NCBI GenBank assembly: GCA_913009825.1
Contig: CAJVYQ010000054.1
Coordinates: 1-36,686, forward strand
Direction: 5' to 3'
Length of the DNA: 36,686 bases
Origin: an uncultured Deferribacteres bacterium
GTDB taxonomy: Bacteria; Zhuqueibacterota; JdFR-76; DREG01
Position numbers and translations under genes: made by a program. Below, piece by piece: positions 1-36,686 of this stretch. The notes below the pieces were generated by a model that worked only from the letters and a program-made list of their open reading frames with translations, was not told the origin of the DNA and did no database searches. How positions within the stretch are numbered: the first letter of the stretch is position 1; each line of letters begins with the position of its first letter.

Positions 1-68
1 TTTAAAACGCAGAGACGCAGAGAGCGCAAAGGAAGCGGATTTGTTCAAAAAACTAAAGTGTTACGGTA
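1..68. repeat. Dispersed repeat at window start, matches window end
   Basis: Bases 1-55 match bases 36632-36686 at 54 of 55 positions. The core is the CGCAGAGACGCAGAG motif, and the right edge (53-67) is ACTAAAGTGTTACGG, which is also the terminal repeat of the element at 29565-29760. It looks like the truncated right part of an intergenic repeat element cut by the contig edge. Confidence 0.75.
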
Positions 69-190
69 TTGTCACTACTCAGGCAGCCCGCGAAAGACTC
101 AAAAAAAACAGGAAAAAAGTTAGATGAAATCATTCGATTGTTTCGTGTGTTTTCTGCCTGTGTCAGACAGACGTGAGCTGAATAGTTACG
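69..190. repeat. Small inverted-repeat element, family GTAACTAYTCAGG
   Basis: The left end (about 70-83, TGTCACTACTCAGG) and the right end (about 173-189, AGCTGAATAGTTACG) are imperfect inverted copies of the terminal motif also seen at 16437, 30746, 35367, 35553 and 36473. The roughly 120-base interior has no credible gene. The rest of the gap up to 631 shows only AT-rich sequence with no feature I can support. Confidence 0.5.
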
Positions 191-631
191 AATTTTCTTA
201 CAATTGACTAGTAAACAAGAACTTAATGAACAATAAAACACCTGATTTAACGAGGTCTGAATATACAGCATATAACCTCTGTTTTGGAATTATGTATTAA
301 CATATTATAACTTATTAAGTTAGTTGTGAGGTTGTATGCTGCTTTTTTTATGCCGGTTAACTAACTGCGAAACTTGAGTAAACAATAGGAAAAGATCATA
401 TTCGCAGAAAACAGATATAAAACAAAGTTTGTAAATCAAAGGGCTTTTATCTTTTTATTTCTTAATGTCTTATTATCTTCGTGGCAATTGTTTATAAATA
501 ATCAAGGTTAGAGAAATGGCTAAAAAAATATTTCAATACTGGGTTAAACGGTTCAATGTTCAAGGTTCCCGGTTGATGAGTCCTAACAATAATCTCATCT
601 TCTGCTGATTTTAAAAATGTAGGAGGAAGCC

Positions 632-3067
632 ATGTATACAAGAAGGTTTGTTCTGTTTTTATCCCTTCTGATCTTGTTTGTCTGCCCGGTGAGTCTGGCT
701 GTTGATAAAGAGGCTCAGAGACCGCTTACATTATCCGTCGATCTGATTATGCGCAATCCAAAATGGATCGGCTCGTCACCGGGGGATCCGTATTGGTCGG
801 AGGATAGCAAACGGATTTATTTTATGTGGAACCCCGAAGGTGCCGAAAGTGATTCTCTTTATGTTGTATCTGCCCGGGGTGGGCAGCCGAGAAAAGTTAC
901 TGCTGCAGAACAAAAAAAACTGCCGTCCCGGTTTGGGGTTTACAACCGGAAGCGGAGTGAAAAAGTGTATGCAAAAGAAGGAGACATTTTTCTGTTTAAT
1001 CTCAAAACCATGCAGGAATTTCAAATTACCCGAACGACGGAAACAGAAAGGAATCCCTTCTTTTCAGGAGACGAACAGAAAGTGATCTTTTCAAAAAATA
1101 ACAATATGTATATGTGGTATAAAAAAGATGGGAAAATGGTTCAGCTTACCGATTTTCGAAAAGGGAAAAAGCGGCCGGAACAACAGGAACCCCGTTCTCC
1201 TCAGGAAAAATGGTTGAAGCAGGAGGAACTGAAATTAATCCGTGTGCTCAAAGAGCGGCATGAAAAGGCTGAAGAGGCCCGAAAGCGCCGGGAGAAAGAG
1301 GTTCAAAAAAAACCGAAAACGATATATCTGGGCGAAAAGCGGGTGAAAAATATTTTACTCAGTCCCGATGAAACAGTGGTCACCTTTTTGCTTTCAAAAT
1401 CTCCAAAAGGGAATAAACGGACAATCGTACCAAACTACGTGACAGAAACAGGTTTTACCACAGATATTCCGGGCAGAACAAAAGTAGGCGCGGCGCAGCC
1501 CAGCTACCGGATGGGAATTTACAACATTCAAAAAGATACCGTGATTTATCTTGCCACGGAGGATATTCCGGGTATCCATGAAAAGCCGTCCTTTCTGCAG
1601 GATTATCCAAAAAAGAAAACAGCGAAAAAGAGTGAAAAGGAAAACCGGGGAAAAATGACGCCGACGAAGAAAGAAAAGGAACGCGGTGTTTATTTTCAGG
1701 GACCCTATTGGTCGGATGACGGACGGCATGTTGTGATTGTTGCCTTTGCGCAGGACAACAAAGACCGTTGGCTATTATTGCTGGCTCCCCAAACCGGGAA
1801 ATTACGCAATCTTGACCGGCAGCATGACGAAGCCTGGATCGGCGGCCCCGGTGTGCGTGGTTGGCGGCGGTCGCAGAATGTGGGCTGGCTGCCGGACAAT
1901 CGCCGGTTTTGGTTCCAATCCGAAGCAACCGGCTATTCTCACCTCTACACAGTGGATGTGGTAACTGGTAAAAAGACACAACTCACCAGCGGCAAATTTG
2001 AAGTCTTTAGCCCCCGGGTCTCCCGGGATAAAAAACAGTGGTATTTCACTTCCAGCGAGGTGCATCCGGGCGAGCGGCATTTTTACCGCATGCCGCGCAA
2101 CGGCGGGAAGCGAACGCAAATAACTACGCTAACCGGCAACAATCAAGTGATAATGTCACCTGATGAAAAAATGCTTGCGGTGCGGTATTCCTACAGTAAT
2201 GTGCCGTGGGAGCTGTATATCATGCCCAATAAACCGGGAGCAAAACCGGTTCAGACAATTTCTTTTTTAACGGATGAATTTAAATCCTATCCATGGCGGG
2301 ACCCGGAAATGGTTCAGTTTAAAGCCCGCGACGGGGCCGGCGTTTATGCCCGTCTGTATCGCCCGGAAAACCCGAAAGCCAAAGGGCCGGCCGTTGTTTT
2401 TGTCCATGGCGCCGGTTATTTGCAAAATGCGCACAAGTGGTGGAGCAGCTATTTTCGGGAATATATGTTCCACAATTTGCTGGTGGATCATGGTTACACC
2501 GTTCTGGATATGGATTACCGCGGCAGCGCCGGTTATGGCCGGGACTGGCGAACAGCCGTTTATCGCCACATGGGCGGCAAAGATTTGACGGATCAGGTGG
2601 ACGGCGTAAAATATCTGGTGAAAAAATATGACGTGGATCCAAAGAGAGTGGGCATTTACGGCGGCTCCTATGGCGGTTTCATCACGCTGATGGCTATGTT
2701 TACTACGCCGGACGTTTTTGCCTGCGGCGCTGCACTGCGGCCGGTTACCGATTGGGCCCATTACAATAATGGGTACACGGCCAATATTTTGAACGTTCCT
2801 TTTCTGGACAGCCTGGCTTATGTGCGCAGCTCGCCCATCTATTTTGCCGAAGGTTTAGAAGGCGCGCTGTTGATCTGCCACGGCATGGTAGACACAAATG
2901 TCCATTTTCAGGATGTGGTGCGGTTGGCTCAGCGATTGATCGAATTGGGTAAGGAAAACTGGCAGGTCGCCATTTACCCGGTAGAGAGCCACGGTTTCCG
3001 TGAACCGAGCAGTTGGACGGATGAATATAAGAGAATTTTCAAACTTTTTGAAGAGAATTTGAAGTGA
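632..3067 (+). CDS. Secreted S9-family prolyl oligopeptidase / dipeptidyl peptidase
   Basis: This is an 811-residue serine peptidase of the S9 (DPP IV / acylaminoacyl peptidase) type, which cleaves short peptides, probably in the periplasm. A signal peptide covers about residues 1-23. A WD-like beta-propeller follows (about 35-545, with repeated YWSEDSKRIYF-like blades), then a C-terminal alpha/beta hydrolase domain. The catalytic triad is visible as Ser679 in GGSYGGF, Asp754 in HGMVDTNVH and His787 in ESHGF. The start has a strong AGGAGG six bases upstream. Two Lys/Glu/Arg-rich inserts (about 180-229 and 326-351) interrupt the propeller, which is unusual. The gene stands alone, with no co-directional partner within 500 bases. 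The family call is firm; the substrate is unknown. Confidence 0.93.
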   Translation: MYTRRFVLFLSLLILFVCPVSLAVDKEAQRPLTLSVDLIMRNPKWIGSSPGDPYWSEDSKRIYFMWNPEGAESDSLYVVSARGGQPRKVTAAEQKKLPSRFGVYNRKRSEKVYAKEGDIFLFNLKTMQEFQITRTTETERNPFFSGDEQKVIFSKNNNMYMWYKKDGKMVQLTDFRKGKKRPEQQEPRSPQEKWLKQEELKLIRVLKERHEKAEEARKRREKEVQKKPKTIYLGEKRVKNILLSPDETVVTFLLSKSPKGNKRTIVPNYVTETGFTTDIPGRTKVGAAQPSYRMGIYNIQKDTVIYLATEDIPGIHEKPSFLQDYPKKKTAKKSEKENRGKMTPTKKEKERGVYFQGPYWSDDGRHVVIVAFAQDNKDRWLLLLAPQTGKLRNLDRQHDEAWIGGPGVRGWRRSQNVGWLPDNRRFWFQSEATGYSHLYTVDVVTGKKTQLTSGKFEVFSPRVSRDKKQWYFTSSEVHPGERHFYRMPRNGGKRTQITTLTGNNQVIMSPDEKMLAVRYSYSNVPWELYIMPNKPGAKPVQTISFLTDEFKSYPWRDPEMVQFKARDGAGVYARLYRPENPKAKGPAVVFVHGAGYLQNAHKWWSSYFREYMFHNLLVDHGYTVLDMDYRGSAGYGRDWRTAVYRHMGGKDLTDQVDGVKYLVKKYDVDPKRVGIYGGSYGGFITLMAMFTTPDVFACGAALRPVTDWAHYNNGYTANILNVPFLDSLAYVRSSPIYFAEGLEGALLICHGMVDTNVHFQDVVRLAQRLIELGKENWQVAIYPVESHGFREPSSWTDEYKRIFKLFEENLK

Positions 3068-3102
3068 CCCGAGGAACAAAATACGGCTAATTTTCTTTGC
3101 CT

Positions 3103-3142
3103 GTAAGTAAGGCGTTACGATTTTCTGTAATACCTCACTTAC
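3103..3142. repeat. Palindromic repeat unit, one arm repeated at 3371
   Basis: The arms 3103-3118 and 3127-3142 are complementary with three mismatches around an 8-base loop. The segment 3104-3127 recurs in direct orientation at 3371-3394 with two mismatches. It may also act as a terminator-like hairpin after the peptidase gene, although no T-run follows. Confidence 0.6.
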
Positions 3143-3394
3143 GGGTTGATAATAAAATGCAATCAGCGCTAAAAGATTCAAGTTCTGTTTACATCAGGTA
3201 TTTATATTGCTCATCTAATGTTCTGTAACCCCCAATAGCACACGGATTACGCGGATGACACAGATACACACGGATAAAATCTGTGAAAATCCGTGTCATC
3301 CGTGTCATCCGTGTGCTGTTTACTATTTTGGTTGAACAGATATAATAACATAAACAAATATTCACACCAATAAGTGAGGTGTTACGATTTTCTG
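3127..3394. repeat. Inverted-repeat element upstream of the trp promoter
   Basis: The outer ends (3128-3140 AATACCTCACTTA and 3371-3384) are inverted copies of each other. The interior holds a second inverted repeat built from the CCGTGTCATCCGTGT motif (about 3237-3316). No reading frame is present. The element ends about ten bases before the -35 box of the trp operon, so it supplies the sequence just upstream of that promoter. Confidence 0.55.
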
Positions 3395-3404
3395 AAAAAA
3401 AGTC

Positions 3405-3433
3405 TTGACTTTCATAAGGCCATTCCTTATTTT
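3405..3433 (+). promoter_or_regulatory. Sigma70-like promoter of the trp operon
   Basis: There is a TTGACT at 3405-3410 and a TATTTT at 3428-3433, separated by 17 bases. Transcription would begin near 3440, before the leader-peptide ribosome site (GGGA at about 3450). A TATAAT at 3442-3447 is also present but is too close to the leader start to be the main -10 box. Confidence 0.55.
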
Positions 3434-3456
3434 ATTCAAAATATAATTTGGGAAAA

Positions 3457-3543
3457 ATGATGCATTTCAATTCTTCATACAAAACTAAACGCAACAACTG
3501 GTGGTGGTACTATCTGCAGAGTGGGTTTTGCATGTTTGATTGA
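3457..3543 (+). CDS. trpL: trp operon leader peptide (TrpL-like), three tandem Trp codons
   Basis: This short frame encodes 28 residues, from ATG 3457 (a second ATG follows at once) to TGA 3541-3543. Codons 15-17 are TGG TGG TGG (3499-3507), preceded by two Asn codons and followed by two Tyr codons. Three adjacent Trp codons in a short frame just before a terminator and trpE are the hallmark of ribosome-mediated attenuation: scarcity of charged tRNA-Trp stalls the ribosome and favours an antiterminator. The peptide itself is not expected to have another role. The name is given by function and position, not by sequence similarity. Confidence 0.85.
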   Translation: MMHFNSSYKTKRNNWWWYYLQSGFCMFD

Positions 3544-3606
3544 AATCAGATAATTTTGTCATAGAATTTTATAAAGCCCGCTCATAGCAGCGGGCTTTTT
3601 ATTTGT
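3476..3606 (+). promoter_or_regulatory. trp attenuator: alternative RNA hairpins and terminator
   Basis: The terminator stem is AAAGCCCGCT (3573-3582) with AGCGGGCTTT (3589-3598), loop CATAGC, followed by a T-rich tract. Segment 2 (3519-3529, GAGTGGGTTTT) can pair with 3573-3583 through eleven pairs including two G-U wobbles, which would block the terminator. Segment 2 can instead pair with segment 1 (3476-3486 with 3524-3534, one mismatch). A ribosome stalled at the Trp codons (3499-3507) would cover segment 1 and free segment 2. All three pairings were worked out by eye from the bases. Confidence 0.82.
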
Positions 3607-3636
3607 ACAAAAGAATAAATTAGACAGGTATTCGAG

Positions 3637-5115
3637 ATGAAATTTGCAGAATTTAAAAAACTGGCCCAACCGGGCAAAATTGTTCCGGTTTTCCGCAAGC
3701 TAAATGCTGATTTTATCACGCCGGTCTCCGCTTACCTCAAACTGCGGGAAGACGGGAATTATTCATTTCTGCTGGAAAGCGTTATTAAAGGTGAACATTT
3801 GGGCCGTTACTCATTTATCGGATTTAACCCCTTCCGGGTGATTTCTATCCGGGGACAAAAAACAGTCATTAAGGAAATCAATTCAAACAGATACTCGGAA
3901 GAAAATTTTTTTCAATTATTACGATTACAGCTTTATGAGTATGAATCCGCCCAAATCGATGGCTTGCCGGCGTTTACCTGCGGCATGGTTGGATTTCTGG
4001 GCTATGATATGATTCATCACATCGAAATCCTGCCCAATTCAAATTTTGATCCGGTTAAAACCGAAGACGCAAAATTAGCCGCTTATCATAATATTGTTGC
4101 TTTCGATCATCTGAAGAATGAAGTGATTTTAATTGCAAATTCCTTTGTTCATCCGGAGTCGGATGTAACCCGGCTTTATAAAGATTCGGAAGACCGTTTG
4201 AATCAAATTCTGGATCGGTTAAACAGACGACTTTCTTATAACGGTCAATTTAAATTAGACTCCGCCAAATCCTCCAGCAACTTTAAACAGGCCGATTTTG
4301 AACAGGCTGTTAAAAAAGCAAAAGATTACATTTTAAGCGGCGATATTTTCCAGGTTGTTTTATCTCAGCGGTTTCAGATGGATTTTTCCGGGAACCCTTT
4401 TCAAATCTACAGGACTCTTCGCAACATTAATCCTTCTCCTTACATGTTTTATTTAGACATGGTTGATTATCAGCTCATCGGTTCTTCTCCGGAACCGCTG
4501 ATTCGATCAAACGCACAAGAGTTGGAAATTATTCCGATTGCAGGCACACGTCCTCGTGGGATCAACGATGAAGAAGATAAAAAATTAGCGGAAAATTTAT
4601 TAAACGATCCAAAAGAACTGGCGGAACATGTGATGTTGGTAGATCTGGCCAGAAACGATCTGGGGCGCGTATCAGAATTTGGCAGTGTGAAAGTTCACGA
4701 GTTTAAAACCATCGAACGATATTCTCATGTGATGCACCTCATCTCAAAAGTCAAATCGAAACTCAGGGAAGGGATCACTTCTGTGGAGGCCTTTAAAGCG
4801 GCATTTCCGGCCGGTACTGTTTCCGGCGCCCCTAAAATTCGGGCGATGGAAATCATCGATGAATTGGAACCTGATAAACGAGGCGTTTACGCCGGCGCGG
4901 TTGGTTATTTCGATTTTTCCGGGAATATGGATTTGTGTATTGCCATCCGGATGATTCTGGCAAAAGGCCAAAAGCTGTTTTTTCAGGCCGGCGCCGGAAT
5001 TGTTGCGGACAGCGATCCGGAAAAAGAATATGAAGAAACCGTCTATAAAGCTGTCGCTTTAAAGAAGGCAATCATCCAGGCTTCGGAGGGTATCCATGAT
5101 TTTATTTATCGATAA
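3637..5115 (+). CDS. trpE: Anthranilate synthase component I
   Basis: TrpE converts chorismate and ammonia (from the TrpG subunit) to anthranilate, the first committed step of tryptophan synthesis. The protein has 492 residues, normal for the family. Visible signatures are LLES (45-48), the conserved feedback-inhibition motif near the N-terminus, the chorismate-binding region with GSSPEPLIR and PIAGTRPRG, and GTVSGAPKIRAMEII near residue 392. It is the first structural gene after the attenuator, and its end overlaps trpG by 20 bases, which suggests translational coupling. The LLES motif implies allosteric inhibition by tryptophan as well as transcriptional attenuation. pabB is a less likely alternative given the full trp operon context. 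Confidence 0.97.
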   Translation: MKFAEFKKLAQPGKIVPVFRKLNADFITPVSAYLKLREDGNYSFLLESVIKGEHLGRYSFIGFNPFRVISIRGQKTVIKEINSNRYSEENFFQLLRLQLYEYESAQIDGLPAFTCGMVGFLGYDMIHHIEILPNSNFDPVKTEDAKLAAYHNIVAFDHLKNEVILIANSFVHPESDVTRLYKDSEDRLNQILDRLNRRLSYNGQFKLDSAKSSSNFKQADFEQAVKKAKDYILSGDIFQVVLSQRFQMDFSGNPFQIYRTLRNINPSPYMFYLDMVDYQLIGSSPEPLIRSNAQELEIIPIAGTRPRGINDEEDKKLAENLLNDPKELAEHVMLVDLARNDLGRVSEFGSVKVHEFKTIERYSHVMHLISKVKSKLREGITSVEAFKAAFPAGTVSGAPKIRAMEIIDELEPDKRGVYAGAVGYFDFSGNMDLCIAIRMILAKGQKLFFQAGAGIVADSDPEKEYEETVYKAVALKKAIIQASEGIHDFIYR

Positions 5116-5671
5116 TTACGATTCGTTCACCTACAATCTGGTAGATTATTTTGGCCGGTTTGAACCCAATTTAATGGTTGTGCGGAATGATAAAATTTCT
5201 AGTCAAAGAATTCGAAACTTAAAACCCCGGGGAATAGTCATCTCACCCGGCCCCGGCGTCCCGGAAAATGCGGGAATCTGTAACGAAGTAATCAAAAATT
5301 TTTACAAAGATATCCCAATTCTGGGCGTTTGTCTCGGGCACCAATGTATCGGTTCTGTCTTTGGCACGAAGATAAAAAGAGCCCCGGCGCCGGTTCATGG
5401 CAAAACAGCGGATATTTATCATCATTCTACAGGAATATTTTCAGACCTGCCCTCTCCATTCCAGGCAGCCCGCTATCATTCCTTAATGATTGATAAAACG
5501 ACTCTTTCAACCGAACTGGAAATTGTGGCCGAAACAGATGATAAAATCATCATGGGAATTCAACATAAAAGATATCCGGTAATCGGTGTGCAATTTCATC
5601 CGGAATCGATCTTGACCGGTTGTGGATTTAGTTTGCTTGAAAACTGGTTGAAAATGTTTGTTCGGCCATAA
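5096..5671 (+). CDS. trpG: Anthranilate synthase component II (glutamine amidotransferase)
   Basis: TrpG hydrolyses glutamine and passes ammonia to TrpE. The 191-residue protein has the class I amidotransferase layout: the FIDNYDSFTYNL start, an oxyanion region SPGPG, the nucleophile Cys79 in GVCLGHQ, and the catalytic His/Glu in QFHPES near residue 170. The start codon lies inside the end of trpE with GGAGGG six bases upstream. The family also serves p-aminobenzoate synthesis (PabA), so a shared role is possible, but its place in the operon points to tryptophan. Confidence 0.96.
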   Translation: MILFIDNYDSFTYNLVDYFGRFEPNLMVVRNDKISSQRIRNLKPRGIVISPGPGVPENAGICNEVIKNFYKDIPILGVCLGHQCIGSVFGTKIKRAPAPVHGKTADIYHHSTGIFSDLPSPFQAARYHSLMIDKTTLSTELEIVAETDDKIIMGIQHKRYPVIGVQFHPESILTGCGFSLLENWLKMFVRP

Positions 5672-5699
5672 ACTGTAACTAAGCAGAAGGAGATTTGAT

Positions 5700-6713
5700 A
5701 TGTTAAAAACTATTCTCGAAAAAGTCTCAGATGGGGACGACTTAACCCGAAACGAAGCAGCGGCGGCTTTGGAAACAATTGTCAGGGATGAAGCTTCGCC
5801 AACCGAGGTAGGGGGGCTCCTTATCGGCTTGCGGGTTAAAGGCGAAACGGAAGAAGAAATTTTAGGGTTTGTCGAAACTATGGAAAAATACATGGTAAAA
5901 GTTCATCTTCAGAATCAGGATGCCATCGATGTTTGTGGCACAGGGGGGGACGGCAAACATTCGTTTAATGTATCAACAACCACTGCCATCGTTGTAGCCG
6001 CAGAGGGAGTTTCTGTGGCAAAACATGGAAATCGCTCGGTTTCCGGTAGAACCGGATCTGCTGATCTTTTACAGGAATTGGGAGTTAAAATTGATTTGAA
6101 TGCCGATAAAGTGAAACAGTGTGTCGACGAAATCGGTATTGGCTTCTTTTTTGCGCCTCTCTTTCATCCGGCCATGAAAAATGTTGCTCTCCATCGCAAA
6201 AATCTTGGCCTGCGAACCGTCTTTAACATGTTGGGACCGTTGTTAAATCCTGCCCGGGTAAAAAGACAATTGATTGGCGCTTATGATTCTGAAACTGCAA
6301 AAAAACTTGCCGTGGTTTTAAAAATGCGCGGTTATACAAAAGCTTGTACTGTTCATAGTTTAGACGGATTTGACGAGGTGTCACCTTTTTCTCAAAATGA
6401 TATATTTGAAGTGAATAAAAATCTGAATGAAATTAAAACCTATCGATTTGAGAAACCCTACGGCAAATTTGGTTTGGATGAAATTACAGGAGATGATCAA
6501 AGAAAAAACGCCGGGATTACACTATCTGTGTTGGCAGGAGAAAAAAATGCTGCCCGGGAAATGGTTGTACTGAATTCCGGTTTTGCGTTTTATGTAGCCG
6601 GCAAGACAAACACGGTAGAAGATGGCATCCTTCTGGCGGAAAATGTCCTTGATAGCGGCGCGGCAAAACGGAAATTGGATCAGTTTGTGGAAATGAGTAA
6701 TCGTTTGAATTAA
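5700..6713 (+). CDS. trpD: Anthranilate phosphoribosyltransferase
   Basis: TrpD transfers the phosphoribosyl group of PRPP to anthranilate. The protein has 337 residues, typical of the free-standing enzyme. The PRPP-binding signature CGTGGDGKHSFNVST lies at about residues 79-93, followed by AKHGNRSVSGRTGSADLL and the HPAMKNV and MLGPLLNPA blocks. There is an AAGGAG ribosome site before the ATG and a 28-base gap from trpG. TrpG and TrpD are not fused here, unlike in E. coli. Confidence 0.97.
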   Translation: MLKTILEKVSDGDDLTRNEAAAALETIVRDEASPTEVGGLLIGLRVKGETEEEILGFVETMEKYMVKVHLQNQDAIDVCGTGGDGKHSFNVSTTTAIVVAAEGVSVAKHGNRSVSGRTGSADLLQELGVKIDLNADKVKQCVDEIGIGFFFAPLFHPAMKNVALHRKNLGLRTVFNMLGPLLNPARVKRQLIGAYDSETAKKLAVVLKMRGYTKACTVHSLDGFDEVSPFSQNDIFEVNKNLNEIKTYRFEKPYGKFGLDEITGDDQRKNAGITLSVLAGEKNAAREMVVLNSGFAFYVAGKTNTVEDGILLAENVLDSGAAKRKLDQFVEMSNRLN

Positions 6714-6809
6714 TGTTTGATCATGGAAATACACAGATTTTAACGGAGAAATATCACAATAATTTCCGTGTCATTCGGTGATCTTCCTTAGTTATGAATT
6801 GAGTTAACA

Positions 6810-7610
6810 ATGAATCTTTTAGAACAAATCGTTAAAAATAAAAAAAAAGAAGTTGCGGCAGCGAGGAGAAAAAAAACAAGTTCGCAGTTGATTATTGAAT
6901 CGGGAAGTGAACAACCCCGCCACAGTTTTTTCAGTTTGTTGAACGAAAAGAATGGTTTTCACTTCATTTGTGAAATTAAAAAAGCCTCGCCTTCCCAGGG
7001 AATGATTCGGGCAAATTTTGATCCCTGCAAACAAGCGCAGAATTATCTTGAAGGCGGCGCCTCCGCCATTTCGATTTTAACAGACGAGAAATATTTTCAG
7101 GGACATCTTGATCATCTCAAACAAGTTCGTAAAATTGTCTCACTGCCGGTTCTGAGAAAAGATTTTATCATCGATCCATATCAAATAATTGAATCGAAAG
7201 TTGCCGGCGCCGATATGATCTTGTTAATTTCCCGAATTCTCACCAAAAATCAGATTGCCGTGTTCAGAAATATGGCTTTGGCATTGAAATTAGATGTTCT
7301 GCTTGAAATTGCTGAAGAGAGAGAGTTGGAAAAAATCGATAATTTCGAAAACATGATCCTTGGTATAAACAACCGCAATCTGAAGACATTTGAAGTCGAT
7401 TTGAATAATTCTTTGACCATCAAAAAGGTCATCCCCCCGGTTGTGCCGACTGTCAGTGAAAGCGGCATTCAATCTGTTGATGATTGTCTATTGTTGGCAG
7501 AGAACGGTTTTCGGGGTGTATTGGTTGGCGAAACTTTGATGAGGGCGGGTAATCCCAGAGGGTTGTTACAAGAATGGAACAGGAAAATTAGTGATGTTTA
7601 CCCGGCTTAA
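6810..7610 (+). CDS. trpC: Indole-3-glycerol phosphate synthase
   Basis: TrpC closes the indole ring from carboxyphenylamino-deoxyribulose phosphate. The 266-residue protein has the family motifs CEIKKASPSQG (about residue 52), LTDEKYFQG, LRKDFIIDPYQI, GINNRNLKTF and SESGI. The gap from trpD is 96 bases, the longest inside the front part of the operon, and includes a short copy of the CCGTGTCATTCGG repeat motif (about 6763-6776). The ribosome site before the ATG is weak. The last 17-20 bases overlap trpF. Confidence 0.96.
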   Translation: MNLLEQIVKNKKKEVAAARRKKTSSQLIIESGSEQPRHSFFSLLNEKNGFHFICEIKKASPSQGMIRANFDPCKQAQNYLEGGASAISILTDEKYFQGHLDHLKQVRKIVSLPVLRKDFIIDPYQIIESKVAGADMILLISRILTKNQIAVFRNMALALKLDVLLEIAEERELEKIDNFENMILGINNRNLKTFEVDLNNSLTIKKVIPPVVPTVSESGIQSVDDCLLLAENGFRGVLVGETLMRAGNPRGLLQEWNRKISDVYPA

Positions 7611-8229
7611 AATTTGTGGTATTACCAATCTTGAGGATGCTTTAACCTGTATCCGTTATGGAGTAGATTTTCTTGGATTTAACTTTTATCCCGGCAGCCC
7701 AAGATACATCCCGCCGGAAGATGCAAAAAAAATCATCGGCCGACTGCCGTTTTACATTCAGACCGTTGGAATTTTGGTCCGGCCGGATTTTGAAAAAATA
7801 TGGGAAATTGTAAGAAATAGCGGAGTTTCTGCGGTTCAAATTTACGAGCCGGAGGGTGCGATCGATTTTACTAAAATTCCGGTTCCGGCCATATTAGGGC
7901 TGCGAATAGAAACTCAAATAAAAAAAATAGCCCGGACCGGCAATGTAACAATGGTTTTGGTCGATAGCTTTTCCTGCAAACAATTTGGCGGAACAGGAAA
8001 AACATTTGATTGGCACATGATTCCGGAAAATATTTTAACTGAGAAATTGATTTTGGCCGGCGGTATTCATGCGGAAAATATCGGCGACGCCTTAAACGAG
8101 ATCAATCCGGCCGTCATCGATGTGGCCAGCGGTTCTGAAAAATCTCCGGGCGTTAAAGATCCGCAAAAAATAAAAAAAATGATGCAAATAATAACCGAAC
8201 ACAATTTAGAAGCGATCCAAAATGAGTAA
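7594..8229 (+). CDS. trpF: Phosphoribosylanthranilate isomerase
   Basis: TrpF carries out the Amadori isomerisation of phosphoribosylanthranilate. The protein has about 211 residues in a TIM-barrel layout. It begins with TRLKICGIT, whose Cys is the usual general base, and contains [17 protein letters not shown], and the phosphate-binding [11 protein letters not shown] and VDVASGSE. The start is either GTG 7591 or ATG 7594; I prefer the ATG, with AGGA nine bases upstream. It overlaps trpC upstream and trpB downstream (8 bases), so translation is probably coupled. Confidence 0.95.
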
Positions 8230-9430
8230 TTGTCAAAATTATAACTTCCCGGATCAGAAAGGATATTTCGGAGAATTCGGCGGACAATTTGTGCCCGAGG
8301 TGTTACGGCCGGCGCTGACGGAATTGGAACAGGCCTATACAGAGTTGAAAAATTCTGCTGATTTTAAGGAAGAATTTCGCAACGATTTAAAATTTTATGC
8401 CGGCCGGCCGACGCCTCTCTATTTCGCTGAAAATTTAACCAATCATTTTCAACGAGCAAAGATTTATTTAAAACGGGAAGATTTAAATCACACCGGCGCT
8501 CATAAAATAAACAATACAATTGGTCAGATTCTGCTGGCAAAAAAAATAGGCAAGCGGAGGATTATAGCGGAAACGGGCGCCGGGCAGCACGGAGTAGCCA
8601 CCGCAACCGTTGCCGCACGCTCCGGTTTGCAGTGTTGTATTTACATGGGCGCCGGGGACGTTAAACGCCAGTATCTGAATGTCCAGAGAATGAAAATGTT
8701 GGGCGCGGAAGTTCGGACTGTTCACACTGGTACGAAAACATTGAAAGACGCAACCAACGAGGCCCTTCGGGATTGGCTAACCAATGTGAAAAATACCCAC
8801 TATATCATCGGCTCGGTTGTGGGGCCTCATCCGTTCCCAATGATTGTGCGGGATTTTCAGAAAGTAATCGGCGAAGAGGTAGAAAACCAGATTCAAGTTT
8901 TGGCAGGCAGGCTGCCTGATTACTTGCTTGCCTGTGTCGGCGGGGGCAGCAATGCTATCGGCCTGTTTTATTCCATGTTAAAATATAAGCAGATCAGAAT
9001 GATCGGAGTTGAGGCCGCCGGTTGCGGTATCGAATCTAAAAAACATGCTGCAACTTTGTCAACAGGCTCTCCGGGCGTTTTCCATGGTATGAAATCTTAC
9101 CTGTTGCAGGATGAAAACGGACAGATTAAATTGGCTCATTCCATTTCTGCAGGATTGGACTATCCGGGAGTAGGGCCGGAGCATAGTTTTCTGAAAGATC
9201 AGACCCGTGTTCAATATTTTTCCGTCTCTGACAAACAGGCCATAGCAGCTTCATTTTTACTGAGCCGGTTAGAGGGGATCATCCCTGCTTTAGAGAGCGC
9301 TCATGCTCTGGCATTTCTGGAAAATTTAGTGCCAAAAACTTCTGACAGCGAGATCGTGATTGTGAATCTGAGTGGCCGGGGAGATAAGGATATGGCAACG
9401 TTTGGACGGTTTTTCACGGAATATAGATAA
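8222..9430 (+). CDS. trpB: Tryptophan synthase beta chain
   Basis: TrpB joins indole and serine to tryptophan using pyridoxal phosphate. The 402-residue protein is of the standard TrpB1 type: it starts with [13 protein letters not shown], the PLP lysine is Lys95 in GAHKINN, and Glu117 in AETGAGQHG is the catalytic acid. The phosphate-binding loop GGGSNAIG and the C-terminal SGRGDKD are present. It overlaps the end of trpF by 8 bases. An inverted-repeat element sits between this gene and trpA, so the usual tight trpB-trpA coupling is broken here. Confidence 0.97.
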
Positions 9431-9432
9431 AA

Positions 9433-9564
9433 CCTCAATTGAGCGATTCTATACTTAAGACAACCACCCAAAGAGTGAAATGTCATTCGGTAGGAATCTT
9501 GTTAATTTGTTGCTAAGATTTAAAAAGATTCCTACCGAATGACATGAGAATCGCTTAATTTAAG
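9433..9564. repeat. MITE-like element, family CAATTGAGCGATTCT, copy 1
   Basis: The ends 9433-9450 and 9547-9564 form imperfect terminal inverted repeats (CCTCAATTGAGCGATTCT against AGAATCGCTTAATTTAAG). An inner inverted pair, GTCATTCGGTAGGAATCTTG and AAAGATTCCTACCGAATGAC, allows the whole element to fold back. Related copies lie at 10617-10745 and 30841-31009. It has no coding capacity and lies inside the trp operon between trpB and trpA. Confidence 0.8.
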
Positions 9565-9640
9565 TAAAATTTTTATCTGCCGGGAAAAAAGTTTTTTATG
9601 GTTTCGGTTAGTACAAACCATGAAAACAAGACAGGAAAAA

Positions 9641-10432
9641 ATGAGTAAAAAACTGATTGCATTACTTGAAACAAAAAAAGAAAAAGGAGAAAAGCTCCTT
9701 TCTATTTTTATTACGGCCGGATTTCCTGATCCGGATGCCTGCGTAGAAATTATTTTAATACTGGCTGAGGCCGGCATCGATTTTCTGGAACTCGGGCTGC
9801 CTTTTTCTGATCCCATCGCAGACGGCCCTGTGATTCAATCCGTTTCACAACAGGTTCTTGAACAGGGATTTGAAATTGCGCAGATTTTTGATATCGTACA
9901 ACAGGTTCGAAAATGCTCCCCAATTCCAATCCTGATTATGGGATATTTGAATCCTTTGTTTCACATGGGGATTCCGGCTTTTTTGAAGCGGACTCATTCC
10001 GCGGGCGCAGATGGATTGATTATTCCGGATTGGCCTCCCGAAGAATCGCTGAATTATTTACCTTTATTACAATCATTGGATTTAGATCTGATCCATTTAA
10101 TTGCACCCAATACTCCCCGTGCGAGAATCCGGGAAATCGATGCTTTAACTACTGCGTTTTTATATTGTGTTGCTTACACCGGGGTTACCGGCCGGAGCAA
10201 TCAAATGCCGGCAGATACGCGCAATTTTTTCTGTCAATTAAAAAAGAATGTTGTGAAACCCCTGATCATTGGATTCGGCGTGAAGAACCGGGAGGAGTTT
10301 ATTAATTTTTCCCAATATGCAGATGGTGTCATTATTGGTTCCGCTTTTCTTGAGTTGATAAAGCGAACCGACCCGGGAGAACGAAAAAACGCTGTAGAAA
10401 AATTTGTGCAAAGTGTTTTGAGCAAACGGTAA
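9641..10432 (+). CDS. trpA: Tryptophan synthase alpha chain
   Basis: TrpA splits indole-3-glycerol phosphate to indole, which is channelled to TrpB. From ATG 9641 it has 263 residues. The catalytic residues are Glu50 (LELGLPFSDP) and Asp61 (IADGP), and the phosphate-binding GFGVKNREE and GVIIGSAF are present. I chose 9641 over the in-frame ATG at 9620 because AGGA lies about six bases before it, while 9620 has no ribosome site. The gap from trpB is 210 bases, mostly the MITE-like element, so trpA may depend on readthrough or its own promoter. Confidence 0.95.
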   Translation: MSKKLIALLETKKEKGEKLLSIFITAGFPDPDACVEIILILAEAGIDFLELGLPFSDPIADGPVIQSVSQQVLEQGFEIAQIFDIVQQVRKCSPIPILIMGYLNPLFHMGIPAFLKRTHSAGADGLIIPDWPPEESLNYLPLLQSLDLDLIHLIAPNTPRARIREIDALTTAFLYCVAYTGVTGRSNQMPADTRNFFCQLKKNVVKPLIIGFGVKNREEFINFSQYADGVIIGSAFLELIKRTDPGERKNAVEKFVQSVLSKR

Positions 10433-10616
10433 TCCGGCCTGAAGGGAAATTTTTTTTCTGATTTTATCCTGGGGAAATTGCTTGCTTTTTATCCATTTCT
10501 CTGTTAATTTTGTTTCAGATTTCCGCAATTTAAGATGAAGTTTCGTCAGCATGAACGGTCTGAAAGGTGGTTGCGTGCAATTATGATTTGTATTCTGATT
10601 ACTAGTTAAAACAACC

Positions 10617-10745
10617 TTATTTGAACGATTATGAACCTCAGACTATTACGTATCGAGTGAAATCTCATTCAGTAGGAATCTTGTTATTTTGATGTTAAAA
10701 ATTAAAAAGATTCCTACTGAACGACAGAAGAATTGCTCGGTTTAA
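10617..10745. repeat. MITE-like element, family CAATTGAGCGATTCT, copy 2
   Basis: This is a diverged copy of the element at 9433-9564. The inner arms CATTCAGTAGGAATCTTGTT and AAAGATTCCTACTGAACGAC are inverted, and the right edge AGAATTGCTCGGTTTA corresponds to AGAATCGCTTAATTTA of copy 1. It fills most of the otherwise empty gap between trpA and the amidohydrolase gene. Confidence 0.7.
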
Positions 10746-10793
10746 GAACAAGCTTGTTTTTACCAAAGAACATTTAACAGAAAGGAATTAAAG

Positions 10794-12521
10794 ATGAAAA
10801 GAAGTAGAATTTACAAGAATTTGCTGGTTTTATTTCTCATTTTTTCCGCGGGGGTTATGTGGAACTGCGCCAGGCAATCTGCGGATATGGTTTTATTGCA
10901 TGGCAAAATTGTGACTGTAGATGATAAAGTACCGGAAGCACAGGCTATCGCGGTTCGGGAAGGAAAAATATTGGCGGTTGGCAGCGATGCGGAAATAAAA
11001 CCTTTTATCTCCGCTAAAACAAAAACAATCGATTTGCAGGGGAAATTGGCCGTTCCCGGTTTAATAGAGGGACATGGACATTTTACAGGTTTGGGCATTT
11101 CTCTGTCACAGTTGAATTTTATGAAGGTGAAAAATTTCGACGAGATTGTGGCAATGGTTCGGGATGCGGCAGAGAAAGCCAAACCGGGCGAATGGATTTT
11201 GGGCCGGGGGTGGCATCAGGAAAAATGGGATAAAGTTCCCCGGCCAAACGTGGATGGATTGCCGTATCCCGGTGCGTTAAGCAAAGCCGCAGCCAATAAT
11301 CCGGTTTGGCTGCGCCATGCCAGCGGTCATGCCGGCATGGCGAACGCCAAAGCGATGGAATTGGCCGGTATCACAAAAGATACGCCCAATCCTGCCGGCG
11401 GTGAAATTGTGAAAGACCCCAAAGGGAATCCCATCGGTGTCTTCCGGGAAAATGCTATGGGTCTCATTGGCAAAGCATTAACCGGGCAGCGAAAGAACCG
11501 GACGCCGGCACAGATAGAAGCCGAGCAGCAAAAAATAATTGATGTGGCAACCGAGTACTGTTTAGCCAAGGGGATCACCTCTTTTGAAGATGCCGGATCC
11601 TCTTTTCGCGCCATCGACCGTTTCAAAAAGAGAGTGGATGGCGGCACGCTGGGGATACGTCTATGGGTGATGATCGGCGAGAGCAACGCACAACTGAAAA
11701 AGCATATTGATGAATATAAAATTCTTCATTACGGCGATGAACGTCTTACCGTGCGCGCCATCAAACGCTATATGGACGGAGCGCTCGGTTCCCACGGCGC
11801 CTGGATGCTGGAGCCGTACAGCGATCTGCCTGCCAGTACCGGCCTGAATGTAACACCCTTGCCCGAACTCCGTGAGTCCGCGCGTCTGGCAATTGAACAT
11901 GGATTCCAACTCTGTACCCATGCTATCGGCGACCGGGCAAACCGGGAGGTTCTGAATATTTACGAAGAGGCGTTCAAACAGCATCCGGATAAAAAAAATC
12001 TGCGCTGGCGGGTGGAACATGCTCAGCATCTGAATCCGGCAGATATCCCCCGGTTCGGTCAGTTAGGTGTGATTGCAGCCATGCAGGCGATTCATTGCAC
12101 ATCCGACGGTCCCTGGGTGATCGAGCGGCTGGGTGAAAAACGTGCGCGGGAAGGCGCTTATGTCTGGCAAAAATTGATGAAAACCGGCGCCGTAGTTACC
12201 AACGGCACCGACTGCCCGGTTGAAGACCCGGATCCCATTCCCTGCTATTATGCAGCCGTTACCAGAAAATTAAAAGACGGTTCGTTATTCTATCCCGACC
12301 AGAAAATGAGCCGCATGGAAGCATTGAAATCTTACACCATCAAAAATGCCTACGCTGCGTTTCAGGAAGATATCAAAGGCAGTTTAACGCCCGGAAAACT
12401 GGCGGACATCACCGTTTTATCCAAAGATATTCTAACCGTTCCCGATGATGAAATTCTGCAGACCGAAGTGCTCTACACAATTGTGGGCGGGAAGGTGATG
12501 TACGAGAAAAAGAAGGAATAA
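10794..12521 (+). CDS. YtcJ-like amidohydrolase, exported
   Basis: The protein has 575 residues and belongs to the amidohydrolase superfamily (amidohydrolase 3 / YtcJ group), metal-dependent hydrolases whose substrates are mostly unknown. The metal site HGH (His94, His96) sits in EGHGHFTG, with further conserved parts HAIGDRANREVL, EHAQHLNP and TDCPVEDPDPI. The N-terminus has a basic start, a hydrophobic stretch and Cys25 in VMWNC, consistent with a lipoprotein signal but with Asn at the -1 position. The ribosome site is AAAGGA. It is followed by the D-aminopeptidase gene, which suggests shared peptide or amide turnover at the cell surface, but this is inference. Confidence 0.88.
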   Translation: MKRSRIYKNLLVLFLIFSAGVMWNCARQSADMVLLHGKIVTVDDKVPEAQAIAVREGKILAVGSDAEIKPFISAKTKTIDLQGKLAVPGLIEGHGHFTGLGISLSQLNFMKVKNFDEIVAMVRDAAEKAKPGEWILGRGWHQEKWDKVPRPNVDGLPYPGALSKAAANNPVWLRHASGHAGMANAKAMELAGITKDTPNPAGGEIVKDPKGNPIGVFRENAMGLIGKALTGQRKNRTPAQIEAEQQKIIDVATEYCLAKGITSFEDAGSSFRAIDRFKKRVDGGTLGIRLWVMIGESNAQLKKHIDEYKILHYGDERLTVRAIKRYMDGALGSHGAWMLEPYSDLPASTGLNVTPLPELRESARLAIEHGFQLCTHAIGDRANREVLNIYEEAFKQHPDKKNLRWRVEHAQHLNPADIPRFGQLGVIAAMQAIHCTSDGPWVIERLGEKRAREGAYVWQKLMKTGAVVTNGTDCPVEDPDPIPCYYAAVTRKLKDGSLFYPDQKMSRMEALKSYTIKNAYAAFQEDIKGSLTPGKLADITVLSKDILTVPDDEILQTEVLYTIVGGKVMYEKKKE

Positions 12522-12671
12522 CTCCCTTTCAATGATTTATGGAATAACCCGATGTTGTATCGAGTTGACCGGGTAAATTGTGACCGGTAATCAGTATTCG
12601 ATAGTGGAAGTAAGGCGAAAAATAAGAATGTTTCCGGATTGATGAACCCATTAAAAAAGCAGGAGAAAAAA

Positions 12672-13577
12672 ATGTTAAATCGATTTATTTTCTTCTTAAT
12701 TTTATCTTTCTCATTTGTTTTGACAAGTTTGTCAGAGGCTCAAAACAAACAACTTAAAATTTATATTTCTGTGGACATGGAAGGCGTTGCCGGCGTGGTA
12801 ACCGGCGACCAGCTTGGTCCTGCCGGCTTTGAATATCAGCGTTTTCGCAAATTTATGACCGATGAAACCTTGGCCGCAGTTAAAGCGGCAAGAAGGGCCG
12901 GAGCGACGGAAATTTTGATCAGCGATTCCCATGGCAACGGAGAGAATCTGCTTGTCGAAGAATTTCCGGACTTTGTGCGTATTATTCGTTCCTGGCCGCG
13001 AAAGCTGGGGATGATGGAAGGGATCGATCAGACATTTGCTGCGGCCATCTTCATCGGTTACCATGCGCCGACTACCAGTCTGCGGGGAACCCGGGCACAT
13101 ACGTTTTCCAGCGCAAAACTGACCCGTGTGGCTCTTAACGGCAAAGCTGTTTCCGAGGCCGTCTGGAATGCGGCGCTGGCCGGTCATTTCGGTGTCCCCG
13201 TCGTTATGATTTCCGGCGATGATGCCTTGTACGAAGATATTCGTCCCGTATTGGGCCATGTTGAATTTGCCGAAACCCAGAAGACAATCAGTTTTCATTC
13301 CGCCAATTGTCTCACGCCTGCAGCGTCCTGCAGATTAATTGAACAAAAAGTAACGGCAGCGTTCAACCGTTTATCTGATTTCAAACCGTTTATTTTAAAG
13401 ACTCCGGTCACATTGGAAGTAAGTTTTAAGCATTACCGGCCGGTTGAACTTCTTTCTTATCTCAGAACGGTTCAGCGTATCGATTCCCACACTATCTCTT
13501 TTACAGGGGAGGATATGACTGAAATTTCTGAATTTTTGGAGTTCATAACCGGTTACAGTGCCGATATTGAACCGTAA
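12672..13577 (+). CDS. M55-family D-aminopeptidase (DppA-like), secreted
   Basis: The protein has 301 residues from ATG 12672 and resembles M55 zinc D-aminopeptidases such as Bacillus DppA, which release N-terminal D-amino acids. Metal-ligand candidates Asp35 and Glu37 lie in ISVDMEGVAGV, with further conserved parts ISDSHGNGENLL, SWPRKLGMMEG, GYHAPTTSLRGTRAHTF and MISGDDALYED. A signal peptide covers about residues 1-23. This start is chosen over an in-frame upstream ATG at 12639 because AGGAG lies just before it. Bacillus DppA is cytoplasmic, so the signal peptide is a notable difference. It may act on peptidoglycan-derived peptides. Confidence 0.9.
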   Translation: MLNRFIFFLILSFSFVLTSLSEAQNKQLKIYISVDMEGVAGVVTGDQLGPAGFEYQRFRKFMTDETLAAVKAARRAGATEILISDSHGNGENLLVEEFPDFVRIIRSWPRKLGMMEGIDQTFAAAIFIGYHAPTTSLRGTRAHTFSSAKLTRVALNGKAVSEAVWNAALAGHFGVPVVMISGDDALYEDIRPVLGHVEFAETQKTISFHSANCLTPAASCRLIEQKVTAAFNRLSDFKPFILKTPVTLEVSFKHYRPVELLSYLRTVQRIDSHTISFTGEDMTEISEFLEFITGYSADIEP

Positions 13578-13864
13578 AAAAAGGAACACGGAAAAGCTCA
13601 TTGTGTGATTATGATACTGCCTGACTGTTTATATGTGATTCATGGTGTCGCTTTTTAATATATTAATACAGGAAAGACGCCAACGCGCTTTAAAGGAAAT
13701 GTTAACTGCAGAAGAACGTTTTCCGATAATTTGGTTATACCAAAAGGCAGGGATCAAAATCATAAATGAATCGCAAAGATTTTCATAAGCAGCTATCAGT
13801 TGTAACAACTGAATTGTTACCGGAAAAAGATATCCCTTTGAAGTGCAGATAGGATTTCTTATAT

Positions 13865-14212
13865 TTGCACATAATTCGTTTAATGCAAATTAAAATTTTA
13901 TATTTGCAGCGCTACCGCTGCAAAAGTTTTGAACCCAACCCGGTAAATTCGCCCCGGCAGATAGATGATGCACAGTTGGATTTGCTGTTGAGCGAGGCGA
14001 ATATCAAACTGGTGGAACTGCCGGCGGAAAGAGGAAAAAATGCCATTACCGATTTGCCTGCAAGCCTGTCCGGCGATAAAGAAGCCACGGCCGAAACCAT
14101 TGAAAACAATTTGCGCCGGGTGATCATTGATGAGAGTCCAACCAATCCAATGTATTACGAAAAGATGAGTGCGCTTTTGGATGAGTTAATTTAATTGCGA
14201 AAAGAAACACAT
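13865..14212 (+). pseudogene. Remnant of type I restriction HsdR subunit (C-terminal part)
   Basis: About 100 residues resemble the C-terminal segment of HsdR: a QLDLLLSEANIKLVELPAER-like part, then AETIENNLRRVIIDESPTNP and YYEKMSALLDELI. In intact HsdR this continues into a Lys/Arg-rich RKE stretch. Here a TAA (14192-14194) interrupts, and the next codons read LRKE in the same frame before decay. The helicase and nuclease domains are absent upstream, and no hsdM or hsdS is nearby. This is a truncated, dead fragment. The identification rests on remembered family consensus and should be confirmed by a profile search. Confidence 0.68.
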
Positions 14213-14565
14213 TTGGCTGAATCTTGAACCGGCAAAAAAACCGGTTCGCTGTTTGGAGTATGTCATCGTGCACAAGATGGTTCATTTACTTGAAAGATAT
14301 CATAACGATAAATTCCTTTTTTATATGGACACCTATTTATTTAACTGGAAAGGACTCAAAAAAGAATTGAATAAATTGCCGGTAAGTCACGCTGATTAGA
14401 AATATTGAATAAGTATCTATGCCAAATTGCTCCATGGGATGGCAATTCTGCTGCGCTTTATTTTCGTCTGACTGATCTTGAAAACAGACAAACGGACTGA
14501 GTATTTCGGTTTGATTTTTATAACTTTAGATTTTTATAGAGTTTTTTTGTAATGGTCGAACTCGA

Positions 14566-14952
14566 TCATTTCCCGCCGTTGAGATACTCCGGGGGAATCG
14601 GTTTTCGGCCGGCATAGCCTTCCTGGCAGTCGTGATAGTAGCTTAAATTCTTTTCGTCACTCCGCCAACAGAGTAAGACCTCTTTTTCGTCTATGAAAGA
14701 TGGGAAATCTACCAGTCCGATTCCAAAGCTCCAGTCCTTGTAATAACAGCCGATATCTTCCAATTCGACGAAATACAATTCAAGCTGCTTCATCATGTCT
14801 TCCAGACCAGGATGATTTTCCACATCCTCTTTAAGATAGGCCGAGAGAGAACGAATGCGCTGTCCCGTATAAAGAATGTCTTTCACGATCCGTTTAACCA
14901 GAGGCAATGTGTTGTTTGCTTCCTGAGGCGTGAAATGTTTTAAATGATTCAT
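14566..14952 (-). CDS. DUF2203 family protein
   Basis: This 128-residue protein fits the DUF2203 family, whose function is unknown. It begins with a FTPQEANNTLPLVKRIV segment, followed by a helical middle and the conserved C-terminal pattern ELEDIGCYYKDWSFGIGLVD, then FPSFIDEKEVLLCWRSDE and YYHDCQEGYAGRKPIP. No signal peptide is present. It stands alone on the minus strand between two broken defence-type genes, with no close partner. The stop lies near 14566 and the reading frame is intact. Confidence 0.82.
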   Translation of the reverse strand: MNHLKHFTPQEANNTLPLVKRIVKDILYTGQRIRSLSAYLKEDVENHPGLEDMMKQLELYFVELEDIGCYYKDWSFGIGLVDFPSFIDEKEVLLCWRSDEKNLSYYHDCQEGYAGRKPIPPEYLNGGK

Positions 14953-15089
14953 ATTGCCGATCTGTCTTTAGCTACTTGAATTTTAATAGTTTAAAAAGTT
15001 ATGAAAAAAAACAGGAAACATGCAACTATTCCTGACTGGATCCGGGAAACGGGCCGTTGTGCGGTGCTCAGGTTTGTTATTTGGATTAC

Positions 15090-15510
15090 ACCGGTGTAAA
15101 AAACACGGTTACCCGGGAGGTTTGTCGTTCAGCGCCGCTGCGTGGAAGCTGGCAGTGCGGTATTAATGGATCGGCTGGGATGCGAACATGCCCGTCAAAA
15201 GCACCGGCAACAGGTTGTATGTTACAGTCGTTTTCTGATCTTTCCCCAGGTCACAGTTGCCAATCTTGCTTCTCATGTTCTTTCTTCGCGTGCAAACAGG
15301 GTTGGTTACGATTGGCAGATTCGCTACGGAATCGAGCCGGTACTTCTGGAGACCTTTGTGGCTCTCACCCGGTTTAACAGCAGTTGTTATCGTGCCGCGA
15401 ACCGGAATCATCTTGGGACAACAAAGGGCCGGGGCCGGAATCATTCTAATGGCGAGGAGAAGGTTTCGCTTAAGGATATTTAGTATCCTCTCAGAATTTT
15501 ATGGTAAAAC
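15090..15510 (+). pseudogene. Decayed DUF4338 (DruA-like) gene
   Basis: Two frames carry pieces of one protein of the DUF4338 family, which includes Druantia protein DruA and transposon-borne relatives. From 15104 one frame reads GGLSFSAAAWKLAVRY, a TAA stop (15164-15166), then WIGWDAN. The next frame (to 15483) reads RFLIFPQVTVANLASHVLSS, DWQIRYGIEPVLLETFV, RFNSSCYRAAN and GRGRNH, ending SLKDI, then TAG, then YPL, where family members read KDIYVYPL. There are thus at least two stops and one frameshift. No intact neighbour from a Druantia locus is present. The rest of the gap to 15822 shows nothing I can support. Confidence 0.75.
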
Positions 15511-15822
15511 TCTAATCATTTGGAATTGTTCATTGAAAAAAATCCCTGCGCCTCACATAAAAAATGATTATATTATCAGTGACATGAAAACATCACAAGA
15601 AAATATGCCTCTTCGTAAGAATTTGTGGGTAAGTTTCAAACCTTGTAAATTCGCATGGTGCTGATTTAAAGCATGCAAAATGGTTTTGACTATTCCTGAG
15701 CAGTATATTTTTCTCACGGTCGGTTTAATTTTGCTATGAATATTGCTCCAAAAGAAGCAAAAGAGAGTTGTTCTCATCTAAAATCTGTTATTACCATTGT
15801 TAGATCGCAAAGGAGATAAAAA

Positions 15823-16326
15823 ATGACTGAATCAGATTGTAAACAAACAATCGATGGTCTTTTTAAATGTGCAATTAATATAGAACGGAAGGCCAGTGAT
15901 ATTTACAAAGAACTTGCAGATCTATTTTTTCTTATTCCAAAAGTTGCTGCTTTTTGGAATGGTTTGTCTAAAGACGAAATAGTCCACATGGAAATGTTGC
16001 AAAATATATACAAGTCCTTAACAAAAGAACAGCTTTTATCTCTTTCAGATGAAAAAATATGGGATGACATAATAAAAATTCAAAATATATTAAATAAAGA
16101 TTTAATCGGATCAATAAAAAATTTAGATGACGCTTACGAGTTAGCACACGAAATAGAGTTCTCTGAAATAAATGCTATCTTTCAGTTTTTAGCCACCAAA
16201 TTCGTTCCGTCCGAAGAACGTAAAAAATTTGTAATTTCAGAAATAAAACAGCACCAACAAAAACTCTCAGACTTTAGTAATAATTTTGGTGATAGATATT
16301 GGAGGAGAAAAATTAGCATTTTGTGA
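15823..16326 (+). CDS. Ferritin-like / rubrerythrin-like four-helix protein
   Basis: The protein has 167 residues and is predicted all-helical. Acidic and His residues are placed as in ferritin-like di-iron proteins: Glu21 in NIERKASDIYKEL, Glu52-x-x-His55 in KDEIVHMEML, Glu110/Glu112 in AHEIEFSE, and Glu140 with His144 in SEIKQHQQ. The last pair is one residue wider than a standard ExxH, so metal binding is plausible but not certain. There is no rubredoxin domain. The ribosome site is AAAGGAGA. The gene is more AT-rich than the trp or glp genes and begins an AT-rich stretch that may be acquired. Its role is unknown; iron or oxidative-stress handling would be the family expectation. Confidence 0.6.
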   Translation: MTESDCKQTIDGLFKCAINIERKASDIYKELADLFFLIPKVAAFWNGLSKDEIVHMEMLQNIYKSLTKEQLLSLSDEKIWDDIIKIQNILNKDLIGSIKNLDDAYELAHEIEFSEINAIFQFLATKFVPSEERKKFVISEIKQHQQKLSDFSNNFGDRYWRRKISIL

Positions 16327-16436
16327 ACGGTATATAACTTATTGCTATCAAAAAGAAATTGGTAACAAATCTTATGAGGATTAATTAATCCGTAATAATA
16401 GACTCTGATTTATGCTAAAATTTAATAATCTATTTT

Positions 16437-16602
16437 CTGTAACTATTCAGGTCGCCTGAGAGTGAACCCTCAGGCTAAGACATGAAAGCATCCTGAAGGA
16501 TGCTATCGTAAATAGGACGCTTTAGCGCCCTTTCATTTCTTAGCCTTGTCGTTCACGGCAAGGCGAAAAAGATTGAAAGAAAACACCTTAATAGTTACTA
16601 TT
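16437..16602. repeat. Highly structured intergenic element, family GTAACTAYTCAGG
   Basis: The ends GTAACTATTCAGG (16438-16450) and CCTTAATAGTTAC (16586-16598) are inverted. The interior contains nested hairpins: CCTGAGAGTGAACCCTCAGG, GCATCCTGAAGGATGC, GGACGCTTTAGCGCC, and an outer pairing of CTAAGACATGAAAG with CTTTCATTTCTTAG. The element could be a multi-branched repeat or an RNA; there is no coding frame. Confidence 0.6.
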
Positions 16603-16655
16603 TTCTCTTATATTAGATAAAGTGGTTTGGTTATTTTCAAATAGTGTAATTTGCA

Positions 16656-16789
16656 ATAGAACAAAAGTTTTCACCTGACTGCAAGGGCTATGTTTCGATC
16701 CGAATGTTTTGATCCCGAATCAAGCTATTTTAAAGTTTGATATTCAGGTGCACCACAACTCTTGCAGCAGGTGAAACTAAATGTTAGGC
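16656..16789 (+). other. Integron attC-like recombination site
   Basis: The right end is GTTAGGC (16783-16789), matching the attC core GTTRRRY. A 6-base spacer precedes an arm at 16761-16776 that is complementary to 16669-16685. The left arm has one extra base (A16678), like the extrahelical base of attC L-double-prime. A 6-base spacer then leads to ATAGAAC (16656-16662), which keeps only the AAC of the expected RYYYAAC. The total length is 134 bases, within the attC range. The left core is degenerate and no integrase is in the window, so this is a candidate. Confidence 0.42.
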
Positions 16790-16848
16790 AATATATAAAG
16801 GAAAGATATATACGTTATTATTTTTTTAAATAGGAGAATATTTTTATC

Positions 16849-17820
16849 ATGTATAAAAAAATTATATTAATTGTATTTACAATTTTACTATCATTATTTT
16901 TTTATTTGAAATGCCAAAAATCTCCCACAAATCATTTTGAACCCTCGGAAATTGTGGATGTTAGTCATTTTTCTATTCAGAACTATCCCAAAGTGGATGG
17001 TTCAACTTCTACACACCCGCTTCAAATTGTTATCGCCTGTAAGATTTTGGGTGCACAATATCGCTGGGAAGATTATGGGGATGGAACAAGGCGCGCGCGG
17101 GCAACAGGATCTGATAAAACTATTACAAACTATATAAATGGAATCACTCACCATGGCACTCATAGTTCGTATGTTAATCTTTTAACCGATAGCGCTGAAA
17201 TTATTATTGTCGCGAGGGAACCATCAGAAGATGAAATCAACCTGTCTGACAGTCTTGGTCTAACATTGATAACAAAAGGAATTGCTCTTGATGCTTTTGT
17301 TTTTATACTGAATATCGAAAATCCTGTAAATAATCTTACTCTCAAACAAATTCAAAATATATATTCCGGAAATATACTCAATTGGAGAGAAGTGGGTGGC
17401 GCGGATGCAGCAATTAATCCTTATCAGCGCAACCAAAATTCCGGCAGCCAGGAGTTGATGGAAACCCTGGTTATGGAAGGACTTCACATGATCGATGCTC
17501 CGGCAATGATTTTACATAGTATGATGGGACCAATCAATCGATTAGTCGAAGACCCTTATGGTCTTGGTTATACGGTATATTTTTTCAATCAATATATGGC
17601 CGCACGTGATAAAATTAAACTTTGTTGGATTAATGGTATTGAACCAAATTATGAAAGTCTTAGTAATGGTGATTATGTATTTACCACAAAAGTAGTCATT
17701 GCAATACGATCCGACCTTGATAAAAATAGTACTGCATTTACATTGTGGAAGTGGCTTCAAACTAAGGCAGGTCGAGAGGCAATCGCTGATAGTAAATATA
17801 TACCTATAAACTTAAACTGA
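16849..17820 (+). CDS. PstS-like phosphate-binding protein, probable lipoprotein
   Basis: The protein has 323 residues and resembles the PstS / phosphate-binding family. The phosphate-site motif DGSTSTHP is at 50-57; further family features are IIIVAREPSEDE, LTLKQIQNIYSGNILNWREV, YQRNQNSGSQELME, and a C-terminal LWKWLQTKAGREAI helix. A hydrophobic N-terminal segment ends at Cys22 (YLKC), suggesting a lipoprotein with an unusual -1 Lys. No pstC, pstA or pstB follows, so it may be a stand-alone binding or signalling protein. It is AT-rich, with its start a short way after the attC-like site. Next comes a small barrel protein 38 bases downstream. Confidence 0.82.
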   Translation: MYKKIILIVFTILLSLFFYLKCQKSPTNHFEPSEIVDVSHFSIQNYPKVDGSTSTHPLQIVIACKILGAQYRWEDYGDGTRRARATGSDKTITNYINGITHHGTHSSYVNLLTDSAEIIIVAREPSEDEINLSDSLGLTLITKGIALDAFVFILNIENPVNNLTLKQIQNIYSGNILNWREVGGADAAINPYQRNQNSGSQELMETLVMEGLHMIDAPAMILHSMMGPINRLVEDPYGLGYTVYFFNQYMAARDKIKLCWINGIEPNYESLSNGDYVFTTKVVIAIRSDLDKNSTAFTLWKWLQTKAGREAIADSKYIPINLN

Positions 17821-17858
17821 TTGCGATTATCCAAGAAATTAATTTAGGAGATTTTATA

Positions 17859-18515
17859 ATGAAAAAAACATTTTTAATTGTTGTCATGTTACTTATTCAT
17901 TCACTACTATTTTCACAAGAAGCAAAAAGATTTAACATTGATAATCTGAAAAATAGAAATGCAATTTTATTTAGTTTTGATGGTTTTAATTTAGGCTCGA
18001 TAAATGGCGGTATAGGTTGGAAAAAATGGACTACAAAAAATATTAAAATGTACAGTACATTCAAAGTGAATTATGTGAAAGATACAAAAGAAAAAACAAG
18101 TGCTGTAAAAGGGGTTGAAAACCGTCTACTCTCTTTTGGGGCGACATTTGGGCTTATGAAACATTTGGCTTTAAAAAACAGATTAGCGCCATATTTTGGT
18201 GGAATGCTTGGCGCCGATTATGAGAAAACAGGGAATAAATTGATCCCCAATGACAAACTTTTTAGTTACTTTTATCGAGCAAACTATAAAAATGAAACGA
18301 AGAGAACATCAACTATAATTTCACTATATATGATTTTGGGAATAGAGTGTTTTGTGACCGGCAATATTTCTATTGAAGGACAATACAAGTTTGGCGGCAA
18401 TTACGGATTTGGAAAAGAAAAAACCATATCTAATATTGTTGATACTGAGCAAAATGTTTCGTCAATAAATTTGGGTATTTGGTCATCCTCTATCATTTTA
18501 TCTATTTATTTGTAA
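17859..18515 (+). CDS. Small exported protein, possible outer-membrane beta-barrel
   Basis: This 218-residue protein has a clear signal peptide (cleavage near LLFSQ-EA, residue 20). The rest alternates polar and hydrophobic residues with Gly and aromatic residues (GGIGWKKWTTKN, LAPYFGGMLGADYEKT, SIEGQYKFGGNYGFG) and ends in a hydrophobic beta-like strand. That resembles an 8-strand outer-membrane barrel of the OmpA-like fold, but I recognise no specific family. It shares the AT bias of the PstS-like gene 38 bases upstream and has an AGGAG ribosome site, so the two are probably co-transcribed. Its function is unknown. Confidence 0.65.
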   Translation: MKKTFLIVVMLLIHSLLFSQEAKRFNIDNLKNRNAILFSFDGFNLGSINGGIGWKKWTTKNIKMYSTFKVNYVKDTKEKTSAVKGVENRLLSFGATFGLMKHLALKNRLAPYFGGMLGADYEKTGNKLIPNDKLFSYFYRANYKNETKRTSTIISLYMILGIECFVTGNISIEGQYKFGGNYGFGKEKTISNIVDTEQNVSSINLGIWSSSIILSIYL

Positions 18516-18806
18516 TTTGGCTGGAATGACAGAAAAGTGGGGTTTTCGTTAAGGCAATGATTAAAACAATTGCCGATTTTGATTGATAATTATAAATTAT
18601 GAATGGTTCATTAGAGATTCTTTCTTAAGTTAACAACATTAGGGGGGAACCATCTTATCTGGTAACAATTTAGTTTCTTGAGATAACATCCCGATGAATA
18701 CATGCTGTTTTATCAAAGACCTGACGTGTTACCTTGCTTGAGATATTACCGGAAATTTCTAAAAAGAAGCTTTCAACTGGAATAGTGAATTTTTCAGGAG
18801 GAATTG

Positions 18807-20234
18807 TTGCGGATAGTAAAACATTGGCTTCTCTTTTTGCCGGTCATTTTTTTTGTCGGCTGTGGGATATTTCATAAACCGGTTCGGGTTGATCTGGATC
18901 AGATACGGGTAAGAGGGAAATTGATTGCCATCACCGGTTATAGCGCCAACAGTTATTTTATCTACAAAGGGCAAACCATGGGGTACGAGTATGAGTTGCT
19001 CAATCTGCTGGCGCAGGATTTGAATCTGGACCTGGAAATTGTAATTGCCCATAGCATGACCGGTATTTTTGATGATTTAAACGAAGGCAGAGGCGATATT
19101 ATTGCCCACAATTTAATAGTTACCAAACCAAGGAGAAAGCGAATTGCCTTCACTGAATATATCACTACCACTCGACAGGTTTTGGTGCAGAGAAAACCCA
19201 GAAATTGGCGGGCAATGAAACTCCACGAAATTGACCGGCACATCATTACAAGTCCCATCGATCTGATCGGCAAAACCATCCATGTGCGGCAAGGCTCCGC
19301 ATACGTGGAACGGCTCAAAAATCTCTCCGATGAAATTGGCGGCGATATCCATATTGTGGAAGTACCGGGCGATACTTCGACTGACGAACTGATTTGGCAA
19401 GTAGCGCAGGGGAAGATCGAATATACCATCGCCGATGAAAACATCGCCAAAATTAATCAATCCTACTACCGGGATCTGGATGTGCGTACACCGGTTAGTT
19501 TGCCGCAGAGGGTTGCCTGGGCGGTGAGAAAGAGCTCTCCGCAACTGTTGGCCGCCGTGGATGAATGGATCAGAAAAATGAAGAAAAAGGCGGATTATTA
19601 TGTGATTTACAACAAATATTTCAAAAACAGGTTTGATTTCCGCCGCTGGATCGGAAGTGAATATTTTTCTCAAACCGGCGGGAAAATTTCGCCGTATGAC
19701 AGCCTGCTGCAGGTCAACACGAAAAAGATTAACTGGGATTGGCGGTTGTTGGCTTCTCTGGTTTATCAGGAATCCCAATTTCTGCCTTTCAAAAAATCCT
19801 GGGCCGGAGCTGTTGGTTTAATGCAGTTAATGCCCAAAACGGCGCGGGAATTTGGCGCCCGCAATTTGCTGGACCCGCAGGAAAATATCGAAGCGGGCAC
19901 GAACTATTTACACTGGCTGCAAAACTACTGGAAAGATATTCCGGATTCCAGCGAGAGAGTAAAATTTATTCTGGCTTCTTACAATGTGGGTACGGGACAT
20001 GTTCAGGACGCCCGTAAACTGGCGGAAAAATATGGCCGGAATCCCAACATTTGGCAAGATAATGTTGCTTTTTATTTGCTGCGAAAATCCCAGAAAGAAT
20101 ATTACGATGATGCAATTGTCAACTTTGGCTACTGCCGCGGCGAAGAACCGATCCGGTATGTTAATGAAATTTTGCAACGATATGAACATTACAGGAACCT
20201 GTTAAAGGAGAGCCGGGTTTCTGCGGATAAATGA
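18807..20234 (+). CDS. MltF-like lytic transglycosylase (binding-protein domain plus SLT domain)
   Basis: The protein has 475 residues if translation starts at TTG 18807, five bases after a perfect AGGAGG; TTG 18804 is too close to that site. A signal with lipobox FVGC (Cys19) suggests membrane anchoring. Residues about 35-265 form an SBP_bac_3-type domain (GKLIAITGYSANSYFIYKG, MGYEYELLNLLAQDL). Residues about 300-430 form an SLT lysozyme-like domain with catalytic Glu in VYQESQF and AVGLMQLMPKTAREFGA. This is the MltF architecture, which cleaves peptidoglycan glycan strands and is thought to sense muropeptides. It is a single gene. Confidence 0.9.
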   Translation: MRIVKHWLLFLPVIFFVGCGIFHKPVRVDLDQIRVRGKLIAITGYSANSYFIYKGQTMGYEYELLNLLAQDLNLDLEIVIAHSMTGIFDDLNEGRGDIIAHNLIVTKPRRKRIAFTEYITTTRQVLVQRKPRNWRAMKLHEIDRHIITSPIDLIGKTIHVRQGSAYVERLKNLSDEIGGDIHIVEVPGDTSTDELIWQVAQGKIEYTIADENIAKINQSYYRDLDVRTPVSLPQRVAWAVRKSSPQLLAAVDEWIRKMKKKADYYVIYNKYFKNRFDFRRWIGSEYFSQTGGKISPYDSLLQVNTKKINWDWRLLASLVYQESQFLPFKKSWAGAVGLMQLMPKTAREFGARNLLDPQENIEAGTNYLHWLQNYWKDIPDSSERVKFILASYNVGTGHVQDARKLAEKYGRNPNIWQDNVAFYLLRKSQKEYYDDAIVNFGYCRGEEPIRYVNEILQRYEHYRNLLKESRVSADK

Positions 20235-20280
20235 ATTACCCAAACATGCCGATATTGTGATGAAACCGGGATGTTTATTC

Positions 20281-20522
20281 TTTTTTAACAGGATAGACGG
20301 GATTGTCAGGATAAAATCCAGGTACCAATTTAGTTTTTTGAAAAATTTTATTTAAAGCGAGTAAATTATAATTAGGGAGATGTAACCTTCCCCGCCTCCT
20401 TCTTGGTAAGGAGGGGAAATTCCTCCCCGTACTGAGGGGAGGTTAGGAAGGGTTCTATTACATTTTACGAAGAACTAAAGTACAACAAATCCGGAAAATC
20501 CAGTTTATCCTGTCAAAAAATA
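20281..20522. repeat. MITE-like element with about 32-base inverted ends (ATCCTGTYAAAAAA)
   Basis: The left end (20281-20312, TTTTTTAACAGGATAGACGG and on) is an imperfect inverted copy of the right end (about 20491-20522, ending TTTATCCTGTCAAAAAA). A second, nested inverted repeat at about 20381-20455 is made of CCTCCTTCTTGGTAAGGAGG and CCTCCCCGTACTGAGGGGAGG stretches. It fills the gap between the transglycosylase and glpD and has no reading frame. Confidence 0.65.
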
Positions 20523-20581
20523 AACCTAAAGTATTATTGTATTTATAGCCTCGCTGTATTATGTTCAATTTGAGGAATAGC

Positions 20582-22258
20582 ATGAAAAGAGACCTGACCG
20601 CTTTAAGCGATACAGAATTTGATTTGGTGATTATCGGCGGCGGCATTTATGGCGCCGCTGCAACGTGGGACGCGGCATTGCGCGGATTGAATGTAGCGCT
20701 GATCGAGAGAAACGATTTCGGCGGCGCAACTTCATCCAACAGCCTGAAAATTATCCATGGCGGATTGCGCTATATTCAGCAGGCGGATGTGAAACGGATG
20801 CGTGAGTCTATCCGTGAGCGGCGGATTCTGATGACAATCGCACCCCATCTGGTGCACCCCATGCCCTGTGTAATGCCGCTATACGGTCATCTGGGCAAGG
20901 GACCGGAAGTGATGCGCATCGCCATGCTTATCAACGATCTGGTGGGATTCGACCGGAACCGCATCGATGATCCGCAAAAAATATTGCCCAACGGCGGTGT
21001 GATTTCCCGGCAGGAATGTTTACAAATTCTGCCGGGCGTCAAAGAAGATAATCTTACCGGGGGAGCGTTGTGGTACGACTGCCACGTCCATAGTTCGGAA
21101 CGGCTGTTGATCTCCTACCTCCGTTCCGCCGCGGAAGCGGGCGCACAGGCAGCAAATTATATTGGCGCCGAAAAGATGCTTTTGAAGGACAACCATGTCA
21201 TCGGCGTGGAGGCAAAAGACCGGCTGACCGGCGAACGGTTTCGAATTCGCAGTAAACTTGTGCTCAACACATCCGGTCCCTGGGTGAACGAGACCATGAA
21301 TATGATCCGCAACGGCACCGGCGAGGAGGAGGTCAAACTTTCCTGGGCGATGAACATGGTAACGCGCAAACTGTTTGATGAATATGCCGCGGGCGTTTCC
21401 GGCCGGATCAAAATCAGAGAAAACAATCGATTGGTAGATAAGGGAAGCAAGGTTTATTTCATCACGCCGTGGCGGGAATATTCGCTGGTCGGAACCGTGC
21501 ATCGTCCTTATTCCGGCAAACCCGATGAATTTGCCATCAAAGAATCTTTCATTCACGATTTTATCCGCGCTGTGAACGAAGCCATCCCCGGTAATCCGTT
21601 GAAGCGGGAGGATGTCTCCTTTTTTTACGGCGGCCTGCTGCCTATGGACAGGCCCAACCCCAAGAACGGCGAGGTCATTCTGACCAAACATTACAAAATC
21701 AAAGATCATGCGCAGAGCGATGGCATCGAAGGAATGATTTCTGTTATTGGCGTGAAATACACTACTGCGCGGGATGTGGGTAAAAAAACTGTGGATTATG
21801 TGCTGAAGAAACTGGGTGCGGCGCACAAAGAATCGGAGACGGAAAATAAAAGAGTCTTTGGCGGCAGCATTGACCGGTTTGATGAATTTAAACAGAAAAC
21901 CATGGCGGAATGGAAGCAGCGGCTGCCGGAAGCAGTGCTGCTGCAGATGGCCTTTAACTACGGCTCGGAAATTTCCCGAGTGCTGAAATACGGCGAAGAG
22001 AATCCCGATTATCTGAAGCCCATTTCCGGCACCGCCGTGCTGCCGGCGGAAATTATTCATGCGGTGAGGGAGGAGATGGCGCTTCACCTCACCGATGCTC
22101 TGTGGCGGCGCACCGAGCTGGGCTCAGCCGGAAATCCCGGCGACACCGTACTGCAATCCGTCGCTGAATTTATGGGTAAAGAGTTGGGATGGAATAAAGA
22201 AACAATTGCCGCGGAAGTAGCGGCGGCAAAAAGTATTTATGTGCCGGCGGAGGGGTGA
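20582..22258 (+). CDS. glpD: FAD-dependent glycerol-3-phosphate dehydrogenase
   Basis: This oxidises sn-glycerol-3-phosphate to dihydroxyacetone phosphate at the membrane, passing electrons to quinone. From ATG 20582 it has 558 residues, in the range of GlpD. The dinucleotide-binding motif is IIGGGIYGAA (17-26), followed by RGLNVALIERNDFGGATSSN, KIIHGGLRYIQ and the substrate region FITPWREYSLVGT. The start is chosen because GAGG lies six bases before it; an ATG at 20561 lacks a ribosome site. No glpK or glpF is nearby. A hairpin-forming element follows the stop. Confidence 0.95.
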   Translation: MKRDLTALSDTEFDLVIIGGGIYGAAATWDAALRGLNVALIERNDFGGATSSNSLKIIHGGLRYIQQADVKRMRESIRERRILMTIAPHLVHPMPCVMPLYGHLGKGPEVMRIAMLINDLVGFDRNRIDDPQKILPNGGVISRQECLQILPGVKEDNLTGGALWYDCHVHSSERLLISYLRSAAEAGAQAANYIGAEKMLLKDNHVIGVEAKDRLTGERFRIRSKLVLNTSGPWVNETMNMIRNGTGEEEVKLSWAMNMVTRKLFDEYAAGVSGRIKIRENNRLVDKGSKVYFITPWREYSLVGTVHRPYSGKPDEFAIKESFIHDFIRAVNEAIPGNPLKREDVSFFYGGLLPMDRPNPKNGEVILTKHYKIKDHAQSDGIEGMISVIGVKYTTARDVGKKTVDYVLKKLGAAHKESETENKRVFGGSIDRFDEFKQKTMAEWKQRLPEAVLLQMAFNYGSEISRVLKYGEENPDYLKPISGTAVLPAEIIHAVREEMALHLTDALWRRTELGSAGNPGDTVLQSVAEFMGKELGWNKETIAAEVAAAKSIYVPAEG

Positions 22259-22261
22259 GGG

Positions 22262-22367
22262 GCTGCATTAAAAAACCTCCCGCAGCTTTTTTTCCCGAAA
22301 GTAAACTCAAACCGTTAAGTTCAAATGAATTAACGCCAAAAACCTGCGGGAGGTTTTTTAATGCAGC
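22262..22367. repeat. Perfect 24-base inverted repeat, hairpin / possible terminator of glpD
   Basis: The arms 22262-22285 and 22344-22367 are exact reverse complements, each containing the CCTCCCGCAG motif next to a run of six A or T, separated by 58 bases. The T-run after the CTGCGGGAGG arm would let it end transcription from glpD, and the mirror arrangement would serve the minus strand too. The perfect symmetry also fits a small mobile element. Confidence 0.7.
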
Positions 22368-22416
22368 TTAAGATAACAACAATATTTTCTCAGATATTTC
22401 AAAAGGACAGTACGTT

Positions 22417-22666
22417 TCATTGGATCGTAATAGTTTCTGTAACCGCATCGGCCGGCACTCCCAAAAGTGCATCTTCCCGGCGATCTTGCAAAATCAAACG
22501 AATGGCTTCAAACAGACTTTGTAAACATTCTTCTTTTGTTTTATCCTGCTCATTTGCACCGGGAATTTTCGGGTTTATCCAAACTTTCCATTAACAGCTC
22601 AACCAGACGGATATTCTCTCTCGCACGAAGGCTTAATACTTTATTTTGTAACTCTCTGCCAATCAT
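22417..22666 (-). pseudogene. Broken antitoxin-like gene (HicB-like C-terminal part)
   Basis: Reading the minus strand from ATG 22666, one frame gives 38 residues (NKVLSLRARENIRLVELLME is typical of addiction-antidote N-termini) and stops at 22550. A second frame, open from about 22590 to the stop at 22417, gives IPGANEQDKTKEECLQSLFE followed by AIRLILQDRREDALLG, which resembles the end of HicB antitoxins. One frameshift would join them, or they could be two fragments. No toxin gene is recognisable beside them. Identity is by pattern only. Confidence 0.42.
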
Positions 22667-22730
22667 TTAGCGCTACCCCTGTTTTTATCACAAATCTTAC
22701 AAATATTTTAATTTTTTAGTGTATTCAAAC

Positions 22731-23312
22731 TTAATAAGTTCCAAGTATCTTTCCGGCCAACTCTTCGGCCGCTTCCTGCGTTGCTTTGCTCAACGCTTTA
22801 ACCACGAAAAGAGGATTTCTCTTTTCTGCGGGAACCTTTTTTGAGATACTGCCCCGCCATAGAAGTTGTCCGTCTTTTGTCCGAAATATGCTCACATCCA
22901 TTTTAAGCAAGCCAAACCATCTGTCTCCTTCTCTCCATTCCACAAATTTATGGATGGTTCCTCTGACAAAAATATCGCTGGTTTGCGTTGCCGGAAGCTG
23001 AAGAACGGCGGAGAAACGATTGGATGCTTTCAGATAATCCCCAATTGCACCATTAATCATGGTTGCCGGATTTGTTGCCCATCTGTGGTAGTGGTAAAAT
23101 TGGATTTCATATTCCGAATACTGAATGGCAATGGCGGGATTTGTAAAAACCGGATCTATTTTGAACGGATAAATGCCAACTTTAACAGGCGACGGTGTTT
23201 TGGACACACTCCCGTTTTTTGGATGAAGCAGATACAGGTTGGTTTGCGGCGTACCTGCGCAGTCGATGATCAAAAGAATTGCAAACAGCCAAAACCATTT
23301 TTTGTTATTCAT
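22731..23312 (-). CDS. ABC-type transport auxiliary lipoprotein (PqiC/YmbA-like)
   Basis: The protein has 193 residues: a basic start, a hydrophobic stretch and Cys18 in LLIIDCAG, so probably a lipoprotein although Asp at -1 is atypical. The body has the layout of the ABC-transporter auxiliary lipoproteins (PqiC/YmbA type) found with MCE systems: YLLHP near the N-terminus, VKVGIYPFKI, a TSDIFVRGTIHKFVEW strand, and an amphipathic C-terminal helix VVKALSKATQEAAEELAGKI. It is the last gene of the run, 11 bases after the MlaD-like gene, and would act at the outer membrane end of the lipid path. The family call is by position and pattern. Confidence 0.68.
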   Translation of the reverse strand: MNNKKWFWLFAILLIIDCAGTPQTNLYLLHPKNGSVSKTPSPVKVGIYPFKIDPVFTNPAIAIQYSEYEIQFYHYHRWATNPATMINGAIGDYLKASNRFSAVLQLPATQTSDIFVRGTIHKFVEWREGDRWFGLLKMDVSIFRTKDGQLLWRGSISKKVPAEKRNPLFVVKALSKATQEAAEELAGKILGTY

Positions 23313-23323
23313 GTCAAAATCTC

Positions 23324-24226
23324 CTATTTATCCGGAATGAACCGTGGTTTGGGTTCGGATTTTCTGATCAGATTCCACGGGCGTTCACGAATACTGCGGC
23401 TGAATTCTTCAAAATTGTAGGTGGATCTTTCCAGACTGTTCAAAATGGATTGGTAAGTGTCGGAATTGGACAGTACCATGTCGTCCAACGACTGCAGGGA
23501 ATTGCGGGTTTGCGTGAGCAGATTTTTGGATTCGATGAGCGTGGAGTCCAGATGACTCATCAGTCTTTTTGTTACCAGTTCATTATCAAAAATCAGCGTG
23601 TCCAATCTGGAAGTGATTCTGACAAAATCACGGCTCAGTGCTTCCATGTTGGCGAGCAATTGTTCAAAATGTCTGGCGTTTGCGCCCATGATTTGATCGA
23701 TATTGGCCAGAATGCCGGTGAGATATTTCTGATTTTCCACGCCTAACATTTTGTTAATCCGGACGATGGTGGTTTCTGCCGAGACCGCCATATTGCCCAT
23801 CAGATTGGATATTTCCGTGAATGTGGTGGTTCTCAGTGCGGGAATCATGCCGCCCGAAGGCAGCAGTTCCGCATCCGGAGAACCGGGATTCACTTCAATA
23901 TAAAACTCCCCAAGCAGCCCCAGCGAGGTGAGATACGCTTTTGAATCTTTTTTAATGGGCGTTTTTGCATTAACTTCCAGCACAAGAGTTATAGTTTTTG
24001 CATTCTCCTCCGGAAAAATCACGGAAGAAATTTTGCCTATTTTAACGCCGCCAAAACGCACCGGTGTGCCCACCTCGAGACCGCCAACGTAAGGTAACCT
24101 GGTGGTGTACGTAACGGTTTCTTTTTTGAAATCGATGCCGGATATAATGAAAATGAAGAAGATGAAAAGTAGAAGTGAAAAAACCACCATCAGACCAACT
24201 TTTACTTCTTGTAATCGGTAATTCAT
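23324..24226 (-). CDS. MCE-family lipid-binding protein (MlaD-like)
   Basis: This 300-residue protein has one N-terminal membrane helix (about 10-31) and one MCE domain (about 36-115) with YVGGLEVGTPVRFGGVKIGK and GLLGEFYIEVNPG, then a long helical C-terminal region. In the Mla system, MlaD forms a hexameric ring that carries phospholipid between the inner-membrane ABC transporter and periplasmic partners. The long helical tail is similar to MCE proteins that form tunnels. It lies between the ATPase gene (15 bases upstream) and the lipoprotein gene. Direction of lipid flow cannot be told from sequence. Confidence 0.93.
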   Translation of the reverse strand: MNYRLQEVKVGLMVVFSLLLFIFFIFIISGIDFKKETVTYTTRLPYVGGLEVGTPVRFGGVKIGKISSVIFPEENAKTITLVLEVNAKTPIKKDSKAYLTSLGLLGEFYIEVNPGSPDAELLPSGGMIPALRTTTFTEISNLMGNMAVSAETTIVRINKMLGVENQKYLTGILANIDQIMGANARHFEQLLANMEALSRDFVRITSRLDTLIFDNELVTKRLMSHLDSTLIESKNLLTQTRNSLQSLDDMVLSNSDTYQSILNSLERSTYNFEEFSRSIRERPWNLIRKSEPKPRFIPDK

Positions 24227-24241
24227 GAATACCTCTTTTGA

Positions 24242-25042
24242 TTAACCGGAAATTTCCGACGTTAAATTTTGTAAAAAGGTTTCTCTGTCCACTTTATCTT
24301 TATCAGGTTCTCTATGCAAAAATTGCTGAATGAAAGAATGCGGATTGTTTTCAATCTCCGCGCGCGTTCCCACTGCTAATATCTGTCCCTCGTTCATCAT
24401 GGCGATCCGGTCGGCGATGAGGAAAACGGAAGCCATTTCATGGGTCACTACAACCATGGTCATTTTAAATGCCTGCTTCAGTTTCAACAGTAATTGATCG
24501 ATGCCGGCTGCGACGATGGGATCGAGCCCTGCGGACGGTTCATCACAGAAAAGGATTTCAGGATCCATGGCGATTGCCCGGGCCAGTCCGGCCCGTTTCC
24601 GCATGCCGCCGGATAGCTGCGCCGGGTTGAATCCCTCAAATCCGCCCAGTCCTACCAGGTCCAGCTTCATGCGTGTCATGATGCTGATGGTCGATTCTTC
24701 CAGATCGGTATGCTCCCGCAGCGGGAGAGCAACATTGTCTGCGATGGACATGGAATTGAAAAGCGCCCCGTTTTGAAAAAGCATGCCGATCCGTTTCAAG
24801 ACTTCTGTTTTTTTATCCTCATTTAGCTTTGGGATATTTTTCCCCTTGATTAATATTTCTCCAGAACCCGGTTGGTTGAGTCCTATCATGTGACGCAGCA
24901 GTGTGCTTTTTCCACAGCCGGAGCGACCCAGGATTGCGATGGTTTCGTTTTCATAAATGGTCAGATTGATCCCTTTTAAAACATGGGCGCGGCCATAGTA
25001 GGTGTGCAGCTCTTTAATTTCAATGATAGGTTTCTTATCCAT
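24242..25042 (-). CDS. MCE-system ABC transporter ATPase (MlaF-like)
   Basis: The 266-residue ATPase has Walker A GRSGCGKST (39-47), a Q-loop near residue 90, signature LSGGMRKRAGLARA (143-156) and Walker B ILFCDEP (163-169) followed by SAGLDP and the H-loop in VVVTHE. LSGGMRKR is typical of the MlaF/Ttg2A group. It powers the permease encoded three bases upstream and begins almost directly after it, so they are co-translated. A C-terminal extension of about 30 residues may contact partner proteins, as in MlaF. Confidence 0.95.
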   Translation of the reverse strand: MDKKPIIEIKELHTYYGRAHVLKGINLTIYENETIAILGRSGCGKSTLLRHMIGLNQPGSGEILIKGKNIPKLNEDKKTEVLKRIGMLFQNGALFNSMSIADNVALPLREHTDLEESTISIMTRMKLDLVGLGGFEGFNPAQLSGGMRKRAGLARAIAMDPEILFCDEPSAGLDPIVAAGIDQLLLKLKQAFKMTMVVVTHEMASVFLIADRIAMMNEGQILAVGTRAEIENNPHSFIQQFLHREPDKDKVDRETFLQNLTSEISG

Positions 25043-25045
25043 CTG

Positions 25046-25855
25046 CTACAAGGTTGAGTAAAACAATCCGGTAAAAAGTACGTTGGCTGCAATGATCATA
25101 AAAATGGAGGTGACCACTGAAGTTGTGGTTCGTTTGCCTACACCCTCGGCGCCGCCGGAGACAGAAAAACCCTGGTAACAGCCGATTGTCGCTACCAGCA
25201 GGGCAAAAACGCCGCTTTTGATCAATCCGGTGAGAAAATCTTTTAGCACCAGCGCCCGGGTCGTTTCGTTAAAATAGAGCCAGAAATCGATATGTTCGCT
25301 GAATATTCCCACAAATAAACCACCCAGGATACCGACAAAATCGGCGATGAGCGTCAGGCTGGGCAGCATGATCATCATGGATAAAACCCGCGGTACGGCA
25401 AGGTAGGGGATGGGGTTCAGACCCATGGTCCTCAGCGCATCGATCTCTTCGGAAACTTTCATTGTGCCCAACTCTGCGGCAATGGCGGAGCCGCTGCGAC
25501 CGGCAAGAACGATGGCAGTAAGCATGGGACCCAGTTCCCGGGTGACGGAAACGCCTACCAGGTCCGCCATGTAAATGGATGCGCCGAAAGGTTTCAACTG
25601 GTAAGCCGCCTGCATCCCCAAAATGATGCCGATAAAGAAGGCAATCGTGGCCACAATGGGGATCGAATCCACGCCAAACCGCACCATCTGAATAATGGTG
25701 GATCGAAAGCGGATTTTATGACCTTTCAATGGGGCGGCAGCCATCCAGTACAATGTTTGACCCACAAGCCGGGTATATTGGTCGATTTCCCACAATCCTT
25801 TCAGGGTTTTGCGGCCAATAGTGGCAAAGAAATTATTCAACAGATTTGATTTCAT
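25046..25855 (-). CDS. MCE-system ABC transporter permease (MlaE-like)
   Basis: This 269-residue integral membrane protein of the MlaE/permease family has about five or six hydrophobic helices. The family motif EIDALRTMGLNPIPYLAVPR is present, as are LVGVSVTRELGPMLTAIVLAGRSGSAIAAELGTM and TTTSVVTSIFMIIAANVLFT. It starts 112 bases after the STAS gene. No ribosome site is obvious at the chosen start; no better start is evident. Together with the neighbouring ATPase and MCE protein it completes an Mla-type inner-membrane transporter. Confidence 0.94.
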   Translation of the reverse strand: MKSNLLNNFFATIGRKTLKGLWEIDQYTRLVGQTLYWMAAAPLKGHKIRFRSTIIQMVRFGVDSIPIVATIAFFIGIILGMQAAYQLKPFGASIYMADLVGVSVTRELGPMLTAIVLAGRSGSAIAAELGTMKVSEEIDALRTMGLNPIPYLAVPRVLSMMIMLPSLTLIADFVGILGGLFVGIFSEHIDFWLYFNETTRALVLKDFLTGLIKSGVFALLVATIGCYQGFSVSGGAEGVGKRTTTSVVTSIFMIIAANVLFTGLFYSTL

Positions 25856-25967
25856 CGAAAAAGTGTCACGTTCGTTCTAATTTCCAAATTCTGATTACCC
25901 GAATTTTCTTGTTTTTTGCAAACTTTGCGGATATTAACGGCAAAGATTTGAATCATTACAAAAAAAT

Positions 25968-26321
25968 TTACGGAATCAATTGATTCCTTTGTAATTGTTC
26001 AACGCTCTCATGAATAGAAAAAACAGAATCCAGTCTGCTCAGTTCGAATACTTCCCGGACCATGGGGGTGAGACCGGTTATATAAAAATTGCCTTTATAT
26101 TTTTCAATCAATTGCAGTCCTTCTACCAGGGTGGCAACACCCGAGCTATCCATGTACGAAACTTTGCTCAAATCTATGACAATGGTCGGCAGTTTGGCTT
26201 GGGTCAGAGGAATCAATTGTTTTCTGAATTTCGGTGATGAGTAGAGATCTACTTCACCGCAAAGAGAGATAACCACATAATTTTGATTCCGGTTGATTTC
26301 TATTTCAAGAGTGCTTGTCAT
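25968..26321 (-). CDS. STAS-domain anti-anti-sigma factor (SpoIIAA/RsbV-like)
   Basis: The 117-residue protein is a single STAS domain. The phosphorylation site motif is DSSG (58-61) in SKVSYMDSSGVATLVEG, and the C-terminal helix VFELSRLDSVFSIHESVEQL is characteristic. In partner switching the serine is phosphorylated by a cognate RsbW-type kinase and released by a PP2C phosphatase. The start overlaps the kinase gene by 17 bases, so the two are coupled. It is next to mlaE, and Mla systems include a STAS subunit, MlaB, so this protein could bind the transporter. MlaB does not need phosphorylation; that link is inference. Confidence 0.92.
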   Translation of the reverse strand: MTSTLEIEINRNQNYVVISLCGEVDLYSSPKFRKQLIPLTQAKLPTIVIDLSKVSYMDSSGVATLVEGLQLIEKYKGNFYITGLTPMVREVFELSRLDSVFSIHESVEQLQRNQLIP

Positions 26322-26754
26322 TCTTTTCGCTTCTTTTTTTTATTAAGATGAGTTTGTTTCCCGGCTTATAATTTTGATCAAAAATCACTTCATCCATCAG
26401 AGAACGCATCAGATGAATCCCCAAACCTCCGGGACGAACATCTCCTAATTCTCTCGGTTTGATTTTTTCCGGCGCTACTTTTATACCATTATCCCGCAGT
26501 TCAATTTGAATTCTTTCGCTGCTGGGATAAATATCCAGATAAATGAAATGGTTCGGTTCATCTTTGTAAGCATGGTTAATAATATTCGCACAAGCTTCAT
26601 TGGTAGCTAACAGGACAGCCTGTATTGTGTGTTCTTGGAAATCAAACATCCGTCCGACGGCCTCCAAAACAGAGCGCACTATCTTTAAATATCGAGCATT
26701 ACTCGGAATTCTTAACGAAACATTCCGGTATTTTTCGTCTGTTTTTTCGGGCAA
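26305..26754 (-). CDS. RsbW/SpoIIAB-like serine kinase, anti-sigma-type
   Basis: The 149-residue protein is a GHKL-fold (HATPase_c) kinase of the RsbW type. The N-box NEACANIINHAY is at 52-63, the G1 box DNGI at 88-91, and the G2 box PGGLGIHLM at 108-116. It would phosphorylate the STAS protein encoded downstream, and in other systems binds a sigma factor. No sigma factor gene is in the window, so the target is unknown. The gene overlaps the STAS gene and follows the phosphatase gene by 33 bases. Confidence 0.92.
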   Translation of the reverse strand: MPEKTDEKYRNVSLRIPSNARYLKIVRSVLEAVGRMFDFQEHTIQAVLLATNEACANIINHAYKDEPNHFIYLDIYPSSERIQIELRDNGIKVAPEKIKPRELGDVRPGGLGIHLMRSLMDEVIFDQNYKPGNKLILIKKRSEKNDKHS

Positions 26755-26787
26755 ATCGATTCCTCTGTTTTGTGGACAATGACCGAA

Positions 26788-28095
26788 TCAGCACCATTTT
26801 AACGCAACAAGCGTAATATCATCATGCTGCTCGGCGGATTCTGTAAATTTATCGATTTCTTTTTTTGCCTGTGTGATTAATTGCTCGGGCGATTGCCACT
26901 TCTTATGCAGAAACCGGATGAACCGTTCCAGACTCATTTCCCTTTTTTGAGTGTCCCGCGCTTCAATAATGCCGTCGGTAAAAAATATGATATAATCGCC
27001 ATGTTCCAATTGAATGGAGCTTTTTTGATACTCGATCGATTTTTTTATGCCCAATGGAATGTTGGATGCCCTGGCAATTTTTTCCACCTGCTTTCCCTTG
27101 TTTCTGATGCGTAGCAGCGGAAGATGACCTGCATTAACAAAAACAAATTCGCCCGTGTCGGCATTTAAAATAGTCCCAACAAAAGTGACAAACATCCCCT
27201 GATGACTTCTTTCTACCAGAGCGTCGTTTAACTTATCCACAGCTTGATTTACGGAGGTGCTCACGTTAGCATACAGGTGAAAGTCACTGAGAAGCCGGGC
27301 CATGTAGAGCGCTGCCGGGATCCCTTTGCCGGAGACATCGCCAAAGGCAATTCCTACGTGTTTATTATCTAAAATCAAAAAATCATAAAAATCACCGCCA
27401 ATGGTTTTTGCCGGCTGGTAAGCGGCAAAAATTTCAAAACGATGCTTGGGGCAGAGAAGTTGAGATTTGGGCAAAAAGCTTTGTTGAATGGTTTGCGCAG
27501 ATTTTAGCTGCTGCTGGAATCGTTCCTTTTCCAGGCTTTCTTTGTAAAGCCGGGCATTTTCAATGGCCATAGCCACGCTGCTGCAAAATGTGGAAAAAAG
27601 GCCGATATCGGATTCATCAAATGGAGAAAGATCTTTACGGTTAATAACTTCCGCAACGCCAATCAGTTTCTCTCTGACTTTCAGCGGCGCCGCCAGAATA
27701 CTCCGGGTCCGGAAACCTGTAAGTTTGTCCCCTTTCTGAAAAAAACGGGGGTCACTGGGCGCATCCGGAACGTTGAGCGGTTGCCGGTGTTGAGCCACCC
27801 ATCCGGCTATCCCCTGGCCGATTTCCACCGATATCTTTTCCTTTAATTCATCGGTGGTATCCACAATGGAGTCATCTTTTTCGCCCAGTGCAGATTGAAC
27901 CTCAAGCCGGTTCGTTGCCGGGTTCAAAAGAAATACGGAACTGGCTTCCGCATGCATGACTTCCTGGGTTTTCTCCAGTACTAAACGGATCACCTCGTTC
28001 AAATCCAAAACAGAATTGATGATCGTGCTGATCTCAATCAACATGCTGAGATCTTCCGCTTTTTTTTTCAGTTGCCGGATTTCTCTGTCAGACAT
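26788..28095 (-). CDS. GAF-domain SpoIIE/PP2C serine phosphatase
   Basis: This 435-residue protein has a short N-terminal coiled coil (about 1-22), a GAF sensor domain (about 15-185), a linker helix and a SpoIIE-type PP2C domain (about 200-435). Phosphatase motifs include GGDFYD (233-238), GDVSGKG (252-258), VNAGHLPLL, FFTDGIIEA and HDDITLVA near the end. It is expected to dephosphorylate the STAS protein in response to a signal bound by GAF. It is the first gene of the minus-strand run and has a promoter candidate upstream. Confidence 0.93.
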   Translation of the reverse strand: MSDREIRQLKKKAEDLSMLIEISTIINSVLDLNEVIRLVLEKTQEVMHAEASSVFLLNPATNRLEVQSALGEKDDSIVDTTDELKEKISVEIGQGIAGWVAQHRQPLNVPDAPSDPRFFQKGDKLTGFRTRSILAAPLKVREKLIGVAEVINRKDLSPFDESDIGLFSTFCSSVAMAIENARLYKESLEKERFQQQLKSAQTIQQSFLPKSQLLCPKHRFEIFAAYQPAKTIGGDFYDFLILDNKHVGIAFGDVSGKGIPAALYMARLLSDFHLYANVSTSVNQAVDKLNDALVERSHQGMFVTFVGTILNADTGEFVFVNAGHLPLLRIRNKGKQVEKIARASNIPLGIKKSIEYQKSSIQLEHGDYIIFFTDGIIEARDTQKREMSLERFIRFLHKKWQSPEQLITQAKKEIDKFTESAEQHDDITLVALKWC

Positions 28096-28199
28096 TTTTC
28101 CGTCTGTAAAGTTAATTAATAATATCAGGCGAAAAGATCCATCACCGGATAAAACAACAGATTGAAAGACTAAGCAAAAAAAATGCTTTTTAGTGTGAT

Positions 28200-28256
28200 A
28201 TCATAAATATTACGTTTATGATTGCTTAATGTAACAAATTAAGTAAAATATTGCAA
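28200..28256 (-). promoter_or_regulatory. Promoter of the partner-switching/MCE operon with operator-like palindrome
   Basis: On the minus strand, TTGCAA (28256-28251) and TACATT (28233-28228) are separated by 17 bases, giving a start near 28221. A perfect palindrome, ATCATAAA (28200-28207) and TTTATGAT (28215-28222), lies across that start point and would suit a repressor. The leader of about 125 bases runs to the phosphatase start at 28095. Confidence 0.45.
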
Positions 28257-28325
28257 AAGATATTTTCACCGGGCTAATCCTTGTCCTCTCTTTTTTAGGA
28301 TGAGGGATATATCTGAAAAAATGAG

Positions 28326-28354
28326 TTGACTCATTAATGGCAAAATTCTATATT
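28326..28354 (+). promoter_or_regulatory. Sigma70-like promoter of the SDR/GroES-like genes
   Basis: TTGACT (28326-28331) and TATATT (28349-28354) are separated by exactly 17 bases, a near-consensus pair. A start near 28361 gives a leader of about 30 bases with AGGAGG (28379-28384) six bases before the GTG start at 28391. Confidence 0.6.
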
Positions 28355-28390
28355 GTAACCGGAAATTAATCTCGATGCAGGAGGATAATT

Positions 28391-29176
28391 GTGGATTTAA
28401 AACTGAAAAATAAAGTAGCATTTGTAACCGGCGCCAGCAGCGGAATCGGCCGTTCCACTGCTCTTTTACTTGCCGGCGAAGGTAGTAAAGTTTGCCTGGT
28501 TGCCCGGGATGAAAATCGTTTGCGGAAAGTTGCGGCGGAAATTGAACGGGACGGCGGCGAAGCGCTGGTTTTGCCCTGCGATGTTACGGACACAAAAGCC
28601 TGCGAATTTGCTGTTGCGCATGCAGCAGAGAAATTCAACGGGCTGGATATTTTGGTAAATGCCGCGGGGGTGATCAAAACAGGAACCATCGAAAATACTT
28701 CGTTGTCTGACTGGGACGGGATGATGAAGATCAATTTACGGGTAGTATTTTACCTGATGAAACTGACGACGCCTCATCTGATCGCATCGAAAGGCGTAAT
28801 CATAAATGTTTCCAGTGTCAACGGTATCCGTTCTTTTCCCGGGGTTTTGGCTTACAATGTCAGCAAATCGGCCGTTGATCAGTTGACACGCTGTGTAGCG
28901 TTGGAACTGGCTGAAAAAGGAGTTCGGGTCAATTCGGTGAACCCGGGTGTGACCATCACCGAACTACATCGCCGTGCCGGTATGGATGAGAAGACTTATC
29001 AAAAATTTTTGGCACATTCTTACGATACGCATCCCATAGCAAAGGGGATCCATCGAATGGCTGCGGCGGAAGACATTGCCGGTTTAATCGTTTATTTGAG
29101 CTCGCCTGTTACGGAATGGGTTACAGGCGTAAATTATCTGGTGGATGGCGGACGGGGACAAACCTGTTTTCGTTAA
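28391..29176 (+). CDS. Short-chain dehydrogenase/reductase
   Basis: The 261-residue protein is a classical SDR. The cofactor motif TGASSGIG is at 13-20, NAAG at 90-93, and the catalytic residues are Ser142, Tyr155 and Lys159 (YNVSK). The C-terminus has the usual GVNYLVDGG. Substrate cannot be told; fatty-acid, sugar and steroid-like oxidoreductases share these motifs. GTG start with AGGAGG upstream. A GroES-like gene follows 21 bases later, so the two are probably in one transcript. Confidence 0.92.
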   Translation: MDLKLKNKVAFVTGASSGIGRSTALLLAGEGSKVCLVARDENRLRKVAAEIERDGGEALVLPCDVTDTKACEFAVAHAAEKFNGLDILVNAAGVIKTGTIENTSLSDWDGMMKINLRVVFYLMKLTTPHLIASKGVIINVSSVNGIRSFPGVLAYNVSKSAVDQLTRCVALELAEKGVRVNSVNPGVTITELHRRAGMDEKTYQKFLAHSYDTHPIAKGIHRMAAAEDIAGLIVYLSSPVTEWVTGVNYLVDGGRGQTCFR

Positions 29177-29197
29177 TGGTTAAAAGAGGAATAGAAA

Positions 29198-29551
29198 ATG
29201 GCATTGGGCAAAGAATTAATTGTCATTGGAGACCGTGTTCTGATCCAGCCGGATGAGGGGGAGGAGAGAACGGATGTAGGACTTTATTTGCCTAAATGGG
29301 CGGTAGAGAGGGAAACGGTTCAGGGGGGGCGGATTGTCGCCATTGGTCCCGGCATTCCTCTGCCGGATCCGCAGGATATTGAAAACGAACTGTGGCAACT
29401 ATCCGAATCAAGCGGTCGCCACATTCCCATGCAGGTCAAAGCGGGAGATTATGTCATCTTTCTGCGTAAATCGGCCATTGAAATCAAATATGAAAATAAA
29501 GTTTATTTAGTTGTGCCGCAAGCTGCCATATTGGTTGCGCAGAGGGAGTGA
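29198..29551 (+). CDS. GroES-like co-chaperonin, orphan and longer than usual
   Basis: The 117-residue protein has the Cpn10 layout: VIGDRVLIQPDEGEERTDVG near the start, GGRIVAIGPG, KAGDYVIFLRKSAIEIKYE and a VPQAAILV end. Standard GroES has about 95-100 residues; the extra length is a polar insert (about 60-80, PDPQDIENELWQLSESSGRH). The mobile-loop region reads TDVGLYLPKWAVERETVQGG rather than the usual GGI-type loop. There is no groEL in the window. It may serve as a specialised co-chaperone with the preceding SDR gene or be a divergent paralogue; its function is not certain. Confidence 0.78.
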   Translation: MALGKELIVIGDRVLIQPDEGEERTDVGLYLPKWAVERETVQGGRIVAIGPGIPLPDPQDIENELWQLSESSGRHIPMQVKAGDYVIFLRKSAIEIKYENKVYLVVPQAAILVAQRE

Positions 29552-29564
29552 AAATAGATGTTTT

Positions 29565-29760
29565 GTAACACTTTAGTCCGTGTTGAAAAATAGCAGGCAA
29601 TTATAGGGTTGTCATTCCCGGATGCTCCTGTCGGCCTGCCTGTTGCAGACAGGGAATCTATTTTCCGGTCGAGTGTGGATTCCCTGTCTGCACAGGCAGG
29701 CCGCTTAAAACATGCGGGAATAACAAATTGGTGTGACGCTTCAAAAAACTAAAGTGTCAC
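29565..29760. repeat. MITE-like element with ACTAAAGTGTNAC ends
   Basis: Terminal repeats GTAACACTTTAGT (29565-29577) and ACTAAAGTGTCAC (29748-29760) are inverted with one mismatch. A second inverted pair inside (GGCCTGCCTGTTGCAGACAG against a CTGTCTGCACAGGCAGGCC segment) makes the entire 196 bases fold back on themselves. The same end sequence appears at 53-65 near the window start. No coding frame. Confidence 0.8.
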
Positions 29761-29794
29761 GATATTTTCTTTTTTAAAAAAGGTTGCTTCAAAA

Positions 29795-30475
29795 ATGAAA
29801 GCGATGAAATTATTTTTATTTACCATTCTACTACTATTCTTTTTGTTAGAATGTGGTGTTCGACAGCGATATATTATTTCGATTTCCGGTCCCCGGGAAG
29901 GTGCTATTCTTTCTTCCGATACGGTTTCCGTTTCCTTTTCTGTCTCTCCTGAAGACTGGTTTGAAAAAGGTTATCAAATTCATGTTCTGCTCGACCGGGA
30001 TCATTTCAGGTCATTGGATAAAAATCTGCACATCACTTATTCCGGCTTAACCCAAGGGGCGCATGCCCTGTTTGCTTTTATTTGCGACCGGAACGGCATT
30101 GCCATAAAAGGAGACAGCGCTTTGGTAATTCGCAATTTTTTTGCGTTTCAGAAATCAGACCCGCTCATCGATGTGAAACAGCCGCTTTTGATTGTCAATC
30201 AACCCCAAAAAGAAAAATTCAGAGGGGACGAGGGTTTGCGAATTCTTTTTGATTTTATAGTGCTGAACGCCCGGTTGGGGAAAACGCATCGCCTGCATTA
30301 CAATCTGGATGGCAAAGATTTTTATCTGGAACAGGAGAAGCCGGTTTGGATTGAAGAAGCGAGAAGGATCGGCAGGCATAAACTAACCGTCATGTTGGAA
30401 AAGATGGACGGGCAGTTGTCTGCTGAAAATCCGTTCAATAAAATTTCAAAGGAATTTTTAGTAGTGGAAAAATAG
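29795..30475 (+). CDS. Hypothetical probable lipoprotein
   Basis: This 226-residue protein has a hydrophobic N-terminus with Cys20 (FLLEC), suggesting a lipoprotein with Glu at -1. The rest looks like beta-rich, perhaps two immunoglobulin-like or Big-type folds: SISGPREGAILSSDTVSVSF with a HVLLDRDHF segment, and a second part LRILFDFIVLNARLGKTHRL with HYNLDGKDFYLEQ. I do not recognise a family. It has no partner within 500 bases and follows an inverted-repeat element. Confidence 0.6.
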   Translation: MKAMKLFLFTILLLFFLLECGVRQRYIISISGPREGAILSSDTVSVSFSVSPEDWFEKGYQIHVLLDRDHFRSLDKNLHITYSGLTQGAHALFAFICDRNGIAIKGDSALVIRNFFAFQKSDPLIDVKQPLLIVNQPQKEKFRGDEGLRILFDFIVLNARLGKTHRLHYNLDGKDFYLEQEKPVWIEEARRIGRHKLTVMLEKMDGQLSAENPFNKISKEFLVVEK

Positions 30476-30669
30476 TCGGAATTATTATTTTTTTGCGGCT
30501 GCTCAGGTGTGCATCATATAGTGTTTGTTGATTTATGCCGAAAAAACTGCCAAAGTTTATAATCAACCCTGAAAATTGTAGTTATAATCTTCAAATTGTC
30601 CAATATTGTTGATAATAATGCAGAGAGAAATTTTGGAAGTTTACTAAATCAACAGAGTAATATATTAGC

Positions 30670-30765
30670 TATAGCCACGCCGAGCCCTTCGACAAGCTCA
30701 GGATAAACTGAGTCGAAAGCTTGCTGCGCAGTAAATACCAGGCGTACCTGAATAGTTACTAATGC
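30670..30765. repeat. Partial element, family GTAACTAYTCAGG, with CTTCGACAAGCTCAG core
   Basis: The right end ACCTGAATAGTTAC (30746-30759) matches the terminal motif of the 35367-35573 element in inverted orientation, and the interior CCCTTCGACAAGCTCAGGAT with a following ACTGAGTCGAA matches its interior. No left end is recognisable, so this is probably a truncated copy. Confidence 0.6.
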
Positions 30766-30770
30766 ATAAT

Positions 30771-30797
30771 GTAGAGCGACGAGACTTGTCGCTCTAC
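30771..30797. repeat. Short perfect hairpin
   Basis: GTAGAGCGAC (30771-30780) and GTCGCTCTAC (30788-30797) are exact inverted arms around a 7-base loop. There is no T-run, so it is not a clear terminator. It sits between two repeat elements. Confidence 0.7.
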
Positions 30798-30840
30798 TGT
30801 CCGGAGAATTGAAAAATTTTATGCTTTTGCATTTTTACTA

Positions 30841-31009
30841 CCTAAATTGTGCGATTCTAATGTCATTCCGTAGGAATCTTGCTGGTTTAGTGCACAGAAC
30901 TAACAAGATTCTTTCCCGCCTGTGGTCGGGCAGGCCCGCTGTGGTCGGGCAGGCAGAATAACAAAACTCTTTGGGTGGTTGTTTTAAGCCAAGAATCGCT
31001 CAATTTAGG
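30841..31009. repeat. MITE-like element, family CAATTGAGCGATTCT, copy 3
   Basis: The ends CCTAAATTGTGCGATTCT (30841-30858) and AGAATCGCTCAATTTAGG (30992-31009) are inverted with one mismatch, the best-preserved ends of the three copies. The interior shares TGTCATTCCGTAGGAATCTT and an inverted CTTTGGGTGGTTGTTTTAAG with copy 1. It includes a short internal duplication of CTGTGGTCGGGCAGGC. It lies 15 bases from the tyrS stop. Confidence 0.82.
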
Positions 31010-31024
31010 GACTTGATGAATTAT

Positions 31025-32245
31025 TCAGGCGGCAACAATTCTTAAAAATCTTCTTTTCCCAACTTTAATGATCGTGCCGGCCGCCGGTGAAAATTCCAGA
31101 TTCGCGTCGGATATTTTTTTGCCGTCGATGGACACGGCTCCCTGTTTTATCAAACGACGAGCTTCCCCGTTTGTGGCGGTTAAGCCGGCGGAAACGAGTA
31201 ATCGGACAATCCAGATGGCGCCGTCTTTGGCGGCGTAGCGATAGACCGGCATATCGCTGGGAAGCGATTTTTCACGAAAGACCCGGTTAAATTCTTCTTC
31301 CGCCTTTTTCGCCGCAGTTTCGCCATGGTAAATCCGCACAATTTCAAAAGCTAATTTCGCTTTGATATTTCGCGGATTAACGGCCGGATCGTTCAACTGT
31401 TGTTTTACTTTTTGAATTTCGCTGTCGGGAATATCTGTGGCCAGCTCGAAGTAATTCACGATCATATTATCCGTAATGGACATGGTTTTACCGTACATCT
31501 CCTGCGGCGGTTCATTGATGCCGATGTAATTCCCCAGACTTTTGCTCATCTTCTCCACGCCGTCTAATCCCACTAAAAGCGGCAGGGTCAAAATAACTTG
31601 CGGCTCAAGCCCGTATTCCCGCATTATATCCCGGCCCACCAACAGATTAAATTTCTGATCCGTGCCCCCCAGTTCCACATCGGCTTTCAGGGCAACGGAA
31701 TCGTAAGCCTGGGCCAGGGGGTAAAGAAATTCCATGATGGAGATAGGGCGGCCGGACGTATAGCGTTTGTGAAAATCATCCCGCTCCAGCATGCGGGCGA
31801 CGGTGTATTTTGCAGTGAGCGTTAATACATCCTCAAATTTTAGCGGCAGAGACCAGCGGCTGTTGAAATCGATCACCGTTTTCTCCGGATCCAATACTTT
31901 AAAAATTTGTTGTTTGTACGTTTCCGCATTTTGCTGCACTTCTTCACGCGTCATCCGTTTCCGCATTTCTTTTTTGCCGGTGGGGTCGCCAATCATGCCG
32001 GTAAAATCGCCGATCAGAAAAACAACGGTATGCCCCAGATCCTGGAACTGTTTCAGTTTACGGATGGAAACCATGTGACCCAGATGAAGGTCGGGCGCGG
32101 TCGGATCAAATCCTTCCTTTATTATGAGAGGTTTGTTATTTTTAGCAGATCGTTCCAGTTTTTTGATCAATTCTTCTTCCGGAATAATCTCTTCTGCTCC
32201 GCGGCGGATCTGTTTCAGTTGATCCTCAATATTTGCAAATGGCAA
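31025..32245 (-). CDS. tyrS: Tyrosyl-tRNA synthetase
   Basis: TyrS charges tRNA-Tyr. The 406-residue class I synthetase has HLGHM (54-58, the HIGH motif) in [19 protein letters not shown] (232-236) in [13 protein letters not shown], and a C-terminal S4 RNA-binding domain with [20 protein letters not shown]. It resembles the TyrZ-type enzymes. It starts 15 bases after the smpB stop, so it is probably the last gene of the kinase-like/smpB/tyrS run. There is no leader RNA such as a T-box visible. Confidence 0.96.
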
Positions 32246-32260
32246 GATTATCTCCTGTTC

Positions 32261-32731
32261 TCACTGATATCTGGATTTATATTTCAATTCACGCTGCATC
32301 TCGCGATCCATGTCCCGTTTGGCAATGACTTCTCGTCGGTCGTACAACTTTTTCCCTTTCACCAAAGCAATTTCCACTTTAATTTGTCCCCGCTTTAAAT
32401 AAACTTTCAGCGGAATGAGCGTCAGTCCCCGTTCTTTTATTTTTCCGGTCAGTTTGTCGATCTCTTTCCGGTGAAGCAGTAATTTCCGGGTTCTTAACGG
32501 TTCATGATTAAAAGCGGTTCCGTGGTGATAAGGACTGATGTGCATGTTAAATACGTACAGTTCGCCGTCCTTTACTGCAGCATAGCTGTCCTTAAGATTG
32601 ATTTTTGCTTCCCGCGCAGATTTAACCTCGGTTCCTTTCAGTACGATCCCGGCTTCATGTTTTTCCAGAATATGATAGTTATGAAAGGCTTTTCTGTTTG
32701 TTGCCAGGTTTTTTATCTCTTCCTGCGACAT
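32261..32731 (-). CDS. smpB: SsrA-binding protein
   Basis: SmpB delivers tmRNA to stalled ribosomes for trans-translation. From ATG 32731 it has 156 residues, the normal size; a further in-frame ATG at 32773 would add 14 residues, including part of the gap. Motifs are the [10 protein letters not shown] start, [41 protein letters not shown], and the basic tail that binds tmRNA ([20 protein letters not shown]). It lies between the kinase-like gene and tyrS. No ssrA gene was seen here. Confidence 0.95.
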
Positions 32732-32806
32732 GATATTTATCTGATTCTCTGTTATTGTCTGTTTATATTTCAAGAATTCCGATCATTTGTCCTGTGATCA
32801 AAATTT

Positions 32807-35371
32807 TTAAATTTCCGGATCCGGCAATTTTATTTCGGTAACCAATGCGCCGATAGAACAAAAGATACCCAAAATAAAGATTCGCCACAAGAGATTGGTT
32901 ACAATCATACCAATCTGGTCTGAACCGTGAAGCAGGGTGGTTGTAATTGTTGTCAGAATGCCGATGAAGATGCCGCAAATAAGACTGGCAATGATTCTAT
33001 TTCCCCGTACGGCACCGCCTGCTCCGAGTGTCACCAGTAATCCAAGCACCAGAGGCAAGGTGATTGTTAACCACCACATATCCCGCAAATCAGGTAGTTC
33101 ACCAACATGATTAAAATAAGCCAGCTCCGTAAAAACAAAAATTCCGGCGCCGAGGACTGAATATAGTCCAATATGCCAGTAGCGCGGTTTCAAGCGGGAA
33201 CGGATTTCAGCTACTTTTTTCATGCGGCGGCGGATGGTTAGCGGCCAGTTGTAGAATAGGTCGAATACCCAGTGTTCCAGTAACGCGCCGCCTTCGCCGA
33301 ACACCGGAACAACATGCACCGCTTCCGTAGCCCAGTGTCCTGCCATGAACCGGGCCAGAGTCGGATAGCGGTAGGCCATCTGGATGGGAAACGCCAGGTA
33401 GCCGATATATTTGAAAAAGCCGAGAAAAACCGCAATATTGTAATCCTTAAAATTTCTTTCTTTGATGACCAGGTAGAGAACATAAAGACCGCGCACCAGT
33501 GACCCCGGTGAAATGGGAACCACCTGAAACAGGGCAATGATACCTAATCCGATGCCGTAAGCCTGAGCCCTGGGCATATCCGGATGCATCATAATGTAAA
33601 TGCCGGCTACCGTTATGGAAACAATTTGCGTGACCGGTAAAGTGGCAAGATGTACTGCCAGGCTTTTAAGATATTTTTGGATGAACGGTTCTTCAACCTG
33701 GTTAAGAATGGTGTCGGCATCTTGCTGGCTGAGGAGATTCTTCTTTTTCCCGTCGGACACCATGTCTCTCAGCCATTGGGTGCGTAAATCCGCATCAAAA
33801 TATAAACGAAAAGGGCGCAGTAATAGAAAATCCAACCGCTCTTTGGCGTATTTCCCGTCGGTGAAAAATCTGTGCAGCCCAACCGGCAAAATGGAAAGGG
33901 GAACGTGATAAGATAGTCGCCAGACTTGTTTGGCTAATTTTCCTGATTTTTCAACCGAAGTTCGCCCGGCTCTGTGCCAACCGGTAATTTTTTCAAACGC
34001 TTTCCCTCGTAATGAATTTTTAAAATAGTTGAAATGAGTGAACATGCTTTTGTAATGTTTGCGCCAGAACGGTTGTCCCCAACATTTTCTTACAAAACTA
34101 CCGATAAACGGAAGCGCGCCCAAAAGCCAGAACAGGAAGGTTAAAAATTTGTTGTTTCGCAGTTTCTGTTCCCAATGTTTATCGATCAGGTTACGCACCC
34201 GCCAGCCGGTTACCGCGCTGTTGAAGACAGTTGCCCATAAGCGGCGGCTGAAAAAGAGTTTGACATGATTATGGGTGATGTCGGGAACGGAATTGCGATA
34301 CACTTGTTCCGCCTGTTTCAACTCGACCAGCATAGAATGCATACCGGTAAAATCATCCGGGTGATCTGTAATAAATTGTTCCAGTTTTTTCAGATCGCCG
34401 CGGTCAAATTGGATCAAACTACCCCGGAAAATTCCCTGCAAAATCAGTTTAAAATCCCCCGGACTCATAGGCAGAAACGGCAGCAGTGCCAGACCCGCCC
34501 GGAAATCAACAGCTACCAATCCCTCTTCAGGATTGTCGTTGGTGTCGTTCCATTTTAAACAATTCGGCTGGCTTTTACTGGTCGACCACTCATATTGCCG
34601 GGCAAATTCATGGGCGCCGATTTTATGGAGCAGATTCACAAATTGGGTCATGAATTCATGTTTAGCTCTGTATTCGGGCGAGCCAAGATATTCCTCTTTT
34701 ACCTTTTTCCCTTTGCGCCATTTTTTCAGCACATCCAGATATTCATTCACTTCCAGACGCCAGGTGCGTCCGTCCACCCATTGGCTGATCTCTCCGCAGC
34801 TCCCTAATGTGTGATCCACAAAAGTTGCATAAATGTCCACCACAGATCTGTCATTACCGAAAAATTTGTTGGCGGCGCGGCGAATAAATTTTTGCCAGAT
34901 TGCCCCGGATCTGGCCGCTGCCGGATTCATCTGAAGCTGGAACGGCCCCTGAAAACCGAGCCAATATAACACATTTCTGAATAATTTAGAAAAGTTGGAG
35001 GGGGGAATCAGTATTTTGATAGCGTAGGTTTTTCCCGGTTCAAGGCAGTCGATGCCGCCGTTTTCGGCATGTATTTCCATCAGCCGGACTTTGTAAACCT
35101 GACCGGCAAAACCACCACCGACAAATTTTTCAATTTTCAGGCGGATTGTTCCCAGTATTCCGGTTGCAACATCGGTAATTTCGTACGTTAGTTCGGCGCC
35201 CGGCTCGTAGCGATCGATGCGCATCGGCCGGTGTAGAGCTTCCGCTTTAAATTTTTGTTCTAATTTTTCAATAGTTTGCACTGAGTATTCTGATTCCATT
35301 CTTCTTTCATCCTGGTCAGGTTTCCGGTAAAAATTGTCCGTGATATCGCAGGGAACAATTTTTTGATCCAT
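32807..35371 (-). CDS. Kinase-like membrane protein of unrecognised family
   Basis: The protein has 854 residues (start M1, or Met25 at 35299, which has an AGGA upstream and is a good alternative). Residues about 80-300 show protein-kinase-fold marks: glycine-rich loop GGGFAGQVYKV (85-95), the beta-3 lysine Lys119 in YAIKIL, a hinge-like EISQWVDGR (194-202), Asn270 at the place of the Mg-binding Asn, and VDF (288-290) at the DFG position. The catalytic-loop Asp seems replaced by Ser265, so it could be a pseudokinase or an odd lipid or small-molecule kinase. The C-terminal part has about seven or eight hydrophobic helices from about 405 (405-425, 578-622, 645-665, 735-845). I recognise no family; AarF/UbiB-like relationship is possible but unproven. 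It precedes smpB and tyrS on the same strand. Confidence 0.7.
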   Translation of the reverse strand: MDQKIVPCDITDNFYRKPDQDERRMESEYSVQTIEKLEQKFKAEALHRPMRIDRYEPGAELTYEITDVATGILGTIRLKIEKFVGGGFAGQVYKVRLMEIHAENGGIDCLEPGKTYAIKILIPPSNFSKLFRNVLYWLGFQGPFQLQMNPAAARSGAIWQKFIRRAANKFFGNDRSVVDIYATFVDHTLGSCGEISQWVDGRTWRLEVNEYLDVLKKWRKGKKVKEEYLGSPEYRAKHEFMTQFVNLLHKIGAHEFARQYEWSTSKSQPNCLKWNDTNDNPEEGLVAVDFRAGLALLPFLPMSPGDFKLILQGIFRGSLIQFDRGDLKKLEQFITDHPDDFTGMHSMLVELKQAEQVYRNSVPDITHNHVKLFFSRRLWATVFNSAVTGWRVRNLIDKHWEQKLRNNKFLTFLFWLLGALPFIGSFVRKCWGQPFWRKHYKSMFTHFNYFKNSLRGKAFEKITGWHRAGRTSVEKSGKLAKQVWRLSYHVPLSILPVGLHRFFTDGKYAKERLDFLLLRPFRLYFDADLRTQWLRDMVSDGKKKNLLSQQDADTILNQVEEPFIQKYLKSLAVHLATLPVTQIVSITVAGIYIMMHPDMPRAQAYGIGLGIIALFQVVPISPGSLVRGLYVLYLVIKERNFKDYNIAVFLGFFKYIGYLAFPIQMAYRYPTLARFMAGHWATEAVHVVPVFGEGGALLEHWVFDLFYNWPLTIRRRMKKVAEIRSRLKPRYWHIGLYSVLGAGIFVFTELAYFNHVGELPDLRDMWWLTITLPLVLGLLVTLGAGGAVRGNRIIASLICGIFIGILTTITTTLLHGSDQIGMIVTNLLWRIFILGIFCSIGALVTEIKLPDPEI

Positions 35372-35573
35372 CGTAACTACTCAGGTATGCTTATTGTTCG
35401 ATGTGCAAGAAGCCTTCGACTGAGTTTATCCGGAGCCTGTCGAAGGGCTCAAGCCGGCTTAAATAGCTATGCTGAGCGCTTGCCCGCCTCTGCGGGCCTG
35501 TCTACTCCTGCTGCGGGCAGGGAGTCGAAACGTGATTACAGTTTATTCATGGAGCATACCTGAGTAGTTCGAT
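35367..35573. repeat. MITE-like element, family GTAACTAYTCAGG, full copy
   Basis: AACTACTCAGGTATGCT and AGCATACCTGAGTAGTT are perfect inverted ends of about 17 bases. The interior has a CTTCGACTGAGTTTATCCGG ... CCTGTCGAAGGGCTC inverted pair. The element overlaps the start of the kinase-like gene (first residues), which is another reason to consider the internal start of that gene. The rest of the gap to 35740 is AT-rich with no feature I can support. Confidence 0.78.
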
Positions 35574-35740
35574 CCATTTACATTGCATACCATATAATTA
35601 TCGGCAGAACAAAGGGAAATTAAAAATTTTGTCCTGTTTTTATAACTGTAAAAATATCAAAAATATAGAAGATTTTGACAAAAATTCAACGATTATTTTA
35701 AACCGCTCCGGTGGATGTAAAAATGCTAAATTTTTGGCAT

Positions 35741-35770
35741 AAAAAAAGCTCCGGCTGAATACCGGAGCCC
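35741..35770 (-). terminator. Rho-independent terminator of the beta-barrel gene
   Basis: On the minus strand GCTCCGG (35768-35762) and CCGGAGC (35754-35748) form a stem with a 7-base loop, followed by seven T (35747-35741). It lies just after the stop at 35791. Confidence 0.85.
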
Positions 35771-35790
35771 GATCTAAAAACAATGTTAAA

Positions 35791-36381
35791 TTACTGGCCT
35801 AAAGTTTTTGTTACGCCAACGAAGATACCAAAATAATCAACGCCGTCTATATGATAGGTCGCCTCTGCAAATCCGGTTAAACCGGGGGATAATTCGTAAT
35901 CGGCGCCTGCCAGAATGCGAAACCCGATATTTGTGTTGGAACTTGAATAGCTTCCGCCACCGATAGTTCCAAAACCAGTATTAATTGCGTCTGATGTCCA
36001 TTTTGATTTTCCGTAAGCAAAACCGAGTCCGCCGCCGGCGTAAGGTTTAAATTTTGAACCTTCCATGGGGAAATAATATTTTGCTGCCGCACCAAAGACC
36101 ATTTCCGTCCAGGTCCATTTTGCCGTATATCCGAAACCTGATCCGGAATCATAAGATTTGTTCCAAAAATCAACGAATGCGCTTAAATGGATATCCGGTG
36201 TAATGGTGCCTAAATCGGCAACTACGCCCAGGCCAAGGGTGCTGCCGATTGGATCTTCGGGAGAAACAAAACCAACTTTGCCGCCAATGCCCTTGAAGCC
36301 GATATCAACTTGAGAAAAAGCTACTGTTGCAAAAGTTAAAATCAAAACTGAAGCTAAAATCGTTTTCGTAAAATTTTTCAT
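35791..36381 (-). CDS. Outer-membrane beta-barrel protein
   Basis: The 196-residue protein has a signal peptide (about 1-23, AFSQ-VD) and repeated amphipathic strands rich in Gly and aromatic residues, e.g. KFKPYAGGGLGFAYGKSKW, GFRILAGADYELSPGLTGF, ending GIFVGVTKTLGQ. This fits an OmpW/OmpX-like small barrel (porin-type or Ail-like), without a specific family that I can name. The ribosome site is AAGGAGG and the gene is single, with its own promoter and terminator. Confidence 0.82.
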   Translation of the reverse strand: MKNFTKTILASVLILTFATVAFSQVDIGFKGIGGKVGFVSPEDPIGSTLGLGVVADLGTITPDIHLSAFVDFWNKSYDSGSGFGYTAKWTWTEMVFGAAAKYYFPMEGSKFKPYAGGGLGFAYGKSKWTSDAINTGFGTIGGGSYSSSNTNIGFRILAGADYELSPGLTGFAEATYHIDGVDYFGIFVGVTKTLGQ

Positions 36382-36430
36382 TTTACCTCCTTAAATTAGT
36401 AAAAAAAATGATAACTAAAAAAATTCAATA

Positions 36431-36459
36431 AATTTATAAAGATTATCAACGAATGTCAA
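36431..36459 (-). promoter_or_regulatory. Sigma70-like promoter of the beta-barrel gene
   Basis: On the minus strand TTGACA (36459-36454) and TAAATT (36436-36431) are separated by 17 bases. The leader is about 45 bases with AAGGAGG close to the ATG at 36381. Confidence 0.6.
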
Positions 36460-36472
36460 ATTTATTTTGTGG

Positions 36473-36686
36473 GTGTAACTATTCAGGTTGCCCGCTAATA
36501 TCGCTAAAAAACGCGAATCGTTAACTATTTTGTCCTATTCGTATGATTCGTGTAATTCGCGGGCTGAACAGGCAGACGATTTTTTCAATTTCTCTGCGCC
36601 CTCCGCGTCTCTGCGTTAAAAAAACAGGCGCTTTAAAACGCAGAGACGCAGAGAACGCAAAGGAAGCGGATTTGTTCAAAAAACTA
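36473..36686. repeat. Terminal repeat cluster at window end
   Basis: GTAACTATTCAGG (36474-36486) is another end of the GTAACTAYTCAGG family, with an inner inverted pair GCCCGCTAAT and ATTCGCGGGC. Bases 36592-36617 and 36637-36662 form an inverted repeat of the CGCAGAGACGCAG motif. Bases 36632-36686 repeat the window start. Confidence 0.7.

Follow-up and report, generated by a model that had tools for sequence, protein, structure and literature searches.

The trp operon and its leader region

The window analysed here is the whole stretch of 36,686 nucleotides of contig CAJVYQ010000054.1, which belongs to a host genome of 5.1 Mb in 123 contigs. It carries the genes trpEGDCFBA, which are presumed to form one operon:

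3637..5115, forward strand: trpE, anthranilate synthase component I, the first regulated gene (TIGR00564, 561.8 bits, cut-off 517.7)
5096..5671, forward strand: trpG (TIGR00566, 213.9 bits, cut-off 121)
5700-6713, forward strand: trpD, open reading frame named by sequence reading and by synteny with the trp operons of relatives
6810-7610, forward strand: trpC, open reading frame named in the same way
7591-8229, forward strand: trpF, open reading frame named in the same way
8222-9430, forward strand: trpB, open reading frame named in the same way
9620-10432, forward strand: trpA, open reading frame named in the same way

No aro or tyr genes were found 3' of trpA in this operon. The closest named trpE, with 60% identity, is that of a Calditrichaceae MAG, and the 82 genomes that served as the comparison group at phylum level were therefore taken as Calditrichota. 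The start of trpE lies 38 nt past the stem of a terminator, which closes a leader region with the following parts:

3405..3433, forward strand: promoter found by a scan, with -35 box TTGACT (3405-3410), a 17 nt spacer and -10 box TATTTT (3428-3433)
near 3440, forward strand: putative transcript start
3450..3453, forward strand: weak Shine-Dalgarno-like GGGA, 3 nt before the ATG at 3457 and 6 nt before the ATG at 3460
3457..3543, forward strand: leader peptide frame MMHFNSSYKTKRNNWWWYYLQSGFCMFD of 28 codons, with ATG at 3457-3459 and stop codon TGA at 3541-3543
3476..3486, forward strand: strand 1, CATACAAAACT, partner of 3524-3534, a pairing present in the minimum-energy fold
3499..3507, forward strand: three tandem Trp control codons, TGG TGG TGG, read from the sequence
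3519..3530, forward strand: strand 2, the 5' half of the antiterminator, partner of 3572-3583
3573..3583, forward strand: strand 3, common to antiterminator and terminator
3573..3604, forward strand: intrinsic terminator, in which 3573-3582 pairs with 3589-3598 (the 3:4 stem), followed by TTATTT

The first-pass annotation had read this region as a classical ribosome-mediated trp attenuator, and the coordinates that it gave for the leader frame and the three Trp codons were found to be exact. The frame holds a second ATG at 3460, and two Tyr codons (3508-3513) stand directly after the Trp codons. The promoter that it had placed upstream was graded fair, with a weak -10 box; a TTGAC(A) located about 17 nt 5' of a TA...T box recurs, by eye, before the leader in many relatives. 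The annotated terminator hairpin, AAAGCCCGCT-CATAGC-AGCGGGCTTT (3573-3598), was recovered with a stem of 10 bp, 6 of them G-C, and an energy of -16.0 kcal/mol, and it belongs to the sole terminator detected between 3300 and 3700. Both alternative pairings were likewise present. Strand 2, GAGTGGGTTTT (3519-3529), pairs with AAAGCCCGCTC (3573-3583) at 11 of 11 positions, two of them G-U, and the 1:2 pairing, assessed in the window sequence only, forms 10 of 11 pairs with a single mismatch between A3479 and C3531. Strand 2 is located wholly within the leader frame, and the leader stop codon follows 13 nt past it. The parts, their order and their spacing are thus read directly in the DNA.

Repeats occupy the region further upstream. 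An imperfect inverted repeat of ACACGGATNACNCGGATGACAC units spans 3238-3320, immediately 5' of the promoter region, and this hairpin was the only cause of matches to miRNA precursor models in a lax Rfam search, which were rejected. In addition, GTTACGATTTTCTG is repeated at 3106-3160 and 3373-3396, with AAGTGAGGTGTTACG and GTAATACCTCACTTAC close by, possibly as part of a small mobile or regulatory repeat.

Alternative folding and the proposed switch

The segment 3440-3610 was found to fold more stably than shuffled sequences (z = -2.6). The 2:3 duplex had an energy of -22.3 kcal/mol, shuffled versions averaging -9.3 kcal/mol (z = -5.5). In equilibrium folding with strand 4 out, the terminator was always favoured, so the switch would have to be kinetic, as it is in known attenuators. 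The effect of a stalled ribosome was modelled by folding the RNA that it leaves free, its edge being set at 12-13 nt beyond the first base of the A-site codon, a generally known value. With the ribosome on the first, second or third Trp codon and RNA up to 3588, the model gave P(2:3) = 1.00. A ribosome placed on the second Tyr codon masks the beginning of strand 2, and P(2:3) went down to 0.20; at the leader stop codon 3:4 alone remained possible. The difference between 1.00 and 0.20 supports the Trp codons, rather than the two Tyr codons, as the main control codons here.

The element is very probably, judging from its sequence, a ribosome-mediated transcription attenuator of trpEGDCFBA that senses charged tRNA-Trp. 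When Trp is plentiful, the ribosome would pass the three Trp codons and, strand 2 being part of the leader frame, cover that strand as well; 3:4 would then form and RNA polymerase would halt past the U tract. Under Trp shortage, the ribosome would wait on a Trp codon with its leading edge just short of strand 2. Strand 3, on emerging, would pair with strand 2, the terminator would be blocked and trpE would be transcribed. This scheme is a prediction of stalling, kinetics, termination efficiency and response to Trp.

A Trp-dependent attenuator could also work through another sensor, and T-boxes, TRAP and riboswitches do control trp genes in Firmicutes. TRAP-like arrays of GAG/UAG were seen by eye before trpE at five clostridial or Bacillota-type loci (L007, L028, L029, L072 and L079). 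At the locus studied here, no T-box (RF00230) or riboswitch match was obtained among the 39 hits for 3200-3800 in Rfam searches up to E = 10, and a TRAP-type array of about 11 GAG/UAG triplets is absent from 3440-3572 by reading. Conserved Trp codons would be needless in any of these systems, and such a sensor is given almost no credence.

The best Rfam match of the window was RF00513, Trp_leader (E = 0.0007, 29.2 bits), below the gathering score of 41. The match begins at 3531, which leaves the Trp codons outside, and the terminator stem AGCCCGC/GCGGGCT fits the Trp_leader consensus.

The host genome was also scanned for Trp triplets. The string TGGTGGTGG occurs at 49 places in its 5.1 Mb, and each of them was examined for a short frame whose start codon precedes the Trp codons and for a hairpin with a U tract, at least as stable as -12 kcal/mol, within 120 nt. 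Only two places passed, namely the window element and one before trpB2; among the near misses, L158 has a hairpin and no start codon, and the hairpin of L236 reaches only -11.7 kcal/mol. Thus a blind search for Trp triplets led to two putative attenuators, both 5' of genes for Trp synthesis. When five His codons were searched for, three places emerged, one of which is attenuator-like. The two further candidates in the host genome are:

G000:C2:47364-47372, reverse strand: second Trp attenuator (L134 / L242), with leader MFFNLDWRFWWGWWWFVSKLKKEPNLRF (...WRFWWGWWWF...) and a terminator, followed by trpB2
G000:C27:23524-23541, forward strand: His attenuator (L287), with leader MDYTKRYHHHHHHVKVKLNL containing six His codons and a hairpin with U tract, followed by hisG

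The TrpB-like product of trpB2 matched TIGR01415 with 652.6 bits, and WxGWWW-type leaders before trpB2 were also found in families f3, f15, f16 and f19. The antiterminator duplex of the His leader was significant (p = 0.014); the name hisG for the gene behind it comes from sequence reading.

Conservation across Calditrichota and distribution of TrpR

The comparison used the DNA upstream of trpE in those Calditrichota genomes that gave a full-length trpE match. A Trp-rich leader followed by a terminator was found 5' of trpE in 33 genomes of 13 families, genomes within a family not being independent. The leader frame and stem are therefore kept by relatives, in support of the classical trp attenuator proposed in the first-pass annotation. 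The leader cores read WWW, WWWW, WxGWW or mixed W/Y/F. In L083, the nearest relative with a leader region, WWWY is kept and the remaining leader has diverged, while the other member of the window's family reads WWWYS.

Complementarity between strands 2 and 3 exceeded that of dinucleotide shuffles in 31 of the 33 genomes at p < 0.05, and in 23 at p < 0.01. Here the segment that follows the last Trp codon was compared with the 5' arm plus loop of its own terminator, a version chosen after the pairings had been seen; the earlier version, restricted to the arm, was significant in 19 of 35 and is underpowered for families in which the loop side is the partner of strand 2. Strands also paired better with their own partners than with those of other families (Wilcoxon p = 7e-9; 36 leaders, 3 of them from other phyla). 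The alternative pairing is thus kept although the sequences differ. The paired core starts 6-22 nt past the last Trp codon, close to the expected edge of a stalled ribosome.

This conservation also bears on the notion that frame and hairpins came together by chance and that the hairpin merely terminates an upstream transcript. AGCCCGC...GCGGGCT is indeed a common terminator sequence, and it holds most of the weak Rfam match. Against it, the arrangement recurs in 33 genomes with its 2:3 pairing kept despite sequence change, and just 2 of the 49 TGGTGGTGG places are alike, both before Trp genes. Coincidence is accordingly regarded as exceedingly improbable, and the attenuator remains the preferred reading.

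No leader was found in families f5-f10, where trpE is mostly not the first gene of the operon (the upstream region reads as trpA). Leader and terminator were also not found in L087, L099 and L103, which are genomes of attenuator families. TrpR (PF01371) scored above the cut-off in 5 of the 82 genomes, all in f6 and f7, both of which are without the attenuator; none did so in attenuator families, with two sub-threshold matches in f23. Neither TrpR nor attenuator was seen in f5 and f8-f10. The two modes of Trp control appear not to overlap within the phylum. Since no TrpR was detected in the host genome, attenuation would carry its transcriptional Trp response largely alone. If attenuation acts alone, the leader stop 13 nt past strand 2 would hold basal read-through low.

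Leader regions were also collected from Neomarinimicrobiota (L194-L214 and L216-L223), the sample being the 30 closest trpE matches and not a random one. An aromatic leader with a terminator was present in 28 of 29 trpE-upstream regions. Their 2:3 duplex is short (GGGGTT/AACCCC) and reached p < 0.05 singly in 11 of 28, so that the alternative pairing is less certain than the leader. On this comparison, most Calditrichota with trp operons, plus Neomarinimicrobiota, are predicted to use leader-peptide attenuators.

Variants in relatives and comparison with known attenuators

The codons of the leader were found to vary with the content of the operon. The operon of f12, f22 and part of f23 runs past trpA into genes for chorismate mutase and DAHP synthase and into tyrA, aroA, aroE and aroC, and the leaders of these extended operons read, for instance, GFWFWYWYYYY or NFYWYFIWYYY. 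In Neomarinimicrobiota the cores are of the YYYWWF type where aro genes follow trpA, and WW or WWW where none follow. The count of Tyr plus Phe near the Trp codons was higher in aro-linked operons (Mann-Whitney p = 7e-6, 30 genomes, uncorrected for relatedness), a contrast present inside f23, between Calditrichota families and inside Neomarinimicrobiota. The exceptions are three aro-linked leaders with only two Tyr or Phe codons, and f19 and f20, which have DAHP synthase alone and Trp-only leaders.

Truly mixed W/Y/F leaders in relatives and in Neomarinimicrobiota, together with the sequence WWWYY of the window leader, would suit a general sensor of aromatic amino acids (Trp as well as Tyr) that uses the two Tyr codons after the Trp codons. 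The window operon has no aro or tyr genes, however, and its leader has only two Tyr or Phe codons near the Trp codons, like other Trp-only operons. Moreover, the low P(2:3) modelled for a stall on the second Tyr codon and the WWWYS of the other family member speak against it, and general aromatic sensing is considered improbable. A trp-only operon with a Trp-centred leader is in line with the relation between operon content and leader codons.

Tandem terminators, each with a U tract, were observed in families f3, f14, f15, f16, f19, f20 and f21, between the Trp leader and trpE (L095, L102, L104-L106, L108, L109, L111-L113, L115, L116 and L120). Each of the 13 genomes shows complementarity (p <= 0.02 in every case) between strand 4, which is the 3' arm of the first terminator, and strand 5, which forms the 5' arm of the second. 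This suggests a relay, in which 2:3 would free strand 4 for pairing with strand 5 and so disarm the second terminator; such a step would be needed because disarming the first terminator alone would be useless. The 4:5 complementarity could be a by-product of hairpin duplication, the two hairpins having a common origin. Against this, one position of the f20 sequence has flipped orientation in 3:4, 4:5 and 5:6 together, and when the partners were shifted by one, two or three columns, the paired cells fell from 95% to 42-58%; double changes in this test of 11 sequences amount to two cells only, so formal covariation is modest. A column-wise 4:5 covariation test on a MAFFT alignment with f19 and f21 was discarded, its arms being misaligned. 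For 2:3, the duplex test was relied on because the f16 columns are misaligned in the 11-sequence MAFFT alignment. A leader MMSKTILSKTGWWWRNSIGGVCLLP with two hairpins sharing GCCGTG was noticed about 100-280 nt before trpE in L030 (Syntrophobacterales), which looks tandem in Desulfobacterota too, with p = 0.13 for 4:5.

The median distance from the 3' end of strand 2 downstream to the leader stop is 22.5 nt in single-terminator families versus 1 nt in tandem families (Mann-Whitney p = 2e-6, not corrected for relatedness). Both designs that theory proposes for attenuation-only operons look like being in use here, in families without detected TrpR. If so, the relay would serve lineages with the stop beside strand 2, and a far-downstream stop the single-terminator lineages. 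A mixed Trp/Tyr/Phe leader, in turn, would open a whole trp-aro supraoperon upon any aromatic shortage.

Leader-peptide attenuation would then operate in the majority of Calditrichota that make Trp and in almost all of the sampled Neomarinimicrobiota that have a close trpE homologue. The phylum would offer a natural experiment, in which operon content predicts the leader codons, stop position predicts one or two terminators, and TrpR does not occur together with the attenuator. Sequence-bound Rfam models would miss such attenuators, as the sub-threshold score of the window suggests. No report on attenuators of Calditrichota or Neomarinimicrobiota was found in the open-access literature, and for a search of that scope the lack of a report is weak evidence. 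On balance, we lean towards attenuation being a standing control of aromatic synthesis in both phyla, with mixed-codon trp-aro leaders and a double-terminator relay that are undescribed in searchable papers.

Isolated cases of attenuation in Bacteroidetes/Chlorobi are reportedly mentioned in the 2004 abstract of Vitreschak and co-workers. A survey of 2010 described leader-peptide systems as formerly limited to Proteobacteria and Actinobacteria, and added His leaders in Firmicutes (PMC2965389). The first-pass annotation had expected that an attenuator in an FCB-type genome would extend the known range or show convergent evolution. The extension stands in that Calditrichota are outside the phyla of the survey; the FCB label needs qualifying, as NCBI taxonomy places Calditrichota beside, not inside, the FCB group, which does include Neomarinimicrobiota (Fidelibacterota).

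The leader of E. coli, trpL, has two Trp codons. The window element resembles it in its tandem-Trp leader frame, its 2:3 and 3:4 alternatives, its putative 1:2 pairing and its terminator before trpE; it differs in having three Trp codons and in that the leader frame spans all of strand 2 and closes with a stop codon 13 nt further on. By anatomy it would belong to the trpL class, yet it is outside RF00513 by threshold. The E. coli operon is under dual control (PMC1183508), whereas no TrpR was detected in the window's genome. The trp attenuators of Corynebacterium and Streptomyces similarly keep UGG doubles or triples, a terminator and alternative pairing across genomes; they belong to another phylum, and their conserved gGCC-rGCy-GGCC triples differ from the Calditrichota motifs (PMC1262725). 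In the his attenuator of Salmonella, an extra hairpin between pause hairpin and terminator has been argued to lower basal read-through (PMC1183508). The tandem Calditrichota families resemble it in having an extra hairpin and an attenuation-only operon, and differ in that the extra hairpin of f3, f14-f16 and f19-f21 is a terminator in its own right, followed by a U tract, and belongs to a trp operon. Compared with these systems, the window element itself is ordinary and Trp-specific, and the relay and mixed leaders of its relatives would be new variants.

Follow-up and report, generated by a model that had tools for sequence, protein, structure and literature searches.

Genes for a serine kinase and its candidate STAS target, often with a phosphatase gene, adjoin Mla-type lipid transporter genes in at least three bacterial phyla and suggest a phospho-switchable transporter

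A kinase gene of the RsbW type and the gene for its predicted STAS-domain target, often with a phosphatase gene as well, lie beside lipid-transporter genes in at least three bacterial phyla. The locus described here was found in a window of 36,686 nt, the whole stretch of DNA that was analyzed, from an uncultured Deferribacteres bacterium. We propose that it probably encodes a phospho-switchable Mla transporter in which the STAS protein takes the place of MlaB, with the linked kinase and phosphatase acting as its switch. An earlier note on this DNA had suggested switched lipid transport from gene arrangement. That interpretation is supported by the results below; the serine-phosphorylation switch itself we infer from sequence.

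The earlier note placed seven genes on one strand, with the switch genes upstream of mlaE, mlaF, mlaD and a lipoprotein gene. All seven were found on the minus strand with agreeing Pfam matches, and their coordinates confirm the order (Table 1). The STAS and kinase genes of the window overlap by 17 nt. Its STAS-mlaE spacing of 112 nt is unusual among the loci: at 27/39 no nucleotide separates the two genes, which overlap or adjoin directly, and at 33/39 the spacing does not exceed 14 nt. A weak inverted repeat is located at the STAS stop codon of the window. The MlaE protein scores 250.4 bits with the MlaE family model TIGR00056 (cut-off 212.2). Scores of MlaF and MlaD with the Proteobacteria equivalog models NF008809 and TIGR04430 are 213.1 (cut-off 441) and 77.9 (cut-off 135), and the two proteins are relatives, not members, of these equivalogs. 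As for the lipoprotein gene, the family assignment stands, but the window copy carries IIDC, which is not a strictly canonical lipobox; the strict pattern is matched by 13 of 32 copies of this auxiliary protein.

Table 1. Genes of the window locus, listed from the phosphatase gene onwards, with Pfam matches.
Feature	Position	Strand	Pfam match
GAF-SpoIIE (PPM-type) serine phosphatase gene	26788-28095	-	PF07228 (SpoIIE) 6e-47, PF01590 (GAF) 2e-20
RsbW/SpoIIAB-type GHKL serine kinase gene, TTG start	26305-26754	-	PF13581 (HATPase_c_2) 1e-26
STAS gene, RsbV/SpoIIAA-type product	25968-26321	-	PF01740 9e-22
mlaE, MlaE-type lipid ABC permease	25046-25855	-	PF02405 1e-81
mlaF, MlaF-type ATPase	24242-25042	-	PF00005 (ABC_tran) 3e-32
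mlaD, MlaD/MCE-domain protein, 300 aa	23324-24226	-	PF02470 8e-19
ABC_trans_aux (PqiC-type) lipoprotein-family component	22731-23312	-	PF03886 3e-12

The earlier note treated recurrence of this gene order in other genomes as a check on its idea, and the order is indeed not unique to the contig. Among 59 genomes surveyed, own genome included, rsbW>STAS>mlaE>mlaF was found on one strand with the same STAS orthologue in 38, and an MlaE orthologue (57% identity or more) was detected in exactly those 38 STAS-bearing genomes and in no others of the 59. The kinase gene adjoins the STAS gene at all 38 loci of the phylum, and the phosphatase gene is linked at 26 of them. At ten loci no phosphatase gene is adjacent, and a copy elsewhere in the genome was detected for only 5 of these ten (E 1e-60). 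A contig end explains the missing phosphatase gene at L056 and L064. Loci that lack a linked phosphatase retain the core of kinase, STAS and mla genes, and the genes upstream of the conserved order vary from locus to locus. The order was also observed in Latescibacterota (16 genomes searched, 3 with a strong STAS match, 2 of these with the order) and in Planctomycetota (79, 11 and 7, respectively), with MlaE identity ranging from 37 to 72% across loci that keep it. Such conservation excludes chance linkage. A separate STAS, kinase or phosphatase gene was detected at 0/60 other MlaE loci of these genomes (E 1e-3), and a plasmid search for MlaE returned distant matches only (under 60% identity). 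A scan of genome contigs with one sequence yielded 10 loci, of which L040 and L041 were the informative ones.

The STAS protein is 117 aa long and contains the DSSG motif claimed for it (D58-S59-S60-G61), which is invariant, acceptor serine included, in 39/39 STAS proteins. S59 corresponds to the phosphoserine of SpoIIAA/RsbV and to T52 in E. coli MlaB, the T52-equivalent position having been matched by a D-[ST] motif. The protein scores 93.3 bits with the anti-sigma factor antagonist model TIGR00377 (cut-off 53.45) and 23.9 bits with the MlaB equivalog NF033618 (cut-off 90). Its AlphaFold2 model (pLDDT 93) gives Z 18-19 to SpoIIAA/RsbV, including Z 18.3 (rmsd 1.1, 101 residues aligned) to the RsbV chain of 6m36, a complex with RsbW, and Z 13.0 to P. 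aeruginosa MlaB. It is thus nearer to RsbV/SpoIIAA than to MlaB in both sequence and fold. Compared with E. coli MlaB, it is RsbV-like, ends in an additional strand and helix in the model, and reads DSSG rather than DTGG. Like MlaB, it has a STAS fold and a Thr/Ser residue where MlaB carries T52, and is best read as a proposed switchable MlaB equivalent. The STAS tree, which like the MlaE and RsbW trees was built from a chosen subset including 22/38 switch loci, is poorly resolved and does not cleanly separate linked from unlinked forms (two changes), with L167 and L171 (Planctomycetota) falling among the linked rows.

The kinase has a GHKL fold with the N, G1 and G2 box residues of the RsbW/SpoIIAB family, and its scores with the RsbW anti-sigma B equivalogs NF003144 and TIGR01924 are below the cut-offs (73.4 vs 145 and 56.2 vs 155, respectively). 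Its ATP-site residues E53, N57, D88, G90, G110 and G112 are present in 39/39 copies. Together with the invariant acceptor serine, this suggests that phosphorylation has been retained. The G2 box of linked kinases reads RPGG[LF]G in 38/39, compared with 0/11 unlinked comparison kinases listed, and the linked kinases group together in the RsbW tree with weak support (75/60). The phosphatase belongs to the SpoIIE/RsbU PPM family by its PF07228 match and conserved aspartates: D235, D253, D374, D425 and D426, which we take to be metal ligands, occur in 27/27 aligned copies (26 from the phylum plus L040). It is predicted to dephosphorylate the STAS protein, with the GAF domain presumably serving as its input.

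In E. coli, according to Kolich et al. (2020; PMC7367683), the helical subdomain of MlaF is the seat of MlaB, and the MlaF tail residues Y261/L265/L266 dock in the MlaF-MlaB groove. The window MlaF has such a C-terminal "handshake" tail, in which FLQNLT corresponds to YHADLL of the E. coli protein. The tail motif [YF]-x3-[LI] was found in 30/37 switch loci and in 6/6 from the two other phyla, but in 0/56 other MlaF (60 control loci, of which L119, L129, L182 and L195 have no usable MlaF C-terminus). A C-terminal tail as such is present in 36/37 switch-locus MlaF, a conservative count because the L073 protein, split over two frames near a contig end, was scored as having no tail; L054, where a contig end cuts MlaF, was left out. 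Tails of 15 or more residues also occur in 6/56 other loci; at two of these, L131 and L133, the tail is a GPI tail like that of E. coli, yet there is no adjacent STAS gene and no Y-x3-L motif. Since MlaF proteins of one phylum are non-independent samples, Fisher values for the tail, which ignore kinship, overstate the case and are not used as probabilities. On the helical subdomain, window residues I121, M122 and M125 correspond to E. coli 123, 124 and 127. All three positions are hydrophobic in 37/37 switch-locus MlaF and in 6/6 from the other two phyla. The full patch occurs in 0/46 STAS-less MlaF, 45 of which are charged there; L182 was kept in this comparison, only its C-terminus being missing. 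In E. coli MlaF the first two positions are S123 and T124, and to that extent its patch differs. Tail and patch look like docking sites of the kind that an MlaF able to bind a STAS protein should have; together with the STAS-MlaE fusions of sister lineages, they make it less likely that the STAS protein binds only a sigma factor or kinase, the second refuting case named in the earlier note.

These features track the stand-alone STAS protein. In sister lineages of the window MlaE, a STAS domain with an acceptor Ser or Thr is fused to the MlaE N-terminus (12 loci, L117-L128), and STAS is likewise tied to the transporter. There, however, the tie is covalent, no kinase or phosphatase gene was found near any of the 12 loci, and the adjacent MlaF has neither tail (0/11) nor full patch (0/11). 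The switch-linked, STAS-fused, Planctomycetota and Latescibacterota MlaE proteins form one clade (99/96), separate from the sampled STAS-less MlaE.

We envision that the unphosphorylated STAS protein would dock on the MlaF helical subdomain, as MlaB does in E. coli MlaFEDB. Held there by the C-terminal tail of the opposite MlaF subunit, it would keep the ATPase assembled and active. The RsbW-type kinase would phosphorylate S59, and may also sequester the unphosphorylated form. Phospho-STAS would be unable to dock, and transport would stop until the GAF-SpoIIE phosphatase, upon sensing a ligand or stress, stripped the phosphate and turned it back on. Binding, phosphorylation, the direction of the switch and the effect on lipid transport are all deduced from gene and residue patterns. 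Counting against this model are the closer resemblance of the STAS protein to RsbV/SpoIIAA than to MlaB, the long MlaF tails at some loci with no adjacent STAS gene, the difference of the E. coli patch, the lack of tail and full patch beside STAS-fused MlaE, and the loci with no adjacent phosphatase. On balance we also lean towards a broader reading, namely that a dedicated serine kinase and phosphatase, acting on the STAS subunit of a lipid ABC transporter, gate it directly and with no transcriptional step. This would be a partner switch with an ABC ATPase as output, ancient across the three phyla, of which un-switched MlaB and STAS-fused MlaE would be simplified forms.

The kinase and STAS protein are of the RsbW/RsbV type, and the SigBFG model gives 8 sigma-70-family matches in the genome that carries the window, as might fit an ordinary sigma-directed switch in which RsbW binds a sigma factor whose gene lies outside the locus, the STAS protein and phosphatase free it, and the mla genes are co-transcribed or belong to the regulon. 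The earlier note's statement that no sigma factor gene is present is correct for the locus but not for the rest of the genome, which holds the sigma-70-family genes just mentioned. Among the sigma matches listed, however, none lies within 10 kb of a switch locus, and a neighboring RsbW or STAS gene was seen at 0/10 sigma loci examined. None of the 59 genomes exceeds the cut-off of the SigBFG model (TIGR02980), a weak argument given that only 1/14 control genomes passes it; all 59 match below the cut-off, where the model is too broad, and the test decides little. A sigma-directed switch also leaves the MlaF tail and patch and the STAS-MlaE fusions unexplained, and we consider it unlikely.

In classical partner switching (SpoIIAB/RsbW), the kinase binds the regulated target. 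By analogy, the kinase could inhibit MlaF/MlaE directly, with the STAS protein relieving the inhibition; otherwise, the STAS protein could be a constitutive MlaB-like subunit accompanied by a scaffold-only kinase. The constant adjacency of the kinase gene and the dispensability of the phosphatase gene at the locus would suit either version, but the invariance of both the kinase ATP site and the acceptor serine and the position of the MlaF patch in the MlaB-binding subdomain argue against them, and we regard this alternative as quite improbable. Neutral linkage, in which an old operon has simply been passed down and its parts have no functional tie, is very improbable. The MlaE proteins of the sampled switch loci do form one lineage (75/82), so vertical inheritance accounts for part of the conservation. 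Nevertheless, the order has been kept across three phyla despite the divergence of MlaE and the turnover of upstream genes, and neutral linkage does not sit well with the gene overlaps or the MlaF surface features.

The proposed switched transporter shares MlaE, MlaF, MlaD, the MlaF handshake tail and a small STAS protein in which Asp is followed by a hydroxyl residue (T52 in E. coli, S59 here) with E. coli MlaFEDB. It differs in that the STAS gene lies upstream of mlaE and is accompanied by dedicated kinase and phosphatase genes, and in that no mlaC is among the seven genes identified in the window, where a PqiC-type auxiliary gene follows instead. In the MlaB sections of PMC7367683, T52 lies near the center of the interface and T52E weakens MlaF binding; regulation of MlaB is called an open question there, and T52 phosphorylation is suggested with no kinase named. 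The same sections, citing Thong 2016, describe T52A as non-functional though MlaB stays bound, a report that counts against the proposed switch model. With the Bacillus RsbU-RsbV-RsbW and SpoIIAA-SpoIIAB-SpoIIE switches, the locus has in common a PPM phosphatase, a GHKL kinase and a STAS antagonist with a phosphoserine motif. On the other hand, its order is phosphatase-kinase-STAS followed by Mla transporter genes, with no sigma gene at the locus, and the linked kinases carry their own G2 box signature. The chimeric Mla-Pqi system Mpc of Brucella is related to both families, and the window combination of MlaEFD with a PqiC-type gene appears alike; a phospho-switch is not mentioned in the Mpc passages of PMC12436622.

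The arrangement appears to be undescribed in the open PubMed Central literature, in which no report linking partner switching with MlaE was found. These loci are a natural system pairing a STAS subunit with a candidate kinase and phosphatase, which makes the idea of MlaB phosphoregulation testable with defined proteins. If the proposed switch is correct, partner switching would have an output other than transcription, and there would be a hint as to how outer-membrane lipid traffic answers signals in poorly studied phyla. Variants of the arrangement, which count against the proposed model, were also observed. At four Phycisphaera-type loci (L165, L172, L174 and L177), STAS>mlaE occurs with no adjacent mlaF, and at L176 of Latescibacterota, phosphatase>rsbW>STAS is found without mlaE, indicating that the module is able to stand alone.

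All seven same-strand genes that the earlier note had read as a partner-switching module joined to an Mla-type transporter were confirmed in place and identity: they encode a GAF-SpoIIE phosphatase, an RsbW-type kinase, a STAS protein, MlaE, MlaF, MlaD and an ABC_trans_aux protein. The kinase and STAS genes of the window overlap by 17 nt. Its STAS-mlaE spacing of 112 nt is atypical: 27 of 39 loci (38 from the same phylum and L040 from Latescibacterota) have this pair abutting or overlapping. A glycerol-3-phosphate dehydrogenase gene is convergent with the operon and also adjoins it in the related loci L051 and L064, so near relatives keep this neighbourhood. Elsewhere in the window, a gene run reads by eye, from its translations, as tryptophan biosynthesis.

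Coordinates of the operon and of other features mentioned in the text
Feature	Sequence	Position	Strand
Phosphatase to ABC_trans_aux genes	window	22731-28095	
STAS gene	window	25968-26321	-
Glycerol-3-phosphate dehydrogenase gene	window	20561-22258	
Putative tryptophan biosynthesis run	window	3637-10432	
MlaE-like short frame (147 aa)	own genome, contig C13 (L129)	4725-5153	
Phosphatase, rsbW and STAS genes	L176 (Latescibacterota)	about 2499-4545	
Tandem STAS genes	L167 (Planctomycetota)	3937-4624	

STAS orthologues (at least 88 bits) were found in 38 of 59 genomes (our own plus 58 relatives), and an independent MlaE search of the 59 returned a close MlaE orthologue (at least 57% identity) in the same 38. 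Since the other 21 genomes have only weaker MlaE (18) or none (3), the two orthologues were never found singly in this set. The gene order, whose conservation the earlier note had proposed to check in other genomes, holds throughout: rsbW>STAS>mlaE>mlaF lie on one strand in 38/38 loci, with mlaD next in 36 and the remaining two interrupted by a contig end. A phosphatase gene is upstream in 26 of the 38; two of the 12 others meet a contig end, and in eight of the last ten an intact gene whose product looks by eye like DNA polymerase I sits directly 5' of rsbW. Five of these ten genomes encode a GAF-SpoIIE relative elsewhere (E 1e-60 or better), two of the five relatives matching along almost their whole length at 43-45% identity. 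Because the order is invariant and the phosphatase variable, kinase, STAS and transporter form the fixed core.

The DSSG motif is present in all 39 STAS proteins (38 and L040) and in the linked STAS of other-phylum loci. Kinase residues E53, N57, D88, G90, G110 and G112 are invariant (39/39), the G2 box RPGG[LF]G occurs in 38/39, and the SpoIIE-domain Asp residues are invariant in 27/27 phosphatases. The AlphaFold2 model of the window STAS (pLDDT 93) matched SpoIIAA and RsbV at Z 18-19 (RsbV of 6m36: rmsd 1.1 over 101 residues) and P. aeruginosa MlaB at Z 13.0 (rmsd 2.0 over 97 residues), the closer match indicating an RsbV-type STAS in MlaB's genomic company.

According to Kolich et al. 2020 (PMC7367683), E. 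coli MlaB is seated on the helical subdomain of MlaF with T52 near the centre of the interface, and a C-terminal MlaF extension of ~25 residues docks Y261, L265 and L266 in the neighbour's MlaF-MlaB groove. A tail of at least 15 residues was found in 36/37 switch-type, 2/2 Latescibacterota, 4/4 Planctomycetota and E. coli MlaF, against 6/56 others; for the strict [YF]x3[LI]-hydrophobic tail motif the counts were 30/37, 2/2, 4/4 and E. coli, against 0/56. Two MlaF proteins without an adjacent STAS (L131, L133) carry a long GPI-type tail. Positions 123, 124 and 127 of the helical subdomain (E. coli numbering; S123, T124 and M127 there) are all hydrophobic in 37/37 switch-type and 6/6 other-phylum MlaF, in 0/46 STAS-less and in 0/11 fused-type MlaF. 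Because MlaF rows share ancestry, the tail and patch contrasts are correlations between lineages (three phyla) rather than dozens of independent events. At least one charge at these positions in 45/46 STAS-less MlaF suggests that they are surface.

The locus would most likely encode a phospho-switchable Mla-type transporter with the STAS protein in an MlaB-like role. Unphosphorylated STAS would dock on MlaF and activate or stabilise the transporter as MlaB does; RsbW would phosphorylate the predicted acceptor S59, breaking the contact, and the GAF phosphatase would reverse this. The T52E substitution in E. coli MlaB, at the position matched to S59, likewise weakens MlaF binding according to Kolich et al. 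2020 (PMC7367683), who leave MlaB phosphoregulation open. We infer the direction of the switch and a ligand. Sigma factors are present in these genomes, which gives some, though low, probability to a switch directed at one of them instead of at the transporter; such a switch would leave the MlaF tail and patch unexplained. Every component is a member of a known family, but a search of the open PubMed Central literature turned up no paper on their combination, in which the STAS subunit of an Mla-type transporter would have its own kinase and phosphatase.

A STAS alignment of 20 rows, used to search two further phyla, gave strong matches (E 1e-28) in 3/16 genomes of the L040 phylum (Candidatus Latescibacterota) and 11/79 of the phylum of L041 (Phycisphaeraceae), which we take, from established taxonomy, to be Planctomycetota. 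Two of the three Latescibacterota loci read phosphatase>rsbW>STAS>mlaE>mlaF; in the third (L176), a phosphatase>rsbW>STAS set of the same type has no mlaE after it and is possibly a switch with a different target or a relic. Seven of the 11 Planctomycetota loci have rsbW>STAS>mlaE, followed in four by mlaF; the others have STAS>mlaE only (1), mlaE, mlaD, mlaF and STAS (1), or STAS without mlaE (2). L167 has tandem STAS genes, the first with DSAG and the second with DSSG; neither mlaE nor a kinase was found adjoining them.

As a control, 60 other MlaE loci (20 + 40) of the same genome set were taken, a subset of the non-orthologous MlaE places; no separate STAS, RsbW or SpoIIE gene was found in the stretches examined (E 1e-3). 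Twelve of them (L117-L128) come from as many genomes of the same phylum, of which five also have a switch-type locus. These loci encode an MlaE (364-376 aa) that begins with a STAS-like domain, recognised from translations, with the motif D-[ST]-[AS]-G; 5/12 reach the STAS model (E 1e-3). They have no kinase nearby, and their MlaF lacks the C-terminal tail. In a 65-row MlaE tree, STAS-associated MlaE (switch-type, fused, Planctomycetota and Latescibacterota) form one clade (support 99/96) apart from 19 sampled STAS-less MlaE and E. coli, whose long branch makes its placement unsure. This single clade argues that the STAS association of this MlaE lineage is old. Fused and switch-type MlaE join in a group of support 97/95, and the fusion looks like a kinase-free sister solution. 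The RsbW tree is weakly supported and compatible with a single origin of the linked kinases. The sole other MlaE match in the window's own genome is the short frame of L129, either a fragment or a divergent paralogue.
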